Source: Shimia biformata
GTDB taxonomy: Bacteria > Pseudomonadota > Alphaproteobacteria > Rhodobacterales > Rhodobacteraceae
DNA: 64,000 bases
Direction: 5' to 3'
Assembly (NCBI RefSeq): GCF_016888515.1
Contig: NZ_JAFEJK010000001.1
Coordinates: forward strand, 62,001-126,000
Below are positions 1-64,000 of this stretch, piece by piece. The position numbers and the translations under genes were made by a program. Position 1 is the first letter of the stretch. Every line of letters begins with the position of its first letter. The notes under the pieces were generated by a model. That model saw only the letters and a program-made list of their open reading frames with translations, did not search any database and was not told where the DNA came from.

Positions 1-60
1 GCCTTCTTCCGGTGTCTCGGGGCGTCCGCCACCGTGGTAAATGAACATGAATTTAGGCAT
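1..60 (-). CDS. YCII-related (DGPF-like) protein, N-terminal fragment
   Basis: Only the first 20 codons are inside the window; the gene continues off the left edge. The start at position 60 has an AGGAGG ribosome-binding site about 6 bases upstream. The opening residues MPKFMFIYHGG resemble the first beta strand of YCII/DGPF-domain proteins, small ferredoxin-fold proteins of mostly unknown function. That assignment rests on very few residues, but the start and reading direction are secure. Confidence 0.55.
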   Translation of the reverse strand, partial: MPKFMFIYHGGGRPETPEEG

Positions 61-168
61 GTTGGTCCTCCTGGCAAAACCGAGTGCAACAAATGCATCT
101 CTGCCCTCCAGAATGTCCTGATTCTCTGAAATTCGGAAATTTTTGGGATGAAAGGGCCAGATTCCGGC

Positions 169-927
169 CTAAAGTACGTCCCACAACAGCTTTGACGCCA
201 GCGCGAGTGAGGTCACGACCAACAGAGGCCGGATCAACCTTGCCCCCCTTGCCATCGCCATCCGCGCCCCAAGACGCGCCCCCATGATCTGCATGACCCC
301 CATCGCCAGGCCAATCGCCCAAAGCGGCTCCGCCACAAGGACAAATCCGGCAAGCCCGCCAAGATTCGACGCAAAGTTCAAAAGCTTTGTGCGCGCGGTC
401 GCTTTCAGGATGCCATAACCGCCAAGGGCGACAAAGGCGATCATGTAGAAGCTTCCCGCACCCGGCCCGAGAAGCCCGTCATAGAAGGCAACCAGCGGCA
501 CGGCGGTCAGCGAAAATACCGCAGGTCTGAGCCGTGCGGTGCGGTCGATCTCGCCGGGGTCCTTGCGCAGAGCAAAGAACAGGGCGATACCAACCAGAAG
601 CGCGGGCAGGATCAGCCGCACCCAATCCGTCGGCAAGACTGACACCGCCAGCGCCCCGGCCAGCGACGCGCAGAACGCCAGCGCGGCGGGACCGACCTGG
701 GTCTTCAGATCCACAAGGCCGCTGCGGGCATAGGAAAAGGCCGCCGTGCCAGATCCAAAAAGACCCTGAATCTTGTTGGTCGCCAGCGCCTGCACTGGCG
801 GAACACCGGCAATCATCAAGGCAGGAACAGTAATCAACCCGCCGCCGCCCGCAATTGCATCAATAAACCCGGCAAAGAAACCTGCGACCAGCAGGATCAT
901 CAGGCCTTCCAGACCAAACTCCAACAT
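169..927 (-). CDS. TSUP (TauE/SafE) family membrane transporter
   Basis: A 252-residue integral membrane protein with about eight hydrophobic segments. The N-terminal glycine-rich stretch GFIDAIAGGGGLITVPAL is the signature of the TSUP family, exporters or importers of sulfite, sulfonates and other small organic anions. The second half repeats the pattern (DGLLGPGAGSFY), as expected for the internally duplicated fold. It starts 3 bases after the serB stop codon on the same strand, so it is probably translated from the serB transcript, although no link with serine metabolism is known. The substrate cannot be read from the sequence. Confidence 0.88.
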   Translation of the reverse strand: MLEFGLEGLMILLVAGFFAGFIDAIAGGGGLITVPALMIAGVPPVQALATNKIQGLFGSGTAAFSYARSGLVDLKTQVGPAALAFCASLAGALAVSVLPTDWVRLILPALLVGIALFFALRKDPGEIDRTARLRPAVFSLTAVPLVAFYDGLLGPGAGSFYMIAFVALGGYGILKATARTKLLNFASNLGGLAGFVLVAEPLWAIGLAMGVMQIMGARLGARMAMARGARLIRPLLVVTSLALASKLLWDVL

Positions 928-930
928 GGA

Positions 931-1809
931 TCAGCTGGCCCGGAATTCAGATTTCGCGTAGCCTTGGATGTATAGGAGCGCGGTGAGGTCGCCGTGATTG
1001 ATACGGATATCACATTGCGCCGCGACCGAGGGTTTGGCGTGAAGCGCGACCCCTGCCCCTGCCAATTCCAGCATGCCAAGGTCATTGGCCCCGTCGCCGA
1101 CAGCCATGACGTCAGTATGGGCAAGCCCAAGCCGGGCCGCGATCTCTTTCAGCGCCCGCACCTTGGCTTCCCGGCCAAGGATCGGGCGGCCGACATCACC
1201 GGTCAGCGTGCCATCCTCGACCAGCAGCGTATTGGCGCGGTTTTCGTCAAATCCCAGCTCGGCGGCGACCTTGGCCGTGAAAGCGGTGAACCCGCCCGAC
1301 ACCAGCGCGGCATAGGCACCATTGGCCTTCATCGTGGCAAGCAATGCCTTGCCGCCGGGCATCAATGTGATGCGCTCGGCCAGCACCTTGTCAATCACGC
1401 TTGAGTCCAGCCCCTTCAGAAGGCCAACCCGCTCGGTCAGCGCCCCTTCGAAATCCAATTCGCCATTCATCGCCCGAGCGGTGATATCCTTGACCCGGTC
1501 ACCCACGCCCGCCTCATCCGCCAGTTCGTCGATGCATTCCTGCTGGATCATGGTGCTGTCCATGTCCGCCAACAGCATCTTCTTCTGCCGCCCCTCGGCA
1601 GGCTGGATCACTAGGTCCACGCCCATGCCTTGCAGGTCGCCCCATACGTCCCACCGATTGTCAGGCAGGATTTCGATCGGAAATTCCGCGGCTTCGTCCA
1701 CTGCCAGCCAATTGGCGTCACCACCACCCCAGGCATTGCGCAGCGACTCGACCAATGAGGGGTCAAGGGAAGGGGTCGCCGGGGCGGTCAGTAAAGTGAC
1801 GATGTACAT
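931..1809 (-). CDS. serB: Phosphoserine phosphatase
   Basis: Catalyses the last step of serine biosynthesis, O-phosphoserine to serine. This is a 292-residue HAD-superfamily enzyme: the nucleophile motif ADMDST (Asp82, Asp84) lies after a family-typical N-terminal region, the second motif is [10 protein letters not shown], and the third is [12 protein letters not shown]. The start is placed at [10 protein letters not shown], which matches the family N-terminus. An in-frame ATG 24 bases upstream has no better ribosome-binding site. It is divergent from serC-serA, so all three serine-pathway genes lie together and share the 1810-1966 regulatory interval. Confidence 0.95.
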
Positions 1810-1900
1810 GAGAATGTTTCCGATCGTAGTCATTCAGGGTCGCAAATATGCGCTCATGCGGCGCTATAGCGTCATTTTGGCAGTTGTGGAACCTGAAACA

Positions 1901-1959
1901 CCCGTCTATCTCCGTCCGCGGGACACCCCTCCCCAACGAGGGGCGCTTATCTGGAAGGG
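1901..1959 (+). ncRNA. serC leader RNA motif
   Basis: Two hairpins precede the serC start. The first pairs CCCG (1901-1904) with CGGG (1919-1922). The second pairs CCCCT (1926-1930) with AGGGG (1939-1943) around the loop CCCCAACG. A GGAAGGG ribosome-binding site follows at 1953-1959. Position, phylogenetic context and architecture fit the serC RNA motif known from alphaproteobacteria upstream of serC. I assign it by memory of the motif, not by a covariance-model search. Its ligand or mechanism is unknown. Confidence 0.65.
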
Positions 1960-1966
1960 TAGCTAC

Positions 1967-3121
1967 ATGGCTATGCAAAAACCGGCAACGCGGCCGGCCA
2001 ATCCGCGTTTTTCCTCTGGCCCCTGCGCCAAACCCCCGACATTTTCGCTGGACAAACTCGCCGACGCCGCTCTGGGTCGTTCGCACCGTGCTGCCATTGG
2101 CAAGGACAAGCTGAAGGCCGCGATCGAAGGCACGCGCGAAATTCTCGGCATCCCCACAGATTACAAGATCGGCATCGTTCCCGCCTCGGACACCGGCGCG
2201 GTCGAAATGGCGCTGTGGTCGCTTCTGGGCGAACGCAAGGTCGAGATGCTGGCATGGGAAAGCTTTGGCTCAGGCTGGGTTACCGACGTTGTGAAGCAGC
2301 TGAAAATCGATGCTGAAGTCAAAACCGCCGACTATGGTCAGATCGTTGACCTCACTTCGGTCGATTGCAACAACGACGTCGTCTTTACCTGGAATGGCAC
2401 CACCGCTGGCGTGCGCGTGCCGAACGCCGACTGGATCGCAGACGACCGCGAAGGTCTGACCATCTGCGACGCGACCTCGGCCGCCTTCGCGATGGACCTG
2501 CCCTGGGACAAGCTGGATGTCACCACCTTCTCCTGGCAGAAGGTTCTGGGTGGCGAAGCGGCCCACGGCATGCTGATCCTTTCCCCCCGTGCCGTCGCAC
2601 GTCTGGAAAGCTACACCCCGGCATGGCCGTTGCCCAAGATCTTCCGCCTGACCAAGGGCGGCAAGCTGATCGACGGTATTTTCACCGGCGCCACAATCAA
2701 CACGCCGTCAATGCTGGCCGTTGAAGATTACCTGTTCGCACTGGACTGGGCGCGCTCGGTCGGTGGTTTGCAGGGTCTGATCGCCCGCGCCGATGCCAAC
2801 GCTCGGGCCGTGTTCGACTTTTGCGACGCCAACGATTGGATCGCCAACCTCGCCGAGGATGACGCGACCCGCTCGAACACCAGCGTTTGCCTGAAGTTCA
2901 CCGATGACCGGATCAAAGACGGCGCTGCCTTTGCCAAGGCCGTCGCCAAACGTCTTGAGACCGAAAACATCGCGCTGGACATCGGCGCCTATCGCGACGC
3001 GCCTGCGGGTCTGCGCATCTGGTGCGGCGGCACGGTCGAAACCTCGGATATCGAGGCCATGCTGCCCTGGCTGGCATGGGCGTTTGACGCCGAGATCGCC
3101 GCGCTGGCAGAAGCCGCCTAA
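1967..3121 (+). CDS. serC: Phosphoserine aminotransferase
   Basis: PLP enzyme of fold type I converting 3-phosphohydroxypyruvate and glutamate to O-phosphoserine. It has 384 residues, the length usual for the alphaproteobacterial branch. The PLP lysine is K192 in [16 protein letters not shown], preceded by the cofactor Asp in [12 protein letters not shown]. The start at 1967 has GGAAGGG seven bases upstream; a long in-frame extension further upstream runs through the leader RNA and is not coding. It is followed 88 bases later by serA, and the two probably form one operon. Confidence 0.96.
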
Positions 3122-3129
3122 GCCGAGGC

Positions 3130-3149
3130 GCCCGGCGGTTGCGCCGGGC
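3130..3149 (+). other. Intercistronic stem-loop between serC and serA
   Basis: A perfect 8-bp stem (GCCCGGCG with CGCCGGGC) closes a GTTG loop just after the serC stop codon. No T-run follows, so it is more likely a transcript-stabilising or pausing element than a full terminator. Confidence 0.5.
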
Positions 3150-3209
3150 CGCCCCCGCCCCCAACCATTTCTTTTCAGGCCCCAGGCCCCCGACAAAAGG
3201 ACCACCACC

Positions 3210-4805
3210 ATGGCCCCCAAAGTTCTCATTTCCGACAAACTGTCGGACGCTGCCGTTCAAATCTTCAAGGATCGCGGAATCGACGTCGACTTCCTGCCCG
3301 ATGTGGGCAAGGACAAGGAAAAGCTGGCACAGATCATTGGTCAGTATGACGGCCTCGCCATCCGCTCGGCCACCCGCGTCACCCCGACGATCCTGGAAAA
3401 CGCCACCAACCTGAAGGTGATCGGCCGTGCCGGTATCGGCACCGACAATATCGACAAGGAAGCCGCGTCGAAAAAAGGCGTGATCGTGATGAACACGCCG
3501 TTTGGCAACATGATCACCACTGCCGAACACGCAATTGCGATGATGTTTGCCGTGGCGCGCCAGATTCCCGAAGCCAGCGCCTCGACCCATGCGGGCAAGT
3601 GGGAAAAATCCAAATTCATGGGGGTCGAACTGACCAACAAGACCCTTGGTGTCATCGGTGCCGGCAATATCGGTGGCATCGTCTGCGACCGGGCCCGCGG
3701 CCTGAAGATGAAAGTTATCGCGTATGACCCCTTCCTGAGCGAGGAAAAGGCCAACAAGATGGGCATTGAGAAAGTCGAGCTGGACGACCTTCTGTCGCGC
3801 GCCGATTTCATCACCCTGCACGTTCCCTTCACCCCGGCAACCGCCAACATCCTGTCGGCTGAAAACCTGGCCAAGACCAAAAAGGGCGTTCGCATCATCA
3901 ACTGCGCCCGTGGCGGACTGGTTGACGAAGAAGCACTGGCAGAACTGCTGAAGTCCGGCCATGTTGCTGGCGCCGCCTTTGACGTGTTCTCGGTGGAACC
4001 GGCCAAGGAAAACCCGCTGTTTGGCCTGCCCAATGTTGTCTGCACTCCGCACCTGGGCGCAGCCACCACCGAAGCGCAGGAAAACGTTGCCCTGCAGGTG
4101 GCCGATCAGATGGCCAACTACCTTCTGACCGGCGCGGTTGAAAATGCGCTGAACATGCCTTCGGTCACGGCGGAAGAAGCCAAGATCATGGGCCCCTGGA
4201 TCAAGCTGGCCGATCATCTGGGCGCCTTTGCCGGTCAGCTGACCGACGAACCGATCAAGGCGATCAATATCCTCTATGACGGTGTCGCCTCAAAGATGAA
4301 CCTGGATGCGCTGAACTGCTCGGTGATTGCGGGCATCATGAAGCGGGTGAACCCGGACGTGAACATGGTTTCGGCCCCGGTTGTCGCCAAGGAACGCGGT
4401 ATTCAGATCTCGACCACGAACCAGGACAAATCCGGCACATTCGACGGCTATGTCAAGGTGACCGTCGTCACCGACAAGCGCGAGCGGTCCGTTGCCGGAA
4501 CCGTCTTCTCGGATGGCAAGCCGCGCTTCATCCAGATCAAGGGCATCAACATCGACGCGGAAGTCGGCGCCCACATGCTTTATACCACCAACGAGGACGT
4601 GCCCGGCATCATCGGGACGCTGGGTCAGACCATGGGTGAAAACGGCGTGAACATCGCCAACTTCACCCTTGGGCGTTCGGACCGGGGCGGCGAAGCGATC
4701 GCGCTTCTCTATGTTGATGACGTGGTCCCGGGTCCGGTGATCGACAAGCTGTGCCAGACCGGAATGTTCCGTCAGGTGAAACCGCTGCAATTCGAAGTGG
4801 CCTGA
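3210..4805 (+). CDS. serA: D-3-phosphoglycerate dehydrogenase
   Basis: First committed step of serine biosynthesis (3-phosphoglycerate to 3-phosphohydroxypyruvate, NAD-dependent). At 531 residues it is the long type. Domains in order: substrate-binding and Rossmann core (residues 1-315; NAD motif GVIGAGNIGG at about 147-156; catalytic Arg in NCARGG at about 234; His281 in PHLGAATTEAQ), an intervening ASB domain (about 318-450), and a C-terminal ACT domain beginning near LYTTNEDVPG, where serine feedback usually acts. The start follows an AAAAGGA ribosome-binding site. A strong terminator follows. Confidence 0.97.
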   Translation: MAPKVLISDKLSDAAVQIFKDRGIDVDFLPDVGKDKEKLAQIIGQYDGLAIRSATRVTPTILENATNLKVIGRAGIGTDNIDKEAASKKGVIVMNTPFGNMITTAEHAIAMMFAVARQIPEASASTHAGKWEKSKFMGVELTNKTLGVIGAGNIGGIVCDRARGLKMKVIAYDPFLSEEKANKMGIEKVELDDLLSRADFITLHVPFTPATANILSAENLAKTKKGVRIINCARGGLVDEEALAELLKSGHVAGAAFDVFSVEPAKENPLFGLPNVVCTPHLGAATTEAQENVALQVADQMANYLLTGAVENALNMPSVTAEEAKIMGPWIKLADHLGAFAGQLTDEPIKAINILYDGVASKMNLDALNCSVIAGIMKRVNPDVNMVSAPVVAKERGIQISTTNQDKSGTFDGYVKVTVVTDKRERSVAGTVFSDGKPRFIQIKGINIDAEVGAHMLYTTNEDVPGIIGTLGQTMGENGVNIANFTLGRSDRGGEAIALLYVDDVVPGPVIDKLCQTGMFRQVKPLQFEVA

Positions 4806-4826
4806 CCCAAAAAGCAAAATTCAGTG

Positions 4827-4857
4827 AAACGCCGTCCCTGTTCGGGGCGGCGTTTTT
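4827..4857 (+). terminator. Rho-independent terminator after serA
   Basis: AAACGCCGTCCC pairs with GGGGCGGCGTTT (one G-U pair) around a short loop, followed directly by a T-run. It lies 20 bases after the serA stop and ends the serC-serA transcript. Confidence 0.9.
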
Positions 4858-4874
4858 CATTTAGCCTTTGTCCC

Positions 4875-5621
4875 ATGACACCCCCCAAGACAGACCCCAT
4901 ATATGCCATCGGAGATATCCACGGCCAATTAACCATGCTGGAAGATGCGCTGGCGCGGATCGTGTCTGACGGTGGCCCGGATGCCCGCGTCGTGTTCCTT
5001 GGCGACCTGGTCGATCGCGGCCCCGACAGCCGCGGGGTGATCGACCTGCTGGCGCGGGGCGTTGCCGAAGGACGCAACTGGACCGTACTCAAGGGCAATC
5101 ACGACCGCATGTTCGCGCGTTTCCTTGCTCCGACCCCGGTGATGGAAACTGGCCTTCTGGTAGGTTGGGACTGGTTTCACGAAAACCTCGGTGGGCGCGA
5201 GACGCTGGCCTCTTACGGCGTGATGATCACAGATCAGACGCGTATCCACGCCGCCCATGCGGAGGCGCGCGCCGCCGTTCCCAGAAGCCATATCGACTTC
5301 ATGTCAGGCCTGCCGACTCATCTGGTGTTTCAGGACAAGCTTTTTGTGCATGCCGGTATCCGCCCCGGTATTGCGCTGGAAAGCCAGACCGAGGATGACC
5401 TTGTCTGGATCCGAGAGCCCTTTCTCGGCCATTCCGGTCCGCACCCCTGGCTCGTGGTGCATGGCCACACCCCGCTACCGCAGGCTCGGCATTTTGGCAA
5501 TCGGATCGACCTCGACAGCGGCGCTGGATTCGGACGCCCCCTGACTGCCGCCGTTATTGATGAGGATGGGGTTTTCCTGCTCGGGCCGACGGGCCGTACG
5601 CCCTTGCGCCCAGACCATTAA
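4875..5621 (+). CDS. Serine/threonine-type metallophosphoesterase
   Basis: A 248-residue calcineurin-like phosphoesterase with the full motif series: GDIHGQ, GDLVDRGPDS, GNHD, then the downstream metal-binding histidines (VHAGIRPG and VHGHTPLP). This pattern is shared by small PPP-type protein phosphatases and by symmetrical diadenosine tetraphosphatases, so the substrate is not decided. The start is the ATG 18 bases after the serA terminator. No operon partner. Confidence 0.85.
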   Translation: MTPPKTDPIYAIGDIHGQLTMLEDALARIVSDGGPDARVVFLGDLVDRGPDSRGVIDLLARGVAEGRNWTVLKGNHDRMFARFLAPTPVMETGLLVGWDWFHENLGGRETLASYGVMITDQTRIHAAHAEARAAVPRSHIDFMSGLPTHLVFQDKLFVHAGIRPGIALESQTEDDLVWIREPFLGHSGPHPWLVVHGHTPLPQARHFGNRIDLDSGAGFGRPLTAAVIDEDGVFLLGPTGRTPLRPDH

Positions 5622-5717
5622 AACACGACGGGATTGCCGGGTTGCCGTTTAGAATATCGTAACCCGCTTTGCGAAAACTGATCCTTGTGGGGGCCTTTTC
5701 GTCGAAAGGGTCGGGTA

Positions 5718-5831
5718 ATGAGTGATCGTGAATGGGAACCAACAACGACGTCAATCAGTTGGGCAGCCTTCAGAACCGGGCTGTGTGAGCTGATCGTGAA
5801 CTTCAACCGGTTTGCACCGTTCCGCGGGTAA
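5718..5831 (+). CDS. Possible 37-residue small protein
   Basis: An open frame ATG-TAA of 38 codons in the 215-base gap between the phosphatase and the cysteine-synthase-like gene. AAGGG lies about 8 bases before the ATG. The product (MSDREWEPTTTSISWAAF...) has an amphipathic middle and a basic, aromatic end. It has no family I recognise. It could be a chance frame in a short interval. Confidence 0.3.
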   Translation: MSDREWEPTTTSISWAAFRTGLCELIVNFNRFAPFRG

Positions 5832-5836
5832 ACAGG

Positions 5837-6793
5837 TCACGCCCAGAGATCGGTGGACAGGTATTTCAATCCGCTGTCGCAGATGACAACAGCCACCGTT
5901 CCGCCCTTCTCTGGGCCGGACAGCAACTCGAGCGCGGCGGCGACATTGGCTCCGGCTGAAAACCCTGCAAAAATTCCTTCGACCCGCGCCAATTCCCGGG
6001 CTGTTTGCCGGGCGCTGTCGCCTTCGATGGTCAGATATCCGTCGACAGGTACGCCATGCAGGAACTCCAAATCCGCCATGGCATATCCGCCACCCTGAAT
6101 CGGGTGGTCGGGGTAGGTCGCATCGCCGCCGCCCAGCACCGCTGCTCCATCAGGCTCCAGGAGGTATGCCCGCAGGCCCGGGTTCTGTTCTTTCAGGTAG
6201 CGGACCGTGCCTCCAATGGTTCCGCCAGACCCGGCGAAATCAACAAAGGCCGTCAGGCTGCCATCGCTGTCCGTCCAAAGTTCGGGCCCTGTGGTCTGAT
6301 AATGCGCCGCCGCGTTGCCGGCGTGGTGAAACTGGTCCGCGCGGAACGCCCCACGCGCCGCCGTGACCTCCTTCGCAACCTTTTCGACCTCGGCCAGATC
6401 CCCACCTGAAACCTGCCCTGGAACAGACCCCGGCAATTGATCCACCAGCACCACTTCGGCCCCAAGCGCCATCATCATGCGCGCGCGCTCAACCGAATTG
6501 CCCCGGCTCATCACCGCAACAAACGGGTACCCCTTGATACCGCAGACAATCGCCAGGCCGGTGCCCATGTTGCCGCTGGTCAGCTCGACCACGGTCTGTC
6601 CCAGTCGTAGCGCGCCGGATGCCTCGGCCGCTTCGATGATGCCTTTCGCGGCCCGGTCCTTCTTGGAAAACCCGGGGTTCAGATAGTCAAGCTTCGCAAG
6701 GATTCGCCCGGATGCCCCATGCGCCGCCACCAGCCGGTCCAGCCAGACCGACGGTGTGCCCCCAATCACATCAACCAATGAGCCCGCCGCCAT
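5837..6793 (-). CDS. Cysteine synthase-like PLP-dependent enzyme
   Basis: 318 residues, fold type II PLP family (CysK/CBS-like). The Schiff-base lysine is K45 in NPGFSKKDRAAKG, the phosphate-binding asparagine loop is ELTSGNMGTG, and the PLP-phosphate glycine loop is FAGSGGTIGG. The family motif NPxxSxKDR is present, but details (GGTPSVWL, SGNMGTG) differ from housekeeping CysK, which usually reads TSGNTG. The substrate is uncertain: O-acetylserine or another activated serine/threonine derivative. The start at 6793 has AGAGGAAAG upstream. It lies downstream of kbl-tdh on the same strand but is separated from them by a hairpin-bearing repeat. Confidence 0.75.
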   Translation of the reverse strand: MAAGSLVDVIGGTPSVWLDRLVAAHGASGRILAKLDYLNPGFSKKDRAAKGIIEAAEASGALRLGQTVVELTSGNMGTGLAIVCGIKGYPFVAVMSRGNSVERARMMMALGAEVVLVDQLPGSVPGQVSGGDLAEVEKVAKEVTAARGAFRADQFHHAGNAAAHYQTTGPELWTDSDGSLTAFVDFAGSGGTIGGTVRYLKEQNPGLRAYLLEPDGAAVLGGGDATYPDHPIQGGGYAMADLEFLHGVPVDGYLTIEGDSARQTARELARVEGIFAGFSAGANVAAALELLSGPEKGGTVAVVICDSGLKYLSTDLWA

Positions 6794-6811
6794 GCCACTT
6801 TCCTCTTGCCG

Positions 6812-6860
6812 CAAATACCTTGGGGTGAATGGGCCGAAGGCCCAGAGGGGCAACGCCCCT
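6812..6860 (+). repeat. Dispersed two-hairpin intergenic repeat, copy 1
   Basis: Starts CAAATACCTTGGGGTGAATG and carries two hairpins: GGGCC/GGCCC around GAA (6831-6843) and AGGGGC/GCCCCT around AAC (6846-6860). The second copy is at 51986-52038 with compensating changes in hairpin 1. This copy overlaps the tdh stop codon and separates tdh from the cysteine-synthase-like gene. Elements of this kind occur in Rhodobacterales genomes as REP-like repeats (from memory). Confidence 0.8.
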
Positions 6861-7905
6861 ATCGCCAATTCAGAACCACTTTGCCCGACGCCCCGGATTT
6901 CATTGCCGCGAACCCGTCTCGGAATTCATCGACACCCATCTGGTGCGTGATGACCCGGCTGACATCAAGCCCGTTCTGCAACATGGCGATCATCTTGTAC
7001 CAGGTCTCGAACATCTCGCGTCCGTAGACGCCCTTGATCGTGATCGCCTTGAAGACAATCCGGCTCCAGTCGACAGGCGATTTCCCCGGCGGGATACCCA
7101 ATAGCGCGATCTTGCCGCCCATCACCAGCGCCTCGACCATCTGGTCCAGCGCCGCCTGCGACCCGGACATTTCCAGCCCGACATCGAAACCCTGTTTCAT
7201 CTTCAAGCCTGCAATCACGTCGTTCAGGTCTTCCTTGGCGACATTGACGGGCCGCACGGTCGGCACCACGTGTTCCGCCAGCTTCAGACGGTCTGGATTG
7301 ATGTCAGTGATAACAACATGGCGCGCACCTGCATGCCGGGCCACCGCTGCTGCCATGATACCAATCGGTCCGGCCCCGGTGATCAATACGTCCTCGCCCA
7401 ACAGATCGAAACTCAGTGCGGTATGGACCGCGTTGCCCAGCGGATCAAGGATCGCGCCGATCTCGTCCGGTATGTCGTCAGGCAGCGGCACGACGTTGAA
7501 GGCGGGCAAGCGCAGGTATTCGGCAAAGGCCCCCTGCTCGTTCACCCCGATCCCGCGTGTGCCGGGATCAAGGTGGAACTTCCCAGCGCGACTCTGGCGG
7601 CTTTCGGTGCCGATCAGGTGACCTTCACCCGACACCCGCTGGCCGATCTCCAAACCCGTCACATCGCGTCCTATCTCGACGATCTCGCCCGCGAATTCAT
7701 GGCCTGTGATCAGGGGCACGGGCACGGTATGTGCGGCCCAGTCATCCCAGTTCCAGATATGAATGTCGGTGCCGCAGATGCCGGTTTTGTTGACTCGGAT
7801 CAGCACATCGTCCGGCCCGATCTCTGGCACGGGCGCCTGCACCATCCACAGGCCTTCGCGCGGCTCGGACTTCTCAAGCGCCTTCATGGTGTTGGGTCTG
7901 CTCAT
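6859..7905 (-). CDS. tdh: L-threonine 3-dehydrogenase
   Basis: Oxidises threonine to 2-amino-3-ketobutyrate, which Kbl then cleaves. It is 348 residues, a medium-chain zinc dehydrogenase. Catalytic zinc ligands are visible: Cys44 in TGICGTD and His69-Glu70 in TGHEF. The NAD motif is GAGPIG. It is odd in lacking the structural-zinc cysteines: the loop that reads C..C..C.......C in the Escherichia coli enzyme here reads [20 protein letters not shown], without cysteine. The start overlaps the kbl stop as ATGA, so the two are translationally coupled. GGGAG precedes the start. Confidence 0.93.
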
Positions 7906-9089
7906 TGGATCACTCCCAGGTCGCGCCCGACCTTGCCAAAAGCGGCCAGCGCGCGGTCCAGTTCCTCCCGCGTCAGGGCGGCGTTCATCTGGGTTCGGAT
8001 ACGCGCCTGACCGCGCGGGACCACCGGGAAGAAAAAGCCCGACACATAGACGCCCTCGTCAAACAACCGCGCCGCCATATCCTGTGCCAGCTGCGCATCG
8101 CCCAGCATCACCGGAACAATCGGATGCTCGCCCGGCAAAAGGTCGAAACCCAGCGCTTCCAGACCAGCCCGCCAATAGCGAGCGTTGTCAAATAGTTGAG
8201 CGCGCAGATCTGCTCCGTCTTCGACCAGGCGGATCGCCTCGATCCCGGCGGCAACGATGGATGGCGGCAGCGAGTTGGAAAACAGGTAGGGCCGCGCGCG
8301 CTGCCGCAACAGGTCAACCACTGGCTGCGGCCCTGCGATATAACCGCCGATGGCCCCTCCAAGTGCTTTGCCCAGCGTCCCCGTCAAAATGTCGACATCC
8401 GCGTCGAAATGATCCGGCGTGCCAGCCCCGTTCGGCCCCATGAACCCAGTCGCATGGCAGTCATCGACCATCACAAGCGCATCATATTTTTGCGCCAGGC
8501 GGGTGATCTCGGGCAGGTTGGCAAGGTAGCCGTCCATCGAAAACACGCCATCGGTGGCAATCATGATATGGCGAGCGCCCTCATCACGAACGTGTTGCAA
8601 CATCGCTTCCAGATCAGCCATGTCATTGTTCATGTAGCGATAGCGCTTCGCCTTGCAGAGCCGCACCCCATCGATAATTGAGGCATGGTTCAGACTGTCT
8701 GAAACAATAGCGTCCTCCGGGCCCAAAAGCGGTTCGAACAAGCCGCCATTGGCATCGAAACAGGCAGCGAACAGGATCGCGTCATCCTTCTTCAGAAACG
8801 CCGCCAGCTTTTGTTCCAGCTCGCAATGAATGTCCTGCGTGCCGCAGATGAACCTGACCGAAGCCATGCCAAACCCGCGCGGGTCCATCGCCCCCTGCGC
8901 CGCCTTTATCAGGTCGGGATGATCGGCGAGGCCAAGGTAGTTGTTGGCGCAGAGGTTGATAACCTCGCGATCGCCCACCCGGATCTCACCGCCTTGCGGC
9001 GAGGTGATCATTCGCTCGCGCTTCATCAGCCCCTCGGATTCGATTTGATCAAGCGTGGCGCGAATATCGTTCAGGAAAGCTTCGGACAT
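7902..9089 (-). CDS. kbl: Glycine C-acetyltransferase (2-amino-3-ketobutyrate CoA ligase)
   Basis: 395 residues, alpha-oxoamine synthase family. It splits 2-amino-3-ketobutyrate with CoA into glycine and acetyl-CoA. The PLP lysine is K241 in [10 protein letters not shown], preceded by [11 protein letters not shown], where the Asp and His contact PLP. It is the first gene of the kbl-tdh operon, and its upstream region 9090-9228 contains repeated motifs that may be operator sites. Confidence 0.95.
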
Positions 9090-9126
9090 GGGTTTCTCCG
9101 TGATTCTGGAGCATCATCTAACATAA

Positions 9127-9175
9127 TGGATTTCAGTTCGAAATAGCGGATTTCAAGATAACGGACAAAAATCCG
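9127..9175. promoter_or_regulatory. Candidate operator repeats upstream of kbl-tdh
   Basis: TGGATTTCA (9127-9135) and CGGATTTCA (9147-9155) are direct repeats exactly 20 bp apart, two helical turns. An inverted partial copy, AAATCCG, is at 9169-9175. An 8-mer CAGTTCGA also occurs twice (9134-9141, 9191-9198). The arrangement suits binding of a regulator on one face of the DNA upstream of kbl. The XRE-cupin protein encoded next door is the obvious candidate, but this is inference. Confidence 0.4.
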
Positions 9176-9212
9176 CAATCACGAACACCTCAGTTCGAGC
9201 ATAACACGAAAA

Positions 9213-9225
9213 CCGCTTTTGGCGG
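9213..9225 (-). terminator. Short terminator-like hairpin after the XRE-cupin gene
   Basis: Read on the minus strand, CCGC and GCGG pair around CAAAA and are followed by TTTT. The stem is only four to five base pairs, so termination may be partial. Confidence 0.35.
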
Positions 9226-9228
9226 GGA

Positions 9229-9792
9229 TCAGGCGTTTTTGACGATCAGGAAGACGCGCGCCGGGCCGTCGGGGGACTGGATCGCATGCGGCAGGTCGGC
9301 AGCATATTGTGCCGTGTCACCTTCCGACAAGGTCGTGACAGCCGTGCCGCTGGTCACCTTCACCGTTCCATCCAGAACCGTCAGTTGTTCGGTCGCGCCG
9401 CGTGCATGCGGCTGGCTGGTCAGCGCGCCGCCGGGTTCGAGCCGGATGTCATAGACTTCGTGCCCGCCCGCCTCTTCCGGCGGAGACAGGATACGGATGA
9501 GGCAGCCCTGCCCCATGTTGTCAAACGAAGGCACGTCCGAGTTGCGGATGACCGCGATCTTGTCCACCGGTTCGCTGTCATCAAGGAGACCAGCAAAATC
9601 CACCTGAAGCGCCTTGGTCAGGTTCCAGAGCGTCGCGATTGTCGGGCTTGATTCGCCGCGCTCGATCTGACTGACCATGGAACGGCTGACGCCAGACAGT
9701 TTGGCCACCGCATCAAGCGACAGGCCCTGTTTCTGGCGCGCCTGTTTCAGGCGTGCGGGCAGAAGGCCGAGGATATGGGAATCACTGGACAT
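9229..9792 (-). CDS. XRE-family regulator with C-terminal cupin domain
   Basis: 187 residues. The N-terminal helix-turn-helix spans about residues 11-66 (LKQARQKQGLSLDAVAKLSG, then VSRSMVSQIERG). The C-terminal cupin spans about 110-185 (PHARGATEQLTVLDGTVKVT). XRE-cupin proteins usually sense a small molecule and control a neighbouring catabolic operon; kbl-tdh directly downstream fits. It could be transcribed with kbl or separately: a short GC hairpin with a T-run lies right after its stop. A perfect palindrome sits just upstream of the start. Confidence 0.88.
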   Translation of the reverse strand: MSSDSHILGLLPARLKQARQKQGLSLDAVAKLSGVSRSMVSQIERGESSPTIATLWNLTKALQVDFAGLLDDSEPVDKIAVIRNSDVPSFDNMGQGCLIRILSPPEEAGGHEVYDIRLEPGGALTSQPHARGATEQLTVLDGTVKVTSGTAVTTLSEGDTAQYAADLPHAIQSPDGPARVFLIVKNA

Positions 9793-9806
9793 TTTTCATA
9801 CCTGCC

Positions 9807-9818
9807 CGTGACGTCACG
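9807..9818. promoter_or_regulatory. Perfect 12-bp palindrome upstream of the XRE-cupin gene
   Basis: CGTGACGTCACG is a perfect dyad 15 bases before the start codon at 9792. A second dyad, CGCTGCG-T-CGCAGCG, lies at 9833-9847. Either could be an autoregulatory operator or part of the control region for the divergent thiolase gene. Confidence 0.4.
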
Positions 9819-9928
9819 TCGATGTCAATGCACGCTGCGTCGCAGCGACCATTCGCGCCTTAACAGGCTGACCCCAAAACAGTAGCCTGCGGGCGCTTGA
9901 GTTTTTCTTCACCGAAAAGGACATCCCC

Positions 9929-11104
9929 ATGTCGGATATCGTCATCCTGGGCGGCGCCCGGACTGCCATTGGCACCTTTGGCGGCGCACTTGCCAACACC
10001 CCCCCGATTGAACTGGCCAAGATCGCGTCCGAGGCCGCGATGCAGCGCGCCGGCGTTGAGCCGGGTCAGGTCGGCAACGTGGTCTTTGGCCATGTGATCA
10101 ACACCGAACCACGCGACGCCTACCTGTCGCGCGCCGCCGCTATCGAGGCAGGCATCCCGAATACAACGCCCGCGATGAACGTGAACCGCCTGTGCGGATC
10201 CGGTGCGCAGGCCATCGTCTCGGCCACGCAATCGCTGATGCTGGGCGATGCCGATTTTGCGCTGGCAGGTGGTGCCGAAAGCATGAGCCGTGCGCCCTAT
10301 ATCGTTCCCTCACAGCGTTTTGGCGCAAAAATGGGCGACGTGCAGACGCTGGACATGATGCTGGGCGCACTGACCTGCCCCTTCGGAACCGGGCATATGG
10401 GTGTGACGGCAGAAAACGTCGCCGATGAACATGACGTGAGCCGTGAAGACATGGACGCCTTCTCGGTGACCAGCCAGGAACGCGCGCTGGCAGCGATCGA
10501 AGCGGGCTACTTCAAGGAACAGATCGTCCCGGTGAACGTGAAGGTCCGCCGCGATGTTGTGGCCTTTGACACCGACGAACATCCCAAGGCGTCAACCATG
10601 GAAACGCTGGCCAAACTGCGCCCGGTCTTCCGCAAAGACGGCCGGGTGACGGCGGGCAACGCTTCGGGCATCAATGACGGTGCCGCGGCGATTGTCATGG
10701 CCCGCGCCGAAGCCGCGGAAAAGGCCGGACTGACACCGAAATTCCGCGTTCTGGGTTATGCCCATGCTGGCGTCCGCCCGGAAGTCATGGGCATTGGCCC
10801 GGTTCCGGCGGTCGAGAACCTGCTGGCGCGCACCGGCCTTTCGGTTGGTGACTTCGACGTTATCGAATCCAACGAGGCATTCGCCGCCCAAGCCATTGCC
10901 GTCAACAAGGGCCTTGGCTTGGACACATCGAAAGTGAACCCGAACGGTGGCGCCATTGCCCTTGGTCACCCTGTTGGCGCAACGGGTGCGATCATCACCG
11001 TCAAGACCATGTACGAGCTTGAACGCACCGGCGGATCGAAAGGCCTGATCACCATGTGCATCGGCGGCGGTCAGGGCATCGCCCTTGCCATCGAACGTAT
11101 CTGA
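9929..11104 (+). CDS. Acetyl-CoA acetyltransferase (thiolase)
   Basis: 391 residues, the standard length for thiolase II. It condenses two acetyl-CoA, or cleaves acetoacetyl-CoA or another 3-ketoacyl-CoA. The nucleophile is Cys89 in NRLCGSGAQA. The C-terminal catalytic motifs are GGAIALGHPVGATG (His) and CIGGGQG (Cys). Chain-length specificity cannot be told apart from sequence alone, and PhaA- and BktB-like forms look alike. It is a single-gene transcript with AAAAGGA before the start and a strong terminator after it. Confidence 0.93.
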   Translation: MSDIVILGGARTAIGTFGGALANTPPIELAKIASEAAMQRAGVEPGQVGNVVFGHVINTEPRDAYLSRAAAIEAGIPNTTPAMNVNRLCGSGAQAIVSATQSLMLGDADFALAGGAESMSRAPYIVPSQRFGAKMGDVQTLDMMLGALTCPFGTGHMGVTAENVADEHDVSREDMDAFSVTSQERALAAIEAGYFKEQIVPVNVKVRRDVVAFDTDEHPKASTMETLAKLRPVFRKDGRVTAGNASGINDGAAAIVMARAEAAEKAGLTPKFRVLGYAHAGVRPEVMGIGPVPAVENLLARTGLSVGDFDVIESNEAFAAQAIAVNKGLGLDTSKVNPNGGAIALGHPVGATGAIITVKTMYELERTGGSKGLITMCIGGGQGIALAIERI

Positions 11105-11129
11105 TCCAATTCGGAACAGCTTTGAACCG

Positions 11130-11158
11130 GGGCGCTACCTTCGGGTGGCGCCCTTTTT
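11130..11158 (+). terminator. Rho-independent terminator after the thiolase gene
   Basis: GGGCGCTACC pairs with GGTGGCGCCC (one G-U pair) around a TTCG tetraloop, followed by five T. It lies between the convergent thiolase and pbpC genes. Confidence 0.92.
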
Positions 11159-11161
11159 CGT

Positions 11162-13207
11162 TCAGTCCAGCCAGATCCGGGATCGCGCCGACTGCCCGTT
11201 GGCATCAATCACCGTCAACACGGACGCCCCGCGTCCCAGTCCCGACAGGGTGACCTCCCGGCGGTGAAAGTTGGTCATGACCGGCACACCGTTGGCAAGG
11301 ACCGCAAAGGGCGCGCGACCGTTCCTCAACTTCAAAGTCACCCCCCCTGCCGACCGTTCTATCTCGGCTCCGTCAGGAGGAAAGGTCACTTCCACCGCAT
11401 CCAACGCACGAGCAAAGACGCCAGCGCGGCCCCGGAACTTCTGCAACGGATGAGGAAGGCGGGCAGTGGGCACCAGCAAAGTCTCGGGGGGCGGTGGCCC
11501 GAGCGGGTCGAGCGTGGGTTTCAATCGCTGGAAAACATCGAACAGAACCGGCGCCGCCAACTCTCCGCCAAAGGCCCCCGGCACCGGTGTTCCGTCAGGC
11601 CGTCCAATCCACACCCCGGCCACGTGGCGACCGTCGTACCCAATCGCCCAGGCGTCCCGGTGGCCATAGCTGGTGCCGGTTTTGTAAGACAGACGCAGGT
11701 CGGCGGCCCCCGGCGGTGGCGCCAGTTGTGCCAGCACATGCCCCACTTGCCACGCGGCGGCACGATTCAGAACGCGTTTCCCGTCACCGGATGCCGCGCC
11801 CAGCCGCCAATGCAGATCAACCGACTGCCCCTTGTTGCCTAGCATGGCATAAAGCGTCACCAATTCCTCAAGCGTCATGCCCAACCCACCCAACGAGACC
11901 GCCAGACCCGCCGTGCCGCCTGCCACCGTCGGACTTGTCCCAGCGGCGCGCAAAGCCCCCATCAGTCGGGCCGGGCCAATTTCTTCCGTGAGCAGAACGA
12001 CCGGAATATTGAGCGACTCTCGCAGTGCGTCGGCAACCCTGATCTCTCCTCGGAACCGACCATCGAAGTTCTGTGGCGCATAAGATCCGAAATTCACCGG
12101 AGCATCCAGGATCAGGGTTTCCGGATGAACCAGACCGAGGTCGAACGAAAGCCCATAGACAAGAGGTTTGAGCGTAGACCCCGGCGAGCGCGGCGCGCGG
12201 GTCATGTCGACAAATCCCTGCCGCAGATCGCCACCGTGATAGCCCTGCGATCCGACCGAAGCCAGGATTTCTCCTGTCTTGTGATCGGCAACCACCATGG
12301 CGATCGACAGTCGCTCTTGTTTGCCGCGCAGCGACTGGGTCGCAAGGTTTTCCAGCACCTGTTGCAAGTCGCCGTCCAGCGTCAGCGAATGGACACCTGC
12401 GTCCGGGCGGTCATCGCGGACGCGGTCCGCCATATGCGCGGCCAATGCGGGAAAGGCGCGGCGCGCGACCGGCACAGGCTCGGTCACTGCGGCGGCGACA
12501 TCTCCGGCACTCAGGATACCCGCGGCCTGCGCCCGTTGAAGAACACGACTCCGCGCCATGTCCGCAACCTCGCGCGACACGTCGGGACGGCGCGTTTCGG
12601 GGCTTTGTGGCAGGGCAACCAGCAGGGCCGCCTGCGCCGGGGTCAGACGTCCCGGTTCCTTGCCGAACCACGAAAGCGTCGCAGCGCGGATGCCTTCCAG
12701 GTTGCCGCCATACGGTGCATGGGTCAGATAAAGCGACAGGATCTCAGGCTTGGTCAGCCGCCGTTCCAGCGCCAGTGCAACACGGACCTGCCGTAGCTTT
12801 CCTGCCCAGCGCCCCGTGGTCCCGTCTTCCATCAACCGAGCGACCTGCATCGTCAGGGTCGACCCGCCTGACACCACACGACCATTGCGAACCGCCTGCA
12901 ACACAGCCCGCCCCATTGCAATGGGATCAACTCCGCTGTGACTGCAGAAACGGCGGTCTTCATAGGCGATCAGCATTTCGACATAACGGGGATCGACCGC
13001 ATCCGGCCGGGCGCCTAGTCGCCAGAGACCGTCCGCCACCGTATAGGCCCGCAGAAGATTGCCGTTCCTGTCCCGCACTTCGACCGAGGTTTCGGCAAGA
13101 AGCGGCGGCAGGTCCGTTGCGGCAATCCAGTCGTCGATCCCATCACGCAACAGTGCCCCGCCCCACAGCAGCAGGGTCAGGGCAAAAAGGGCGCGTGCGG
13201 GCTTCAC
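11162..13207 (-). CDS. pbpC: Penicillin-binding protein 1C (bifunctional peptidoglycan synthase)
   Basis: 681 residues. An N-terminal membrane anchor (about residues 5-20) is followed by a family 51 glycosyltransferase domain (catalytic Glu83 in AYEDRRF; GGSTLTMQVARL) and a transpeptidase domain (Ser344 in SPGSTLKP; KTG in SYKTGTSYGHRDAW). A C-terminal PBP_C-type beta domain closes the protein. The start codon is GTG, 7 bases after the alpha-2-macroglobulin stop, so the two are coupled. This gene pair is a known arrangement in which PBP1C is thought to repair cell wall after breaches guarded by the macroglobulin. Confidence 0.95.
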   Translation of the reverse strand: MKPARALFALTLLLWGGALLRDGIDDWIAATDLPPLLAETSVEVRDRNGNLLRAYTVADGLWRLGARPDAVDPRYVEMLIAYEDRRFCSHSGVDPIAMGRAVLQAVRNGRVVSGGSTLTMQVARLMEDGTTGRWAGKLRQVRVALALERRLTKPEILSLYLTHAPYGGNLEGIRAATLSWFGKEPGRLTPAQAALLVALPQSPETRRPDVSREVADMARSRVLQRAQAAGILSAGDVAAAVTEPVPVARRAFPALAAHMADRVRDDRPDAGVHSLTLDGDLQQVLENLATQSLRGKQERLSIAMVVADHKTGEILASVGSQGYHGGDLRQGFVDMTRAPRSPGSTLKPLVYGLSFDLGLVHPETLILDAPVNFGSYAPQNFDGRFRGEIRVADALRESLNIPVVLLTEEIGPARLMGALRAAGTSPTVAGGTAGLAVSLGGLGMTLEELVTLYAMLGNKGQSVDLHWRLGAASGDGKRVLNRAAAWQVGHVLAQLAPPPGAADLRLSYKTGTSYGHRDAWAIGYDGRHVAGVWIGRPDGTPVPGAFGGELAAPVLFDVFQRLKPTLDPLGPPPPETLLVPTARLPHPLQKFRGRAGVFARALDAVEVTFPPDGAEIERSAGGVTLKLRNGRAPFAVLANGVPVMTNFHRREVTLSGLGRGASVLTVIDANGQSARSRIWLD

Positions 13208-13214
13208 GCCGAAC

Positions 13215-16200
13215 TCACTCTGTTACGGTGATCCGGCCGCTATCGGTGCGGGCGCGGAACTGCGGGCGATACATGTCCTCGACCGAAGCCGCGGGGTGAT
13301 GGAAGCTGCCGGGGCTGACCGCGCGCACGATATAGGCAAGCTGGAACGGTTTGTCTCCGCGCCAGTCGACGGCCGCCAGGAACCGGTCCGACCGGAACTC
13401 GGTAAAGGTCGCGCTCGACAGTTTCAGCCAGTTCAGTTCATCCACGTCCCCTGTCGACAACAGGTTGGGATTGTCGATCTCCAACCCTGCGGGAAGCGGG
13501 TCATTGACCATCAGTCGCGCACCGGTTTTGCCGAAAGGCTCGACCTTGAGAACCACCACCATCCGATCCCCGGTCCTGACACTGTCGGCGGCCACTTCAA
13601 CCCCAGACATGTCATAGTAGCGGCGAGAGATGGCATAGCCGTTACCGCCCTTCTGAACCTTGTAGTCAGGCACGCCGATCGTGGTAATTGTCAGATCCGT
13701 CGCAGTGTCGCTGGTATTGCGGATATCCAGCGGCACCAGGCTGGCATCATCCGCCAATGCCCGGACCAGCGGGCCTTCGACAGGCGCTCCGTTGACGGAA
13801 ATTTGCCCCATCGAACTGTCGTCAAGCAACGCGTGAGCCGCAATAAGCGACCAAGCCGATTCCTGTGTCGACAGCCCGCGCCCCGGCCCGGTCAGTCTCT
13901 GCACAAGCCCGCCCCGGTCAACCGCATCTGACCCACTTTCGACCGCCAGCGTCAGTACTGCTGCGCTGTCGCGCAACGCGGTGCCATAGTCGACGCGCCA
14001 GATCGGTTTCGACTCGTCAATACGCGCATTCAGAAGCGCTTGCGCTCGGGCGAACATGCGATCGGCGCGGGTCTGGTCGCCATAGGATGCCAGTGCCGCA
14101 CCCAGCTGGGCTGCCGCCAGCGGAGTCGAAAACGCCTCGGCCTTTACATCGGCATAATACCGCAGATCCCCCATGTTGGCCGCGCCTTCCCGCGCCAGCA
14201 CCAGCAGCGCATAGGCGATATCCTCGCCACCCTCGTCGAAATCGGGGGCATAGTTGATACGGTTCCGAAGGTTATCCATGGCCTGCCGAAAAGCGATTTG
14301 CGGGACGTCATAGCCCTTGGCTCGCGCCCGGCTGAGAAAGTCGCTGACATAGGCGTCCAGCCAGAAATCACCGCTGTCAGCATACCACAGGCCAAAGGCA
14401 CCATTGCTGGCCTGGCGGGTCAATACACGGGCAATGGCCTGGTCGATACGCTCAGCCACCTTGGCGCCGGATGCCAGCCCCAACGCCTGGGCCACAGTGT
14501 CGAAATAGAGAAGCGGCATCGCCTTTGACGTGACCTGCTCGGTGCAGCCATAGGGATAGCGATCCAGCACCGCCAACAATCCCGGCGCATCAAACCGCGC
14601 CAACGCTCCGGTCGACACGATGGCCGAGCCGGACCCGGCCCGGAGATCGGCAAACAGGTTGTCGTCCAAACGGAACGTGTCGCCCGACGCCAGCGTCAAC
14701 CGCTGAGTGGTCGACACCTCGGGATCATTGGCGCGCACCGGCAACAACAGGTCCTTGACCAATTGCTTGCCATCCGGCGTGGTCAGCGCGATGCGCACAG
14801 CATAGTCGCCGACATCCGGCGCGGTGATTGGCACGGACAGACGCACGGTTCCCTGAGCGCCAAGCTCTACACCTGACGGAATGGCGCCATTGGCAAAAGC
14901 AACCCCGCCTGAAACGTCCAGCCCCATGCGCCCGGTCGGACCTTCGGCATGGACGATCTCAAGCAGCATCCGGCTTTGGTCCCCCGGCGCAAGGAAGCGC
15001 GGCAGGCTGGCCGTGACCACTACCGGATCGCGCACAAGCACGTCGGCCTCCGCCTGGCCGACCCCGGTCGGACTCCAGGCAATGGCCATCAGCCGCACGG
15101 TGCCATTGAACTGCGGAATGTCGAAACTGACCCTTGCTTTTCCGTCCACACCGACCTCAACCGGGCCTTTAAAGAAGGCGACCAGTTCTTCGGTTGGCGG
15201 GGGCGAGTCAAAGCGGCTGCCCGAGGCCGCATCACCGCCCGAGCGGATCGCCCCCGTCGCGCCGTTCATACCGTCAATCAGACGGCCATAGATGTCGCGG
15301 ATTTCCATACCCAGCCGCCGTTGGCCGAAATAGTGACCCGACGGGTCAGGGCTTTGGAATCCGGTCAGGTTCAGAATGCCTACATCGACCGCCGCCAGCG
15401 TGACATAGGCGGTTTCGCCCGCCGTGATCCCGTCAACAGTTAGCGAGACATCCAGCACCCCGCGCGGTGCAATCTTCTGCGGCGCATCCAGCGTCACCGA
15501 AAGGGCGCTCGCGCCGGGGTCGACGCTGGCATAGCTCAGGCCCAGCGCCCGCCCCGGATTGCGGCCAGCAGGTTCATCCATAGGCCGGATCACCGAGGCG
15601 GTGACGTAGGCACCCGCGCCCCAGTCATCGGTAACCTCAAGCGGGATCAGGTTCTCGCCCTCCACGACTTCGACAGCTTTCATCGCAATCAACCGGTTCG
15701 ACATGACCTGAACCAGCGCGGTGCCTGCATTACGTGGCACGATGCGCAGCATTGCGGTGTCGCCGCTATGATAGGCGGGCTTGTCCAACGACAATTCAAG
15801 CGTGTCAGGCGTATCACTCGCATCGGCCGGTGCATACCAGCCGGCATAAAAATCGGTAGACGCGGCGACGTAGTCACCGTCGATCCGTTCGACCACGATC
15901 TCGTACTGGCCCCATTCAACCGGGGCCGAAACCGCGACAGGATCACCGGTCAGCATGACTTCACCCGTGGCAACGCGGCTGCGCTGCGTCACCGGCTCCC
16001 AGTTCCAGTCGCCATAGAGCATGTACCATTGGTAATGCGTCCGAACCCGGTTCACGGTCCATTTGACCTTCATCGATGCGGGGTTCAAATCCCGGTCCAG
16101 CGCGGCGATGCGGAAGGTCGCCTCGGCCCCTTCGGGCACGACGCCATCAAACATCGGTCGGATCCCGATCAGGTCGCCCGCAGGTGCGACCGGGTGCGAC

Positions 16201-18641
16201 AGCTTGCGTTCGACCGGACGACCAGAGCCTTCGGCCACCTCAACGATGAACTCTGCCTTAAGCGGCCGACCCGGATCACCGACATCGGGCAGCGAAACCG
16301 GGATTTCGGCCACACCCTGCGCATCGGTCTTGCCGCTGCCAAAGAACTCGGTCCGGGGCGAGAACAGCTCGTCATGGCGGCCGAAACGGTAGCCCTCGAA
16401 CCCGGCCACCGCGTCGTCAGCACGCAACGTGACACGGCCATTCACCGCAAGGCCTGCGCCGGGCGCGCCAAACAGATAGCGTGAGGCAACCGTAAGATCG
16501 GCAATCCCGCCGGGCTGAACCGGGACATCGGGCAGGGTCAGGTCGAAATCGATACGCTCCGGCAGAAAGTCCTCGACCAGCAGTTTGCGGCTGACCAAGG
16601 GCGGGGCATCCACATCGGACTTGATGTCCAGAACCCAGGCCCCACGCGGCACAGTTGCCCCGACCGGCAAGGTGAATACATGCCCGCCTGCCACGTCGTC
16701 ATGCGACAGGTGGCGGCTGTATTCCACTCCGTCCGGGCGAGTCAGAATCGCAGTCAGCGGCAGGCTGGCAATAGCCTCGGACACACCGTCTCGCGCCAGC
16801 ACCGTGGCATGGATGGTCTCGCCCGCGCGGTAAGCGCCGCGGTCGGTGGCAAGAAACAGATCAACGGCACCCGCCGGTTCACGCCCTTCGACACCCCGGT
16901 CGGACAGGTCAAAGGCGGGGTCGGTCAGCGACAGAAACGTGAAATCGTCGCCGGTTTCCAGCATCACCAGCGCAGGCGCCTTCGCCCCGGTGCCGCGCGT
17001 TAGCCCCCCTTCGAAACGCGCATAGCCTTCGGCATCCGTCACCCCTTCGCCCAGCACGCGATTGGCACGGGACAGAAGCGTGACCTTGGTTCCCTCAAGC
17101 GCGGCGGCATCCGACAATGCGCGAGCAAAGACGTGTAGCCCGTCCGCGCCCAGCAGCGTTGTCGCGCCGATATCGGACAGAACAAACCACTGTGTTGCCG
17201 AAGTCTCGTCATAGATCGACGCCCCCGGCAGATCGGCGGTCAGCGCATAGACCCCGGCAGGCAGGTCGGCGATCACCTCACCCATCGGCAGGCGCGTGGT
17301 CATGTCCTGATTCAGCGTGTTCTCGACCGTGCCTTCTCCCTGCCAGACGCTTTCTGCGATCTCGGACGAGAAATCCTGAAGCTGCCAATAGGACATAGGG
17401 CGACCGAAATAACTGTTCTGGATTGCACGCAGAAGGTTGCGGTCGCTGACCCGGCGCAGATGCAGGGCAACGGTGTCCAGGTTCACCGTCTCAATCGGCA
17501 GCCCAGCATCCGCAGTGCGTGGCAGGACATAGGTTCGCCCCGGGAAACGCAGAGACGGTTCTCGGTCGCGCACATACATCGCGAGGTCGACATCGCGGAT
17601 CAGTGCTTCGCCGCTGGCGGAAGGCAGCCCTTCACGGAAGGTGACGGTGTAGCGCTTGCCGTGTTCGACGCCCTCGATACAGATTTGCCGCCCCTCTGCC
17701 TGGACAGAAAAGCGCTGGTCGGGCAGCCGCACATAGGGCGCATAATCCACCCCAGCCTTGACCAGATCCTCGCTGAATTCGGCACAGATGCGAGGGCTGG
17801 CGGGATCGCTCTCGACGCTGTGTTCAGTGATACGGAAGCCGTATTTTCCAATCGCATCGTCCAACAGGGCCACCACGTCGTCACGTGGCTGGATCTGTTC
17901 CGCCAACCGCAAGGCGCGCAACATGTCCCGGCCACGGCCCGATGCTTCAAGAGCCAGCCCCATTTCCAGAAGCGCGGCCACCTGTTGCGGCGCGCTGGCC
18001 GCGCGCAGATATCCATTCACGGCACCCAGAAGCCAACGGTCGCGATAGCGGCGCTTGTCTTTCGACGAGTCAATCGCAAGCGTCCCGTTCAGACGCGCAT
18101 ATTCGGTCCAAAGATCACTGCGGTCTGCCTTGGCCACCGCCCCACCGGTCCAGCGCATTGCGTTCAAGGTATCGTTCTGCCGGGTCCGGTCCCGAGCGGC
18201 CTCAAGCATGTCCTCGACGCTCCAGGGGCCGGCAGCGTGGATCCAACCAATGTCGCGCGCAAGATTGCGGGCACGCGTCAGGGTGCTTTGACCAAGGAAG
18301 CCAAGATCAGCTGCCCGAGTAACACCACGATCCTGATATGCAGGATCGGTGGCAAAAATCTCGGCCGAAACGGCCCCTTCGTAAGGTTGCTTTTCGGTAA
18401 TCTGGCGCTTTGGGAAACATGAACTGGCCTTGGTGTTGAAGGTGAATGCCCCACAATCGGCATTGGCAATACAAGCGTTGCGGCAGGCCTCATAGGTCGT
18501 GTCGAAAATGTTTTGCAGGTCGGACCCATAGAAATCGACATCCATGCTGACCACGGCCCGACGTTCAGGGACGTAGCTGTCCTGCGCCAGGGCAACCTGT
18601 GCCCACACCAGTCCGAAAATTGCTGCAACAATCCAACGCAT
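13215..18641 (-). CDS. yfhM: Bacterial alpha-2-macroglobulin with N-terminal PAN/apple domain
   Basis: 1808 residues. A signal peptide (MRWIVAAIFGLVWAQVALAQ) leads into a cysteine-containing PAN/apple-like domain (about 25-85; CRNAC, CGAF, SCF). Macroglobulin domains follow, with a bait region and a thioester motif CTEQ at residues 1366-1369, embedded in a helical TED domain. Such proteins sit in the periplasm and trap foreign proteases: bait cleavage exposes the thioester, which links covalently to the attacker. The protein lacks an obvious lipobox, so it appears soluble rather than anchored. The start has GGAGG upstream. It is co-transcribed with pbpC. Confidence 0.93.
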   Translation of the reverse strand: MRWIVAAIFGLVWAQVALAQDSYVPERRAVVSMDVDFYGSDLQNIFDTTYEACRNACIANADCGAFTFNTKASSCFPKRQITEKQPYEGAVSAEIFATDPAYQDRGVTRAADLGFLGQSTLTRARNLARDIGWIHAAGPWSVEDMLEAARDRTRQNDTLNAMRWTGGAVAKADRSDLWTEYARLNGTLAIDSSKDKRRYRDRWLLGAVNGYLRAASAPQQVAALLEMGLALEASGRGRDMLRALRLAEQIQPRDDVVALLDDAIGKYGFRITEHSVESDPASPRICAEFSEDLVKAGVDYAPYVRLPDQRFSVQAEGRQICIEGVEHGKRYTVTFREGLPSASGEALIRDVDLAMYVRDREPSLRFPGRTYVLPRTADAGLPIETVNLDTVALHLRRVSDRNLLRAIQNSYFGRPMSYWQLQDFSSEIAESVWQGEGTVENTLNQDMTTRLPMGEVIADLPAGVYALTADLPGASIYDETSATQWFVLSDIGATTLLGADGLHVFARALSDAAALEGTKVTLLSRANRVLGEGVTDAEGYARFEGGLTRGTGAKAPALVMLETGDDFTFLSLTDPAFDLSDRGVEGREPAGAVDLFLATDRGAYRAGETIHATVLARDGVSEAIASLPLTAILTRPDGVEYSRHLSHDDVAGGHVFTLPVGATVPRGAWVLDIKSDVDAPPLVSRKLLVEDFLPERIDFDLTLPDVPVQPGGIADLTVASRYLFGAPGAGLAVNGRVTLRADDAVAGFEGYRFGRHDELFSPRTEFFGSGKTDAQGVAEIPVSLPDVGDPGRPLKAEFIVEVAEGSGRPVERKLSHPVAPAGDLIGIRPMFDGVVPEGAEATFRIAALDRDLNPASMKVKWTVNRVRTHYQWYMLYGDWNWEPVTQRSRVATGEVMLTGDPVAVSAPVEWGQYEIVVERIDGDYVAASTDFYAGWYAPADASDTPDTLELSLDKPAYHSGDTAMLRIVPRNAGTALVQVMSNRLIAMKAVEVVEGENLIPLEVTDDWGAGAYVTASVIRPMDEPAGRNPGRALGLSYASVDPGASALSVTLDAPQKIAPRGVLDVSLTVDGITAGETAYVTLAAVDVGILNLTGFQSPDPSGHYFGQRRLGMEIRDIYGRLIDGMNGATGAIRSGGDAASGSRFDSPPPTEELVAFFKGPVEVGVDGKARVSFDIPQFNGTVRLMAIAWSPTGVGQAEADVLVRDPVVVTASLPRFLAPGDQSRMLLEIVHAEGPTGRMGLDVSGGVAFANGAIPSGVELGAQGTVRLSVPITAPDVGDYAVRIALTTPDGKQLVKDLLLPVRANDPEVSTTQRLTLASGDTFRLDDNLFADLRAGSGSAIVSTGALARFDAPGLLAVLDRYPYGCTEQVTSKAMPLLYFDTVAQALGLASGAKVAERIDQAIARVLTRQASNGAFGLWYADSGDFWLDAYVSDFLSRARAKGYDVPQIAFRQAMDNLRNRINYAPDFDEGGEDIAYALLVLAREGAANMGDLRYYADVKAEAFSTPLAAAQLGAALASYGDQTRADRMFARAQALLNARIDESKPIWRVDYGTALRDSAAVLTLAVESGSDAVDRGGLVQRLTGPGRGLSTQESAWSLIAAHALLDDSSMGQISVNGAPVEGPLVRALADDASLVPLDIRNTSDTATDLTITTIGVPDYKVQKGGNGYAISRRYYDMSGVEVAADSVRTGDRMVVVLKVEPFGKTGARLMVNDPLPAGLEIDNPNLLSTGDVDELNWLKLSSATFTEFRSDRFLAAVDWRGDKPFQLAYIVRAVSPGSFHHPAASVEDMYRPQFRARTDSGRITVTE

Positions 18642-18782
18642 AAATGCCTCCGCTCCAAAATGCCGGTATCGTGGCACGCCCAACGCGATATTGGCAACGA
18701 TTCCCAATCAACTTTAAATGCTTATTCATTCATGGGCGTCAGTCTGCGCCGGGCCGGGTTTCCGGGGACTGGGACAGTTGCG

Positions 18783-20969
18783 ATGACGCTTGCACGAAAA
18801 ATGGCTGAGGAACGCCGCGCAAGGCTTGCGGCGGAACGCCTGCTTGAACTCAAGCAGGAAGAGCTGTTTTCGGCCAATCGCAAGCTGGGTGAACACGCCA
18901 AGGAACTGTCGAACGAAATCGTCGAGACACGGGCCGAGGTGCGCACGGTTCGCGACGAAAACATACGCGTCAAATCCGACCTGCGGGTCGCCAACGAAAA
19001 AGTGGAACTGGCTGAGCGGCGGCTTTGGCTGTCGATCGAGACTATTCAGGACGGCTTCGCCTTCTTTGACGTCGATGGGCACATGATCGCGGCCAACCCG
19101 TCCTACCTGGCCGTGTTTGACGGGTTGGACGAGGTGAAGCCGGGGATTTCCTACATGCGGCTTCTGCAACTGATAACCGAAGAAGGCATCTTCAACATCG
19201 GCGACGCACAACCGGCCCAATGGCGCAAGGCGATGATAGAGCGATGGCAGAAACCCACTCCGCCGCCCATAGTCTGCCGGTTATGGAGCGGTGAATACAT
19301 CAAGCTGATCGACCAGCGCGGGCATGGTGGCGACATCGTCAGCCTTGCGCTGAACATCACCGAAACGGTGCGCTATGAACGGCAGCTGAAAAAAGAACAG
19401 GAACGTGCGGAAACCGCCAGCCGTGCCAAGTCCAGTTTTCTGGCCAACATGAGCCACGAAATCAGGACGCCGATGAACGGGGTCGTGGCCATGGCCGACC
19501 TTCTGCTGGAAACCGACCTGAGCGAAGAACAACGGCTTTTTGTCTCGACCATCAGGAACTCGGGCGATGCGTTGCTGGTCATCATCAATGACGTCTTGGA
19601 CTATTCCAAGATCGAGGCCGAGAAGCTTGTCCTTTACCCGGATGTCTTTGACCTTGAGCAGTGCCTGCACGAAGTCCTGATGCTGTTGCAGCCAAATGCA
19701 CGCGAAAAGGGCGTCGCGCTGGCGATCGATTTCGACCTTGCGCTTCCGAAATGCTATACCGGCGATCCCGGGCGCATACGTCAGGTTCTGACCAATCTGA
19801 TCGGCAATGCCGTCAAATTCACCAAGGAAGGGCACGTCCTCGTTCGCGTCCGAGGCAGCACGATCGGCCACGAAGTCGCTTTGGATATCACTATCGAAGA
19901 CACTGGCATCGGCATTCCATCGGAGAAACTTGACCACGTCTTTGGTGAGTTCAATCAGGTCGATGATGACCGGAACCGGGAATTCGAAGGCTCGGGTCTG
20001 GGACTCGCGATTTCGCGCAAACTGGTACGGGCGATGGACGGGACGATCTCGGTCTCGTCGGTCGAGGGTCAGGGCTCGACATTCCTGATCGGACTGATCC
20101 TGCCGTTTGAACCTGCAGCGCCGCCCCCGCAACTGCCAGCGGGTGCCTGCAAGGTGCTGGTTGTCGATAACTGCAAGGTTCACCGCAACATCGCCTGCAC
20201 CCTTGTTCAGGCCATGGGCGGCACCGCCGTTGCCGCCGCTGGAATTGACGGTGCAATGGCGCATCTGGACGGGGTCGACCTGGTTCTGACCGAGCTGGAC
20301 CTGCCAGGTGGTTCGGGCCTTGATTTTGCTGCATTGCTGCGCGACCGGGGACAGCATGCGCCGGTGATCCTGACCACGTCTAATCCCGGCTTGTCCACAG
20401 AGAGCCCCGATTTGGCGCTGATAGAGTCGGTGGTCAAGAAACCGGTGTTGCACAGGGACTTCGTCGCAGCCCTTGTCAAGGCGGCCAAGACTATTGCCAG
20501 GGTCGGGAGCAAGACCCCCAAGGCGCCAAGCGATACTGCCCCGATCCCAAAGCGCACCATGCGTATCCTTGCCGCCGAGGACAACAAGACCAATCAGCTT
20601 GTCCTGTCCAAGTTACTGAAATCCCTGGATATCGACCTGAGGTTCGCCAACAACGGAATTGAAGCCGTAGAGCATTTCCAGTCGTTTGAGCCAGACTTGA
20701 TCTTCATGGATATTTCGATGCCAAAGATGGACGGAAAGGAAGCGACCAGCCGAATTCGCGAGATTGAGGCCAGGTCCGGCGGGCATGTCCACATTGTCGC
20801 GCTGACGGCTCATGCGGTTGACGGCGACCGCGAAGGCATCCTTGCCGCCGGGCTGGACCACTACTTGACCAAACCAATACGCAAAGCTGCCATACTGGAG
20901 CAGATTGCACGACACAGCCCAAAAGGAGTGCGTCCGCCGTTTCCGGATCCGGAAGAAAAGGCCGGTTGA
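18783..20969 (+). CDS. Hybrid sensor histidine kinase with two receiver domains
   Basis: 728 residues from the ATG at 18783 (an in-frame ATG at 18732 would add 17 residues; homologues I recall begin near MAEERRARLAAERL). Order: long N-terminal coiled coil (1-80), PAS-like domain (about 80-205), HisKA with H-box His225 in NMSHEIRTPMNG, HATPase_c (GNAVKF; DTGIGIP; GSGLGLAI), a first receiver (about 452-570) and a second receiver (about 595-710). Receiver 2 is complete, with Asp643 in FMDISMP. Receiver 1 has Glu504 where the phosphoacceptor Asp should be and Asn in its acidic pocket (VVDN), so it is probably a pseudo-receiver. No transmembrane segment, so a cytosolic sensor. Confidence 0.9.
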   Translation: MTLARKMAEERRARLAAERLLELKQEELFSANRKLGEHAKELSNEIVETRAEVRTVRDENIRVKSDLRVANEKVELAERRLWLSIETIQDGFAFFDVDGHMIAANPSYLAVFDGLDEVKPGISYMRLLQLITEEGIFNIGDAQPAQWRKAMIERWQKPTPPPIVCRLWSGEYIKLIDQRGHGGDIVSLALNITETVRYERQLKKEQERAETASRAKSSFLANMSHEIRTPMNGVVAMADLLLETDLSEEQRLFVSTIRNSGDALLVIINDVLDYSKIEAEKLVLYPDVFDLEQCLHEVLMLLQPNAREKGVALAIDFDLALPKCYTGDPGRIRQVLTNLIGNAVKFTKEGHVLVRVRGSTIGHEVALDITIEDTGIGIPSEKLDHVFGEFNQVDDDRNREFEGSGLGLAISRKLVRAMDGTISVSSVEGQGSTFLIGLILPFEPAAPPPQLPAGACKVLVVDNCKVHRNIACTLVQAMGGTAVAAAGIDGAMAHLDGVDLVLTELDLPGGSGLDFAALLRDRGQHAPVILTTSNPGLSTESPDLALIESVVKKPVLHRDFVAALVKAAKTIARVGSKTPKAPSDTAPIPKRTMRILAAEDNKTNQLVLSKLLKSLDIDLRFANNGIEAVEHFQSFEPDLIFMDISMPKMDGKEATSRIREIEARSGGHVHIVALTAHAVDGDREGILAAGLDHYLTKPIRKAAILEQIARHSPKGVRPPFPDPEEKAG

Positions 20970-20979
20970 TGCCGGGCCG

Positions 20980-21759
20980 TCAGTCCGCAGTTTCGGGATA
21001 GTCGCGCAGGAAGACCGGGCGGTCGGGGTCGCTCATGCCGGGCTGATAGCGATAGCCACCGAGGTCGAAATCCTTCAGCCCATCCGGGTCGGTTAAACGG
21101 CGCTGGATGATGTACCGAGCCATGCTGCCGCGCGCTTTCTTGGCAAAAAAGCTGACGATCTTGGCCTTGCCATTCTTTTCTTCCATGAACACCGGCGTGA
21201 TGACGCGCAGCTTCAGACGCGCCGGATCGACGGCGCCAAAATATTCCTGACTGGCGCAATTGACCAGAACATCGGTCCCCACCGCCTCTGCCTGCGCGTT
21301 CAACGCCTTGGCCGGAGCGTCACGCCAGTAGTCATAAAGCGTCTTCCCGCGCCGCGTCTTCAGTCGGCTCCCCATCTCAAGGCGATAGGGCTGGATCGCG
21401 TCGCGCGGCCGCAAAACGCCGTAGAGCCCCGACAGAATTCGCAGATGGTCCTGCGCCCAATCCATTTCTTCACCCTCAAGTGACGCCGCCTCCAGCCCGA
21501 CATACGTATCACCCGCAAAGGCAAACACGGCCGGGCGGGTGGCAAAAGAATCTGGCTCGGCCTCGAAGGTCTTGAACCGGTCGCGGTTCAGCCGCGCCAG
21601 GTCCGGGCTGAGTGACATCAGCTTCTGCAACTCACCCAGCGACAGGTTGCGCGCAGTCTTGGCCAGACGCAGCGCGTCTTCTTTGAACTCAGGTTCGGTC
21701 GCGGGTCCAGAGACCGGATCCCAATTCAGACGTTTGGCGGGCGAAATCACAACAAGCAT
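20980..21759 (-). CDS. yaaA: Peroxide stress protein YaaA
   Basis: 259 residues, matching the YaaA/DUF328 family: it opens MLVVISPAKRLNW and contains LYGVLRPRDAIQPYRLEMG, VNCASQEYF and FFAKKARG. In Escherichia coli YaaA lowers intracellular free iron and DNA damage during hydrogen peroxide stress and binds unusual DNA structures. It lies 30 bases downstream of recQ on the same strand, so a DNA-damage link is plausible. Confidence 0.92.
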   Translation of the reverse strand: MLVVISPAKRLNWDPVSGPATEPEFKEDALRLAKTARNLSLGELQKLMSLSPDLARLNRDRFKTFEAEPDSFATRPAVFAFAGDTYVGLEAASLEGEEMDWAQDHLRILSGLYGVLRPRDAIQPYRLEMGSRLKTRRGKTLYDYWRDAPAKALNAQAEAVGTDVLVNCASQEYFGAVDPARLKLRVITPVFMEEKNGKAKIVSFFAKKARGSMARYIIQRRLTDPDGLKDFDLGGYRYQPGMSDPDRPVFLRDYPETAD

Positions 21760-21789
21760 GGCTGTCTCACTATCGGTGTCGGGTGGAAC

Positions 21790-23835
21790 CTAGTCCGCCG
21801 CCTGCAGCGCGTCCAGAAAAGCGGGGCCGAAACGCTCGGCCTTTTGCTCTCCCATGCCGTTGATCCGGGCAAGCGAGTCAAGGCAACGCGGACGTTGTTC
21901 GGCGATCTGGCGCAGGGTGGAGGCGGTGCAGTTCAGGAACTTCCCGGTTCCGTCTTCTCCGCGCGACAGATCCAGCTGAATTTCTTGCAACCGGTCAAAC
22001 AGCGACCCGGCGGGTTTCCCGGCCAGTTTCATACGGGCAGGATGCAGCGCCGCGGCCTCGCCCGCAATTACACTCAGGAAATCTGCGCCGTATTTGTCCA
22101 GCTTTTTGGCCCCCACCCCGTTGACCCGTGCCATCTGGTCAAGGGTCTGGGGCCGGGTTTCGGCCATCTCGATCAGGGTGCGATCATTGAAGATTACGTA
22201 AGCGGGAACCTTGGCAGCCTCGGCCAGCGCTCGGCGCTTGGCCTTGAGCGCTGACAGGAGGGGCGCGTCCTCATCGCTGACCAGAGCCTTGACCGCAGGG
22301 CGGCGCGCAGCCTTGGTGATCAGGTCCCTGCGCAAGGTAATAGACGCTTCGCCGCGCAGGATCGGATGCGCGGTTTCGGTCATGCGCAGTGCGCCGTGGC
22401 GCTCGGGATCGGGGCGCACAAGGTCATGCCCCATCATCTGCCGGAACACAGCCTGCCACTGACGTTTGTCGAACTCTCGCCCGACGCCGAAAGTTGGCAG
22501 CCCGTCGTGCCCCCGGTCGCGGATACGGTCGGTTTCATTACCCAGAAGCACGTCGATCAGATAACCGGCGCCGAAGTATTCACCCGTGCGTAGAATCGCC
22601 GACAGCGCCTTGCGCACGGCTTCGGTGCCGTCGAATGTGTCTGGTGGCGTCTCGCACAGATCGCAATTGCCGCAGGGTTCGGACGCCTCGCCAAAGTAGG
22701 TCAGCAAAACCTGACGACGGCAGCCCAAAGCCTCGGCCAACCCCAAAAGCGCATTCAGGCGACCATGATCGGCGGCGCGCATCTCGGGCGGGGCCAGCCC
22801 TTCGTCGATCTGAGACCGGCGCAGGCGGATATCCTCGGGTCCGAACAGCGTGAGCGTTTCGGCTGGCGCGCCGTCACGTCCGGCACGGCCGATTTCCTGG
22901 TAATAGGCCTCGATCGACTTCGGCAGGTCGGCATGGGCGACCCAACGGATATCGGGTTTGTCGATCCCCATGCCGAAAGCAACCGTTGCCACCACGATCA
23001 ACCCGTCCTCACGCTGGAACCGGGTTTCAACGATGCGACGGTCCTCGGCGTCCATCCCACCGTGATAATGCAATGCGTGGTGACCCGCATCACGCAACCC
23101 TTTGGCCAGTGCCTCGGTCTTGGCGCGGGTTCCGCAATAGACGATGCCTGACTGTCCCTTGCGCGCGGCGGCAAAGTTCAGGATCTGGGCGCGAGGGCCG
23201 TCCTTGGCGGCAAATGCCAAGTTGATATTGGGCCGATCAAAGCCATAAAGGAAAGTTTCCGGCGTCTCGCCATCAAACAGGCGGTGCACCATCTCGTCCC
23301 GGGTTTCGGCATCTGCCGTGGCTGTGAATGCTGCCAAAGGCACACCCAAAGCGCGGCGCAACTCGCCGATACGCAGGTAATCGGGGCGGAAATCATGCCC
23401 CCATTGGCTGACGCAATGCGCCTCGTCCACCGCGATTAAGCCGACCCCGATTCGGCGCAGCATGCCCATTGCGCTTCCTGCGGCCAGCCGTTCCGGGGCG
23501 ATATAAAGTAACTTCAGCCGCCCCGCGTCCAACGCTTGCCAGACCTCGGCGGTTTCTTCCTCGGTGTTGCCCGAGGTCAGCGCCCCGGCCTCGACCCCGG
23601 CTTCGCGCAACGCGCGCACCTGATCACGCATCAGGGCAATCAGGGGCGAGATCACCACAGTCACCCCTTCCCGCATCAACGCGGGCAGTTGGAAACACAG
23701 GGATTTGCCACCGCCTGTCGGCATGATAGCCAAGACGTTTTGGCCGCGCGTCACCGCGTCGATGATCTCGGCCTGCCCGGGACGGAAGGCATCATATCCG
23801 AAAACGTCACGAAGAACCGTGGCAGCGGTGCTCAT
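21790..23835 (-). CDS. recQ: ATP-dependent DNA helicase RecQ
   Basis: 681 residues. The helicase core has Walker A (MPTGGGKSLCF), DEAH (VDEAHCVSQWGHDFRPDY) and motif VI (QEIGRAGRDG). The RecQ-Ct zinc site is CRRQVLL...CGNCDLC. The C-terminus appears to carry two HRDC domains in tandem (about 510-590 and 605-680), each with the repeated pattern of a variable region followed by RVNGVG or RINGMG. The start is at MSTAATVLRDVFG; upstream in-frame codons lack family similarity. It probably forms an operon with yaaA. Confidence 0.95.
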   Translation of the reverse strand: MSTAATVLRDVFGYDAFRPGQAEIIDAVTRGQNVLAIMPTGGGKSLCFQLPALMREGVTVVISPLIALMRDQVRALREAGVEAGALTSGNTEEETAEVWQALDAGRLKLLYIAPERLAAGSAMGMLRRIGVGLIAVDEAHCVSQWGHDFRPDYLRIGELRRALGVPLAAFTATADAETRDEMVHRLFDGETPETFLYGFDRPNINLAFAAKDGPRAQILNFAAARKGQSGIVYCGTRAKTEALAKGLRDAGHHALHYHGGMDAEDRRIVETRFQREDGLIVVATVAFGMGIDKPDIRWVAHADLPKSIEAYYQEIGRAGRDGAPAETLTLFGPEDIRLRRSQIDEGLAPPEMRAADHGRLNALLGLAEALGCRRQVLLTYFGEASEPCGNCDLCETPPDTFDGTEAVRKALSAILRTGEYFGAGYLIDVLLGNETDRIRDRGHDGLPTFGVGREFDKRQWQAVFRQMMGHDLVRPDPERHGALRMTETAHPILRGEASITLRRDLITKAARRPAVKALVSDEDAPLLSALKAKRRALAEAAKVPAYVIFNDRTLIEMAETRPQTLDQMARVNGVGAKKLDKYGADFLSVIAGEAAALHPARMKLAGKPAGSLFDRLQEIQLDLSRGEDGTGKFLNCTASTLRQIAEQRPRCLDSLARINGMGEQKAERFGPAFLDALQAAD

Positions 23836-23970
23836 GAAGGAACCTGTTTTTGTGGTCTGCTCTTGGGTCAGAGTGTCCCACACTCGGAATCCGTGAACAA
23901 GCGCCCGGTTCAAATCTTTCGAGAAAGATTTGTTGGCGCAAAACCATTGCCGCGCATTGTCCGCGTTGGA

Positions 23971-24255
23971 TCAGCGCAGCAGGAGTTCGGGAAGGATATA
24001 GTCACGCAGCGAAATGATGGCGATGAAGGCAACCAGCGGGGCCAGGTCCAGCGGACGGGTATCGGGCAGAATACGGCGGATCGGGGTATAGATCGGCTCA
24101 AGCAAACGGTTCAGCCCGTACCAAATCTGAGCCACCACCTGTTGACGCAGGTTCAAGACCTGAAAACTGATCAGCCAGCTCATGATGATATGCGCCAGCA
24201 TGATGAAGAACGCCACGTCAAGGATTAGGCGCAGGGGTCCGTAGATGGCCATCAT
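23971..24255 (-). CDS. YggT family membrane protein
   Basis: 94 residues with two hydrophobic segments flanking a conserved amphipathic region (LEPIYTPIRRILPD), the YggT signature. Members act in membrane-associated processes such as osmotic tolerance or division, and the molecular role is unknown. GGAG lies about 9 bases before the ATG at 24255; a second ATG follows immediately. Confidence 0.85.
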   Translation of the reverse strand: MMAIYGPLRLILDVAFFIMLAHIIMSWLISFQVLNLRQQVVAQIWYGLNRLLEPIYTPIRRILPDTRPLDLAPLVAFIAIISLRDYILPELLLR

Positions 24256-24388
24256 GGGCTGCAATCTCCGTCTAAATTGTTGCTGACCAAGAGGTAAGCC
24301 GCCGGGCACAAAAGGGCAAGGGTGCCGCTAGGTCGCACTTGACGTTCACGTCAAGCAGGTTGGAATGGGTGAATCAAAGGAGACGCCC

Positions 24389-24925
24389 ATGTACCCGTTC
24401 TTCCGCCTCATCCGCGAAATCGCGGCCACGCGCCGAGCGCCACAGCTGGGACTGACTGACACACACGAAAGCACCCATCGCTGCTGGCCATGGGACATCG
24501 ACTTTGCGATGGAGCTGAACAATGGCCGGACTTTGACCCTGTTTGATCTGGGCCGCATTCCACTGATCTTTCGAAATGGCGCGTATCAGGCAACCCGCGC
24601 CCAGGGTTGGATGTTCACCATGGCCGGAGTGTCGGTCCGCTATCGCCGCCGGGTGCGCCCATTCGAGAAAATCACCATGAAAAGCAGGATCGTCTGCTGG
24701 GATGACCGTTTCATCTATATCGAACAGGCGATGTTCAAGAAAAACGGCGACTGCGCCCATCACGCTCTGTACCGCACAGCCGCGACCGACAAGAACGGCA
24801 TCGTGTCCGTCGACCGGATCAACGCCGCGATCGGTTATTCTGGCCCCAGCCCGGAAACACCCGACTGGATTGCAGCCTGGCAAACCGCCGAAACCCAGCG
24901 CCCCTGGCCACCGATGCAGGCCTGA
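24389..24925 (+). CDS. Hotdog-fold thioesterase-like protein
   Basis: 178 residues. The central segment DIDFAMELNNGRTLTLFDLG is the conserved hotdog helix of the THEM6/acyl-CoA thioesterase-like family, followed by the strand VRYRRRVRPFEKITMKSRI. It probably hydrolyses acyl-CoA or related thioesters, but the substrate is unknown. The start has AAAGGAG upstream. Confidence 0.8.
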   Translation: MYPFFRLIREIAATRRAPQLGLTDTHESTHRCWPWDIDFAMELNNGRTLTLFDLGRIPLIFRNGAYQATRAQGWMFTMAGVSVRYRRRVRPFEKITMKSRIVCWDDRFIYIEQAMFKKNGDCAHHALYRTAATDKNGIVSVDRINAAIGYSGPSPETPDWIAAWQTAETQRPWPPMQA

Positions 24926-25004
24926 AATCACATCTGACATAAAGGATTAACTTGCCAGACGTCAGGCAACCTTGTCTTAATGGTAAAAAACCATGGGGAC
25001 AGGG

Positions 25005-26390
25005 ATGACCGCGATTTTAACGCGCAAGCGGATTTGGGGCTGGTGGGCGTTTGACTGGGCCAGCCAGCCGTATAACACCTTGGTTCTGACCTTCATTTTC
25101 GGCCCATATTTCGCACAGGTCGTGACCGAGTCCCTGGCCGGTCAGGGCATGGAACTGGGTGTCGCAAAGGCGCAGGCGCAGGCCTATTGGGGCGTCGGGC
25201 TGACCGTGTCGGGCATCTTCATCGCCGTAATGGCGCCGATCCTTGGGGCCTTTGCCGACAGCACCGGCAAGCGGATGCCGTGGGTCTGGCTGTTCTCGGT
25301 CATGTATGCGGTGGGCGCGTGGATGCTGTGGTACACCGAACCCGGTAGTTTCGACGTCATCACCACTCTTGTCTTCTTCGGCATCGGGCTGATCGGGATG
25401 GAGTTCGCGACGATCTTCACCAATGCCATGCTGCCGTCGCTGGGCACCAAGGACGAGATCGGCAAGATCTCGGGCACGGGCTGGGCATGGGGCTATGTCG
25501 GAGGCGTCATCGCACTGGCGATCATGCTGGTCCTGTTTCAGGCGGGCGGCACCGGCAAGACCATGATCGGAATCGATCCGGTGCTGGGGCTTGATCCGGC
25601 GACCAAAGCGGATACGCGGGCCGTTGGACCACTGACCTCGATCTGGTACGTGGTGTTCATGGTGCCGTTCTTCCTGTGGGTAAAGGACACACCCGACCCG
25701 AACCATAAACCATACAAGGTCGGCATGGCTCTGCGCGACCTGTGGGCGACCATCATCAGTCTGCCGCGCCATCCCAGCCTTCTGGCATATCTCGGCGGGT
25801 CGATGTTCTATCGCGACGCGCTGAACGGGATGTACACGTTCGGCGGAATCTATGCGTTTGGTGTGCTGGACTGGTCGATCATGGAGGTCGGCATTTTCGG
25901 CATCGTCGCCGCCCTGACCGGTGCGCTGTTTGCGTGGATCGGTGGCAAGGCGGATTTCCGGTTCGGCCCGAAACCTGTCATCGTCACCTGTATCGTTGTC
26001 CTTCTGTTCACCGCCATCATGGTTGTCGGCATCTCGCGCGAAACCGTTTTTGGGGTGCCTGTTGCCGAGGGGTCGGCCCTGCCCGACATCCTGTTCTATG
26101 TCGCCGGCGGTTTGATCGGTGCGGCGGGCGGATCGCTTCAGGCGGCCAGCCGGACGATGGTAGTGCGCCAGTCCAACCCCGAGCGCATGACCGAAGCCTT
26201 CGGCCTTTATGCCCTTTCGGGCAAAGCGACGACCTTCCTTGCCCCTGCCCTGATCGCCTTGGCATCGGACATGAGCGGAAGTCAGCGTTTCGGGATTACC
26301 CCGCTGATCGGACTCTTTCTTGTTGGCCTGATCCTGCTAGTCTGGGTGAAACCAGAAGGAGAACCCAGCAAATGGTCCGCCGCTTCCTGA
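25005..26390 (+). CDS. UMF1/Atg22-type major facilitator transporter
   Basis: 461 residues with about 12 transmembrane helices. The N-terminal WWAFDWASQPYNTLVLTF is the hallmark of the UMF1 (Atg22-like) branch of MFS transporters. The middle SGTGWAWGYVGG and the C-terminal SRTMVVRQSNPERMTEAFGL are also typical. The substrate is unknown; Atg22 relatives export amino acids. The start could also be the ATG at 24993. Its last 19 bases overlap the mepA start, so the two are co-transcribed. Confidence 0.9.
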   Translation: MTAILTRKRIWGWWAFDWASQPYNTLVLTFIFGPYFAQVVTESLAGQGMELGVAKAQAQAYWGVGLTVSGIFIAVMAPILGAFADSTGKRMPWVWLFSVMYAVGAWMLWYTEPGSFDVITTLVFFGIGLIGMEFATIFTNAMLPSLGTKDEIGKISGTGWAWGYVGGVIALAIMLVLFQAGGTGKTMIGIDPVLGLDPATKADTRAVGPLTSIWYVVFMVPFFLWVKDTPDPNHKPYKVGMALRDLWATIISLPRHPSLLAYLGGSMFYRDALNGMYTFGGIYAFGVLDWSIMEVGIFGIVAALTGALFAWIGGKADFRFGPKPVIVTCIVVLLFTAIMVVGISRETVFGVPVAEGSALPDILFYVAGGLIGAAGGSLQAASRTMVVRQSNPERMTEAFGLYALSGKATTFLAPALIALASDMSGSQRFGITPLIGLFLVGLILLVWVKPEGEPSKWSAAS

Positions 26391-27304
26391 CTTTTGGTCC
26401 GATCCTGGTTCTGGCCGTTTTGGCCGCCTGCCAGTCTGCCCCGCCAACAACAACCGAAACAACCACCGTTTCGACCCGGCAGGCGATCCCCAAGGAAATG
26501 CAGGGGGTCGAGGCGAAGAAGCTGTTTGGCGCCGAAGCCCGCGCATCAACGCAATCCCCCGCCCCATATGGCGGCTACGCAAAGGGGTGTATGGCAGGGG
26601 GCACGCAATTGGCGGAAACCGGCCCCACCTGGCAGGCCATGCGACTGAGCAGGAACCGCAACTGGGGGCACCCGGAAACCATCGACTACATCCAGACACT
26701 TTCTGCCAAGGCCGCCCGGCAACCGGGCTGGAAGGGGCTTTACATCGGAGACATAAGCCAGCCCCGCGGTGGACCGATGCTGACCGGGCACCGCAGCCAC
26801 CAGCTGGGCCTGGACATTGACATCTGGATGCTACCCGCCACGCGGCTGGACCTGAGCGCAGCGGAACGCGAAAGCATTTCATCGATATCCCTGCGCCGAG
26901 AAAACGGTGCCTTCACCAACGAACACTGGACCCGCCAGCACCACGAAATCATCAAGGCAGCCGCGCAGGACCCGCGCACGGCACGCATCTTTGTCTTCCC
27001 CGGCGCCAAGGTTAAGATGTGCAAGGACGAGAAGGGCGACCGCGCATATCTGCGCAAAATCCGGCCGTGGTATGGCCATCATTATCATTTCCACGTCCGC
27101 CTTTCCTGTCCGAAAGACGCACAAGGCTGCGTCGATCAGCCAGCTCCGCCTCCCGGAGATGGATGCGCAGATGCCGAAGAATGGGTCAACAACATCCTGT
27201 TCCCGCCACCGCCTGACCCGAACGCGCCAAAACCAAAGCCGCGTCGCGAATTGCAGATGGTTGATTTGCCCGGGCAATGCGTGAACGTGCTGCAATCCAA
27301 CTGA
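26372..27304 (+). CDS. mepA: Penicillin-insensitive murein endopeptidase, lipoprotein form
   Basis: 310 residues. Family M74 zinc peptidase that cleaves the D-Ala-meso-DAP crosslinks of peptidoglycan. Zinc ligands are His143 and Asp150 (GHRSHQLGLDID) and the His cluster GHHYHFHVRLSC near 236-241. The N-terminus carries a lipobox, LAAC with Cys20, so it is probably lipid-anchored, unlike the soluble enterobacterial MepA. A proline-rich tail precedes the C-terminus. The start overlaps the end of the UMF1 transporter gene, with GAAGGAG upstream. Confidence 0.93.
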   Translation: MVRRFLTFGPILVLAVLAACQSAPPTTTETTTVSTRQAIPKEMQGVEAKKLFGAEARASTQSPAPYGGYAKGCMAGGTQLAETGPTWQAMRLSRNRNWGHPETIDYIQTLSAKAARQPGWKGLYIGDISQPRGGPMLTGHRSHQLGLDIDIWMLPATRLDLSAAERESISSISLRRENGAFTNEHWTRQHHEIIKAAAQDPRTARIFVFPGAKVKMCKDEKGDRAYLRKIRPWYGHHYHFHVRLSCPKDAQGCVDQPAPPPGDGCADAEEWVNNILFPPPPDPNAPKPKPRRELQMVDLPGQCVNVLQSN

Positions 27305-27333
27305 TCCGGAAACAGTTTCGCACCAGATTCCCC

Positions 27334-27421
27334 TTGATCCGTTGAGCCACCTCGCTTAGAAGCCGCCCGTTCCGCGACGGTCGCGGAAACGAGTTGCCGT
27401 CACCTTGCAAAAACGGATCAA
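27334..27421 (+). promoter_or_regulatory. Structured leader of the yhhQ-like gene, candidate riboregulator
   Basis: Three nested helices are visible. The outer one pairs TTGATCCGTT (27334-27343) with AACGGATCAA (27412-27421), all ten pairs perfect. The middle one pairs CTCG (27351-27354) with CGAG (27390-27393). The inner one pairs TTCCGCGA (27370-27377) with TCGCGGAA (27381-27388). The 3' outer arm covers the bases from -14 to -5 relative to the ATG at 27426, which is the ribosome-binding region. A second possible partner, TGATCCG at 27302-27308, could compete for it. Confidence 0.5.
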
Positions 27422-27425
27422 AACC

Positions 27426-28049
27426 ATGCAACGCATCCACCTTCCCGGCATTCTTGCCATGGCCGCCATCGTTGTGGCCTCGAACATTCTTGTGCAATTC
27501 CTGTTTGGCCAATGGCTGACGTGGGGTGCCTTCACCTATCCGCTGGCCTTCCTTGTCACCGACGTAATGAACCGCGTCTATGGCGTCGCAGCCGCGCGCC
27601 GTGTCGTGCTGGCCGGTTTCGTCGTCGGCGTTATCTGCTCGTTCATCGGCACCCAGATCATGGGTGAGTTCGGCCCGCTTGTGACGCTGCGGATCGCTCT
27701 GGCGTCGGGTCTTGCCTTCCTGACCGCTCAACTTCTTGATGTTGCGATCTTTGACCGCCTGCGGAGTGGCAAATGGTGGCGCGCGCCGCTTGCGTCGACC
27801 CTGGTCGGATCTTCGGTGGACACCGCACTGTTTTTCACCATCGCCTTTTCCGGCGCGCTGACCTTCCTTGAACCGGGTAACGACGTGTCCTGGGCAGGCG
27901 AAATGCTGCCGCTTCTGGGCACAGGTCCGATCGTGCCGCTTTGGGTCAGCCTTGGTGTCGCTGACTGGCTGGTTAAGCTTTCGCTTGCTTTGTTGGCACT
28001 TGTGCCCTTCCGCATCATCGTGGGGAAACTATCGCCTGCCACCACATGA
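27426..28049 (+). CDS. yhhQ: Queuosine precursor transporter (YhhQ family)
   Basis: 207 residues with about six transmembrane helices; contains PLAFLVTDVMNRVYGVAAAR, the DUF165/YhhQ signature. In Escherichia coli the homologue imports preQ0 and preQ1 for queuosine modification of tRNA. The start at MQRIHLPG is chosen over an upstream in-frame ATG/ATA region inside the leader structure. Its leader folds over the start site, consistent with translational control. The last codons also form one arm of a GCCTGCCAC/GTGGCAGGC inverted repeat with downstream sequence. Confidence 0.9.
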   Translation: MQRIHLPGILAMAAIVVASNILVQFLFGQWLTWGAFTYPLAFLVTDVMNRVYGVAAARRVVLAGFVVGVICSFIGTQIMGEFGPLVTLRIALASGLAFLTAQLLDVAIFDRLRSGKWWRAPLASTLVGSSVDTALFFTIAFSGALTFLEPGNDVSWAGEMLPLLGTGPIVPLWVSLGVADWLVKLSLALLALVPFRIIVGKLSPATT

Positions 28050-28088
28050 TTTTGTTTGACATATCCCCAAGCTGTGGCAGGCTGGGGG
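28034..28088 (+). other. Inverted repeats at the 3' end of the yhhQ-like gene
   Basis: GCCTGCCAC (28034-28042) pairs perfectly with GTGGCAGGC (28074-28082). A competing hairpin pairs CCCCA (28065-28069) with TGGGG (28083-28087). Only one can form fully. A consensus -35 hexamer, TTGACA, at 28056-28061 lies between the arms, but no convincing -10 follows it. Confidence 0.45.
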
Positions 28089-28107
28089 TACGCGAAACAA
28101 TCTGAAA

Positions 28108-28232
28108 GGAGGTGCCCATTGTCTAGAGAAGCTATGGAGAGCAGTGTCGGAACAGTTCGGAAGGAGTGCAGCTGAGGCAGCCCTTGGCTGATAAGATTTC
28201 CGAGTTGGTGCCTACCTAACCGTCGCACCTCC
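28108..28232 (+). ncRNA. Unclassified nested RNA structure, candidate small RNA or peptide-coding leader
   Basis: Three nested perfect helices: GGAGGTGC (28108-28115) with GCACCTCC (28225-28232); TCGGAA (28157-28162) with TTCCGA (28198-28203); CAGCC (28178-28182) with GGCTG (28186-28190). A strong terminator follows 10 bases later. The outer helix uses a consensus Shine-Dalgarno sequence as one arm and a CCUCC motif as the other. I recognise no known RNA family. It could be an independent small RNA, or the leader or attenuator of arfB downstream. Confidence 0.5.
28119..28175 (+). CDS. Possible 18-residue peptide with a strong ribosome-binding site
   Basis: AAAGGAGG stands six bases before a TTG codon that opens an 18-codon frame (MSREAMESSVGTVRKECS) ending in TGA. 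In the -1 frame a second short open stretch continues to TAA at 28217-28219 and encodes QPLADKISELVPT at its end. The Shine-Dalgarno bases are one arm of the outer RNA helix, so translation would be gated by structure. The peptide may be real, or the pairing may be the point and the frame accidental. Confidence 0.35.
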   Translation: MSREAMESSVGTVRKECS

Positions 28233-28242
28233 TATCATCTCG

Positions 28243-28282
28243 AAGGGCCGCCCAACGCGAGGAGCGGCCCTTTTCGATTTTT
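28243..28282 (+). terminator. Strong Rho-independent terminator
   Basis: AAGGGCCGC (28243-28251) pairs perfectly with GCGGCCCTT (28264-28272) around a 12-base loop, followed by TTTTCGATTTTT. It ends the structured unit upstream of arfB. Confidence 0.9.
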
Positions 28283-28356
28283 GGACCCAAGACCATGCCG
28301 GATCGTCGGACGTGCCCGGCAATAGCAAATCCGGCACCCTTGAAAGGCCGCGCCCC

Positions 28357-28779
28357 GTGCTTGCGATCACTGATCAGATCACCATTCAGGACTGGGAACT
28401 GACCGAGCAGTTCATCCGTGCCAGCGGACCCGGCGGGCAGAATGTCAACAAAGTTGCCACAGCGGTCGAGTTGCGGTTCGAGGCCGAAAGATCACCTTCC
28501 CTGCCCGGCCCGGTGAAGACCCGGCTCAGGCGGCTGGCGGGAAGGCGCTGGACCAAGGACGGAGCGTTGATAATCCAATGCGACGAGACCCGCAGCCAGG
28601 CGCGCAACCGAGAAATCGCCCGCGAAAGGCTGGCTGAGTTGATCCGCAAGGCGCTGGTCGCACCCAAGAAACGTCGCCCGACGAAACCGACATGGGGGTC
28701 AAAGCAGCGGCGCCTGAAGGCCAAGAAAGAACGTGGCGAGGTCAAGGCGTTGCGTGGGCGTGTTGACGGAAGCGATTAA
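28357..28779 (+). CDS. arfB: Ribosome rescue factor ArfB (peptidyl-tRNA hydrolase)
   Basis: 140 residues from the GTG at 28357, the length of Escherichia coli YaeJ/ArfB; an ATG at 28312 would add 15 residues with no similarity. The catalytic GGQ is in RASGPGGQNVNKV, as in class I release factors. The C-terminal basic tail (KKRRPTKPTWGSKQRRLKAK) inserts into the empty mRNA channel of stalled ribosomes. It acts as a stop-codon-independent release factor on nonstop complexes. It is preceded by a terminated structured element. Confidence 0.92.
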   Translation: MLAITDQITIQDWELTEQFIRASGPGGQNVNKVATAVELRFEAERSPSLPGPVKTRLRRLAGRRWTKDGALIIQCDETRSQARNREIARERLAELIRKALVAPKKRRPTKPTWGSKQRRLKAKKERGEVKALRGRVDGSD

Positions 28780-28828
28780 CAAGTTCAGGGCTTGAAAGTC
28801 CTGGTGAATTGGTGAAACTGCGCCCATC

Positions 28829-30028
28829 ATGCGCGCTGCAACATCCCCTCCTCGACTGTTTACGCTGGTATTTCTGACCGCTTTGTCGGTCCTGTCGCTA
28901 AACATGTTCCTGCCATCTCTACCGGGCATGGCGGTTGACTTCGGTGTCAGCTATGGCGCGGCAGGCTGGATGATCTCAGGCTATCTGATCCTGACCGCCG
29001 TTCTGCAAATCCTGTTTGGCCCCCTGTCGGATTTGTTTGGCCGACGGCCAGTCTTGCTGGTGGGCATGGCAATTTTCGTCGTCGCCTCGTTGGGGTGCAT
29101 GATGACGGACTCGTTCCTGGCTTTTGCCGCGTTTCGAATGTTGCAGGCGTCTTCGGTGTCGGCGATGGCGATTTCCCGCGCCATCGTCCGCGACACCCAT
29201 GAACCGGACGAAGCCGCCGCCAAGCTAGGCGTGATCGGGATGGCAATGGCCATCGCGCCGATGCTGGGACCAATGGTGGGCGGAGTTCTGGACCAGGTGT
29301 CCGGCTGGCGCTCGGTATTCCTGGCCTACGCGTTTCTTGGCCTATTCGGTGCCGGGCTGGTCTGGGTCGATTTGGGTGAGACAAACACGTCCAAGGGTGG
29401 CGGTTTCCGGGCACAGGCGCAAAGCTATCCCGAGCTTTTCCGGTCGCGACGGTTCTGGGGCTATACAATGTGCCTGGCATTCTCGATCGGCGCCTTTTAC
29501 GCCTATATCGCGGGAATGCCACTCCTCGGCGCGAGATTGGGGCTGCCCCCCTCACAGACAGGTTTGGCCCTTGGAGCGCCGACAGCCGGGTTCTTCGTCG
29601 GGAACTTCCTTACCGGACGCCTTGTGCGGCGCAGCAGCCTTTTGAAAATGATCCTGATCGGCCGAACACTGACACTTGGCGGAACGGCATTGGCACTGAT
29701 CCTGATTGCAATCGGGGCACCGCCAATCCCGTCGATGATCGTCGGGGCAGTTTCGGTTGGCCTGGGCAACGGGTTGACCGCACCTAATGCCAATGCCGGA
29801 GTGATGTCGGTGCGTCCGCAATTGGCGGGCAGCGCATCTGGCCTGTCCGGGGCGGTTGGGGTCCTCGCGGGGGCGGTGCTGACCAATCTGGCGACACTGA
29901 CATTAACTGCCAATCCAAGCGAAACCGCCTTGCTGGTAAACCTGCTTGGCTGTGCGGTGCTGGCACTGAGCGCGGCACTTTATGTCCGCTATGTCGACCG
30001 AAAGGAAGCTGTGGTCACAGCGTCTTGA
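28829..30028 (+). CDS. Bcr/CflA-type multidrug efflux MFS transporter
   Basis: 399 residues, 12 transmembrane helices. It has the DHA1-family motif A, GPLSDLFGRRPVLLVG, between helices 2 and 3 and motif C-like AIAPMLGPMVGGVLDQ in helix 5. Family members extrude drugs or metabolites by proton antiport; the substrate is unknown. Its last 14 bases overlap the end of the convergent trhO gene. Confidence 0.9.
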   Translation: MRAATSPPRLFTLVFLTALSVLSLNMFLPSLPGMAVDFGVSYGAAGWMISGYLILTAVLQILFGPLSDLFGRRPVLLVGMAIFVVASLGCMMTDSFLAFAAFRMLQASSVSAMAISRAIVRDTHEPDEAAAKLGVIGMAMAIAPMLGPMVGGVLDQVSGWRSVFLAYAFLGLFGAGLVWVDLGETNTSKGGGFRAQAQSYPELFRSRRFWGYTMCLAFSIGAFYAYIAGMPLLGARLGLPPSQTGLALGAPTAGFFVGNFLTGRLVRRSSLLKMILIGRTLTLGGTALALILIAIGAPPIPSMIVGAVSVGLGNGLTAPNANAGVMSVRPQLAGSASGLSGAVGVLAGAVLTNLATLTLTANPSETALLVNLLGCAVLALSAALYVRYVDRKEAVVTAS

Positions 30029-30920
30029 TGTGGCTTTCGCCACGTTTCTTCGCCAGTTCGATCTGCTTCTGCCGTTCGCGGAATCGGGCCTTGTCCGCCT
30101 CTGTCGTATGATCAACGCACTGATGGCAGGACACGCCGTGTTCGTATTCCGGGCGATTTTTGTCCTGTGGCAAAATCGGGCGGCGGCAGGCGTGGCACAA
30201 TTGATGCGGCCCTTCTTTCAGCCCATGCCCGACAGACACACGCCCGTCGAAAACAAAACAGTCGCCTTCCCATGTGCTGTCTTCCTGCGGGACTTCCTCT
30301 AGGTAGCGCAGGATGCCACCCTTCAGGTGATAGACTTCGTCCACCCCCTGCCCTAGCAAATAGTTCGTCGACTTCTCGCAGCGGATACCGCCAGTACAGA
30401 ACATGGCGATGCGTTTGTTGTGGAAACGGTCCTTGTTTTCCTCCCACCAAGCGGGGAAATCGCGAAACGTCTCGGTCTGCGGATCGACCGCGCCCTTGAA
30501 AGTGCCAATGGCCACTTCGTAATCGTTTCGCGTGTCGATGGTCACAACATCCGGCGCGGTGATCAAGTCGTTCCAGTCTTGCGGCTCGACATAGTGACCA
30601 ACCGAGGCACGGGGATCGACATCTGGCTGGCCCAGCGTCACGATCTCTTTTTTCAGCTTCACCTTCATCCGTGGGAAGGGGCGATCGGCGCTGGTGGCCT
30701 CTTTCCATACCAGCGCTTCGCAGCCCGGCAAGGCACGGATATGCGCGACTACCGCGTCGATACCGGCGCGTGGCCCGGCAATCGTTCCATTGATGCCTTC
30801 GGACGCCAGCAATAGCGTGCCGCAAATACCGTTGTCCTGGCACAAGTCCAACAGCGGACCCCGGATGGCAGCAGGGTCGTCGAAACGGGTGAAATGGTAT
30901 AGCGCAGCGATCACATACAT
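30015..30920 (-). CDS. trhO: tRNA uridine(34) hydroxylase TrhO (rhodanese family)
   Basis: 301 residues. An N-terminal acylphosphatase-like domain (about 1-95) precedes a rhodanese domain with the active cysteine Cys175 in MFCTGGIRC and a C-terminal cysteine-rich segment (CHACRRP, CHQC). TrhO/YceA performs O2-dependent 5-hydroxylation of U34 in tRNA. The start at MYVIAALYHF matches the family; the upstream in-frame extension is unlike it. Divergent from pncA. Confidence 0.93.
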   Translation of the reverse strand: MYVIAALYHFTRFDDPAAIRGPLLDLCQDNGICGTLLLASEGINGTIAGPRAGIDAVVAHIRALPGCEALVWKEATSADRPFPRMKVKLKKEIVTLGQPDVDPRASVGHYVEPQDWNDLITAPDVVTIDTRNDYEVAIGTFKGAVDPQTETFRDFPAWWEENKDRFHNKRIAMFCTGGIRCEKSTNYLLGQGVDEVYHLKGGILRYLEEVPQEDSTWEGDCFVFDGRVSVGHGLKEGPHQLCHACRRPILPQDKNRPEYEHGVSCHQCVDHTTEADKARFRERQKQIELAKKRGESHIKTL

Positions 30921-31018
30921 GCGGCGCGATATAGGCCCCTGTTGCGCGGCAATCAATCCCGGCCCGTTGACGCCGCGGCGCAAGTTTCGCATAGCTTGGC
31001 GCATCGAAGGAGACCGCA

Positions 31019-31615
31019 ATGACCCATGCCCTGATCGTGATCGACGTCCAGAACGACTTTTGTCCCGGTGGAGCGCTGGCGGTTGAGGACGGGAACCAGA
31101 TCGTCGGCGGGATCAACGCGCTGATGGCGGGCTTCGATTCTGTGATCCTGACACAGGACTGGCACCCCGCCGGGCATTCGTCCTTCGCCAGCGCCCATCC
31201 CGGCCAAGCGCCCTTTGGGACAACCGAAATGCCCTATGGCACCCAGGTGCTGTGGCCGGACCATTGCGTTCAGGGCACAGAAGGGGCGGCGTTTCACAGA
31301 GATCTGAACACCACCCGGGCCGACATGATCGTGCGCAAGGGCTTCAACCCGGCCATCGACAGCTATTCGGCATTCTTCGAGAACGACCGAACCACCCCGA
31401 CGGGGCTTGAGGGGTATCTGCGCACCCGTGGTATCACCGACCTGACCCTGGTTGGCCTGGCAACGGATTTCTGCGTGGCATATTCGGCGCTGGATGCCGC
31501 GCGGCTGGGATTTGCGGTCTCTGTCCAAGAGGACCTGTGCCGCGCGATTGACCTTAATGGCTCGCTTGCTACGGCAAAGGCCGCGATGAAAGACGCAGGC
31601 GTAAATCTCGGCTGA
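31019..31615 (+). CDS. pncA: Nicotinamidase
   Basis: 198 residues of the isochorismatase fold. Catalytic triad residues are visible as Asp9 (VIDVQNDFCPGG), Lys107 (VRKGFNP) and Cys152 (ATDFCVAYSALDA), and the metal-binding stretch is QDWHPAGHSS. It hydrolyses nicotinamide to nicotinate for NAD salvage. PncB, the next enzyme, is encoded 1.8 kb downstream with a BCCT transporter in between. Ribosome-binding site GAAGGAG. Confidence 0.95.
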   Translation: MTHALIVIDVQNDFCPGGALAVEDGNQIVGGINALMAGFDSVILTQDWHPAGHSSFASAHPGQAPFGTTEMPYGTQVLWPDHCVQGTEGAAFHRDLNTTRADMIVRKGFNPAIDSYSAFFENDRTTPTGLEGYLRTRGITDLTLVGLATDFCVAYSALDAARLGFAVSVQEDLCRAIDLNGSLATAKAAMKDAGVNLG

Positions 31616-31671
31616 ATTCACCCGAAAATTGTGCGGTTCTGTCGTGGCTGCGCAAAAAACCGTCAGATTCA

Positions 31672-31713
31672 GTCACCCCAAGGTGACGAACATGCCCCAA
31701 CCCTAAGGGCATG
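31672..31713 (+). other. Tandem stem-loops between pncA and the BCCT gene
   Basis: GTCACC pairs with GGTGAC around CCAA (31672-31687), and CATGCCC pairs with GGGCATG (31691-31713). No T-run follows, so these are more likely processing, pausing or leader structures than terminators. Confidence 0.45.
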
Positions 31714-31736
31714 GTGCAACAGATCTGGAGAGAAAC

Positions 31737-33320
31737 ATGTCAATGGAAGAAGATACCGACTATGAAGTCGGCCAGAACAACGTTCGAATACTCGGTTTAG
31801 ATATCCACAATCCCGTGTTTGCAGTTTCGGGACTGACCATTGTTGCGTTCGTGTTCTTTTCGCTGGCGCTGCTGGACGAGGCGACCGCGTTCTTCGGATG
31901 GCTTCGCCCCGCGCTGACCAGCAAGTTTGACTGGGTGTTCATGATTGCGTGCAACATCTTTGTCCTGTTCTCGCTTTTCCTGGTGGTATCCCCCTACGGC
32001 AAAATCCGGCTGGGCGGAGACGATGCCGGGCCTGACTACAGTTACATGGGTTGGTTCGCGATGCTCTTTGCAGCCGGGATGGGCATTGGCCTTGTGTTCT
32101 GGGGCGTGGCAGAGCCGATCTCGCACTTTGGGGCCGCCATGGGCGGCGTGGCTGGAGAAGCCGGGGCACGTACGGATTGGGCGCCGCTTGGCGCCGCAGA
32201 AGGAAACATCGAGGCCGCACAGTCGCTGGCAATGGCTGCGACCATCTTTCATTGGGGTCTGCACCCTTGGGCGATTTACGCGGTGGTCGCGCTGGCGCTG
32301 GCGTTTTTCAGCTTCAACCGCGGGCTACCGCTGACCATGCGCTCAGCGTTCTACCCGATTTTTGGCGAAGCAACTTGGGGTCGCGTTGGCGATGTGATCG
32401 ATGTTCTTGCGGTTTTTGCCACGATCTTCGGCCTTGCGACCTCGCTTGGTCTGGGCGCAAGCCAGGCAATGGCCGGGCTGAATTACCTGTTTGATATCCC
32501 GATCTCTGACGGAACCACGGTCATCTTGATTGTTCTTATCACGGCTGCGGCCCTGGTTTCGGTGGTTGCCGGACTGGACAAAGGCGTCAAACGCCTTTCC
32601 GAGGTCAACATGATCCTTGCGGCGGTTCTGCTGCTTTTGGTTATTGTTCTTGGCCCGACTGTGGCGATCTTTACCGGCTTCTTTTCGAACATGGTGGACT
32701 ATGTCGTCAACCTGCCTGCCCTGTCCAATTGGGTCGGCCGCGAGGACACCAACTTCTTGCAAGGCTGGACCGCGTTCTATTGGGCCTGGTGGATCAGCTG
32801 GTCGCCCTTTGTCGGTATGTTCATCGCGCGCATTTCGCGTGGCCGCACCATTCGGGAATTCGTAACATGCGTGCTGATCATTCCGACCATTGTGGGTGCA
32901 TTGTGGATGTCGGTCTTTGGCGGCGCGGCGCTGGACCAGGTGATCGGAGGTTCGGGTCAGGCAATCAGCGATGCGGCGCTTGAACTGAAGATGTTCAAGA
33001 TGTTCGAAGGCTTCCCCCTTACGGGTATCCTGTCCTTCATCGGCATCATTCTGGTCATCGTGTTCTTCGTAACCTCGTCGGACTCGGGCTCGCTTGTGAT
33101 CGACACGATCACTGCGGGCGGCAAGACCGACGCGCCAACCGCGCAGCGGGTTTTCTGGTGTGTCCTGGAAGGCGCGATCGCCGTGGTGCTGATGCTTGGC
33201 GGAGGACTGGGGGCGCTTCAGGCGGCTGCCATTGCCACCGGGTTCCCCTTTGCCATCGTGCTGGTCCTGATGTGCGTCTCGATCATGATAGGCTTGATAA
33301 GGGCCCGACGCGAGGGCTGA
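31737..33320 (+). CDS. BCCT-family betaine/quaternary ammonium transporter
   Basis: 527 residues, 12 transmembrane helices. It has the BCCT signatures: GMGIGLVFWGVAEP in the substrate and sodium region and the tryptophan-rich YWAWWISWSPFVGMFIARIS segment in helix 8. Members import glycine betaine, choline, carnitine or DMSP. The gene lies between pncA and pncB, an unusual position for an osmolyte carrier. The N-terminus is short and acidic, and there is no long C-terminal osmosensing tail, so it may be nutritional rather than osmoregulated. Confidence 0.9.
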   Translation: MSMEEDTDYEVGQNNVRILGLDIHNPVFAVSGLTIVAFVFFSLALLDEATAFFGWLRPALTSKFDWVFMIACNIFVLFSLFLVVSPYGKIRLGGDDAGPDYSYMGWFAMLFAAGMGIGLVFWGVAEPISHFGAAMGGVAGEAGARTDWAPLGAAEGNIEAAQSLAMAATIFHWGLHPWAIYAVVALALAFFSFNRGLPLTMRSAFYPIFGEATWGRVGDVIDVLAVFATIFGLATSLGLGASQAMAGLNYLFDIPISDGTTVILIVLITAAALVSVVAGLDKGVKRLSEVNMILAAVLLLLVIVLGPTVAIFTGFFSNMVDYVVNLPALSNWVGREDTNFLQGWTAFYWAWWISWSPFVGMFIARISRGRTIREFVTCVLIIPTIVGALWMSVFGGAALDQVIGGSGQAISDAALELKMFKMFEGFPLTGILSFIGIILVIVFFVTSSDSGSLVIDTITAGGKTDAPTAQRVFWCVLEGAIAVVLMLGGGLGALQAAAIATGFPFAIVLVLMCVSIMIGLIRARREG

Positions 33321-33341
33321 CAGCACCCACGTCGTTTGTTT

Positions 33342-33383
33342 GCGCCCCGGTCGAAAGGCCGGGGCGCTTGCAACTTTGCAAGC
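33342..33383 (+). other. Tandem stem-loops upstream of pncB
   Basis: GCGCCCCGGTC pairs with GGCCGGGGCGC around GAAA (33342-33367), an 11-bp stem with one T-G pair. CTTGCA then pairs with TGCAAG around ACTT (33368-33383). They sit between the BCCT stop and the pncB ribosome-binding site. The first could be a terminator lacking a T-run, or both may form a leader structure. Confidence 0.5.
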
Positions 33384-33423
33384 GAGCAGGCAACACTTTG
33401 CCGACCACATCCCGGAGGACCCC

Positions 33424-34716
33424 ATGGTCGACATCGCCACCCGCGTCTGGAACCACAAGTGGAAAATCGACCCCATTGTCCGGTCCCTGATCGACAATGA
33501 TTTCTACAAGTTGCTGATGTGCCAGTCGGTATTTCGCAACAAGCCCGACGCGACGGTGACCTTCAGCCTGATCAACCGCTCCAAGAAAGTTCGGCTGGCC
33601 GACCTGATCGACGAGGGCGAACTGCGCGAACAGCTGGACCATATCCGGTCCCTGTCCCTGTCACGCGGCGAAAGCACATGGCTGCGCGGGAACACTTTCT
33701 ATGGCAAGCGTCAGATGTTCCGTTCGGATTTCATGGAGTGGTTCGAGGGGCTACGCCTGCCCGATTACCATCTGGAAAAACGCGACGGCCAGTATGAGCT
33801 GACCTTCGAGGGCAAATGGCATGAGGTCATGTTGTGGGAAATTCCCGCGCTTTCGGTGCTGATGGAGTTGCGCGGTCGGGCGGTGCTGAACGACATGCGC
33901 AAATTCGAGCTTCAGATCCTCTATGCCCGCGCCATGACAAAGCTTTGGCAAAAGGTCGAGCGTCTGCGCGGGGTGGACGGGTTGCGAATTGCCGATTTCG
34001 GCACCCGGCGGCGGCATTCCTACCTGTGGCAGGACTGGTGTGTTCAGGCGATGATGGAAGGCATAGGCGACAGTTTCGTCGGCACCTCGAACTGCCTGAT
34101 TGCGATGAAGCGTGATATCGAGGCGATTGGCACCAACGCGCATGAATTGCCGATGGTATATTCCGCACTCGCCAAGGATGATACCGCACTGGCGCAGGCG
34201 CCCTATCAGGTTCTTGCCGACTGGCATGAAGAACACGAAGGAAACTTGCGTATTATCCTGCCAGACACCTACGGAACGGCGGGCTTTCTTGAACGCGCCC
34301 CCGACTGGCTTGCGGGTTGGACCGGTATCCGCATCGATTCCGGCGACCCGGCAACCGGGGCCGAGGCCGCGATCCGCTGGTGGCAGGACCGCGGCGAAGA
34401 CCCAACCCGCAAGCTGGTCATTTTCTCGGATGGGCTGGATGTCGACAAGATCCTGGAACTGCACAGCCGGTTTGCAGGCCGCGTTCGGGTATCATTCGGC
34501 TGGGGTACCTTGTTGACCAACGACTTCCGTGGCCTGACCGACGGCGACGCGCTGGCCCCATTCTCGCTGGTCTGCAAGGCGGTGTCGGCAGATGGGCGCC
34601 CGACGGTAAAACTGTCGGACAATCCGAACAAGGCAATGGGTCCAGCCGACGAAATCCAACGCTACAAGCGTGTCTTTGATGTTGGGGCGCAGGACCGTTT
34701 CGAAGTGATCGTCTGA
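33424..34716 (+). CDS. pncB: Nicotinate phosphoribosyltransferase
   Basis: 430 residues. It makes nicotinate mononucleotide from nicotinate and PRPP. Family motifs: LIDNDFYKLLMCQ near the N-terminus, DFGTRRRHSYLWQ (about 191-203), FVGTSNCLIAMK, GTNAHELPM, and the phosphate-binding RIDSGDP region. The start at MVDIATRVWN has GGAGGA upstream. Together with pncA it completes the two-step nicotinamide salvage route. Confidence 0.95.
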   Translation: MVDIATRVWNHKWKIDPIVRSLIDNDFYKLLMCQSVFRNKPDATVTFSLINRSKKVRLADLIDEGELREQLDHIRSLSLSRGESTWLRGNTFYGKRQMFRSDFMEWFEGLRLPDYHLEKRDGQYELTFEGKWHEVMLWEIPALSVLMELRGRAVLNDMRKFELQILYARAMTKLWQKVERLRGVDGLRIADFGTRRRHSYLWQDWCVQAMMEGIGDSFVGTSNCLIAMKRDIEAIGTNAHELPMVYSALAKDDTALAQAPYQVLADWHEEHEGNLRIILPDTYGTAGFLERAPDWLAGWTGIRIDSGDPATGAEAAIRWWQDRGEDPTRKLVIFSDGLDVDKILELHSRFAGRVRVSFGWGTLLTNDFRGLTDGDALAPFSLVCKAVSADGRPTVKLSDNPNKAMGPADEIQRYKRVFDVGAQDRFEVIV

Positions 34717-34727
34717 CCGACAGCACC

Positions 34728-35114
34728 TTACTTGGCCGCTCCTTCCCGCAGCGATTTGAACACGTAAATCGGCAACAGGATCCCCGCAACAAGGCTGCCA
34801 AGCCACACCAGAAGCGTCGCCGCCAGCCAGTTCGAGATTCCGCCGATCTGCATGCCGGACACGATCAGCGACGTAAGCCACAAGCCGATAAAGATCGTGA
34901 CCAGCGAAATGCCCCCCATAAGCTGAGGCATCTTTTTCATCGAAATCTTGGTGATCACTGGCCCAAGAACCCCCTGCACCACGGAAAAGATCAGCACGGC
35001 AACGACAAAGGCCATGAACCCAATCGAAAATCCCGGCAACAGGATCGCGGCAATCAACAGCCCGACAGCATTTGCCACCAGGTAGGCGGCCACGGAATAA
35101 AGAAATCGCACCAT
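34728..35114 (-). CDS. Small four-helix membrane protein (phage holin family 4-like)
   Basis: 128 residues with four predicted transmembrane helices and the pattern LLPGFSIGFMAFVVAVLIF near the N-terminus, as in the PF04020 family (called phage holin family 4, although most members are chromosomal and not phage-related). The function is unknown. AAAGGG precedes the start. Convergent with pncB, 11 bases apart. Confidence 0.65.
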   Translation of the reverse strand: MVRFLYSVAAYLVANAVGLLIAAILLPGFSIGFMAFVVAVLIFSVVQGVLGPVITKISMKKMPQLMGGISLVTIFIGLWLTSLIVSGMQIGGISNWLAATLLVWLGSLVAGILLPIYVFKSLREGAAK

Positions 35115-35254
35115 CGGAAACCCTTTCTATAAAAATTTGTCACAGACCGACCGGCCTCTTCGACGGAAAGCTAGGTCGATTGCCCCTGGGGTTCCAGACA
35201 TTCTTTTTGCGCTCCCAGCCATGTCAGTAGTTCAGGACCGCTGATCGCAAAAGA

Positions 35255-35280
35255 AAAACCCCACCAGACGGCGGGGTTTT
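35255..35280 (-). terminator. Terminator of the cytochrome bc1 operon
   Basis: On the minus strand AAAACCCC pairs with GGGGTTTT around a GC-rich core, followed by TTTTTCTTTT. It lies about 28 bases after the petC stop. Confidence 0.88.
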
Positions 35281-35307
35281 CCAGAATTTCAGAAGGTCAG
35301 AGTTGGA

Positions 35308-36099
35308 TCACAGATCCAGCTTCTTGCCTTTCACCGGCGCCCACAGCTTCTTGTTCGTCAGGTACAGAAGAACCGTCAGCAAGGTTAGGAAAAGCACGCC
35401 GACGAAACCGGCTTGCTTGCGCGCCATCATCTTGGGCTCGGCAGCCCACATCAGGAAGGCAGCGACATCCTCGGCTTCATGGTGAAGCGAATTCGAGTGA
35501 CCATCGGCAAACTCGACATCCTCACCATAAAGCGGCGGTGCCATGGCGATCCAGCCACCCGGGAAGGCGGTGTTTTCATAGAAAGTGGTGCCGGCTTCTT
35601 CTTTCTCTTCGCCGGTGTAACCGGTCAGGATCGAGACGATGTATTCCGGGCCACCCATGCCTTTGATCAGCTGGTTGATACCGGTGCCCTGCGGACCGTG
35701 GAACCCGGCGCGGGCCTTGGCCATCAGGCTGAGGTCCGGCGCGCCTTCCACACCCGACATCGGGAAATGGTCGGTCGGCGTACGCGGGCGATCCTCGTCC
35801 AGTGCGGCATCATAGATGTCGAACTGGGCGGCATAGGCACGCACCTGGTCGGCGGGAAGGTGGGGACCACCTTCGTCCGAAAGGGTGCGGATCGGCACGT
35901 ATTGCAGTCCGTGGCAGGCCGAGCAGACCTCGGTATAGACCTGAAGGCCGCGTTGCAGCTGGTTCTGGTCAAACTTGCCGAACGGACCCTCGAACGAGAA
36001 GTCAACGTCCTCGATATGGCCCGCGTCTCCGGCGGCCATGGCGCCCCCTGCCGACAGGGACAGGGCGGCGATTGCAGCGATGCTAAGTTTCTTAAGCAT
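35308..36099 (-). CDS. petC: Cytochrome c1 of the bc1 complex
   Basis: 263 residues. Signal peptide (1-22), heme c binding site Cys59-Ser-Ala-Cys62-His63, and a likely sixth ligand Met in the later region. A C-terminal membrane anchor (about 234-252) is followed by a basic tail. It passes electrons from the Rieske centre to soluble cytochrome c in the periplasm. Third gene of the petABC (fbcFBC) operon, after petB by 15 bases. Confidence 0.96.
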
Positions 36100-36114
36100 G
36101 TTCCTGTTTCCCTC

Positions 36115-37428
36115 TTATTCAGCAGGTTTGCCGTAATGGGCGTTGAAGTCGTCCTCGATCGTCGCTGGCGGCGTTGCCGGCTTCTCGATCACGCCGAGGA
36201 TCGGCAGGATGACCAGGAAGTAGGCGAACCAGTATGTCGCACCGATCAGCGAGATGATCGAATAGGGCGGCTCGGCAGGCATCGCGCCGGCCCACATCAA
36301 GACGACGAAGTCGATGACCAGAAGATAGAACCACCACTTGAACTGCGGACGATACTTGCCCGAACGGACGCGGCTGGTATCCAGCCACGGCACCAGCGCC
36401 ATGACGAAGATCGCGCCGAACATTGCCAGGACCCCAAAGAACTTGGCGTCGACAATGCCGCCGGTGATCCAGCTTGCAAACATCACGACCCAGACGTCCG
36501 AGGTGAATGCACGCAGGATCGCGTAGAAGGGCAGGTAATACCATTCCGGAACGATATGCGCGGGCGTCGCCAGCGGGTTGGCTTCGATATAGTTGTCGGG
36601 GTGACCGAAGTAATTCGGCATGAAGCCGACGACGGCGAAGAAGACAACCAGAACCACACCCAGCGCGAACAGGTCCTTGATCACGAAATAGGGCCAGAAC
36701 GGAAGCGTGTCCTTCTCGGCCTCTTCCTTCGATCCCTTGCGCACATCGACACCGGCCGGGTTGTTGTTACCCGTGGTGTGGAACGCCCAGATATGAACGA
36801 TGACCAGCGCGGCAATCACGAAGGGCAGCAGGTAGTGCAACGAGAAGAAGCGGTTCAGCGTGGCGTTGTCCACAGCGGGCCCACCAAGAAGCCAGGCTTG
36901 CAGCGATTCCCCGATGAACGGGATCGCACCAAACAGGCCGGTGATAACCGTTGCACCCCAGAACGACATCTGACCCCAGGGCAGAACGTATCCCAGGAAG
37001 CCGGTTGCCATCATCAGGAGATAGATCAGCATGCCGACGATCCACGTGATCTCGCGCGGGGCCTTGTAGGACCCGTAGAAAAGGCCGCGGAACATGTGGA
37101 TGTAGACAGCAAAGAAGAACAGCGAAGCGCCGTTCATGTGCAGATAGCGGATCATGTGACCGCCATTCACGTTGCGCATGATGTGTTCGATCGACGCAAA
37201 GGCCAGGTCGACATGCGGCGTGTAGTGCATCACCAGGACGATGCCGGTGACGATTTGCAGTGCTAGGCAGAAGGCCAGCACGATGCCCCAGATCCACCAC
37301 CAGTTCAGGTTCTTTGGGGTGGGAATCATCAGGGTGTCATAAAGAAGGCCGACGATGGGCAAGCGGCTGTTCAGCCACTTTTCGCCGCGGGTCTTCGGCT
37401 CGTAATGATCGTGAGGAATACCGGACAT
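36115..37428 (-). CDS. petB: Cytochrome b of the bc1 complex
   Basis: 437 residues, the long full-length form of alphaproteobacteria with eight transmembrane helices. Heme-binding histidines lie in [19 protein letters not shown] and the [20 protein letters not shown] segment. The Qo-site PEWY motif is present ([15 protein letters not shown]). AGGAG precedes the ATG. Middle gene of the operon. Confidence 0.97.
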
Positions 37429-37439
37429 GTGCGCGCTCC

Positions 37440-38015
37440 TTATCCCAGTTTGATCGTCGATTCGTCGACGAAAGCAGCAACCGGAACCGGGAGGTTCTCA
37501 GGCGCCGGACCTTTGCGGATACGACCGGACGTGTCGTAGTGCGAGCCGTGGCAAGGGCAGAACCAACCACCAAAATCACCAGCATCGCCCAGCGGCACAC
37601 AGCCCAGGTGCGTACAGACGCCGATCATCACAAGCCACTCACCAGTATCTTCCGCGCCACCAAAAGGCGGCAGCGTCCGGTTGCCGTCACCACCATCAGC
37701 GCCCGGGTTGTTGGCGTTGCGCGCATCCGGGTCAGGAAGGGCGGCGTTGTCGTCGGCACGTGCGGCGGCGATCTCTTCCTGCGTGCGGCGGCGGATAAAC
37801 ACCGGTTTGCCAAGCCATTTAACGGTCAGCTGGCTGCCGGGCTCAACGCCGGACACGTCGACACGGATCGACGACAGCGCCTGAACGTCTGCCGAAGGGT
37901 TCATCTGGTTGACCAGCGGCCAGACGGCTGCACCAGCGGTCACTGCACCTGCGCCAGCGGTGGCGTAGTAGAGAAAGTCTCTGCGGGTGCCTTCGTGATC
38001 TTCTGCGTGGGACAC
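37440..38015 (-). CDS. petA: Rieske iron-sulfur protein of the bc1 complex
   Basis: 191 residues. A twin-arginine signal, [10 protein letters not shown] (Arg11-Arg12), doubles as the membrane anchor. 2Fe-2S ligands are Cys134 and His136 (CTHLGC) and Cys153 and His156 (CPCHGSHYD), with the bridging disulfide from Cys139 and Cys155. The start codon is GTG with GGAGAG seven bases upstream. First gene of the operon, which uses the 38016-38236 interval as promoter region shared with the divergent outer-membrane protein gene. Confidence 0.96.
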
Positions 38016-38236
38016 GAGGTTCTCTCCATTCTTCGGCCATAACCGGCCTAATACCGAATTGGGGCCGCAGTTACCCTTGGCCCTTCCCGCCGCTATTTAG
38101 CGGAGGCATTTCAAGGCGTCCAGCATACAATCACACCGAATCCGCCACAGCGTTCATGTGTCGCGCTTGAGCCGCAGAAGGCGCGGGTGTAATGAGACTG
38201 CAATTCCGATCATTTCGGGCAGCGAGGATTTTTGAG

Positions 38237-38899
38237 ATGAAAAAGTTACTTGGCGCCACCGCCTTTGGCGCTTTGGCCATTGCAGGGCCGGCGGCGGCCG
38301 AATTCGAAATCGCGATTTATGGCGGGTATCAGACTTCGCCGCACAGCACCTTTACCGGCGATGTGGCCGGCACCCCGTATGACGGTACGTTTGCGTGGGA
38401 CGGAAAATCCTTCACCCTGCCGCCCTACTATGGTGTGCGTGGCACCTATTGGCGCAATGACGCCTGGGGGTTCGGTCTCGAACTGACCCACGCCAAAGCC
38501 TATGCGTCGGAAGCGGATCTTGCCGAGGGCGATTTCGACCGGTTCGAGTTCACCGATGGCCACAACATCATCACCTTGAACCTGCACCGGCGCTGGAAAG
38601 GCCTGTGGATGGATGGCCGCATGACGCCTTACGTGATGGGCGGCATCGGGATCGCAATGCCCCATGTCGACATCCAGCCGACCTATGCCGGCGCGCCGCA
38701 CACCTATGGTTACCAGGTGACCGGCCCCGCGGCGAAACTGGGCGCAGGTGTGTCCTATGCCATCAACGACCGTTTCAGCGTCTTTGGCGAGTATCAGTTC
38801 AGCTATACCGACAATGAAGTCAGCCTTGACGGTGGCGGCACACTGTCGGGCCCGATTATCACCAACGCGCTGAACATCGGTCTGTCTATGGCATTCTGA
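38237..38899 (+). CDS. Outer-membrane beta-barrel protein, LpxQ (lipid A oxidase)-like
   Basis: 220 residues with a signal peptide (about 1-20, GPAAAEFE) and alternating amphipathic strands ending in the outer-membrane C-terminal phenylalanine (GLSMAF). The pattern IYGGYQTSPHSTF and the mid-region resemble alphaproteobacterial proteins annotated as lipid A oxidase (LpxQ), which converts the proximal glucosamine of lipid A to aminogluconate in Rhizobium. That is recognition by memory; a plain eight-strand porin-like barrel is the alternative. Transcribed alone. Confidence 0.65.
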   Translation: MKKLLGATAFGALAIAGPAAAEFEIAIYGGYQTSPHSTFTGDVAGTPYDGTFAWDGKSFTLPPYYGVRGTYWRNDAWGFGLELTHAKAYASEADLAEGDFDRFEFTDGHNIITLNLHRRWKGLWMDGRMTPYVMGGIGIAMPHVDIQPTYAGAPHTYGYQVTGPAAKLGAGVSYAINDRFSVFGEYQFSYTDNEVSLDGGGTLSGPIITNALNIGLSMAF

Positions 38900-38924
38900 C
38901 CCTGAAGCCAAAAGAAATCAGAAT

Positions 38925-38957
38925 GCCCCGGCAGCAGATTTCCGGGGCTTTTTCTTT
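38925..38957 (+). terminator. Terminator after the outer-membrane barrel gene
   Basis: GCCCCGG pairs with CCGGGGC around a 10-base loop and is followed by TTTTTCTTTT. Confidence 0.9.
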
Positions 38958-38974
38958 TAACACCAATAAATTGA

Positions 38975-39583
38975 CTAATCTGTCGGGGCAGTCTTTACCA
39001 TGCTGTCGCGCTGACTGAATTCGGCATACCACGCAGCCAGCGCGTCATGACCATGCCGCCAGTTCCGCGCATCATGACGGAAATCGAGGTAGCCCAGCGC
39101 GCAGCCTACCGCGATCTGCCCCATGTCCAGTGGCCCTGAAAGGTGGCTCATCCAGCGAGTCTCGATCGCGTCCAGCGCACCGATGACCTTGGCCCACTGT
39201 GCGGCGACCCAATCCGGGCTTTGCTGAGTTTCGGGGCGCAGACGTCCCTCGTAGGTGACAAGGACTGAGGCATCCATGATCCCGTCGGCAGTTGCCTCAA
39301 GCGTCAGCACTTCCCACAGCCGGTTTTGCGGATAGAGCCCGGCATTTGCCCGCGCGTCGAGGAAGCGGCAAATCACCCGGCTGTCATAGATCGCAGGTCC
39401 ATCTGGCCGGATCAGCGCCGGGATCTTGCCCAACGGGTTGGCCGCCGCCGCCTCCTGCGCCACGGTCAGGGGCGTTGTCTTGACGTTCAGAAGGTCGACA
39501 TCGTCCACTTGTCCGGTCTCATGAAGCGTCGCGCAAACTTTGCGCACAAACGGCGAGGCGCTCGCATAAACCAATTGCATCAT
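38975..39583 (-). CDS. Glutathione S-transferase family protein
   Basis: 202 residues. N-terminal thioredoxin-like domain with ASASPFVRKVCATLHE (active-site Ser region) and the cis-proline segment GKIPALI, then an all-helical C-terminal domain. It probably conjugates glutathione to a small electrophile; the substrate is unknown. The stop of the upstream PaiB-like gene and this ATG overlap as TAATG, so the two are translationally coupled. Confidence 0.85.
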   Translation of the reverse strand: MMQLVYASASPFVRKVCATLHETGQVDDVDLLNVKTTPLTVAQEAAAANPLGKIPALIRPDGPAIYDSRVICRFLDARANAGLYPQNRLWEVLTLEATADGIMDASVLVTYEGRLRPETQQSPDWVAAQWAKVIGALDAIETRWMSHLSGPLDMGQIAVGCALGYLDFRHDARNWRHGHDALAAWYAEFSQRDSMVKTAPTD

Positions 39584-40203
39584 TACATATCCTTTCCGGC
39601 GACGCCCCGCATCAGCGCAGCCAAAACCCGTGTTTCCTGTCCGATTCCAAATCCGTCCATTGCTGCGGCAGCGCCTTCGCGTGCGGCATCCGGCTTGTTC
39701 TGCCCCAGCTTCCACGTGCCATCGACCGATGTGATGTCAAACCGGAAAGGCTGGATCATCCGCATCATCCGTGCCAGCACCTCTTCCGGCATCTTCTCTG
39801 CCATCCAAGGTGTTTTTGGCAAAAGCCGCTCTTCGAACGTCGCCGAAAGCCTGTCCAGCACTCCGCGCAGCGCATCATCCGGCATGGGTGACAGCGTGCC
39901 CGTGAGATGCACCGCCACATAGTTCCACGTCGGCACCTGATCCTCGAGCCCGTACCAGTCGGGCGAGACATAGCTGTCCGGTCCGCTGACCGCAATTTTC
40001 GCGGGCGTTGCCCCCTTCACCAATCGCGCAATCGGGTTCGAGCGCACAAGATGAAGTTCCGCAAAGTCGCCAGTGTCCGAGATCACGAAAGGCACATGCG
40101 CCAGATGCGGACCGTCGATCACGAGCATTCCAAATCCGCGCTCGGACGCGAATGCGAGGTTTTCGTCGGCGCCAGTTTGACGGAATATGGGGTTGGGATG
40201 CAT
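39583..40203 (-). CDS. PaiB-like FMN-binding protein
   Basis: 206 residues with the PaiB/FMN-binding split-barrel pattern: MHPNPIFRQTG at the N-terminus, LVIDGPHLAHVPFV, HLVRSNPIARL and VPTWNYVAVHLTG. The Bacillus subtilis homologue represses sporulation and protease genes; in proteobacteria the role is untested. Coupled to the downstream GST gene. Confidence 0.88.
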   Translation of the reverse strand: MHPNPIFRQTGADENLAFASERGFGMLVIDGPHLAHVPFVISDTGDFAELHLVRSNPIARLVKGATPAKIAVSGPDSYVSPDWYGLEDQVPTWNYVAVHLTGTLSPMPDDALRGVLDRLSATFEERLLPKTPWMAEKMPEEVLARMMRMIQPFRFDITSVDGTWKLGQNKPDAAREGAAAAMDGFGIGQETRVLAALMRGVAGKDM

Positions 40204-40264
40204 GAGCGGGCCGGTCCTTTGGTCGCTGCGAACAATGCAGCGCCCGCAAAGGCTTGGCAAGTCG

Positions 40265-41464
40265 TCAGCCCAATCCGGCCTCGGCCTCGATCTGCTTCTT
40301 CGATTTCCGCGCCCGCTCGGTCGCGGATTTCAGCTGCCCGCAGGCCGCCATGATATCTTCGCCCCTCGGGGTGCGGATCGGCGAGGCAAAGCCCGCTTTG
40401 TAGATGATATCGGCAAATTTGCGGATGCGGTTGTTTGAAGACCTCTTGTAAGGCGCACCGGGCCATTCATTGAACGGGATCAGGTTGATCTTGGCGGGGA
40501 TATTGTGCTGTCGGATCAAAGCGATCAAACGATGCGCATCCTCGTCGGTGTCATTCACGCCGTCCAGCATCACGTATTCAAACGTGATCCGTTCCGAGTT
40601 CGACGCCTTGGGATAGGTCGCTAGCGCCTGACACAGCGCGTCGATGTTCCAGCGCTTGTTGATCGGCACCAGAACATCGCGCACCTCGTCCGTGGTCGCG
40701 TGGAAAGAGATCGCCAGCTGACAGCCGATTTCCTCGGCGGTGCGGGCAATTTCGGGCACGACGCCGGAAGTCGACAAGGTGATCCGACGGCGCGACAGCT
40801 GGATGCCCTCGGCATCCATCGCGATTTTCATCGCGTCGCGCACGTTGTCGAAATTGTAAAGCGGCTCACCCATGCCCATCAGGACAATGTTGGAAAGCAG
40901 CCGGGTTTCGTCCTTCGGCGCGCCGGGGGTCGGCCATTCCTCAAGATCGTCCCGCGCCATCATCACCTGACCGATGATCTCACCCGCCGTCAGGTTTCTG
41001 ACAAGTTTTTGCGTGCCCGTGTGACAGAATGAGCAGGTCAGGGTGCAACCCACTTGCGACGAGACACACAGCGTGCCGCGATCCTCTTCGGGAATATAGA
41101 CGACCTCGACCTCGTGGCCGCCAGCGATCTTGACCAGATATTTGCGGGTGCCGTCGGCAGAGACCTGTTTCGACACCACCTCGGGGATCTCGATCGAGAA
41201 CACCTTGTCCAGTTCGGCGCGATAAGCCTTGGCCAGGTTGGTCATTTCGGAAAAGTCGCGCACGCCCCACTGATAGATCCATTGCCAGATCTGTCCGACC
41301 CGCATCTTGGCCTGTTTCTCGGGCGTGCCGTGTTCGATAAGAACCTCACGCATCTTCTCTCGCGTCAACCCGACAAGGTTGATCTTGCCGCCCTCGGGCA
41401 GCTTGCGGGGAAGGGTCAGCACGTCCTGCGTGACAGGAGCATTTTTTGGGGCGCCAGCGGTCAT
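40265..41464 (-). CDS. rlmN: 23S rRNA (A2503) and tRNA (A37) C2-methyltransferase RlmN
   Basis: 399 residues. Radical SAM enzyme with the cluster motif CTLTCSFC (Cys140, Cys144, Cys147), SAM-binding GMGEPLYN and a C-terminal catalytic Cys in [11 protein letters not shown]. It methylates A2503 in the peptidyl-transferase centre and A37 of some tRNAs. The start at [10 protein letters not shown] is the first ATG; the N-terminal 25 residues are poorly conserved. Confidence 0.96.
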
Positions 41465-41562
41465 GGGCTCACTCCGAAAGAACCAGACGCGTCAGATATA
41501 GCATTTCAACGCAGATGCAAACAGTGTGGCCGCAAGCGGGTGGTGACGCTGGTCTTGGGCTC

Positions 41563-42195
41563 TCAGGCCGCAAATTTCGACTTCAACGCCAGTTTAGCGG
41601 CATTTCGGTCAAGACTGATCCTGGCGGGGGCGCCCCGACTGCACAGGGACAGAAGGCCGGGAAACAGAGCCGACATAGCGTCGCTCTGACCATCGGCAAA
41701 AACGGAAGCATCCTGGTCGGGGTGATGGCTTTCACATTGCATCCCGTCGGCAAAGACGATCTCGTGACGGTCAAACAGCAGATGGACATAAACAGGTGCT
41801 GGGACATAGCCAACCTGTTCGATACCCTTCCAGCCGACCAGATGGCGGGCGGGGATCAAGACCTCGCGCGCTCTGAAATGCATCGAAAACGACGGATCGC
41901 GCAGCCATATCCGGTGATCCGGGGCAACGTACAGATCCCGCTCGGGCATCCCACGCCCAAGAGCGCCGCGCGGAATCCTGACCGGCGCATATTCAGCCCG
42001 CGCAGCGACATGCGCATCCCACTCGGAGGCTCCGATCCAGCGCAACGAGACGTACCCGCTGTCGCGCGTCGTTACCATGTCTCCTGGGCGCAGGGTCTCT
42101 GCCGGTTTTTCACCGTCACGGGTCAGAACCAATGTCCCGGAAAGCAGACCCGTCACAGCCCCCTGCTTCGCGCCATTTTGATGATCCAACATCAT
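41563..42195 (-). CDS. Hint-domain protein lacking the catalytic cysteine
   Basis: 210 residues. A Hedgehog/intein-type fold is suggested by SGTLVLTRDGEKPAETLRPGDMV, RWIGASEWDA, VAPDHRIWL, REVLIPARHLVGW and YVHLLFDRHEIVFADG, the usual block order in Rhodobacterales Hint proteins. The position where active Hint domains carry Cys is Gly or Leu here (GLLSGT), so self-splicing or cleavage looks lost. The function is unknown. A second Hint gene lies at 48899-49981. Confidence 0.8.
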   Translation of the reverse strand: MMLDHQNGAKQGAVTGLLSGTLVLTRDGEKPAETLRPGDMVTTRDSGYVSLRWIGASEWDAHVAARAEYAPVRIPRGALGRGMPERDLYVAPDHRIWLRDPSFSMHFRAREVLIPARHLVGWKGIEQVGYVPAPVYVHLLFDRHEIVFADGMQCESHHPDQDASVFADGQSDAMSALFPGLLSLCSRGAPARISLDRNAAKLALKSKFAA

Positions 42196-42216
42196 CCATC
42201 GCCCCTATCGGTTTCG

Positions 42217-42238
42217 CCGGCCGGATTGCCCCGGCCGG
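42217..42238 (-). other. GC-rich stem-loop after the IalB-like gene
   Basis: CCGGCCGG (42217-42224) pairs with CCGGCCGG (42231-42238) around six bases. It lies between the IalB-like stop and the Hint gene start. There is no T-run. Confidence 0.4.
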
Positions 42239-42297
42239 TCTCCCCCGTGGTAGCGATGTGGCATTAACAGGACCTTGGCAGAGGTCCGCCGGTTACC

Positions 42298-42855
42298 CTA
42301 GCTGCAGCGTTTTTCGGCTTCGTCATAGGCGGCCGTGAACCCGAGAAGCGAGAAAGTGTCCTCGGTCTTGGTTCCGCGCGCGCTGCGCGCCGTCATCACC
42401 GCGCTCGACCCACGTTTCAGTGCCGCAACAATCTTGGCGTCATCCGAAGCCGATGCAGGCCAGGCCCACTCACCTTCAGTGAACAATTCGAACTTTGTGC
42501 CGTCGATATCCATGCTGACGGTCGAATTCGGCGCAAAAGGATACCCGCCAGTGAAACCGATCTGCCCCTTCACCCCGGCATCGGGGCGGAAGAAGACCAT
42601 GAACAGGATATCACCGCGACGCACCGCGACAACACGGCCTTCCTTGGTGTTCACGCTTTCCTTGTATGTCGTGACCGCCCAGCACTCCTTGGGCTCCTGC
42701 GCGACGCAGACGCTCCAGTCGGTGACGTGGCTGGTGCAGGGCGTGGTGGCCCCCTCTTGCGCCGCCGCCTCGGTTGCGGTCAGTCCGGCGAACATGGCGA
42801 CGGTCGCACCGATACCCAGCGCACCAAGTCGAAATCCCTGTCCGAGAAGTCCCAT
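42298..42855 (-). CDS. IalB (invasion-associated locus B) family protein
   Basis: 185 residues with a signal peptide (about 1-35, ending TEAAAQ), then the IalB pattern WSVCVAQEPKECW, RRGDILFMVFF, GFTGGYPFA, FELFTEGEWAWP. Family members are periplasmic and are found in free-living alphaproteobacteria as well as Bartonella. The biochemical role is unknown. The ATG at 42855 has GGAGG nine bases upstream. Divergent from the asparaginase gene. Confidence 0.88.
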   Translation of the reverse strand: MGLLGQGFRLGALGIGATVAMFAGLTATEAAAQEGATTPCTSHVTDWSVCVAQEPKECWAVTTYKESVNTKEGRVVAVRRGDILFMVFFRPDAGVKGQIGFTGGYPFAPNSTVSMDIDGTKFELFTEGEWAWPASASDDAKIVAALKRGSSAVMTARSARGTKTEDTFSLLGFTAAYDEAEKRCS

Positions 42856-43023
42856 AATCAACAGCCTCCAGCTGATGTTGCCTCAATTTCAATGTCCCCC
42901 GGCCCGTTCTCGCAGGCGTTTTTTTTGGGTGGACGTTTTCTACCCGATGGCCGAACACTATCCCAGAAGTTATGACGGGTGAAAGACCCGTTGGCATGAA
43001 TTTGCCTGCGATGCCCAACAAAA

Positions 43024-44034
43024 ATGAGTAATACGATGTGTTCAGCGGTTCCCATGGTCGAAATCTGGCGCGGTCCTTTCCTGGAAAGCGTACATCTGGG
43101 ACAGGCGGTGGTCTGTGATGATACAGGTCAGATCGTCCATGCCTGGGGCGATCCGATGGCGGTGGTCCTGCCCCGGTCCTCGTCCAAGATGCTACAGGCC
43201 CTGCCCCTTCTAGAAAGCGGCGCAGCTGATGCTTTTGGCCTGACGGACCGCCAACTGGCGCTCGCCTGTGCATCGCACAATGGCGCCGCGATCCACCGCG
43301 ACCCGGTCAACGCCTGGCTTTCCGACCTTGGACTTGGCGATGACGATCTGCGTTGCGGACCGCAAGAGCCGCGCGACCCGAATGAAATGGAGCGACTGAT
43401 CCGCGACGGAAAACCCGTCTGTCAGGTGCACAACAACTGTTCCGGCAAACATGCCGGGTTCCTGACCCTGACCCGGCATCTTGGCGCCGGACCCGAATAT
43501 ATCGACCTTGATCACCCGGTTCAGAAAGCCTGCAAAGCCGCCTTCGAAGAGGTCACTCAAGAGGACAGCCCCGGCTACGGCATCGACGGATGTTCGGCCC
43601 CGAACTTTGCAACAACGTTGCATGGCATGGCCCGCGCGATGGCGTTCTTCGCCGCCGCCAATCCAGATGGCGACGCCCGCCAGTCCGCCGCCTCACGTCT
43701 GCACCACGCGATGGCGACCTACCCGGAACTGGTCGCCGGCGAAGGGCGCTGCTGCACCAATCTGATGCGTGCGATGGATCACAAGGTTGCCGTCAAGACC
43801 GGGGCCGAGGCCTATTTCATCGCCATCATCCCGGAAAAGAAGCTGGGTGTGGCGCTGAAGATCGCTGATGGCACCACGCGCGGGGCCGAATGCGCGATCG
43901 CTGCAATCCTGGTCCGGCTCGGCGTTCTCGACCCGGCCCACCCGCTCGCGCAAATGTATCTTGCCCCCAAAATCACCAACTGGCGCGGTGTCGATACCGG
44001 GTTCATGCGGCCAGCAGAAGCTCTGCGCGCCTGA
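43024..44034 (+). CDS. L-asparaginase of the Rhizobium etli type (class 3)
   Basis: 336 residues, asparaginase II family PF06089, unrelated to the enterobacterial enzymes. Residues described for the Rhizobium etli enzyme can be matched: Ser52 and Lys55 (RSSSK), Ser84 (ASHNG), Cys139 and Lys142 (NNCSGKHAG) and Cys190 (DGCSAPNF), the Cys/Lys set binding zinc there. It hydrolyses asparagine to aspartate and ammonia. No good ribosome-binding site precedes the ATG at 43024; ATGs at 43036 and 43054 are alternatives. Confidence 0.9.
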   Translation: MSNTMCSAVPMVEIWRGPFLESVHLGQAVVCDDTGQIVHAWGDPMAVVLPRSSSKMLQALPLLESGAADAFGLTDRQLALACASHNGAAIHRDPVNAWLSDLGLGDDDLRCGPQEPRDPNEMERLIRDGKPVCQVHNNCSGKHAGFLTLTRHLGAGPEYIDLDHPVQKACKAAFEEVTQEDSPGYGIDGCSAPNFATTLHGMARAMAFFAAANPDGDARQSAASRLHHAMATYPELVAGEGRCCTNLMRAMDHKVAVKTGAEAYFIAIIPEKKLGVALKIADGTTRGAECAIAAILVRLGVLDPAHPLAQMYLAPKITNWRGVDTGFMRPAEALRA

Positions 44035-44175
44035 TCGCTTTTTCACCACGGCCACGAAACAGAAACAATCGCGCAACCCTGCCCAGATTTTTTCGCAATT
44101 CTGGGCAAATCCCGCCTTGTTCAACAATCAGTTTCCAATCTGCGGACAAAACGCAGATCAAAAGGAAATTTGAAA

Positions 44176-44385
44176 ATGGCACAAGCAGGTATTCTTCGCG
44201 GCGCAATCGACGCACCGGTTCTGAGCGTTCTTCAGCGTGAACGCGCCATGGCGCTGTCCAAGCGTGAATGGAAATTCCGTCTGGCAGGCTATGGCTACGC
44301 GATCAAGGAAGTTGGCGAATCGCAGATCCTGACCTCGCTGATCGGCGGTGGCGAACTGGGTATCCTTCCCGCCGATCTTGCCTGA
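44176..44385 (+). CDS. Small conserved-looking protein of unknown function
   Basis: 69 residues with an AAAGGAAA ribosome-binding site. The first half is helical and basic (VLSVLQRERAMALSKREWKF); the second half ends with LTSLIGGGELGILPADLA. No signal peptide, transmembrane segment or cysteine. I recall similar short proteins in other Rhodobacterales but know no function. It lies alone between asparaginase and the convergent LOG gene, which ends 9 bases away. Confidence 0.7.
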   Translation: MAQAGILRGAIDAPVLSVLQRERAMALSKREWKFRLAGYGYAIKEVGESQILTSLIGGGELGILPADLA

Positions 44386-44394
44386 CTTGCGGAC

Positions 44395-45240
44395 CTAGCG
44401 TCCGGGAATATCCGATCGCTTCGCCGTATCGCCCCAGGTGTCGATCACTTCGATCGCCTCTTCTGCGGTTTCGACAAAGCGGAACAGATCCAGGTCATCC
44501 TCCGAGATGGTTCCGGCATCGGCCAGCGCCTCCCAGTTGATGATCTTCTCCCAGAACGCGCGGCCAAACAGCAGGAACGGCACACGTTCCATCCGGCCGG
44601 TCTGAATCAGGGTGAGCGATTCAAAGGTTTCGTCCAGCGTGCCGAAACCGCCCGGGAAGACACAAATTGCCCGCGCCCGCATCAGGAAGTGCATCTTGCG
44701 GATCGCAAAGTAGTGGAAATTGAAGCACAGGTCGGGCGTCACGTATTCATTCGGCGCCTGTTCATGCGGCAGGACGATATTCAACCCGATTGACACCCCA
44801 CCTGCATCCGCCGCGCCTCGGTTGCCCGCCTCCATCACACCGGGGCCACCCCCGGTGACGATGACATTCTGACGCCCGCCTGTATCCAGGCTGCGAACCG
44901 TCATCAACTCGGCGAACTTTCGTGCCTCTTCATAGTATTTCGACAGGTCGGCCAGGGTGCGCGTCCGCGCCGTGTCTTTTTTAGCCGGCTCAGGAATACG
45001 CGCACCACCAAAGAGGACAATCGTGCTTTCGACGCCTTTTTCATCCAACCACATTTGCGGTTTCAACAGTTCCAGCTGCAAACGCACCGGCCGCAACTCG
45101 TCCCGGCAGAGGAAATCGTCATCCGCGAAGGCAAGGCGATAAGCCGGGGCACGGGTCTGGGGCGTGTCGGGGATATGCTGGGCAGTCTGCCGGTCGGTAT
45201 GGGCGTCGCGGAACGGGCTCAGGCGGTCGTCATGCATCAT
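44395..45240 (-). CDS. LOG-family protein (TIGR00730), cytokinin phosphoribohydrolase-like
   Basis: 281 residues. The LOG signatures are present: TGGGPGVMEA and PGGFGTLDE. Bacterial LOG proteins hydrolyse nucleoside 5'-monophosphates to free base and ribose phosphate. This is the long type with an extra 90-residue N-terminal part. Three consecutive in-frame ATGs (45243, 45240, 45237) make the exact start uncertain; AAGGA spacing favours the second or third. Confidence 0.88.
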   Translation of the reverse strand: MMHDDRLSPFRDAHTDRQTAQHIPDTPQTRAPAYRLAFADDDFLCRDELRPVRLQLELLKPQMWLDEKGVESTIVLFGGARIPEPAKKDTARTRTLADLSKYYEEARKFAELMTVRSLDTGGRQNVIVTGGGPGVMEAGNRGAADAGGVSIGLNIVLPHEQAPNEYVTPDLCFNFHYFAIRKMHFLMRARAICVFPGGFGTLDETFESLTLIQTGRMERVPFLLFGRAFWEKIINWEALADAGTISEDDLDLFRFVETAEEAIEVIDTWGDTAKRSDIPGR

Positions 45241-45313
45241 CATCTTCCTTGCTTGCGCGTGTTTCCCACAGCTATAGGTTTCGTCTGACCAAGACCAGTG
45301 ACAGAGGTGTGAA

Positions 45314-46234
45314 ATGACCTGGGCCGCCGAGATTTCAGGTGCCGCGAACCGGATCGCCGGACATGTCGTCAGGACGCCCGCCCTGTCGGTTGACGGCTTT
45401 GGTCTGGGCTTTCCAATCGAGATGAAGCTGGAACAGCTGCAACATACCGGCAGCTTCAAGGCACGCGGCGCGTTCAATACGCTGTTGTCGTCGGATGTGC
45501 CGCAAGCGGGGTTGGTTGCGGCCTCGGGTGGCAATCACGGCGCGGCGGTGGCTTATGCCGCCCGGCAACTTGGTCACAAGGCGCGCATTTACGTGCCCGA
45601 AATGGCAGGCCCCTCAAAAATCGCCCTGATTGAGCGACTTGGCGCCGATCTTGTGGTGACACCGGGGGCCTATGCCAACGCATTAGAGGCCGCCCGCCGT
45701 TACGAGGCCGAAACCGGCGCCATGCAGATTCACGCCTATGACGCACCCGGCACGGTGGCGGGCCAGGGCACCTGCGCGTTGGAGTGGCAGGAACAGGGGC
45801 TTCAAGCCGACACGGTGCTGATCGCTGTCGGCGGCGGCGGGCTGATCGCGGGCGCATTGGGCTGGTTCGGCACGACCAAAAAGATCGTGGCCGTTGAACC
45901 GGAAACATCCTGTGCCCTCAATGCCGCGATCGCGGCAGGCGAGCCAGTCGATGTCGAGGTCGCGGGCGTTGCTGCGAATTCTCTCGGGGCAAAACGCATC
46001 GGGTCGATCTGTTTCGATCTTGCACAGCACGCACTTGGGGCTTCGGTTCTGGTCGCCGACGACGCCATTTGCGCGGCACAGAAGATGCTGTGGCGCGAAC
46101 GTCGGCTGTTGGTCGAACCCGGCGGGGCAACCGCATTGGCTGCGCTGATCTCGGGTGCATATGTGCCTGCCCCCGGTGAACGGGTCGCGGTTCTGGTGTG
46201 CGGCGGCAATATCGCGCCCGATCCCTTTGAATGA
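45314..46234 (+). CDS. Threonine/serine dehydratase (PLP-dependent)
   Basis: 306 residues, fold type II. The PLP lysine is K49 in HTGSFKARGAFN. The phosphate loop is SGGNHG-like (ASGGNHGAAV), and the glycine loop GGGGLIAG binds the cofactor phosphate. It deaminates threonine or serine to the oxo-acid and has no ACT domain, so it is a catabolic type; a serine racemase-like activity is possible. Divergent from the LOG gene and followed by a hydratase gene. Confidence 0.88.
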   Translation: MTWAAEISGAANRIAGHVVRTPALSVDGFGLGFPIEMKLEQLQHTGSFKARGAFNTLLSSDVPQAGLVAASGGNHGAAVAYAARQLGHKARIYVPEMAGPSKIALIERLGADLVVTPGAYANALEAARRYEAETGAMQIHAYDAPGTVAGQGTCALEWQEQGLQADTVLIAVGGGGLIAGALGWFGTTKKIVAVEPETSCALNAAIAAGEPVDVEVAGVAANSLGAKRIGSICFDLAQHALGASVLVADDAICAAQKMLWRERRLLVEPGGATALAALISGAYVPAPGERVAVLVCGGNIAPDPFE

Positions 46235-46272
46235 TCGTTTGACCGAACTGAATCGGACTGTATCGTCGCATC

Positions 46273-47061
46273 ATGTCTGAAACCATGGAAACCATTGCCG
46301 CCGGGCTTTTGAAACAGGTTCGCCTGACAGCGAAACCGCTGGACAAGCTGCCAGACACGGTGGCCCCGCCGGATCTGGACACGGCCTATGCGGTTCAGGA
46401 CGCTCTGAACCGGTCACTCAGCGGCGCGGGTATGGGCGGCATTGTCGGACACAAGATCGGCTGTACGACCAAGGTGATGCAGGAATACATGCAGATCCCG
46501 CATCCCTGTTCCGGCGCCATGTTTGCCGCAACCGTCTTTACGGGCGAAGCCAGCTTTCCGCGCAGTCGCCTGTGCCGCCCCGGTGTGGAATGTGAAATCG
46601 CGGTGACCCTCGCGCGGGACATTGTTGAGCTTCCCAATGACGATATCGCAAACGTGGCTCCCTTCGTCGACAAGGCCATGGCCAGTATCGAACTGGTGGA
46701 CCAACGCTGGACCGATTTCCGCAAGGTGGCGACGCCGTCTCTGGTATCGGACAATTTCTTCAATGCTGGATGTGTGCTGAGCAAGCCGGTGCGCATGGAT
46801 CCGATGAAGATGGACCGCATCACCGGGCGGATGCTTGTCAACGGTGGTCTGGTCGGGGAAGGGATCGGCGCGGACATCCTTGGCCACCCGCTTGCCGCCC
46901 TGTCCTGGCTGGCTCGTCATCAGATCGCACGCGGTAAGCCCCTGCGCGCGGGTGAGATCGTCACGCTTGGCTCGGTCGTCCAGACAATCTGGGTCGAAGC
47001 GGGCAATGTGATCGAGGTGGAGATGGACGCGCTGGGCTCTTGCGCGCTGACTTTGTCCTGA
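46273..47061 (+). CDS. 2-keto-4-pentenoate hydratase (FAH superfamily)
   Basis: 262 residues, MhpD-like. Motifs: GHKIGCTTKVMQEYM, the metal-binding stretch VECEIAVTLARD, and FNAGCVLSKP. It hydrates 2-hydroxypenta-2,4-dienoate-type compounds in aromatic catabolism; relatives act as decarboxylases. No other aromatic-degradation gene lies nearby, so the physiological substrate is open. Confidence 0.82.
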   Translation: MSETMETIAAGLLKQVRLTAKPLDKLPDTVAPPDLDTAYAVQDALNRSLSGAGMGGIVGHKIGCTTKVMQEYMQIPHPCSGAMFAATVFTGEASFPRSRLCRPGVECEIAVTLARDIVELPNDDIANVAPFVDKAMASIELVDQRWTDFRKVATPSLVSDNFFNAGCVLSKPVRMDPMKMDRITGRMLVNGGLVGEGIGADILGHPLAALSWLARHQIARGKPLRAGEIVTLGSVVQTIWVEAGNVIEVEMDALGSCALTLS

Positions 47062-47153
47062 GCTGAACTGCAAAACGCCACATTGCGCGAAACCGCCTCA
47101 GCCCCTATACGGCTTGCCGAACCCATTTTTTGACCGAATATCGGAGCCCCGAC

Positions 47154-47981
47154 ATGTCCAACGCCCAGCTTGAAGCCGCCATCGAAGCCGCATGGGACGC
47201 CCGTGACACGATTACGCCAACCACCACCGGCGAAACTCGCGATGCCATCGAGGACACGCTGAACGCTCTGGACAGCGGCACCCTGCGCGTGGCGGAAAAG
47301 CTGGAAAGCGGTGACTGGCATGTGAACCAATGGGCCAAGAAAGCAGTGCTTCTTGGCTTCCGCATCAAGGACATGGAACAGCAGGACGGTGGACCGCAGG
47401 GGTCCGGTTGGTGGGACAAGGTCGACAGCAAGTTCAAGGGCTGGGGTGACAACCAATGGAAAGCGGCTGGTTTCCGTGCGGTTCCCAACTGTGTTGTGCG
47501 CAAATCGGCCTATATCGCGCCGGGTGTCGTGTTGATGCCGTCCTTCGTGAACCTCGGCGCCTATGTCGACGAGGGCACCATGGTTGACACGTGGGCAACC
47601 GTCGGTTCCTGTGCCCAGATCGGCAAGAACGTCCACCTGTCGGGTGGCGTCGGCATCGGCGGTGTGCTTGAACCGATGCAGGCCGGACCGACCATCATCG
47701 AAGACAACTGCTTTATCGGCGCGCGTTCGGAAGTGGTCGAAGGCTGCATCGTGCGCGAGGGCTCGGTCCTCGGCATGGGCGTTTTCATCGGCAAGTCCAC
47801 CAAGATCGTCGACCGCGAAACCGGTGAAGTCATGTATGGCGAAGTTCCGCCCTATTCCGTGGTCGTCGCAGGTTCCATGCCTTCGAAGAACGGTATCAAC
47901 CTTTATTGCGCGGTGATCGTGAAGCGCGTGGATGAGAAAACCCGCTCCAAGACCGGCATCAACGAGCTGTTGCGCGACTGA
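47154..47981 (+). CDS. dapD: Tetrahydrodipicolinate N-succinyltransferase
   Basis: 275 residues. Left-handed beta-helix acyltransferase with hexapeptide repeats (about 100-230; [36 protein letters not shown]). It succinylates tetrahydrodipicolinate in the DAP/lysine pathway. The start at [11 protein letters not shown] has TCGGAG upstream; an ATG-like codon 24 bases earlier is not preferred. Followed by two small genes and then, past a minus-strand gene, dapE. Confidence 0.96.
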
Positions 47982-48005
47982 TCCGACAGCGCCAAAGGGG
48001 ACGCC

Positions 48006-48491
48006 GTGGCCCGGCTTCTGATCGTTTATCATTCGCGTACGGGCGGCAGCCGGCAGATGGCCGAGGCCGCCCGAGACGGATCGCTGGGCGAAACGGAAAC
48101 CGTGCTTCTAGAAGCCAGCACGGCCGGCCCGGACGATCTTTTGGACGCTGACGGCTATCTCTTCTGCGCCCCGGAAAACCTCGCCGCGCTATCCGGCACG
48201 ATGAAAGAGTTTTTCGACCGCAGCTACTATCCCGTGTTGGGGCGGATCGAAGGCCGCCCATATGCGTTGATGATCTGCGCCGGGTCAGATGGCGAAAACG
48301 CAGCGCGGCAGGCGGCGCGCATCGCCACCGGCTGGCGGTTGAAAGCGGTCCAACCGCCGATGATCGTTTGCACCCGTGCACAAACAACCGAAGAAATCCT
48401 GGCCCCCAAGACCATAGCCGAAGCTGACCTGGCCCGGTGCCGCGATCTTGGGCAGGCGATGGGCGCGGGATTGGCCATGGGTGCGTTCTGA
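48006..48491 (+). CDS. Flavodoxin-like protein
   Basis: 161 residues starting with GTG. The FMN phosphate loop is YHSRTGGSRQMAEA at the N-terminus, followed by PENLAALSGTMKEFFDRSYY. Probably an FMN-binding reductase or WrbA-like protein rather than an electron-carrier flavodoxin, given the loop SRTGGSRQ. It starts 24 bases after dapD on the same strand; AAAGGGG precedes it. Confidence 0.85.
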   Translation: MARLLIVYHSRTGGSRQMAEAARDGSLGETETVLLEASTAGPDDLLDADGYLFCAPENLAALSGTMKEFFDRSYYPVLGRIEGRPYALMICAGSDGENAARQAARIATGWRLKAVQPPMIVCTRAQTTEEILAPKTIAEADLARCRDLGQAMGAGLAMGAF

Positions 48492-48533
48492 CTCTGTTGA
48501 CCGGGCCGACCGCGCCCGATATTGCCCGTGCCC

Positions 48534-48896
48534 ATGACCAAGGAAAAGAAACCCTCTCGCCAACAAGTCTATACCCTTCTCGTCCAGGTTGGGCGCAAAG
48601 AGGGCGACGGCCTGCCAGATGGCGCAACCGGTGCCGCTTTGATGATCTATGCCAGTGGCGTGGACGAGGGCGAAGCCGTGCGTGAAACCGTCGCGATCCT
48701 GAAACAGGCCGACCTGGCACCGCTGGACGTCACCGGTTATGGCACGATCGAAGAGCGCGAGGCCCAGGGCCACGAGATCGAAAGCGACGAACGCGAGTTG
48801 ATGCAGCGCGCGCTGGATGAAAATTCGGTCGTGGTGGCGCAGATGACGCCCTTCTTCAAGGGTGAGGAAAGCAGCGACGACGAGGTCGTTCACTAG
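48534..48896 (+). CDS. Hypothetical protein between dapD and dapE
   Basis: 120 residues, strongly acidic, with no signal peptide or membrane segment. Visible features are a basic N-terminus (MTKEKKPSRQQVY), GATGAALMIYASGVDEGEAV, VTGYGTIEEREAQG and an acidic tail. I do not recognise a family. Position suggests co-transcription with the flavodoxin-like gene. Confidence 0.75.
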   Translation: MTKEKKPSRQQVYTLLVQVGRKEGDGLPDGATGAALMIYASGVDEGEAVRETVAILKQADLAPLDVTGYGTIEEREAQGHEIESDERELMQRALDENSVVVAQMTPFFKGEESSDDEVVH

Positions 48897-48898
48897 TT

Positions 48899-49981
48899 TC
48901 AGGCGGCGCGCTGTTCTGCCAGAATGATCGCTTCGAACGGGGCGAGAACCGGGCATATCGTACGCGAATGCTCCGGCAGGTCGCGGCGCGGATGACGCGC
49001 CAGAAGGCTGGCCGAATGCAGGTCAGGCTTGCGCCGCATTCGCCCGATGTTCAAGCTTTCAACAAAGGTCCCCGCCGCGACAACGGCCTCGTGATCGGGC
49101 AATAGAATATGAACATAGGTCACCAGCCAGTGCTCTCGTTCGCGCACTGCCGCGCTGCCGTTGACCAGATGCCGGGCCTGCACCAGCACATGTTCGGCCC
49201 CAAACAGGTACTCGACCCGCGATCCGCCAATCACCAGCCGCTGGTTGCCCGCAACCACAATGTCGCGTTTCAACTCGAAATAGGGCGCCCGCAGGCGCAC
49301 GGGCTCGAACAATCCACGTGCGGGAACGGTGCGTTTCACAACGTCAAGGACTGGCATATTGCCGCCTTCCAGAGTGGTCACCACGTCGCCGCGCCGAATT
49401 TTTCCGGCACTGACATATCCGTTCGGTGTCAGGATCGGCACTGTCGTCGTCAGCGCAGGCATCGGGCCGATCGGTTCGATATGGGTCGAGGCCGCGAACA
49501 ACTGCACCTCTTGGCCTACGATCACCTGCGCCCCCTTTAGCGCCAACTCGCGCAGATCAGCGCGAGACAGGGCGGCCGGGTTCTCGACAACGCTTTGCAC
49601 CGTGCGCGCCTTGTCAGGCTTTTCAACCGCCAACCTCCCCAACCCCGACTTCAAGTCCCAGGAATAGGTGATTCGGATTATGTCCGCCCGCCCATCCGCC
49701 AAAAGGTTCACGGCCGCATGAAAAACCTTGCCGGTCTTTTCGATCACCAGCGACACACCGCCACCGGGAACCGACTGCAGGGCCAGTGACATCCGGCGCG
49801 GATGCACTCTGGCCATTCCAAGAAAAGTCTGCGGGCGGTCATGGACCGATGACCGCGCCTCGATGACGAGGCTTCCTCGGGGCAACGGGACGTCGTCCTG
49901 CGAGGCATTCGTCCTTGTCCCGGCCAGCCCGAACTCGCAGTTTTGCGCGCCGGTATGGTCACCATGCACCAACCACCCCAT
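48899..49981 (-). CDS. Hint-domain protein with N-terminal beta domain
   Basis: 360 residues. The N-terminal half (about 1-170) looks like a beta-sandwich (SLVIEARSSVHDRPQTF; ADIIRITYSWDLKSGLGRL). The C-terminal half is a Hint domain (TTTVPILTPNGYVSAGKIRRGDVV; PVRLRAPYFELKRDIVVAGN; EYLFGAEHVLVQARHLV). As in the other Hint protein here, no Cys precedes the first Hint strand. The ATG at 49981 is preceded by a G-run. Located between dapD and dapE but on the opposite strand. Confidence 0.82.
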   Translation of the reverse strand: MGWLVHGDHTGAQNCEFGLAGTRTNASQDDVPLPRGSLVIEARSSVHDRPQTFLGMARVHPRRMSLALQSVPGGGVSLVIEKTGKVFHAAVNLLADGRADIIRITYSWDLKSGLGRLAVEKPDKARTVQSVVENPAALSRADLRELALKGAQVIVGQEVQLFAASTHIEPIGPMPALTTTVPILTPNGYVSAGKIRRGDVVTTLEGGNMPVLDVVKRTVPARGLFEPVRLRAPYFELKRDIVVAGNQRLVIGGSRVEYLFGAEHVLVQARHLVNGSAAVREREHWLVTYVHILLPDHEAVVAAGTFVESLNIGRMRRKPDLHSASLLARHPRRDLPEHSRTICPVLAPFEAIILAEQRAA

Positions 49982-50008
49982 TAGCCATCCCCCCGCGCAT
50001 GGCAAACG

Positions 50009-50029
50009 GCGCAGGCAGTTGCCCTGCGC
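50009..50029 (+). other. Stem-loop upstream of the second Hint gene
   Basis: GCGCAGG pairs with CCTGCGC around CAGTTGC. It lies within the 262-base interval 49982-50243, which otherwise shows no gene. It may be incidental. Confidence 0.3.
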
Positions 50030-50243
50030 TTTCGGGTGGGCGTCATGCTGTGGTGCCGCATCAAGTTTTTGCCTGCATTCGGAACGGGTTTGCCCGTCGC
50101 GTCGTGATTGTTTGCGGGAATTTTAAACACGAACGACACCAAACTGTTAAGCCTGCAATCGTCGCACCGCCTTTTCACGCGCGGTTTGTGCCTTTCGGGT
50201 CAACATCATCTGTGCAACAACACCGGGGTTTCTCAACAAACCT

Positions 50244-51398
50244 ATGAATGCCATGCCACCGATCGACCCCGCCGCCCTGACCGCCGACCTGATCCGCTGC
50301 CCCTCGGTCACACCCGAGGAAGGCGGCGCGCTGGAGCTGCTAGAAGAGATGCTCACAAACGCAGGCTTCACCTGCACCCGCATTGACCGTGGCGGTATCG
50401 CCAACCTGCACGCCCGGTGGGGTGCAAAGGGTCATGACCGCACCTTCGGCTTCAACGGCCATACGGACGTGGTCCCGGTCGGAGATGAAGCCGCCTGGAC
50501 CGTCGACCCCTTTGGCGCGGAAATCCGCGATGGGTTGATGTTCGGGCGCGGGGCCACGGACATGAAATCCGGTGTCGCCGCCTTTGTCGCCGCTGCGATT
50601 GATCTCGTATCCGACACGCCCCCGGATGGCGCCATTGCCATCACCATCACCGGCGATGAAGAAGGTGACGCCGTAGACGGAACCGTGGCAATTCTCGACT
50701 GGATGCGTGAACAGAACGAGGTCATGTCAGTCTGCCTTGTCGGGGAGCCGACATGCCCCGACCAGATGGGCGACATGATGAAAATCGGGCGGCGCGGATC
50801 ACTGACCGCGTGGTTCACTTTCGAAGGTGTGCAAGGCCATTCAGCCTATCCCCACCGCGCCAGAAATCCGTTGCCGGCGATGGCGCAACTGATGAATGCC
50901 TTTGCCGAACATGAACTTGACCAGGGCACCGACCATTTCGACCCCTCGACCCTGGCCATCGTCACCATGGACACCGGCAATCCCGCCACGAACGTCATCC
51001 CCGCCACCTGCCGCGCCACTGTCAATATCCGCTTCAACGACCTGCATTCCGGCGTCAGCCTGACGTCCTGGATGCAGGAAAAGGTGGATGATGTCGCCGC
51101 GGCCACCGGCATCGACATTGCTATGAAGGTTCAAGTCTCGGGCGAAAGCTTCATTACCCCACCGGGGCCGCTTTCCGACATGGTCGCGTCAGCAGTCCAG
51201 GCCGAGACCAACCGCACACCAGAACTGTCGACCTCGGGCGGAACCTCGGATGCGCGCTTTGTTCAGCATATCTGTCCAGTGGTCGAATTCGGTCTGGTCG
51301 GCAAGACCATGCACAAAGTCGATGAGCATGTTGAAATCGCCCATATTCACCAACTGAAGGCGATCTATGGCCGGATATTGCGTGACTATTTCGCCTGA
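50244..51398 (+). CDS. dapE: Succinyl-diaminopimelate desuccinylase
   Basis: 384 residues, M20 di-zinc peptidase family. Metal-binding motifs are [21 protein letters not shown] and [11 protein letters not shown]. It removes succinate from N-succinyl-LL-DAP. The DapE-type sequence ([13 protein letters not shown]) separates it from ArgE. Its last 32 bases overlap the start of the following glycosyltransferase gene. Confidence 0.96.
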
Positions 51399-52002
51399 AT
51401 CTCGCTGGCGCCACCGACTGGTAGTGATGGTCAAGGAACCACGCCCCGGACGGGTCAAGACACGGCTGGGTCAGGACATCGGCATGACCGGCGCGGCATG
51501 GTGGTTCCGCCAGCAAACCGCCCGCCTTTTGCGCCGGATCACAGATCCGCGTTGGGAAACCATCCTTGCCGTGTCCCCTGACGTCGAAGGTCTGCACAGC
51601 CGCATCTGGCCACCGACCCTGCCACGTGTCCCACAAGGCCCGGGCGATCTTGGCGGCCGAATGGGCCGCCTGCTGCGGGGTTTGCCGCCCGGCCCAACCT
51701 GCATCATCGGCGCCGACATCCCCGGCATCACGCCCGCCCACATTGCCCGCGCCTTTGCAGCACTCGGCAACAATGACGCCGTTTTTGGCCCCGCCACTGA
51801 TGGTGGCTATTGGTTGATCGGGCTGAAACGCACCGCGCCGCCGCCCGCCACATTGTTCGACAATGTCCGATGGTCCACCGAGCACGCGCTGACGGACACC
51901 CTCGCCACACTGCCCGGCCGGACGATCGCTCTGATCGACACTCTGGATGACGTCGACACGTACCAGGACCTGCTTTCTCTTTCGCCAAATACCTCGGGGT
52001 GA
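51367..52002 (+). CDS. TIGR04282 family glycosyltransferase (DUF2064)
   Basis: 211 residues. Motifs: [21 protein letters not shown] (nucleotidyltransferase-like), [12 protein letters not shown] and [14 protein letters not shown]. The family is named for an arsenosugar biosynthesis context, but many members are simply molybdenum-cofactor-like or sugar-nucleotide transferases of unknown role. The last codons and the stop lie inside repeat copy 2. Confidence 0.82.
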
Positions 52003-52038
52003 ATGGGCGCCGCCGGCGACCAGAGGGGCAGCGCCCCT
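51986..52038 (+). repeat. Dispersed two-hairpin intergenic repeat, copy 2
   Basis: Starts CAAATACCTCGGGGTGAATG like copy 1 (6812-6860). The first hairpin differs in bases but still pairs (GGGCGCC with GGCGACC, one mismatch). The second is AGGGGC/GCCCCT around AGC. This copy contributes the stop codon (52000-52002) of the upstream gene and lies before rnr. Confidence 0.8.
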
Positions 52039-52088
52039 GCCCGACGGTTCCGCGTGACGCCGCCTTGCGCCCGTGCTAGGCCACTTTC

Positions 52089-54344
52089 ATGGCCATTCCG
52101 ACAAAAGAGCAGGTCCTCGACTGGATCTCCTCGAACCCGACCCAAACCTCGAAACGTGATATCGCCCGTGCCTTTGGCATCAAGGGCGCTGAACGGATCG
52201 ATCTGAAACGCCTGCTGAAAGAGCTTGAAGCCGAAGGTCACCTGACCAAGCGCAACAAGACGTTCCGCGACCCCGACAAATTGCCTCCAGTGGCGGTCTT
52301 GCAAGTAGGCGACCCGGATTCGGACGGAGACCTGATCGCACACCCGCTGGAATGGCAGGGCGAAGCCGAGGCCCCGACGGTGATGTTGATCCTGCGTGCC
52401 AGCGATCCCGCCCTGGGCAAAGGCGACCGCATCCTTGCCCGCCTGACCGAGACACCGAACGACGATCACACCTACGAAGGCCGCCTGATCCGTCGCATCG
52501 GCACCAACCCGCGTTGCGTACTTGGCCTGTTCCGCAAAACGGCCGAGGGCGGGCGAATCCTGCCCATCGACAAGGGAGACGGGCGCGAATGGCAGGTGCT
52601 GGCCGATCAGACCGGCGACGCAAAGGACGGTGAACTGGTCGAGGCGCAGCAAACCGGTCCCAAGGGTCGGCTGGGCCTGCCCCGCGCCAAGGTGGTTGAG
52701 CGACTGGGTGATCCATCCGCGCCGAAGGCCGTCAGCCTGATTGCAATTCACCAACACGGCATCCCTGACACCTTCCCCGACGATGTCATCGCCGAGGCGG
52801 ACAAGGCCAAGCCCGCACCGCTGGGCGACCGGGAAGACCTGCGCGACATGCCGCTTGTCACCATCGATCCAGCGGATGCGCGTGACCATGACGACGCGTG
52901 CTGGGCCCATGCCGATGACGACCCGAAAAACGAGGGCGGTCATGTGGTCTGGGTCGCGATCGCCGATGTTGCCCATTACGTCCATCCCGACAGCGCCCTT
53001 GACCGCGAGGCTCGCAAACGCGGCAATTCCAGCTATTTCCCCGACCGGGTCGTGCCGATGCTGCCGGACCGGTTGTCCGGGGACCTGTGTTCGCTGCATG
53101 AAGGCGTGCCGCGTCCATGTATTGCGGTACGGATGCAGTTGGATGCCAAGGGGCGCAAGATCGGCCACCGCTTCACCCGCGCCATGATGCGCTCGATCGC
53201 GTCACTCAACTATACCGAGGTGCAACAGGCGCAGGACGGCAACCCGAACGAAACCTGCGCGCCCTTGATGGAAGAGGTGATCGCCCCGCTCTATGCCGCA
53301 TACGAGGCCACGAAAAAAGCAAGGGCGGAGCGTCAACCGCTGGACCTCGACCTGCCGGAGCGCAAGGTTGAACTGACACCCGAGGGCAAGGTCGCCTCGG
53401 TCAATTTCCGTGACCGTCTGGACGCGCACCGGCTGATCGAGGAATTCATGATCCTCGCCAATGTCGCCGCCGCCGAGACCCTGATCGCCAAACGCTCACC
53501 TCTCCTGTTCCGCGTGCATGAGGAACCCAACCCTGAGAAACTGGACGCGCTGCGCGAAACTGCCGAGGCCGCCGGGTTCTCATTGGCCAAGGGGCAGGTG
53601 TTGATGACGCGCCACCTGAACGCGCTGCTGAACGCCGCCGAGGGTACCGAGGAAAGCGAGTTGATCAACCTCGCCACGCTGCGGTCGATGACTCAGGCCT
53701 ATTACAGCCCGACGAATTTCGGCCATTTCGGGCTGGCGCTGCAATCTTATGCGCATTTCACCTCGCCCATCCGCCGCTATTCCGACCTGATTGTGCATCG
53801 CGCGTTGATCACGGCCCATGGCTGGGGTCAGGACGGGTTGTCGCCAGAGGGGATCGAGCGTTTGGAGCAGACCGCCGCTCACATCTCGGACACCGAACGC
53901 CGCTCGATGCTGGCCGAACGCGACACCAATGACCGCTATCTGGCCGCCTATCTCAGCGACCGGATCGGCAACGAGTTTGCTGGCCGCATCAGCGGCATCG
54001 CGCGATTTGGCGTCTTCGTGAAGCTGGATGAGACCGGCGCCGACGGGCTGGTGCCGATGCGAGAACTGGGACGCGAGTATTTCAAGTTCGACCGCGACAG
54101 CAACACATTGATCGGATCGGACTCTGGCCGCGTGATTCAGCTTGGGCAGCGCGTCCTTGTTCGCCTGTCCGAGGCCGCGCCGGTCACCGGCGGGCTGGCG
54201 TTCGAACTCCTCGAACTTGGCGACGCGCCGGTCAAAAAAGGTGGCGGTGGCAAGGGACGCGGTCGGCCCGTGAAACGCAAGGCTGCACAGGCCAAACGCA
54301 AGAAGGACAAGATCAAGCGCAAGGTCACGCGGCGTCGGAAATGA
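52089..54344 (+). CDS. rnr: Ribonuclease R
   Basis: 751 residues. N-terminal winged-helix region, cold-shock-like domains, then the catalytic RNB domain (DPADARDHDDACW and its acidic metal cluster; SYAHFTSPIRRYSDL), an S1 domain and a lysine-rich C-terminal tail (about 705-751). A processive 3'-5' exoribonuclease that degrades structured RNA and handles stalled-ribosome mRNA. Its end overlaps the convergent GST gene by 20 bases. Confidence 0.96.
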   Translation: MAIPTKEQVLDWISSNPTQTSKRDIARAFGIKGAERIDLKRLLKELEAEGHLTKRNKTFRDPDKLPPVAVLQVGDPDSDGDLIAHPLEWQGEAEAPTVMLILRASDPALGKGDRILARLTETPNDDHTYEGRLIRRIGTNPRCVLGLFRKTAEGGRILPIDKGDGREWQVLADQTGDAKDGELVEAQQTGPKGRLGLPRAKVVERLGDPSAPKAVSLIAIHQHGIPDTFPDDVIAEADKAKPAPLGDREDLRDMPLVTIDPADARDHDDACWAHADDDPKNEGGHVVWVAIADVAHYVHPDSALDREARKRGNSSYFPDRVVPMLPDRLSGDLCSLHEGVPRPCIAVRMQLDAKGRKIGHRFTRAMMRSIASLNYTEVQQAQDGNPNETCAPLMEEVIAPLYAAYEATKKARAERQPLDLDLPERKVELTPEGKVASVNFRDRLDAHRLIEEFMILANVAAAETLIAKRSPLLFRVHEEPNPEKLDALRETAEAAGFSLAKGQVLMTRHLNALLNAAEGTEESELINLATLRSMTQAYYSPTNFGHFGLALQSYAHFTSPIRRYSDLIVHRALITAHGWGQDGLSPEGIERLEQTAAHISDTERRSMLAERDTNDRYLAAYLSDRIGNEFAGRISGIARFGVFVKLDETGADGLVPMRELGREYFKFDRDSNTLIGSDSGRVIQLGQRVLVRLSEAAPVTGGLAFELLELGDAPVKKGGGGKGRGRPVKRKAAQAKRKKDKIKRKVTRRRK

Positions 54345-55047
54345 TTACCTTTTGCGGGTAAATCGCGCGGCGCACCGCGTCGGCATAGGCGATCAGCCCC
54401 GTGCGGTCCGTGATCAGTTGGCGCAACCCGGTCAGGGTCGGCAAGTCGCGGATCATGTCCACGACGGGCCCAGCCACCGCGTCCGCCGCCGTTGGCACAT
54501 CGCCAAACAGGAACGGACCGTCCCCAAGCACGGTTTCCAGCGCATGGACATCCTTTGCCAGACGGCGCAGCCTGTCCTTTTCGGCGAACTGCGCGATACC
54601 CTGACCCATCAGCCCGGCCCGCACCTGGGCCTGCGCCTTTTCTGACACTGCGGCTCGCGCAGGCGCGGGGACGCCAGCAAAGAACGCCTCGCGCATCGTT
54701 GGCCACACATCGGGGTGCAACCAGCGATCATGCACCAGGCCCAGCCGCAAGCTGTCTTCGACCATATGGACCAGCGCATGAGACAAAGCGCGGTCGGCGG
54801 CATCAAGGCCCGGATGGAAATCGGCACCAAGGCTTTCAAGGTGTTCCTGAATGTGGTGGCTGTCAGGAATCAACCCATGATCTGTGCGCAACACTGGCAG
54901 ACGGCGCAGGGGCATGGCATCAAGATCGCCTGTGTATTCCACCTGCCAAGGCAAACCGCTCATGGTGAGCAGGCACATCGCCTTTAGCCCGAACGGGCTG
55001 TGGGTCGGCAGGTGATCGGATCCGGGAAAGGTCAATAAGGTCAGCAT
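54325..55047 (-). CDS. Glutathione S-transferase family protein, metaxin-like N-terminus
   Basis: 240 residues. N-terminal thioredoxin-like domain (SPFGLKAMCLLTMSGLPWQV; RRLPVLRTDHGLIPDSHHI) and a helical C-terminal domain with TAADAVAGPVVDMIRDLPTL. The first 60 residues resemble the GST_N_4/metaxin-type domain. The active-site Ser or Cys assignment is unclear, so the activity is uncertain. The start at MLTLLTFPGS has AAAAGGA upstream. Divergent from the WYL regulator, which may control it. Confidence 0.82.
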   Translation of the reverse strand: MLTLLTFPGSDHLPTHSPFGLKAMCLLTMSGLPWQVEYTGDLDAMPLRRLPVLRTDHGLIPDSHHIQEHLESLGADFHPGLDAADRALSHALVHMVEDSLRLGLVHDRWLHPDVWPTMREAFFAGVPAPARAAVSEKAQAQVRAGLMGQGIAQFAEKDRLRRLAKDVHALETVLGDGPFLFGDVPTAADAVAGPVVDMIRDLPTLTGLRQLITDRTGLIAYADAVRRAIYPQKVIISDAA

Positions 55048-55131
55048 CGGGTCATCCTTTTCTAACAATGCCCTCTGGCTAACACCCCCTCTTGCCAGAA
55101 CCTGTCAGGAGGGGGCAGTATTGACGCACCC

Positions 55132-55854
55132 ATGAACCGAACCGCCCGACTGTTCCAGATGATGCAGGCCCTCAGAAACCTGCCGCCCCCCGTCACCGCC
55201 GACAGGCTGGCGGACGAACTGGCCGTCAGCCCGCGCACGATCTATCGCGACATCGACGCCCTGCGTGCGCTGGGTGCGGTGATCGACGGCGAGGCCGGGT
55301 TCGGTTTCACCCTGATCGAAGACGCCACCCTGCCGCCGATGGGCTTTCACGAGGAAGAACTCGAGGCGCTTGTCGTAGGGCTGAAAGAGGTCATGGCTGT
55401 TGGCGACCCCGCATTGGTTCAGGCCGCCGAATCGGCGCTGTCGAAGCTCCGCGCCCGTCTTCCCAAAGCCCAGGCACACCGCCTGCGCCATGCGGTCCTG
55501 TCAGCCTATCGCCACGATCGCCCGCCGAAACCCGGCATCGACGCAAGAGTCCTTCGTCAAGCGGCCTGGGACGAGCGCAGCGTCAGCTTTGACTACAGCG
55601 ACGTCCACGGTGCTGCGACCCGGCGTATGGTCGATCCGTTGTCGATCACATTCATGCAAGCTAGCCATTGTCTGCTGGCTTTCTGCCATTTGCGTCAGGA
55701 TTTCAGGGTGTTCCGGCTGGACCGCATGTCAAATCTTGACGTCAGCACACAATCTTTCCGACCCCGCCGCGTACCGATGCTGCGCCAGTTCCAAGAGCAG
55801 TTGAAAGCAGCTGAACCCGAACGACAGTCGGCAATTCCCCGCGAAGACACATAG
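55132..55854 (+). CDS. HTH/WYL-domain transcriptional regulator (YafY-like)
   Basis: 240 residues. N-terminal winged HTH (TADRLADELAVSPRTIYRDI) and a WYL-type domain in the second half (RRMVDPLSITFMQASHCLLA, where the usual W-Y-L pattern is degenerate). WYL regulators bind nucleotides or other small ligands. The neighbouring divergent GST gene is the natural target. Confidence 0.88.
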   Translation: MNRTARLFQMMQALRNLPPPVTADRLADELAVSPRTIYRDIDALRALGAVIDGEAGFGFTLIEDATLPPMGFHEEELEALVVGLKEVMAVGDPALVQAAESALSKLRARLPKAQAHRLRHAVLSAYRHDRPPKPGIDARVLRQAAWDERSVSFDYSDVHGAATRRMVDPLSITFMQASHCLLAFCHLRQDFRVFRLDRMSNLDVSTQSFRPRRVPMLRQFQEQLKAAEPERQSAIPREDT

Positions 55855-55918
55855 CTGCCACTTTGTCGTCGTCGCAAAACGCGCTAGACTCGGTGACAAA
55901 AGAGATTTGAGGCTACCG

Positions 55919-57256
55919 ATGCGACCCCTTCTGCCGGCACTTGTCCTGACGGTTGGTCTTGCGCCCTTGGCGGCGCTTGCAAACCCTCCGCAATCCTCGC
56001 TGCGGCCCACGCTGCGCCCCTCTCCGGTTGCAACCATCGCGACCAAGGCGTCTGCAACATTCGATTCGCAGCGCCCGGTCCTGCGCCCCGAAACGCTTGA
56101 GGCTATCACCCTGGCGCCGGAACCGGCGGCGGGCAACCTGGGCTTTCAACGATGGATTCGCTCGTTCCGTGGTCGCGCCGTACAGCGCGGCATCAGCCCA
56201 ACAGTCTTCGACCGTGCCTTTCAGGGTGTGAAGTACAACGCCGACGTGATCCAGAAGGACCGCAACCAGTCCGAGTTCACCAAGACCCTGTGGGACTACC
56301 TTGACAGTGCCGCTTCCGACACACGCGTAAAGAACGGCAAGGCCGCACTGCGCAAACATGACCGTGTTCTCAGCCAGATCGAGCGCAAATACGGCGTCGA
56401 CAAAGAGGTCGTGACCGCCGTCTGGGGTCTGGAAAGCGCCTATGGCACCTATCGCGGCGATACACCTGTGATCGAGGCACTGGCAACGCTGGCTTATGAC
56501 GGGCGGCGTGGGCGATTCTTTGAACAACAATTGATGGCCGCGCTCAAGATCCTGCAATCCGGTGACACCACGCCGCGTAATATGAAGGGCAGTTGGGCGG
56601 GCGCTATGGGGCACACCCAGTTCATCCCAACTTCGTATCTTGCCTTTGCGGTGGACTTCACCGGCGATGGCAAACGTGACATCTGGTCGGAAAACCCGGC
56701 GGACGCGCTGGCCTCGACCGCGGCCTACCTTGCGAAATCGGGGTGGGTGAAAGGTCAGCCATGGGGGGTCGAGGTAAAGATCCCGCGCGGCTTTGACTAT
56801 TCCCTGTCCAATCGCAAGATCACCAAAATGCCACGCGACTGGGCCAGAATGGGTGTGGTCGGCATGGACGGTCGTGCGGTTCCAAATTATGGCTCGGCCT
56901 CGGTTCTGTTGCCTGCAGGCGCACGCGGCGCGGCCTTCATGATCTTCAAGAACTTCGCCGTGATCGAACGCTATAACACTGCGGACGCCTATGTGATCGG
57001 CGTCGGGCACCTGAGCGACCGGATCAAGGGCAAAGGCAAGATCAAGGGCGACTGGCCGCGCGGGGACCGGGCGTTGACGTTCAACGAACGCAAGGAATTG
57101 CAGCGCCGCCTGACCAAGGCCGGATTCGACACCAAGAAAGTCGACGGCAAGATCGGGCCTCTGACGATTGACGCAGTGCGCCGTTACCAGCGGTCGATCG
57201 GGATGGAGCCGGACGGCTATGCCTCGCTTGCCATCCTGCAACGGCTGCGCGGCTGA
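55919..57256 (+). CDS. Lytic murein transglycosylase, MltB-like, with peptidoglycan-binding domain
   Basis: 445 residues. Signal peptide (about 1-22) followed by a proline-rich linker (to about 70), then the SLT fold with catalytic Glu172 in VWGLESAYGTYRGD and the MltB pattern SWAGAMGHTQFIPTSYL. A C-terminal PG_binding_1 domain spans about 385-443 (LQRRLTKAGFDTKKVDGKIG). It cleaves the MurNAc-GlcNAc bond with anhydro formation. Its end is 9 bases from the convergent CHAT gene. Confidence 0.93.
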   Translation: MRPLLPALVLTVGLAPLAALANPPQSSLRPTLRPSPVATIATKASATFDSQRPVLRPETLEAITLAPEPAAGNLGFQRWIRSFRGRAVQRGISPTVFDRAFQGVKYNADVIQKDRNQSEFTKTLWDYLDSAASDTRVKNGKAALRKHDRVLSQIERKYGVDKEVVTAVWGLESAYGTYRGDTPVIEALATLAYDGRRGRFFEQQLMAALKILQSGDTTPRNMKGSWAGAMGHTQFIPTSYLAFAVDFTGDGKRDIWSENPADALASTAAYLAKSGWVKGQPWGVEVKIPRGFDYSLSNRKITKMPRDWARMGVVGMDGRAVPNYGSASVLLPAGARGAAFMIFKNFAVIERYNTADAYVIGVGHLSDRIKGKGKIKGDWPRGDRALTFNERKELQRRLTKAGFDTKKVDGKIGPLTIDAVRRYQRSIGMEPDGYASLAILQRLRG

Positions 57257-57265
57257 CCTGACCCG

Positions 57266-58969
57266 CTAGCCCTCCCCAACCAGCACGAAAGGCGCCCAGT
57301 AGCGGGGATGGGTGTGACGCGGGTCGTCGTCATTCATCAGCTTCAGGATCGACTGGCGCAGCGCCTCTCCACGAGATGTGCCATTGGCCATCTCGCCCAC
57401 CATGCCGGTGGTCAGAACTGACGTCGCATAGTCATCGACCGGCCAATGTGACACCAGGATCGACCGCGCGCCGGCATAAATAAAGGCGCGGGCCAGACCG
57501 GACAGCCCCTCGGCCCCCGGTGTGCCGTCGCTGCCTGCGGTGTTGCAGGCCGACAGGATGATCAGCTTGGCCGACAGCTTCAGTTCCGCCGCCTCAGACG
57601 CGGTCAGAAGGGCGTCGTCGTCTTCGGACGGAGTTTCTGGCGGGGTAAAGACAAGCGCGGGTTCCTCAAGCCCATCAAGCCCGCCGGCCAACAAACCGTG
57701 GGTGGCAAATGCCAGGATTTCCGCGCCCGACAGGTCGGCCTTCTTGACTGCGGTTTCGCTGGCGGCGGCACCAAGATAGAGCGCCTCGTCCCCGACCCCT
57801 GTCAGTTGCGCAAGCCGCCGCAGCTCGGTCCGGGTGTTGGGCAGTTGCGCCAGCCGCGCGACCTCGGACACTTTTTCAAACACGCCGCGCCCATGAAACC
57901 CGGCCTGTTCCTCGATCATTCCGGTCGCCTCACCCGGTGCCACCTCGCGGTAGCGGAAGATCGGATCACCAAAGCCGACGAAAGGCTGCGACGTCCCGCC
58001 CGTGGGCAGGTTGGCCGCGGATCGCCTGAGCGCCCGCAGGGATGAGACGTTGGGCAAGGTCGTCAACGCGTAGCGCCGGATCAGCCAGTCGGTGTCGCGC
58101 AATGCGTCGGCATTGTTGTTTTCACCCTCGGGCGCATCCCCCACGAGCACCGCCAGCGGTAGCGATGTCAGCGGCCCGTCGACTACCGTTATCAGGTGGC
58201 GGGCATCGCCAAAGACGTGTTCCAGCGGCTTCAGGAATTGCACATAGAGTTCGTGGGCAAGGTGGCGGTCAAACTCGTCCACGCTGGCCGAAATGTCGTC
58301 ATCCAGCGCCGCTGCTGATCGGTTGGCGGACGTGACATCCAGCATCTGCCGCAACAGCTTGACCTTCGACGCAATCTCGGACTCCGCCATGTAGACGACT
58401 GTCCAGTCGGCGGAATCTTTGCTGATCGCCCAGACATATGTTTCGTAGAACCCGGTCAGTGTCAGGATCAATGCCTCGTCCTCGCCCAGCGCATCCTGCA
58501 CTTCGGCGCGGGTCATGGGGCGCGGGTTGGTCAGTTCCTTGAAACTGGGAGATTCCTCTTCGATCTCGCGGTCGAGCCGGTCGATTTCGGCCCGTGTAGC
58601 GTCCATCCGGGCCTTGATCGTTTCGATCGTCACCTCTGCCTTGCGACCGCTCTGCCCCACGGCTTCCGAGAGTATCGTCTGATCTTCCTTCTGCCGGTCA
58701 GTCATGTCCTGCCGCCGCCGCAACAACGCGGCCAAGCGGGGATTTCCGGCCTCCTGCCGCAGCGCCGCCTGTTGCAGCGCCTTCGCTGCAACTGAAGATT
58801 TGCCACGCTGCACCATGAAGAAAACGTCGTCCCGAATGCCTTCGGGGGTGAGTTCCGGCTGTGAATTGGCCCATGCAAGGGCGGGCCAGATCAACAAGAT
58901 CAGGGCCCGGAGGAGGACACCGGGCCCCGAGAGGCGCTGCGCACAGCCTATCTTGGGAATGTGCGCCAT
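57266..58969 (-). CDS. Exported CHAT-domain cysteine protease
   Basis: 567 residues. A hydrophobic segment near the N-terminus (about residues 19-33, ending AWA) is a likely signal peptide. A helical coiled-coil region spans about 60-145. The CHAT domain (about 290-567) has the His-Cys dyad: His424 in FATHGLLAGG and Cys475 in LSACNTAG, followed by EGLSGLARAFIYAG and SHWPVDD. CHAT is the caspase-related fold found with TPR proteins. TPR units are absent in this protein but occur in the neighbour. Starts 13 bases after the PPC gene stop. Confidence 0.92.
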   Translation of the reverse strand: MAHIPKIGCAQRLSGPGVLLRALILLIWPALAWANSQPELTPEGIRDDVFFMVQRGKSSVAAKALQQAALRQEAGNPRLAALLRRRQDMTDRQKEDQTILSEAVGQSGRKAEVTIETIKARMDATRAEIDRLDREIEEESPSFKELTNPRPMTRAEVQDALGEDEALILTLTGFYETYVWAISKDSADWTVVYMAESEIASKVKLLRQMLDVTSANRSAAALDDDISASVDEFDRHLAHELYVQFLKPLEHVFGDARHLITVVDGPLTSLPLAVLVGDAPEGENNNADALRDTDWLIRRYALTTLPNVSSLRALRRSAANLPTGGTSQPFVGFGDPIFRYREVAPGEATGMIEEQAGFHGRGVFEKVSEVARLAQLPNTRTELRRLAQLTGVGDEALYLGAAASETAVKKADLSGAEILAFATHGLLAGGLDGLEEPALVFTPPETPSEDDDALLTASEAAELKLSAKLIILSACNTAGSDGTPGAEGLSGLARAFIYAGARSILVSHWPVDDYATSVLTTGMVGEMANGTSRGEALRQSILKLMNDDDPRHTHPRYWAPFVLVGEG

Positions 58970-58982
58970 GGGGAGTGCCGCC

Positions 58983-59693
58983 TCAGTTCGTCAGGATGTA
59001 ATAGCTGTTGCGGATACGGCCCATGTTCTTCACGCCAATGAAGAAATACCCATCCCACGCAGGGGTCCACGAGCAATAAAGCTTGTCGGAATAGCTGCGA
59101 TCCAGGCACATTACGTTGCCATTTTCATCGGTCACGACCAGGTCCAGATCGGCGTCTCCGTCACCGATAATGGCAAGCTCGGCCAGGCGCCCACCATAGA
59201 AGGGCACCTTGAAGATATCCGTCTTGCCCGCCCGCAGGCGTGACAGAGTTCTGGACGCCCCACCGATCCGGCCGCGGGATCCTTCGGCTTCGACGTCCTC
59301 GATCAGACCCAATAGCGCCTCGTCACCTGCGGCATACTCCTTGGCCGCGGCAAGCATGGCGACAGCGTCGGCGGGAATGTCCTTGCCCTCGCCTTCTTCG
59401 ACTCCGTCGTGGCCTTCGACGTCCTTGGTTTCCTTGTCGCGTTCGACGTCTTCGATGCCCAGCGACATCATCACCTGCGCTGCGGCCAGCGCCGCGACCG
59501 CATTCTTGTTGGCCACCGCATAGGCGAACATGTCATGCGCCATGGCTGCCTGAGCCACCGCACCGCCATCGCCATCTGCCATCGCCATGGCGTTTTCGCC
59601 GCTCTTGTCTTCAGAGGCCATCGTCGCCGGGGCCGAAACCGCGATCAGCGCGGTGGCGCACATCAACGAGGCAATCAGTTTACGAGTGATCAT
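58983..59693 (-). CDS. Exported PPC-domain protein with acidic linker
   Basis: 236 residues. A signal peptide (to about residue 28, PATMAS) and an alanine-rich helical part (40-80) lead to a strongly acidic linker (81-107, EDVERDKETKDVEGHDGVEE). A pre-peptidase C-terminal (PPC)-like beta domain (about 155-236) has the pattern FKVPFYGG, DADLDLVVTDENGN, DGYFFIGVKN and two Cys (196, 207) that could form a disulfide. PPC domains usually accompany secreted proteases. Start at the ATG at 59693 with AAAAGGA. Upstream of the CHAT gene. Confidence 0.8.
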   Translation of the reverse strand: MITRKLIASLMCATALIAVSAPATMASEDKSGENAMAMADGDGGAVAQAAMAHDMFAYAVANKNAVAALAAAQVMMSLGIEDVERDKETKDVEGHDGVEEGEGKDIPADAVAMLAAAKEYAAGDEALLGLIEDVEAEGSRGRIGGASRTLSRLRAGKTDIFKVPFYGGRLAELAIIGDGDADLDLVVTDENGNVMCLDRSYSDKLYCSWTPAWDGYFFIGVKNMGRIRNSYYILTN

Positions 59694-59785
59694 GTGCAAT
59701 CCTTTTGAGAAGTATTTGAATGTCCTTATGCGTTAACAATGGCGATTTGCCTTACGTCAATCCACTGTTTTTTGGTGACAAATCC

Positions 59786-59791
59786 TGTCAA
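59786..59791 (-). promoter_or_regulatory. Possible -35 element in the TPR-PPC gap
   Basis: On the minus strand a TTGACA hexamer lies here, in the 132-base gap between the TPR gene stop and the PPC gene start. A second TTGACG at 59755-59760 has a weak GTTAAC 17 bases on. Either could give the PPC-CHAT pair its own transcript. Confidence 0.3.
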
Positions 59792-59825
59792 AAACGGCCT
59801 GGAGGGTCAGGTTTTACAGACCATT

Positions 59826-62507
59826 TCACTGACTTCCGGCTTCACGCAGTTCCCGCGCAAGCGCCCAGCCGAACACGGCCTGATTCACCACCCTGTCCCG
59901 GTCGGCCTGTTGATTGCGCACGATTTCCCCGGCCAGCGCGGCCTCTTCCTGGAATGAAAAGAAGATGTCGTTGGACCGCAGCATATTCACGTAAGCGCGG
60001 TCATATTTTTCCATGTCGAAACTCTGGTTGGCGTCCTGCGTCAACAGCCAGGACATTGGCACACCGGCGCGGAAACCTTCATTGGGCAGCTGCTTCATGG
60101 CCTTTTCATAGGCGTCCAGCGACTCTTCATGACGGCCGTTCCTGGCCAAAGCATATGCATAGTTTGCAAAAAGCATCATCCCGTCGTTGGGCAGCAGCCG
60201 GGCCACAAGTTTCTCGTCACGGGCCACTGGGTCGATGGCGGCCAAGGCCTCGGCGTTTTTGTTCTGGGCCAGCATCGTGTTGACGTAGTTGCCCAGAATG
60301 TCGCGCCAAAGGCGCGGGGCATAGCTGTCGTAATCGATTTCCTCAAACGCCTTCGAGACCATCGTTGTAGCCAGGTCGGTCTGGCCCAGGAACCACAGCG
60401 AATAGGCCTGCTGAACTTCAAGGAAGCCGACCACATCCCGCCGGTGCCAGGGTGAAGCGCGGTATTGCCGGGTAGCAAGCTGGATCAGGTCCAGGGCATC
60501 CTGATAAAAGCCGCGTTCGGACAGGGCGAAAGCATAGCTGAGCCGCGCAACCACCTGCCATTGGTGGTCATCCGGCAGCATTCGGCTAAGGGCACGGATA
60601 TGAAAAGCCTGGGCCTGAAACGCGCGCTCGTTTGACAAGATGCCGGTGGCAATATTGGCGCGGAACACCGGCAGAAGCGCCATAAGCATCGGCGGCGCCT
60701 TGGCTTGCTCTGCCCAGTCCCGGAAGGAAAAGTAAAACTCATCTGCCTCGGCCTGAGTCAGTATCTCGTATATCCCGGACCCAATCAGGGTCATGCTGGT
60801 GAACATGCCCCAAGGCGACAGATCATCACCCGGATCATGGGCCGCAAAATACGCGGTGTGGATTTCGCGCCGCTCGGCATCGTTTTCCAGCGCGCCTGCA
60901 TAGGCAAAATGCAAAACATGGACCAGTGTCCGCACCTCATCCGTCAGATCGGTGCGCCGCAAAAGACGATCAAGATACGGCTTGCCCCTTTCGGGCTCGT
61001 ATTCGCGTGACCAGACATGGGCGATCAACGAGGCGATATCAAACCAGGGAGAGTTGGCCGGAATGCTTTTTGGCCCAACCGCCCGCGCCATGTTGCGGGC
61101 CTTGTCCAGCGCGCCTTCTGCCGGGCCGATCTCTCCAAGAAGCGCATGGTAGAGCCCACGATTGAGCGCCACCAGCAGCTTGTCAGACGTTTTGCGTTTT
61201 TCGTATGCTGCCAGTTCACGCCCGATCCAGATATAGCGCCCTTCGAAAAACGCCTTCAACAGGGGCGCGCCGTCTTCGGTCAGCACCAGATCGCCCCCTG
61301 CCTTTCCCAACCCCAGTTCGTCGGCATAGGGATAGGTCTCGGGGTCGATCCGGGTCAGGTCCATCAGGTTTCGTATCTTGAGCGCATCTTCATGGTTCGC
61401 CGAGCGCACCTCGCGGATGGCGGCATAGGACCGCTGGATCGCCTCTTGCGCCATGGCCTGATCACCTGTGGCACGGCCGACATAGTAAATGTCACGCTCG
61501 ATGAACCCGGTAACAAGCGCGAAATCCCGCCCCTTGTCTTCCAGCTCTTTCAATGCCTCATTTGCCATGCGCAGGGCAGTGTCGTAGTCCTTTTGCCGCA
61601 GTTTCAGCGTAATCATGTTCTGACGGGCAAAGTAGTATTTCACCGAACCCGGCGCGGATGTCGCCAGCCTGTCCAGGTTCTTCTGCAAAAGAGGCTCACC
61701 CCGCGCAAAGTCGCGGTTTTCAACGAAAATGCGCCCCAGTACCTCTTCGGCGAGCGTCAGGTTGGTGTCTGCGGCCCGCTCGTCACTGGTAATCAGATCG
61801 TGCAGGAAGCGGGCATCGGTGACCAGTTTCTTTGAATACCTGTCGGTGCGCCGCTGCGCGATCAGATCCAGGCGCCACAGATCGACATATTGCCCGAATG
61901 AACCCTTTTCCTCTTCCAGGAAATTATCCAGCAGCCCCGCCCGCAATTCGAACTCATCAGCGGCGCGCGTCCGTGATGTGGCATAAGCCAGCCAGACCGC
62001 GCCTTCGCGTTTCCAGTTTTGCGATGTTTTTTCGCCAGCGTCCTGATGAAGCGCACGGAACACGACTTCGGCTTCTTCGTATTTCTTTTGCCGGTAAAGC
62101 ACCTTGCCCAGCAGGACCATGGCCTCGGACCGGGTGTTGTTGTCCCGGTGATCGGGCGTGTCCATCGCGCGCACGATGGGCACCAGCCATTTTTCGGCGG
62201 TGACATAATCCTTTTCCCGCCGTGCGAGTTTCGCCAGTTTTAGGTCGGGCCACCAGAAGGACGGGTGACCAGCAAACCAATCCTCATAGTTGTTGTGTTC
62301 TTCCTCTAGCGCATGGGCAAGATCCCAGGCCTCTTTCTTGCGGCCTTGGTTGTAAAGCTTGTCGACTTCGCCCAGCTTGCCAGCAAACACCAAGAGGTAA
62401 TCGGCTGGGGACTCAAAGCTGGTTTCCTGAGCCGTGACAGGCGGCGCGACCATCATCAGCGACAGGAACGCCGCCGATTTCAGGAATGTCGCCGCCCATC
62501 GTTTCAT
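59826..62507 (-). CDS. Exported 893-residue helical-repeat (TPR-like) protein
   Basis: Signal peptide (about 1-26, ending PVTAQE). The rest is almost wholly alpha-helical repeats with TPR-like spacing, clear at LGKVLYRQKKYEEAEVVFRA, RQNMITLKLRQKDYDTALRM and YALARNGRHEESLDAYEKAM, and more degenerate in between. No enzymatic motif was seen. It probably acts as scaffold or regulator for the CHAT and trypsin-like proteases encoded next to it; in other bacteria TPR and CHAT often lie in one chain. Starts 13 bases after the trypsin-like gene stop. Confidence 0.85.
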   Translation of the reverse strand: MKRWAATFLKSAAFLSLMMVAPPVTAQETSFESPADYLLVFAGKLGEVDKLYNQGRKKEAWDLAHALEEEHNNYEDWFAGHPSFWWPDLKLAKLARREKDYVTAEKWLVPIVRAMDTPDHRDNNTRSEAMVLLGKVLYRQKKYEEAEVVFRALHQDAGEKTSQNWKREGAVWLAYATSRTRAADEFELRAGLLDNFLEEEKGSFGQYVDLWRLDLIAQRRTDRYSKKLVTDARFLHDLITSDERAADTNLTLAEEVLGRIFVENRDFARGEPLLQKNLDRLATSAPGSVKYYFARQNMITLKLRQKDYDTALRMANEALKELEDKGRDFALVTGFIERDIYYVGRATGDQAMAQEAIQRSYAAIREVRSANHEDALKIRNLMDLTRIDPETYPYADELGLGKAGGDLVLTEDGAPLLKAFFEGRYIWIGRELAAYEKRKTSDKLLVALNRGLYHALLGEIGPAEGALDKARNMARAVGPKSIPANSPWFDIASLIAHVWSREYEPERGKPYLDRLLRRTDLTDEVRTLVHVLHFAYAGALENDAERREIHTAYFAAHDPGDDLSPWGMFTSMTLIGSGIYEILTQAEADEFYFSFRDWAEQAKAPPMLMALLPVFRANIATGILSNERAFQAQAFHIRALSRMLPDDHQWQVVARLSYAFALSERGFYQDALDLIQLATRQYRASPWHRRDVVGFLEVQQAYSLWFLGQTDLATTMVSKAFEEIDYDSYAPRLWRDILGNYVNTMLAQNKNAEALAAIDPVARDEKLVARLLPNDGMMLFANYAYALARNGRHEESLDAYEKAMKQLPNEGFRAGVPMSWLLTQDANQSFDMEKYDRAYVNMLRSNDIFFSFQEEAALAGEIVRNQQADRDRVVNQAVFGWALARELREAGSQ

Positions 62508-62520
62508 TTGGGGCCCCGCC

Positions 62521-63585
62521 TTAGTTCGCGTTCACGGTGGCGTTCAGCCAGTCCACATAATTCGACACACGGGTATAGGCCGAGAAAAGCGCGTTTTCAG
62601 CGCAGGACTTGCCCGAGGACGACGACATGCCCCAGCTGACAACGCCGGCCTGGATAAACTTGCCCTCACCCAGCGGCACCACCAACGGCCCGCCCGAGTC
62701 ACCGTTGCACGAGGTCTTGCCGCCCTCGAACGTGCCCGAACACAACATGTTTTCCGACATCGGAGCGCGCACGTATTTGATCAGTTCAGCCCAGACAAGT
62801 TCTGCCTCGGCCTGTTTCAGGCCAAATGCCTGTGCCGCCAGCCCAATGCCCTGCGCGGCGGATTTCGCGCGCGCTTCCAGCATCATCTGGTTGCACATGT
62901 CGCGGCTCATCATCTGGATCTCGGCTTCGCGCATAACTGGTGTCCGCTCACCGCCCTCAACCAGCCCCCAGCCGGTCACTACGGTTTTCACACCTGGCTG
63001 GTCCAGCATGTCGCCAAACTGTGCATCGGGAACCTTGATCGTCTCAAAGGGAACGCGGGGCGCGCGAGCAAGCTTGATAAGCGCGATGTCATTGTCGAAC
63101 TCGGTCCCGACATAGTCAGGATACCGATAGACCGCCTCAACCGGGATCACGTCTCCTTTGGCCGGGTCAATCTCGACCGACCCAAGATAGACCGAGATCG
63201 CCTGCGGGTTCAGGTCGCGGTAAACACCGTTCTTGTCTGCCATGTGGACACAATGCGCGGCAGTCAGAACCCAGGTGTCCAGCACCATTGACCCACCGCA
63301 GAACTGACTATTGTAGTCGACCGCGCCGCCATTGATCAGCAACGCCACCTGCCATGGCCATTCGCCTTCATCCGCTGGCTGGCCACCGATTACACGGGCA
63401 CCGCTGTCGTCGGCCTTCTCGGCGGCCATCGCCGAGCGCGCGGCCTTTTTGCCTGCTTCTGCAAACGCAAAGGGCGAAGCCACGTCCGGCGCAATTTCCG
63501 GCATGGCAAGCTCTTGTGCACTGGCCGGGAATGCCAGCCCCGCCGCCAATACCAGGCCAGCTGCAATCTGGGTAATTTGGTTCAT
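62521..63585 (-). CDS. Exported S1-family (trypsin-fold) serine protease zymogen
   Basis: 354 residues. Signal peptide (to about 23), a propeptide (24-64) ending in Arg64, then the mature N-terminus VIGG (65-68). Catalytic triad: His111 (TAAHC), Asp166 (DNDIALI), Ser297 (GDSGGP). The residue six before Ser297, which sets trypsin specificity, is Thr291 instead of Asp, so it should not cut after Arg or Lys itself. The Cys231-Cys282 loop is about 50 residues against about 13 in typical enzymes. Start at MNQITQIAAG, where GGAG sits nine bases upstream. Confidence 0.92.
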   Translation of the reverse strand: MNQITQIAAGLVLAAGLAFPASAQELAMPEIAPDVASPFAFAEAGKKAARSAMAAEKADDSGARVIGGQPADEGEWPWQVALLINGGAVDYNSQFCGGSMVLDTWVLTAAHCVHMADKNGVYRDLNPQAISVYLGSVEIDPAKGDVIPVEAVYRYPDYVGTEFDNDIALIKLARAPRVPFETIKVPDAQFGDMLDQPGVKTVVTGWGLVEGGERTPVMREAEIQMMSRDMCNQMMLEARAKSAAQGIGLAAQAFGLKQAEAELVWAELIKYVRAPMSENMLCSGTFEGGKTSCNGDSGGPLVVPLGEGKFIQAGVVSWGMSSSSGKSCAENALFSAYTRVSNYVDWLNATVNAN

Positions 63586-63600
63586 ACAGAAATACTCCAT

Positions 63601-64000
63601 TCAGTCGGTTTTGGTTGCTGGCTGGGGGGTAATGATCAGATCCAGCCGTTTCATATCAAGTGCGGCCCCTTTCGGAGCCAGGGAAAACCCACGGGATGAC
63701 GCGCCGGGGTCGGCCGCGCCCGTAAGGAATGACGTCAGACCAGTCGGGTCTGCCCCACGTGTCGCTCCGCCATCAGCCAGCGCGGTCAGAACGGTACGAG
63801 GGGCACCAGGATTGGCAGGCACCGACAGAACCAAAAGCGACTCGGACAGGGCACGCCCATCCTGCGCGGCATTCACAAGGCGGAAACGCAGGGTTTTTTC
63901 CTCGCCGCTGGTCAGCCGATTCGAAAGGTTGTTCTGCGGCCAGAGCGCGGAAATGCCGCCTTCCGCATCCAGATAGAGCACGGTGACATCCTGCGCCGAA
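63601..64000 (-). CDS. C-terminal part of a DUF4384-like protein (cut by window end)
   Basis: The last 132 codons of a gene continuing past position 64000. The visible part begins DVTVLYLDAEGGISALWPQ and includes RLTSGEEKTLRF, a pattern recalled from DUF4384 domains, which are attached to caspase-like and kinase proteins in bacteria. Stop 15 bases before the trypsin-like start, so it is the upstream member of the same operon. The catalytic domain, if any, lies outside the window. Confidence 0.55.
   Translation of the reverse strand, partial: SAQDVTVLYLDAEGGISALWPQNNLSNRLTSGEEKTLRFRLVNAAQDGRALSESLLVLSVPANPGAPRTVLTALADGGATRGADPTGLTSFLTGAADPGASSRGFSLAPKGAALDMKRLDLIITPQPATKTD

What the first reader, a model, noticed from the sequence alone, without database searches (positions are those of the whole stretch)
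57266..64000. Exported protease operon: DUF4384-like, trypsin-like, TPR, PPC and CHAT genes
Seen: five consecutive minus-strand genes with gaps of 15, 13, 132 and 13 bases; the four complete products all have export signals; two carry intact but unrelated protease centres (His111/Asp166/Ser297 and His424/Cys475); one is a long TPR-like scaffold and one a PPC-domain protein with an acidic linker. Known: CHAT and caspase-like domains often pair with TPR proteins and trypsin-fold proteases in bacteria, and DUF4384 often accompanies caspase-like or kinase domains. Inferred: a periplasmic or secreted proteolytic cascade in which one protease activates another on a TPR scaffold, possibly a defence, envelope-stress or cell-death module. 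I know no described system with exactly this set.
Basis: partly seen in the sequence, partly recalled or inferred. Interest (0 to 1): 0.82.

Follow-up and report, generated by a model that had tools for sequence, protein, structure and literature searches.

The report
Exported caspase–trypsin protease cascade locus
These genes are one end of a ten-gene locus, recurring in many Rhodobacteraceae, in which exported caspase-like and trypsin-fold proteases sit beside their own sensor and regulator; it looks like a protease cascade working outside the cytoplasm, and I found no description of it.

Summary
The fifth gene, cut by the window edge, is a complete 683-aa exported caspase-family protease (CASP1), as predicted; DUF4384 is not supported. 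Upstream lie a histidine kinase, an OmpR-type regulator and an HtrA-like protease, then, divergently, a second PPC-like protein (PPC2) and a second caspase (CASP2). In 80 related loci the order CASP2-PPC2 | HtrA-RR-HK-(patatin lipoprotein)-CASP1-TRY recurs, whole or without patatin, in 55; the trypsin-fold TRY directly follows CASP1 in 70. Catalytic residues are conserved almost throughout. TRY is a zymogen with Arg/Lys at its activation site but no Asp189 (69 of 69 each), so it probably cannot activate itself there; the neighbouring metacaspase-like CASP1 fits as activator. Best reading: a two-component-controlled extracytoplasmic protease cascade, sometimes with a lipase. Its trigger and outcome are unknown. 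Nine paper searches found no description.

The parts
57266..58969 (-). CHAT: exported CHAT-family caspase-fold protease, 567 aa, His424/Cys475 (optional member)
   Evidence: Pfam CHAT 2e-57; His and Cys in 19 of 20 aligned rows, the other row has gaps there
58983..59699 (-). PPC1: small exported protein, helical part + acidic linker + PPC/GOLD-like beta sandwich
   Evidence: alignment; model mean pLDDT 81.6; Foldseek GOLD, subtilase and collagenase domains
59771..59792 (+). operator-like box TTTGGTGACAAATCCTGTCAAA, upstream of PPC1 inside the 132-bp gap
   Evidence: 15.5 bits, the only hit >=10 bits in the window
59826..62507 (-). TPR: exported 893-aa TPR protein (optional member)
   Evidence: TPR_12 8.2e-15; relatives near 18 of 80 CASP1 loci
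62521..63600 (-). TRY: exported trypsin-fold zymogen, 359 aa; activation site Arg69|Val70; Thr296 at the Asp189 position
   Evidence: Pfam Trypsin 2.1e-46; residues in 69 rows; tryptase alignment
63601..64000 (-). CASP1, 3' part of a 683-aa exported caspase; the whole gene is L002:6602-8653 (L002 position + 56999 = window scale). The rest of the locus lies beyond the window, in L002 coordinates: weaker box before CASP1 8702-8723 -; HK 8737-10095 -; RR 10092-10802 -; HTRA 10809-12092 -; box TCACGTGAAAAACCCTGTCATG 12151-12172 +; PPC2 12245-12874 + (longest ORF from 12155); CASP2 12884-14992 +
   Evidence: ORFs; CASP1 Peptidase_C14 1.8e-23, HK HATPase_c 1.1e-20, RR Trans_reg_C 3.1e-23, HTRA Trypsin_2 1.8e-28 and PDZ_6 1.5e-10, CASP2 Peptidase_C14 1.2e-16; PPC2 aligned with PPC1; boxes 28.8 bits and 13.2 bits

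Best explanation
The locus encodes an extracytoplasmic protease cascade under its own two-component control. Shown from sequence: two metacaspase-like proteases, a trypsin-fold zymogen, an HtrA-like protease and PPC-like proteins with export signals (by eye), plus a kinase/regulator pair, kept together across many genera; a shared palindromic box in the divergent promoter and, in part of the loci, before CASP1 and PPC1. Inferred: the kinase senses an envelope insult and the regulator binds the box, raising production. The caspases, expected to cut after Arg/Lys, cut TRY at [Arg/Lys]69-Val70 and so activate it; TRY, which lacks an acidic S1 pocket, then cuts different substrates. PPC2, and less clearly PPC1, are cut at a basic hinge between helical part and beta domain and act as substrates, adaptors or released signals. 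The patatin lipoprotein, where present, is a lipid-cleaving effector at the membrane. HtrA acts as sensor or brake; TPR and CHAT are optional extensions. The outcome is probably envelope remodelling or self-damage after attack or stress.
For: Caspase in the cut gene and a second one upstream. Locus order over 80 loci; eight-gene core in 43 of 80 and the same without PAT in 12 of 80; TRY directly after CASP1 in 70 of 80. CASP1 His/Cys 71 of 71, CASP2 54 of 54, TRY triad 69 of 69, HTRA triad 56 of 58 rows. TRY: residue before the mature N-terminus basic in 69 of 69 (K 41, R 28); Asp189 position never Asp (T 62, G 3, S 2, L 1, V 1); 226 position Ser in 69 of 69, numbering from the tryptase alignment. 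CASP1 resembles metacaspases by profile and fold, with Asp52 and Asp180 in 71 of 71. PPC2 [KR]142-Gly143 in 58 of 58 rows, Val144 in 57, in a lower-confidence linker between helix and strand of the PPC1 model. Box at 58 of 62 HTRA and 58 of 60 PPC2 genes (largely the training set) and, outside training, before 20 of 80 CASP1 and 8 of 37 PPC1 genes; 106 hits in 1.54 Mb against a mean of 0.25 (maximum 2) for 20 column-permuted matrices. Co-occurrence in 292 order genomes: CASP1 16, TRY 15, both 15; CASP2 17, PAT 16; all four 14, including separated parts: own PAT 780 kb away and genus g15 with CASP1-TRY apart from the rest.
Against: No cleavage, binding or phenotype is shown. A basic residue before the mature N-terminus is usual for S1A zymogens (recalled), so the caspase is only one candidate activator; HtrA or another protease could do it. 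Export was judged by eye; the scripted tests failed their control. The PPC1 hinge is less conserved than that of PPC2: Arg142 in 26 and Gly143 in 25 of 35 rows. PAT is missing from 28 of 80 loci, some of them short contigs, and was not found in 16 searched genomes whose locus lacks it, a set without positive control, so the lipase is not essential. Most CASP1 and PPC1 genes have no box at 15 bits: 60 of 80 and 29 of 37; 15 of 106 hits lay in none of the promoter windows. The separated CASP1 of genus g15 and the own PAT have no box. G206 keeps PAT-HK-RR-HTRA-PPC2 without either caspase or TRY. The CASP1 model is of modest confidence (pLDDT 70.2, pTM 0.51). HTRA of G146 lost His and Ser, so its catalysis is not always needed.
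Confidence: 0.5

Rival explanations
1. A non-lethal envelope-stress and protein-quality operon: the kinase/regulator and HtrA sense misfolded envelope proteins, and the caspases, TRY and PPC proteins are parallel house-cleaning or processing factors, not a sequential cascade.
For: HtrA and the two-component pair are near most CASP1 genes (HTRA 62, HK 70, RR 66 of 80); the kinase's NCBIfam matches include several envelope-stress kinases (CpxA, BaeS), below their cut-offs.
Against: A zymogen without Asp189 next to two metacaspase-like proteases suggests sequence rather than parallel action; paralogous PPC proteins and an optional lipase are unusual for quality control (judgement).
Confidence: 0.25
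2. A defence or altruistic-death module: attack on the envelope (phage, predator, toxin delivery) triggers the cascade and the patatin lipase, killing the cell.
For: Patchy spread, 16 of 292 order genomes; decayed copies in G202 and G242; carriage on ~80-kb plasmids; caspases, trypsin and a hydrolase recall known conflict systems (passages; CHAT and patatin parts recalled). In PADLOC both caspases match a generic caspase profile and HTRA an RT-protease profile through its protease domain (1.1e-15).
Against: No further defence family above weak E-values in the eight proteins scanned; an own regulator and HtrA are atypical for phage defence (judgement); PAT missing in 28 of 80 loci; one scan of the viral contigs gave 5 weak caspase-domain relatives, with no other system gene in the 5-10 kb fetched; the phage record collection was not searched.
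Confidence: 0.15
3. A secreted attack or nutrition set aimed at other cells (for example algae): exported proteases and a phospholipase act outside the cell.
For: Complete locus on a plasmid of Pseudosulfitobacter; the 15 plasmid records listed for this genus name diatoms or sea water as source.
Against: PAT looks like a lipoprotein, so likely cell-bound: lipobox-like pattern in 47 of 52, 48 of 51 and 35 of 51 by three loose patterns; some carriers come from ponds, lakes or reactors by their titles; no secretion-system family among the ten own-locus proteins.
Confidence: 0.07
4. A chance neighbourhood of unrelated exported enzymes.
For: None beyond the usual presence of proteases in genomes.
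Against: Order kept in dozens of loci, shared promoter boxes, co-occurrence across genomes.
Confidence: 0.02

Closest known systems
Orthocaspases / metacaspases of Alphaproteobacteria (PMC3501461 and PMC6426788; abstracts and passages seen)
   Same: Caspase-family (C14) fold, His/Cys dyad; orthocaspases are described as cutting after positively charged residues; [quoted passage not shown]
   Different: Here caspases, trypsin, CHAT and TPR are separate exported proteins with a two-component pair and HtrA; dyads are intact; no DUF4384 hit. The main text of the 2012 paper has 0 occurrences of 'rhodobacter', 'trypsin' or 'patatin'.
NTP-dependent conflict systems with trypsin and caspase peptidases (Kaur 2020, PMC7159879; passages seen)
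   Same: Several peptidases in one system; caspase paired with a neighbouring alpha/beta-hydrolase gene; comparison with eukaryotic peptidase cascades already made there.
   Different: Those depend on MoxR/vWA or iSTAND NTPase components; none was found among the ten own-locus proteins.
Type III-E CRISPR TPR-CHAT (Craspase) and protease-activated bacterial gasdermins (recalled)
   Same: CHAT with TPR; protease activation of an effector.
   Different: No CRISPR or gasdermin match in the eight proteins scanned against PADLOC; TPR and CHAT are separate here and carry export signals.
Cpx / DegS-type envelope-stress systems (recalled)
   Same: Sensor kinase, OmpR-type regulator, HtrA/PDZ protease.
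   Different: Addition of two caspases, a trypsin-fold zymogen and PPC proteins; kinase, regulator and HtrA score below the cut-offs of the NCBIfam rows shown.

Membership tests
C14 caspase family, metacaspase/orthocaspase-like (CASP1, CASP2) | Caspase-domain profile above curated cut-off | tested here: met
   83.9 and 61.6 bits, cut-off 21.4; 15 of 15 CASP1 relatives match
C14 caspase family, metacaspase/orthocaspase-like (CASP1, CASP2) | His/Cys dyad | tested here: met
   CASP1 71 of 71, CASP2 54 of 54 full-length rows, own included
C14 caspase family, metacaspase/orthocaspase-like (CASP1, CASP2) | Acidic S1 residues and cutting after Arg/Lys | tested here: inconclusive
   Asp at both positions in 71 of 71 CASP1 rows; their role in MCA2 is recalled; specificity needs an assay
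C14 caspase family, metacaspase/orthocaspase-like (CASP1, CASP2) | Calcium dependence and self-processing | not testable with these tools
   needs protein
DUF4384 | Profile match in CASP1 | tested here: not met
   0 of 15 members at E<=5
S1A trypsin-fold peptidase (TRY) | Profile, catalytic triad, zymogen site | tested here: met
   2.1e-46; triad and basic P1 69 of 69 rows
S1A with trypsin specificity | Asp189 | tested here: not met
   0 of 69 Asp; position read from the alignment
CHAT peptidase | Profile and His/Cys | tested here: met
   2e-57; 19 of 20 rows, one with gaps
HtrA/DegP | Protease domain + PDZ | tested here: met
   Trypsin_2 and PDZ hits
HtrA/DegP | Do-family (TIGR02037) score above cut-off | tested here: not met
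   201.4 bits, cut-off 416.2; so not called DegP
PPC domain (PPC1, PPC2) | Pfam profile | tested here: not met
   no family at E<=0.1
PPC domain (PPC1, PPC2) | PPC/GOLD-like fold | tested here: met
   PPC1 only: Foldseek GOLD 2.5e-6, collagenase domain 2.3e-5
NTP-dependent ternary conflict system | MoxR/vWA or STAND NTPase in the locus | tested here: not met
   none among ten own-locus proteins
Craspase | CRISPR effector plus fused TPR-CHAT | tested here: not met
   no CRISPR family among the own-locus proteins scanned; TPR and CHAT are separate genes

The most novel reading that the evidence does not exclude
Rhodobacteraceae have a zymogen cascade outside the cytoplasm, comparable in logic to complement or clotting: a sensor kinase sets the stock, an Arg/Lys caspase fires a chymotrypsin-like zymogen, PPC proteins are cut to release a signal, and a lipoprotein lipase is the optional executioner.
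Probability: 0.35. Interest if true: 0.9.

Novelty: new variant of a known kind. Interest (0 to 1): 0.75.

Why it matters
What bacterial caspase relatives do is largely open. Here is a compact, widely recurring, exported set with its own regulator pair, a visible zymogen site and a promoter box, in culturable and partly plasmid-borne strains. That turns the question 'what activates, and what is cut by, a bacterial caspase' into a few simple assays, and, if the cascade is real, moves bacterial caspase signalling outside the cytoplasm.

Tried and rejected
Selenocysteine idea: three g15 CASP1 copies were flagged with an in-frame TGA; their open frames end normally and the catalytic Cys is present. 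DUF4384: no profile support. TPR as marker of the system: it diverges too fast, 2 of 292 genomes; the caspase was used instead. PAT moved elsewhere in loci that lack it: true for the own genome, but 0 of 16 other searched genomes; the tool warned that this set had no positive control, and L121 was not held. Viral origin: one scan of viral contigs gave 5 weak caspase-domain relatives, no other system gene in the stretches fetched. Signal-peptide scripts: rejected because the cytoplasmic regulator scored positive in 54 of 66 and 32 of 66. One near-match of the box at C10:818817 lies in an era/recO-like region (gene names recalled) and was taken as chance; seven more matches with 2 mismatches were not followed.

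Rows dropped: short or cut members (TRY 2 of 70, CASP1 10 of 80, CASP2 8 of 61, HTRA 5 of 62, CHAT 3 of 22, PAT 0 of 52), own copy added except for PAT; PPC rows under 180 aa (number not printed). In one search one of 58 promoter regions (over 900 bases) was left out. In one search G133 was not counted as CASP1 because its hit is the CASP2 locus. Only the best 80 of 184 relatives were returned, and records near the own genome may be left out there. Papers: nine searches, of which listings and abstract starts were seen; passages read in PMC6426788, PMC7159879, PMC3501461 and PMC8195603. None seen describes this locus; the library lacks most subscription journals and bioRxiv.


Full report
CHECK. 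The five genes are at the stated places and strand. CHAT, trypsin and TPR are confirmed by Pfam. The PPC-like protein has no Pfam hit at E<=0.1, but its model (mean pLDDT 81.6) has four helices after the signal region and then a beta-rich domain that Foldseek matches to GOLD, subtilase and collagenase-type domains. Reading on, the cut gene is a 683-aa protein with an N-terminal export signal (by eye) and a caspase domain, followed upstream by a histidine kinase, a response regulator and an HtrA-like PDZ protease, and then, divergent, a second PPC-like protein and a second caspase. DUF4384 was not found in any of 15 relatives.

CONSERVATION. In 292 genomes of the order, CASP1 was found in 16 (a 17th hit, G133, is the CASP2 locus), TRY in 15, all of them among the 16; CASP2 in 17 and PAT in 16; all four in 14. 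Nominal overlap probabilities are about 5e-20 or smaller, but the genomes are related and most of the genes are neighbours, so separated cases matter more: in genus g15 CASP1-TRY lies apart from the HtrA-RR-HK-PPC2-CASP2 group, and in the own genome the patatin lipoprotein is 780 kb from the locus (Patatin 8.9e-16). Against this, G206 keeps PAT-HK-RR-HTRA-PPC2 without either caspase or TRY, G290 has a CASP2-like gene alone in its short contig, and PAT was not found in 16 searched genomes whose locus lacks it.

A scan of species genomes with the CASP1 alignment gave 184 relatives; the best 80 were fetched, and their titles name Rhodobacteraceae or Rhodobacterales members or, in two cases, only Pseudomonadota. 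Within about 10 kb: HK 70, TRY 70, RR 66, HTRA 62, CASP2 61, PPC2 60, PAT 52, PPC1 37, CHAT 20, TPR 18 of 80; short contigs make these lower bounds. The full eight-gene core is in 43 of 80, and the same without PAT in 12 of 80; the own order CASP1-TRY-TPR-PPC1-CHAT is in 4 of 80 (L069, L072, L073, L094). The set also lies on plasmids: 49 plasmid records match CASP1, 46 of them Pseudosulfitobacter, and one of 79.7 kb was read gene by gene: all eleven families are there, with two unrelated genes between PAT and CASP1. A distant cousin in another family of the class (G474) has kinase, regulator, PPC-like proteins, a caspase and a TPR-CHAT protein in a row, without TRY, PAT or HTRA matches in the 16 kb fetched.

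ANATOMY OF THE CASCADE. Catalytic residues are kept: CASP1 71 of 71, CASP2 54 of 54, TRY 69 of 69, CHAT 19 of 20 (one row with gaps), HTRA 56 of 58. The CASP1 family profile matches metacaspase-1 and MCA2 (2.1e-24 to 3.6e-21), and the CASP1 model, of modest confidence, matches metacaspases by fold. TRY has the classic zymogen form: alignments to mature chains begin at Val70, the residue before it is Arg or Lys in 69 of 69, and position 189 is never Asp. So TRY probably does not cut after Arg/Lys and would need another enzyme to cut there; a metacaspase-type enzyme next door suits, since orthocaspases are described as cutting after positively charged residues (abstract of PMC6426788, seen). A basic residue at this site is usual in S1A zymogens (recalled), so only the combination is suggestive. 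PPC2 has [Lys/Arg]142-Gly in 58 of 58 rows and Val144 in 57; PPC1 has Arg142 in 26 of 35. The matching stretch of the PPC1 model lies between the last helix and the next strand, where confidence dips to 66: a candidate cut site, inferred.

REGULATION. A motif search in 57 HTRA/PPC2 promoters found one box, consensus TCACATGACAAAnnCCGTCATG with an inverted repeat. Scanned over 1.54 Mb it gives 106 hits at 15 bits against a mean of 0.25 for 20 column-permuted matrices: at 58 of 62 HTRA and 58 of 60 PPC2 genes (largely the training set), and, not in the training set, before 20 of 80 CASP1 and 8 of 37 PPC1 genes, with a few at CHAT (2), RR (1) and PAT (1) and 15 in none of the windows. In the own locus the three best hits lie before HTRA/PPC2 (28.8 bits), PPC1 (15.5; window 59771-59792) and CASP1 (13.2). 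A pattern written to fit the own box has one perfect match, one match with 1 mismatch and seven with 2 in the own genome, against none for the reversed control. That the locus's own regulator binds it is inferred. The separated g15 CASP1 and the own PAT have no box.

MEANING. The evidence for one functional unit is strong; for a sequential cascade moderate; for its purpose weak. I favour an extracytoplasmic protease cascade that answers an envelope insult, with the lipase as an optional effector. Nine paper searches and passages of four papers showed no description of this locus; earlier surveys noted alphaproteobacterial metacaspase operons in general and trypsin-caspase-DUF4384 fusions.

Noticed in passing
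L046 (G202), L050 and L055 (G242): Decayed copies of the locus: caspase, HtrA, kinase or CHAT genes broken into pieces while neighbours remain.
   Followed up: partly
L005:18256-19605 (G146): HtrA-like protein has lost its catalytic His and Ser; 2 of 58 HTRA rows differ at each of the three triad positions.
   Followed up: partly
L172:452-12066 (G474): Distant alphaproteobacterial cousin: kinase, regulator, PPC-like proteins, caspase, TPR-CHAT in one row, no trypsin match.
   Followed up: partly
L171 (NZ_CP054608.1): Complete system on a 79.7-kb plasmid of Pseudosulfitobacter pseudonitzschiae, with RepB/ParB-type genes and another CHAT gene next to it.
   Followed up: partly
window 62521-63600: TRY carries an insertion of about 45 residues between Cys236 and Cys287, present in 14 of 14 aligned members; possible cofactor site.
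   Followed up: no
L056:928-5411, L057:1913-6386: In G255 and G195 CASP2 is followed by CHAT, a 490-aa protein (sub-threshold TPR matches in the one scanned) and a CHAT protein of about 1000 aa (TPR-CHAT in the one scanned).
   Followed up: partly
window 55907-57256: Convergent lytic transglycosylase (SLT_2, 7e-114) ends 9 bp from the CHAT gene.
   Followed up: no
L067:9148-10608 (G000:C10 about 914 kb): The own genome's patatin lipoprotein lies away from the locus, without the box and with no other system gene in the 20 kb fetched.
   Followed up: yes
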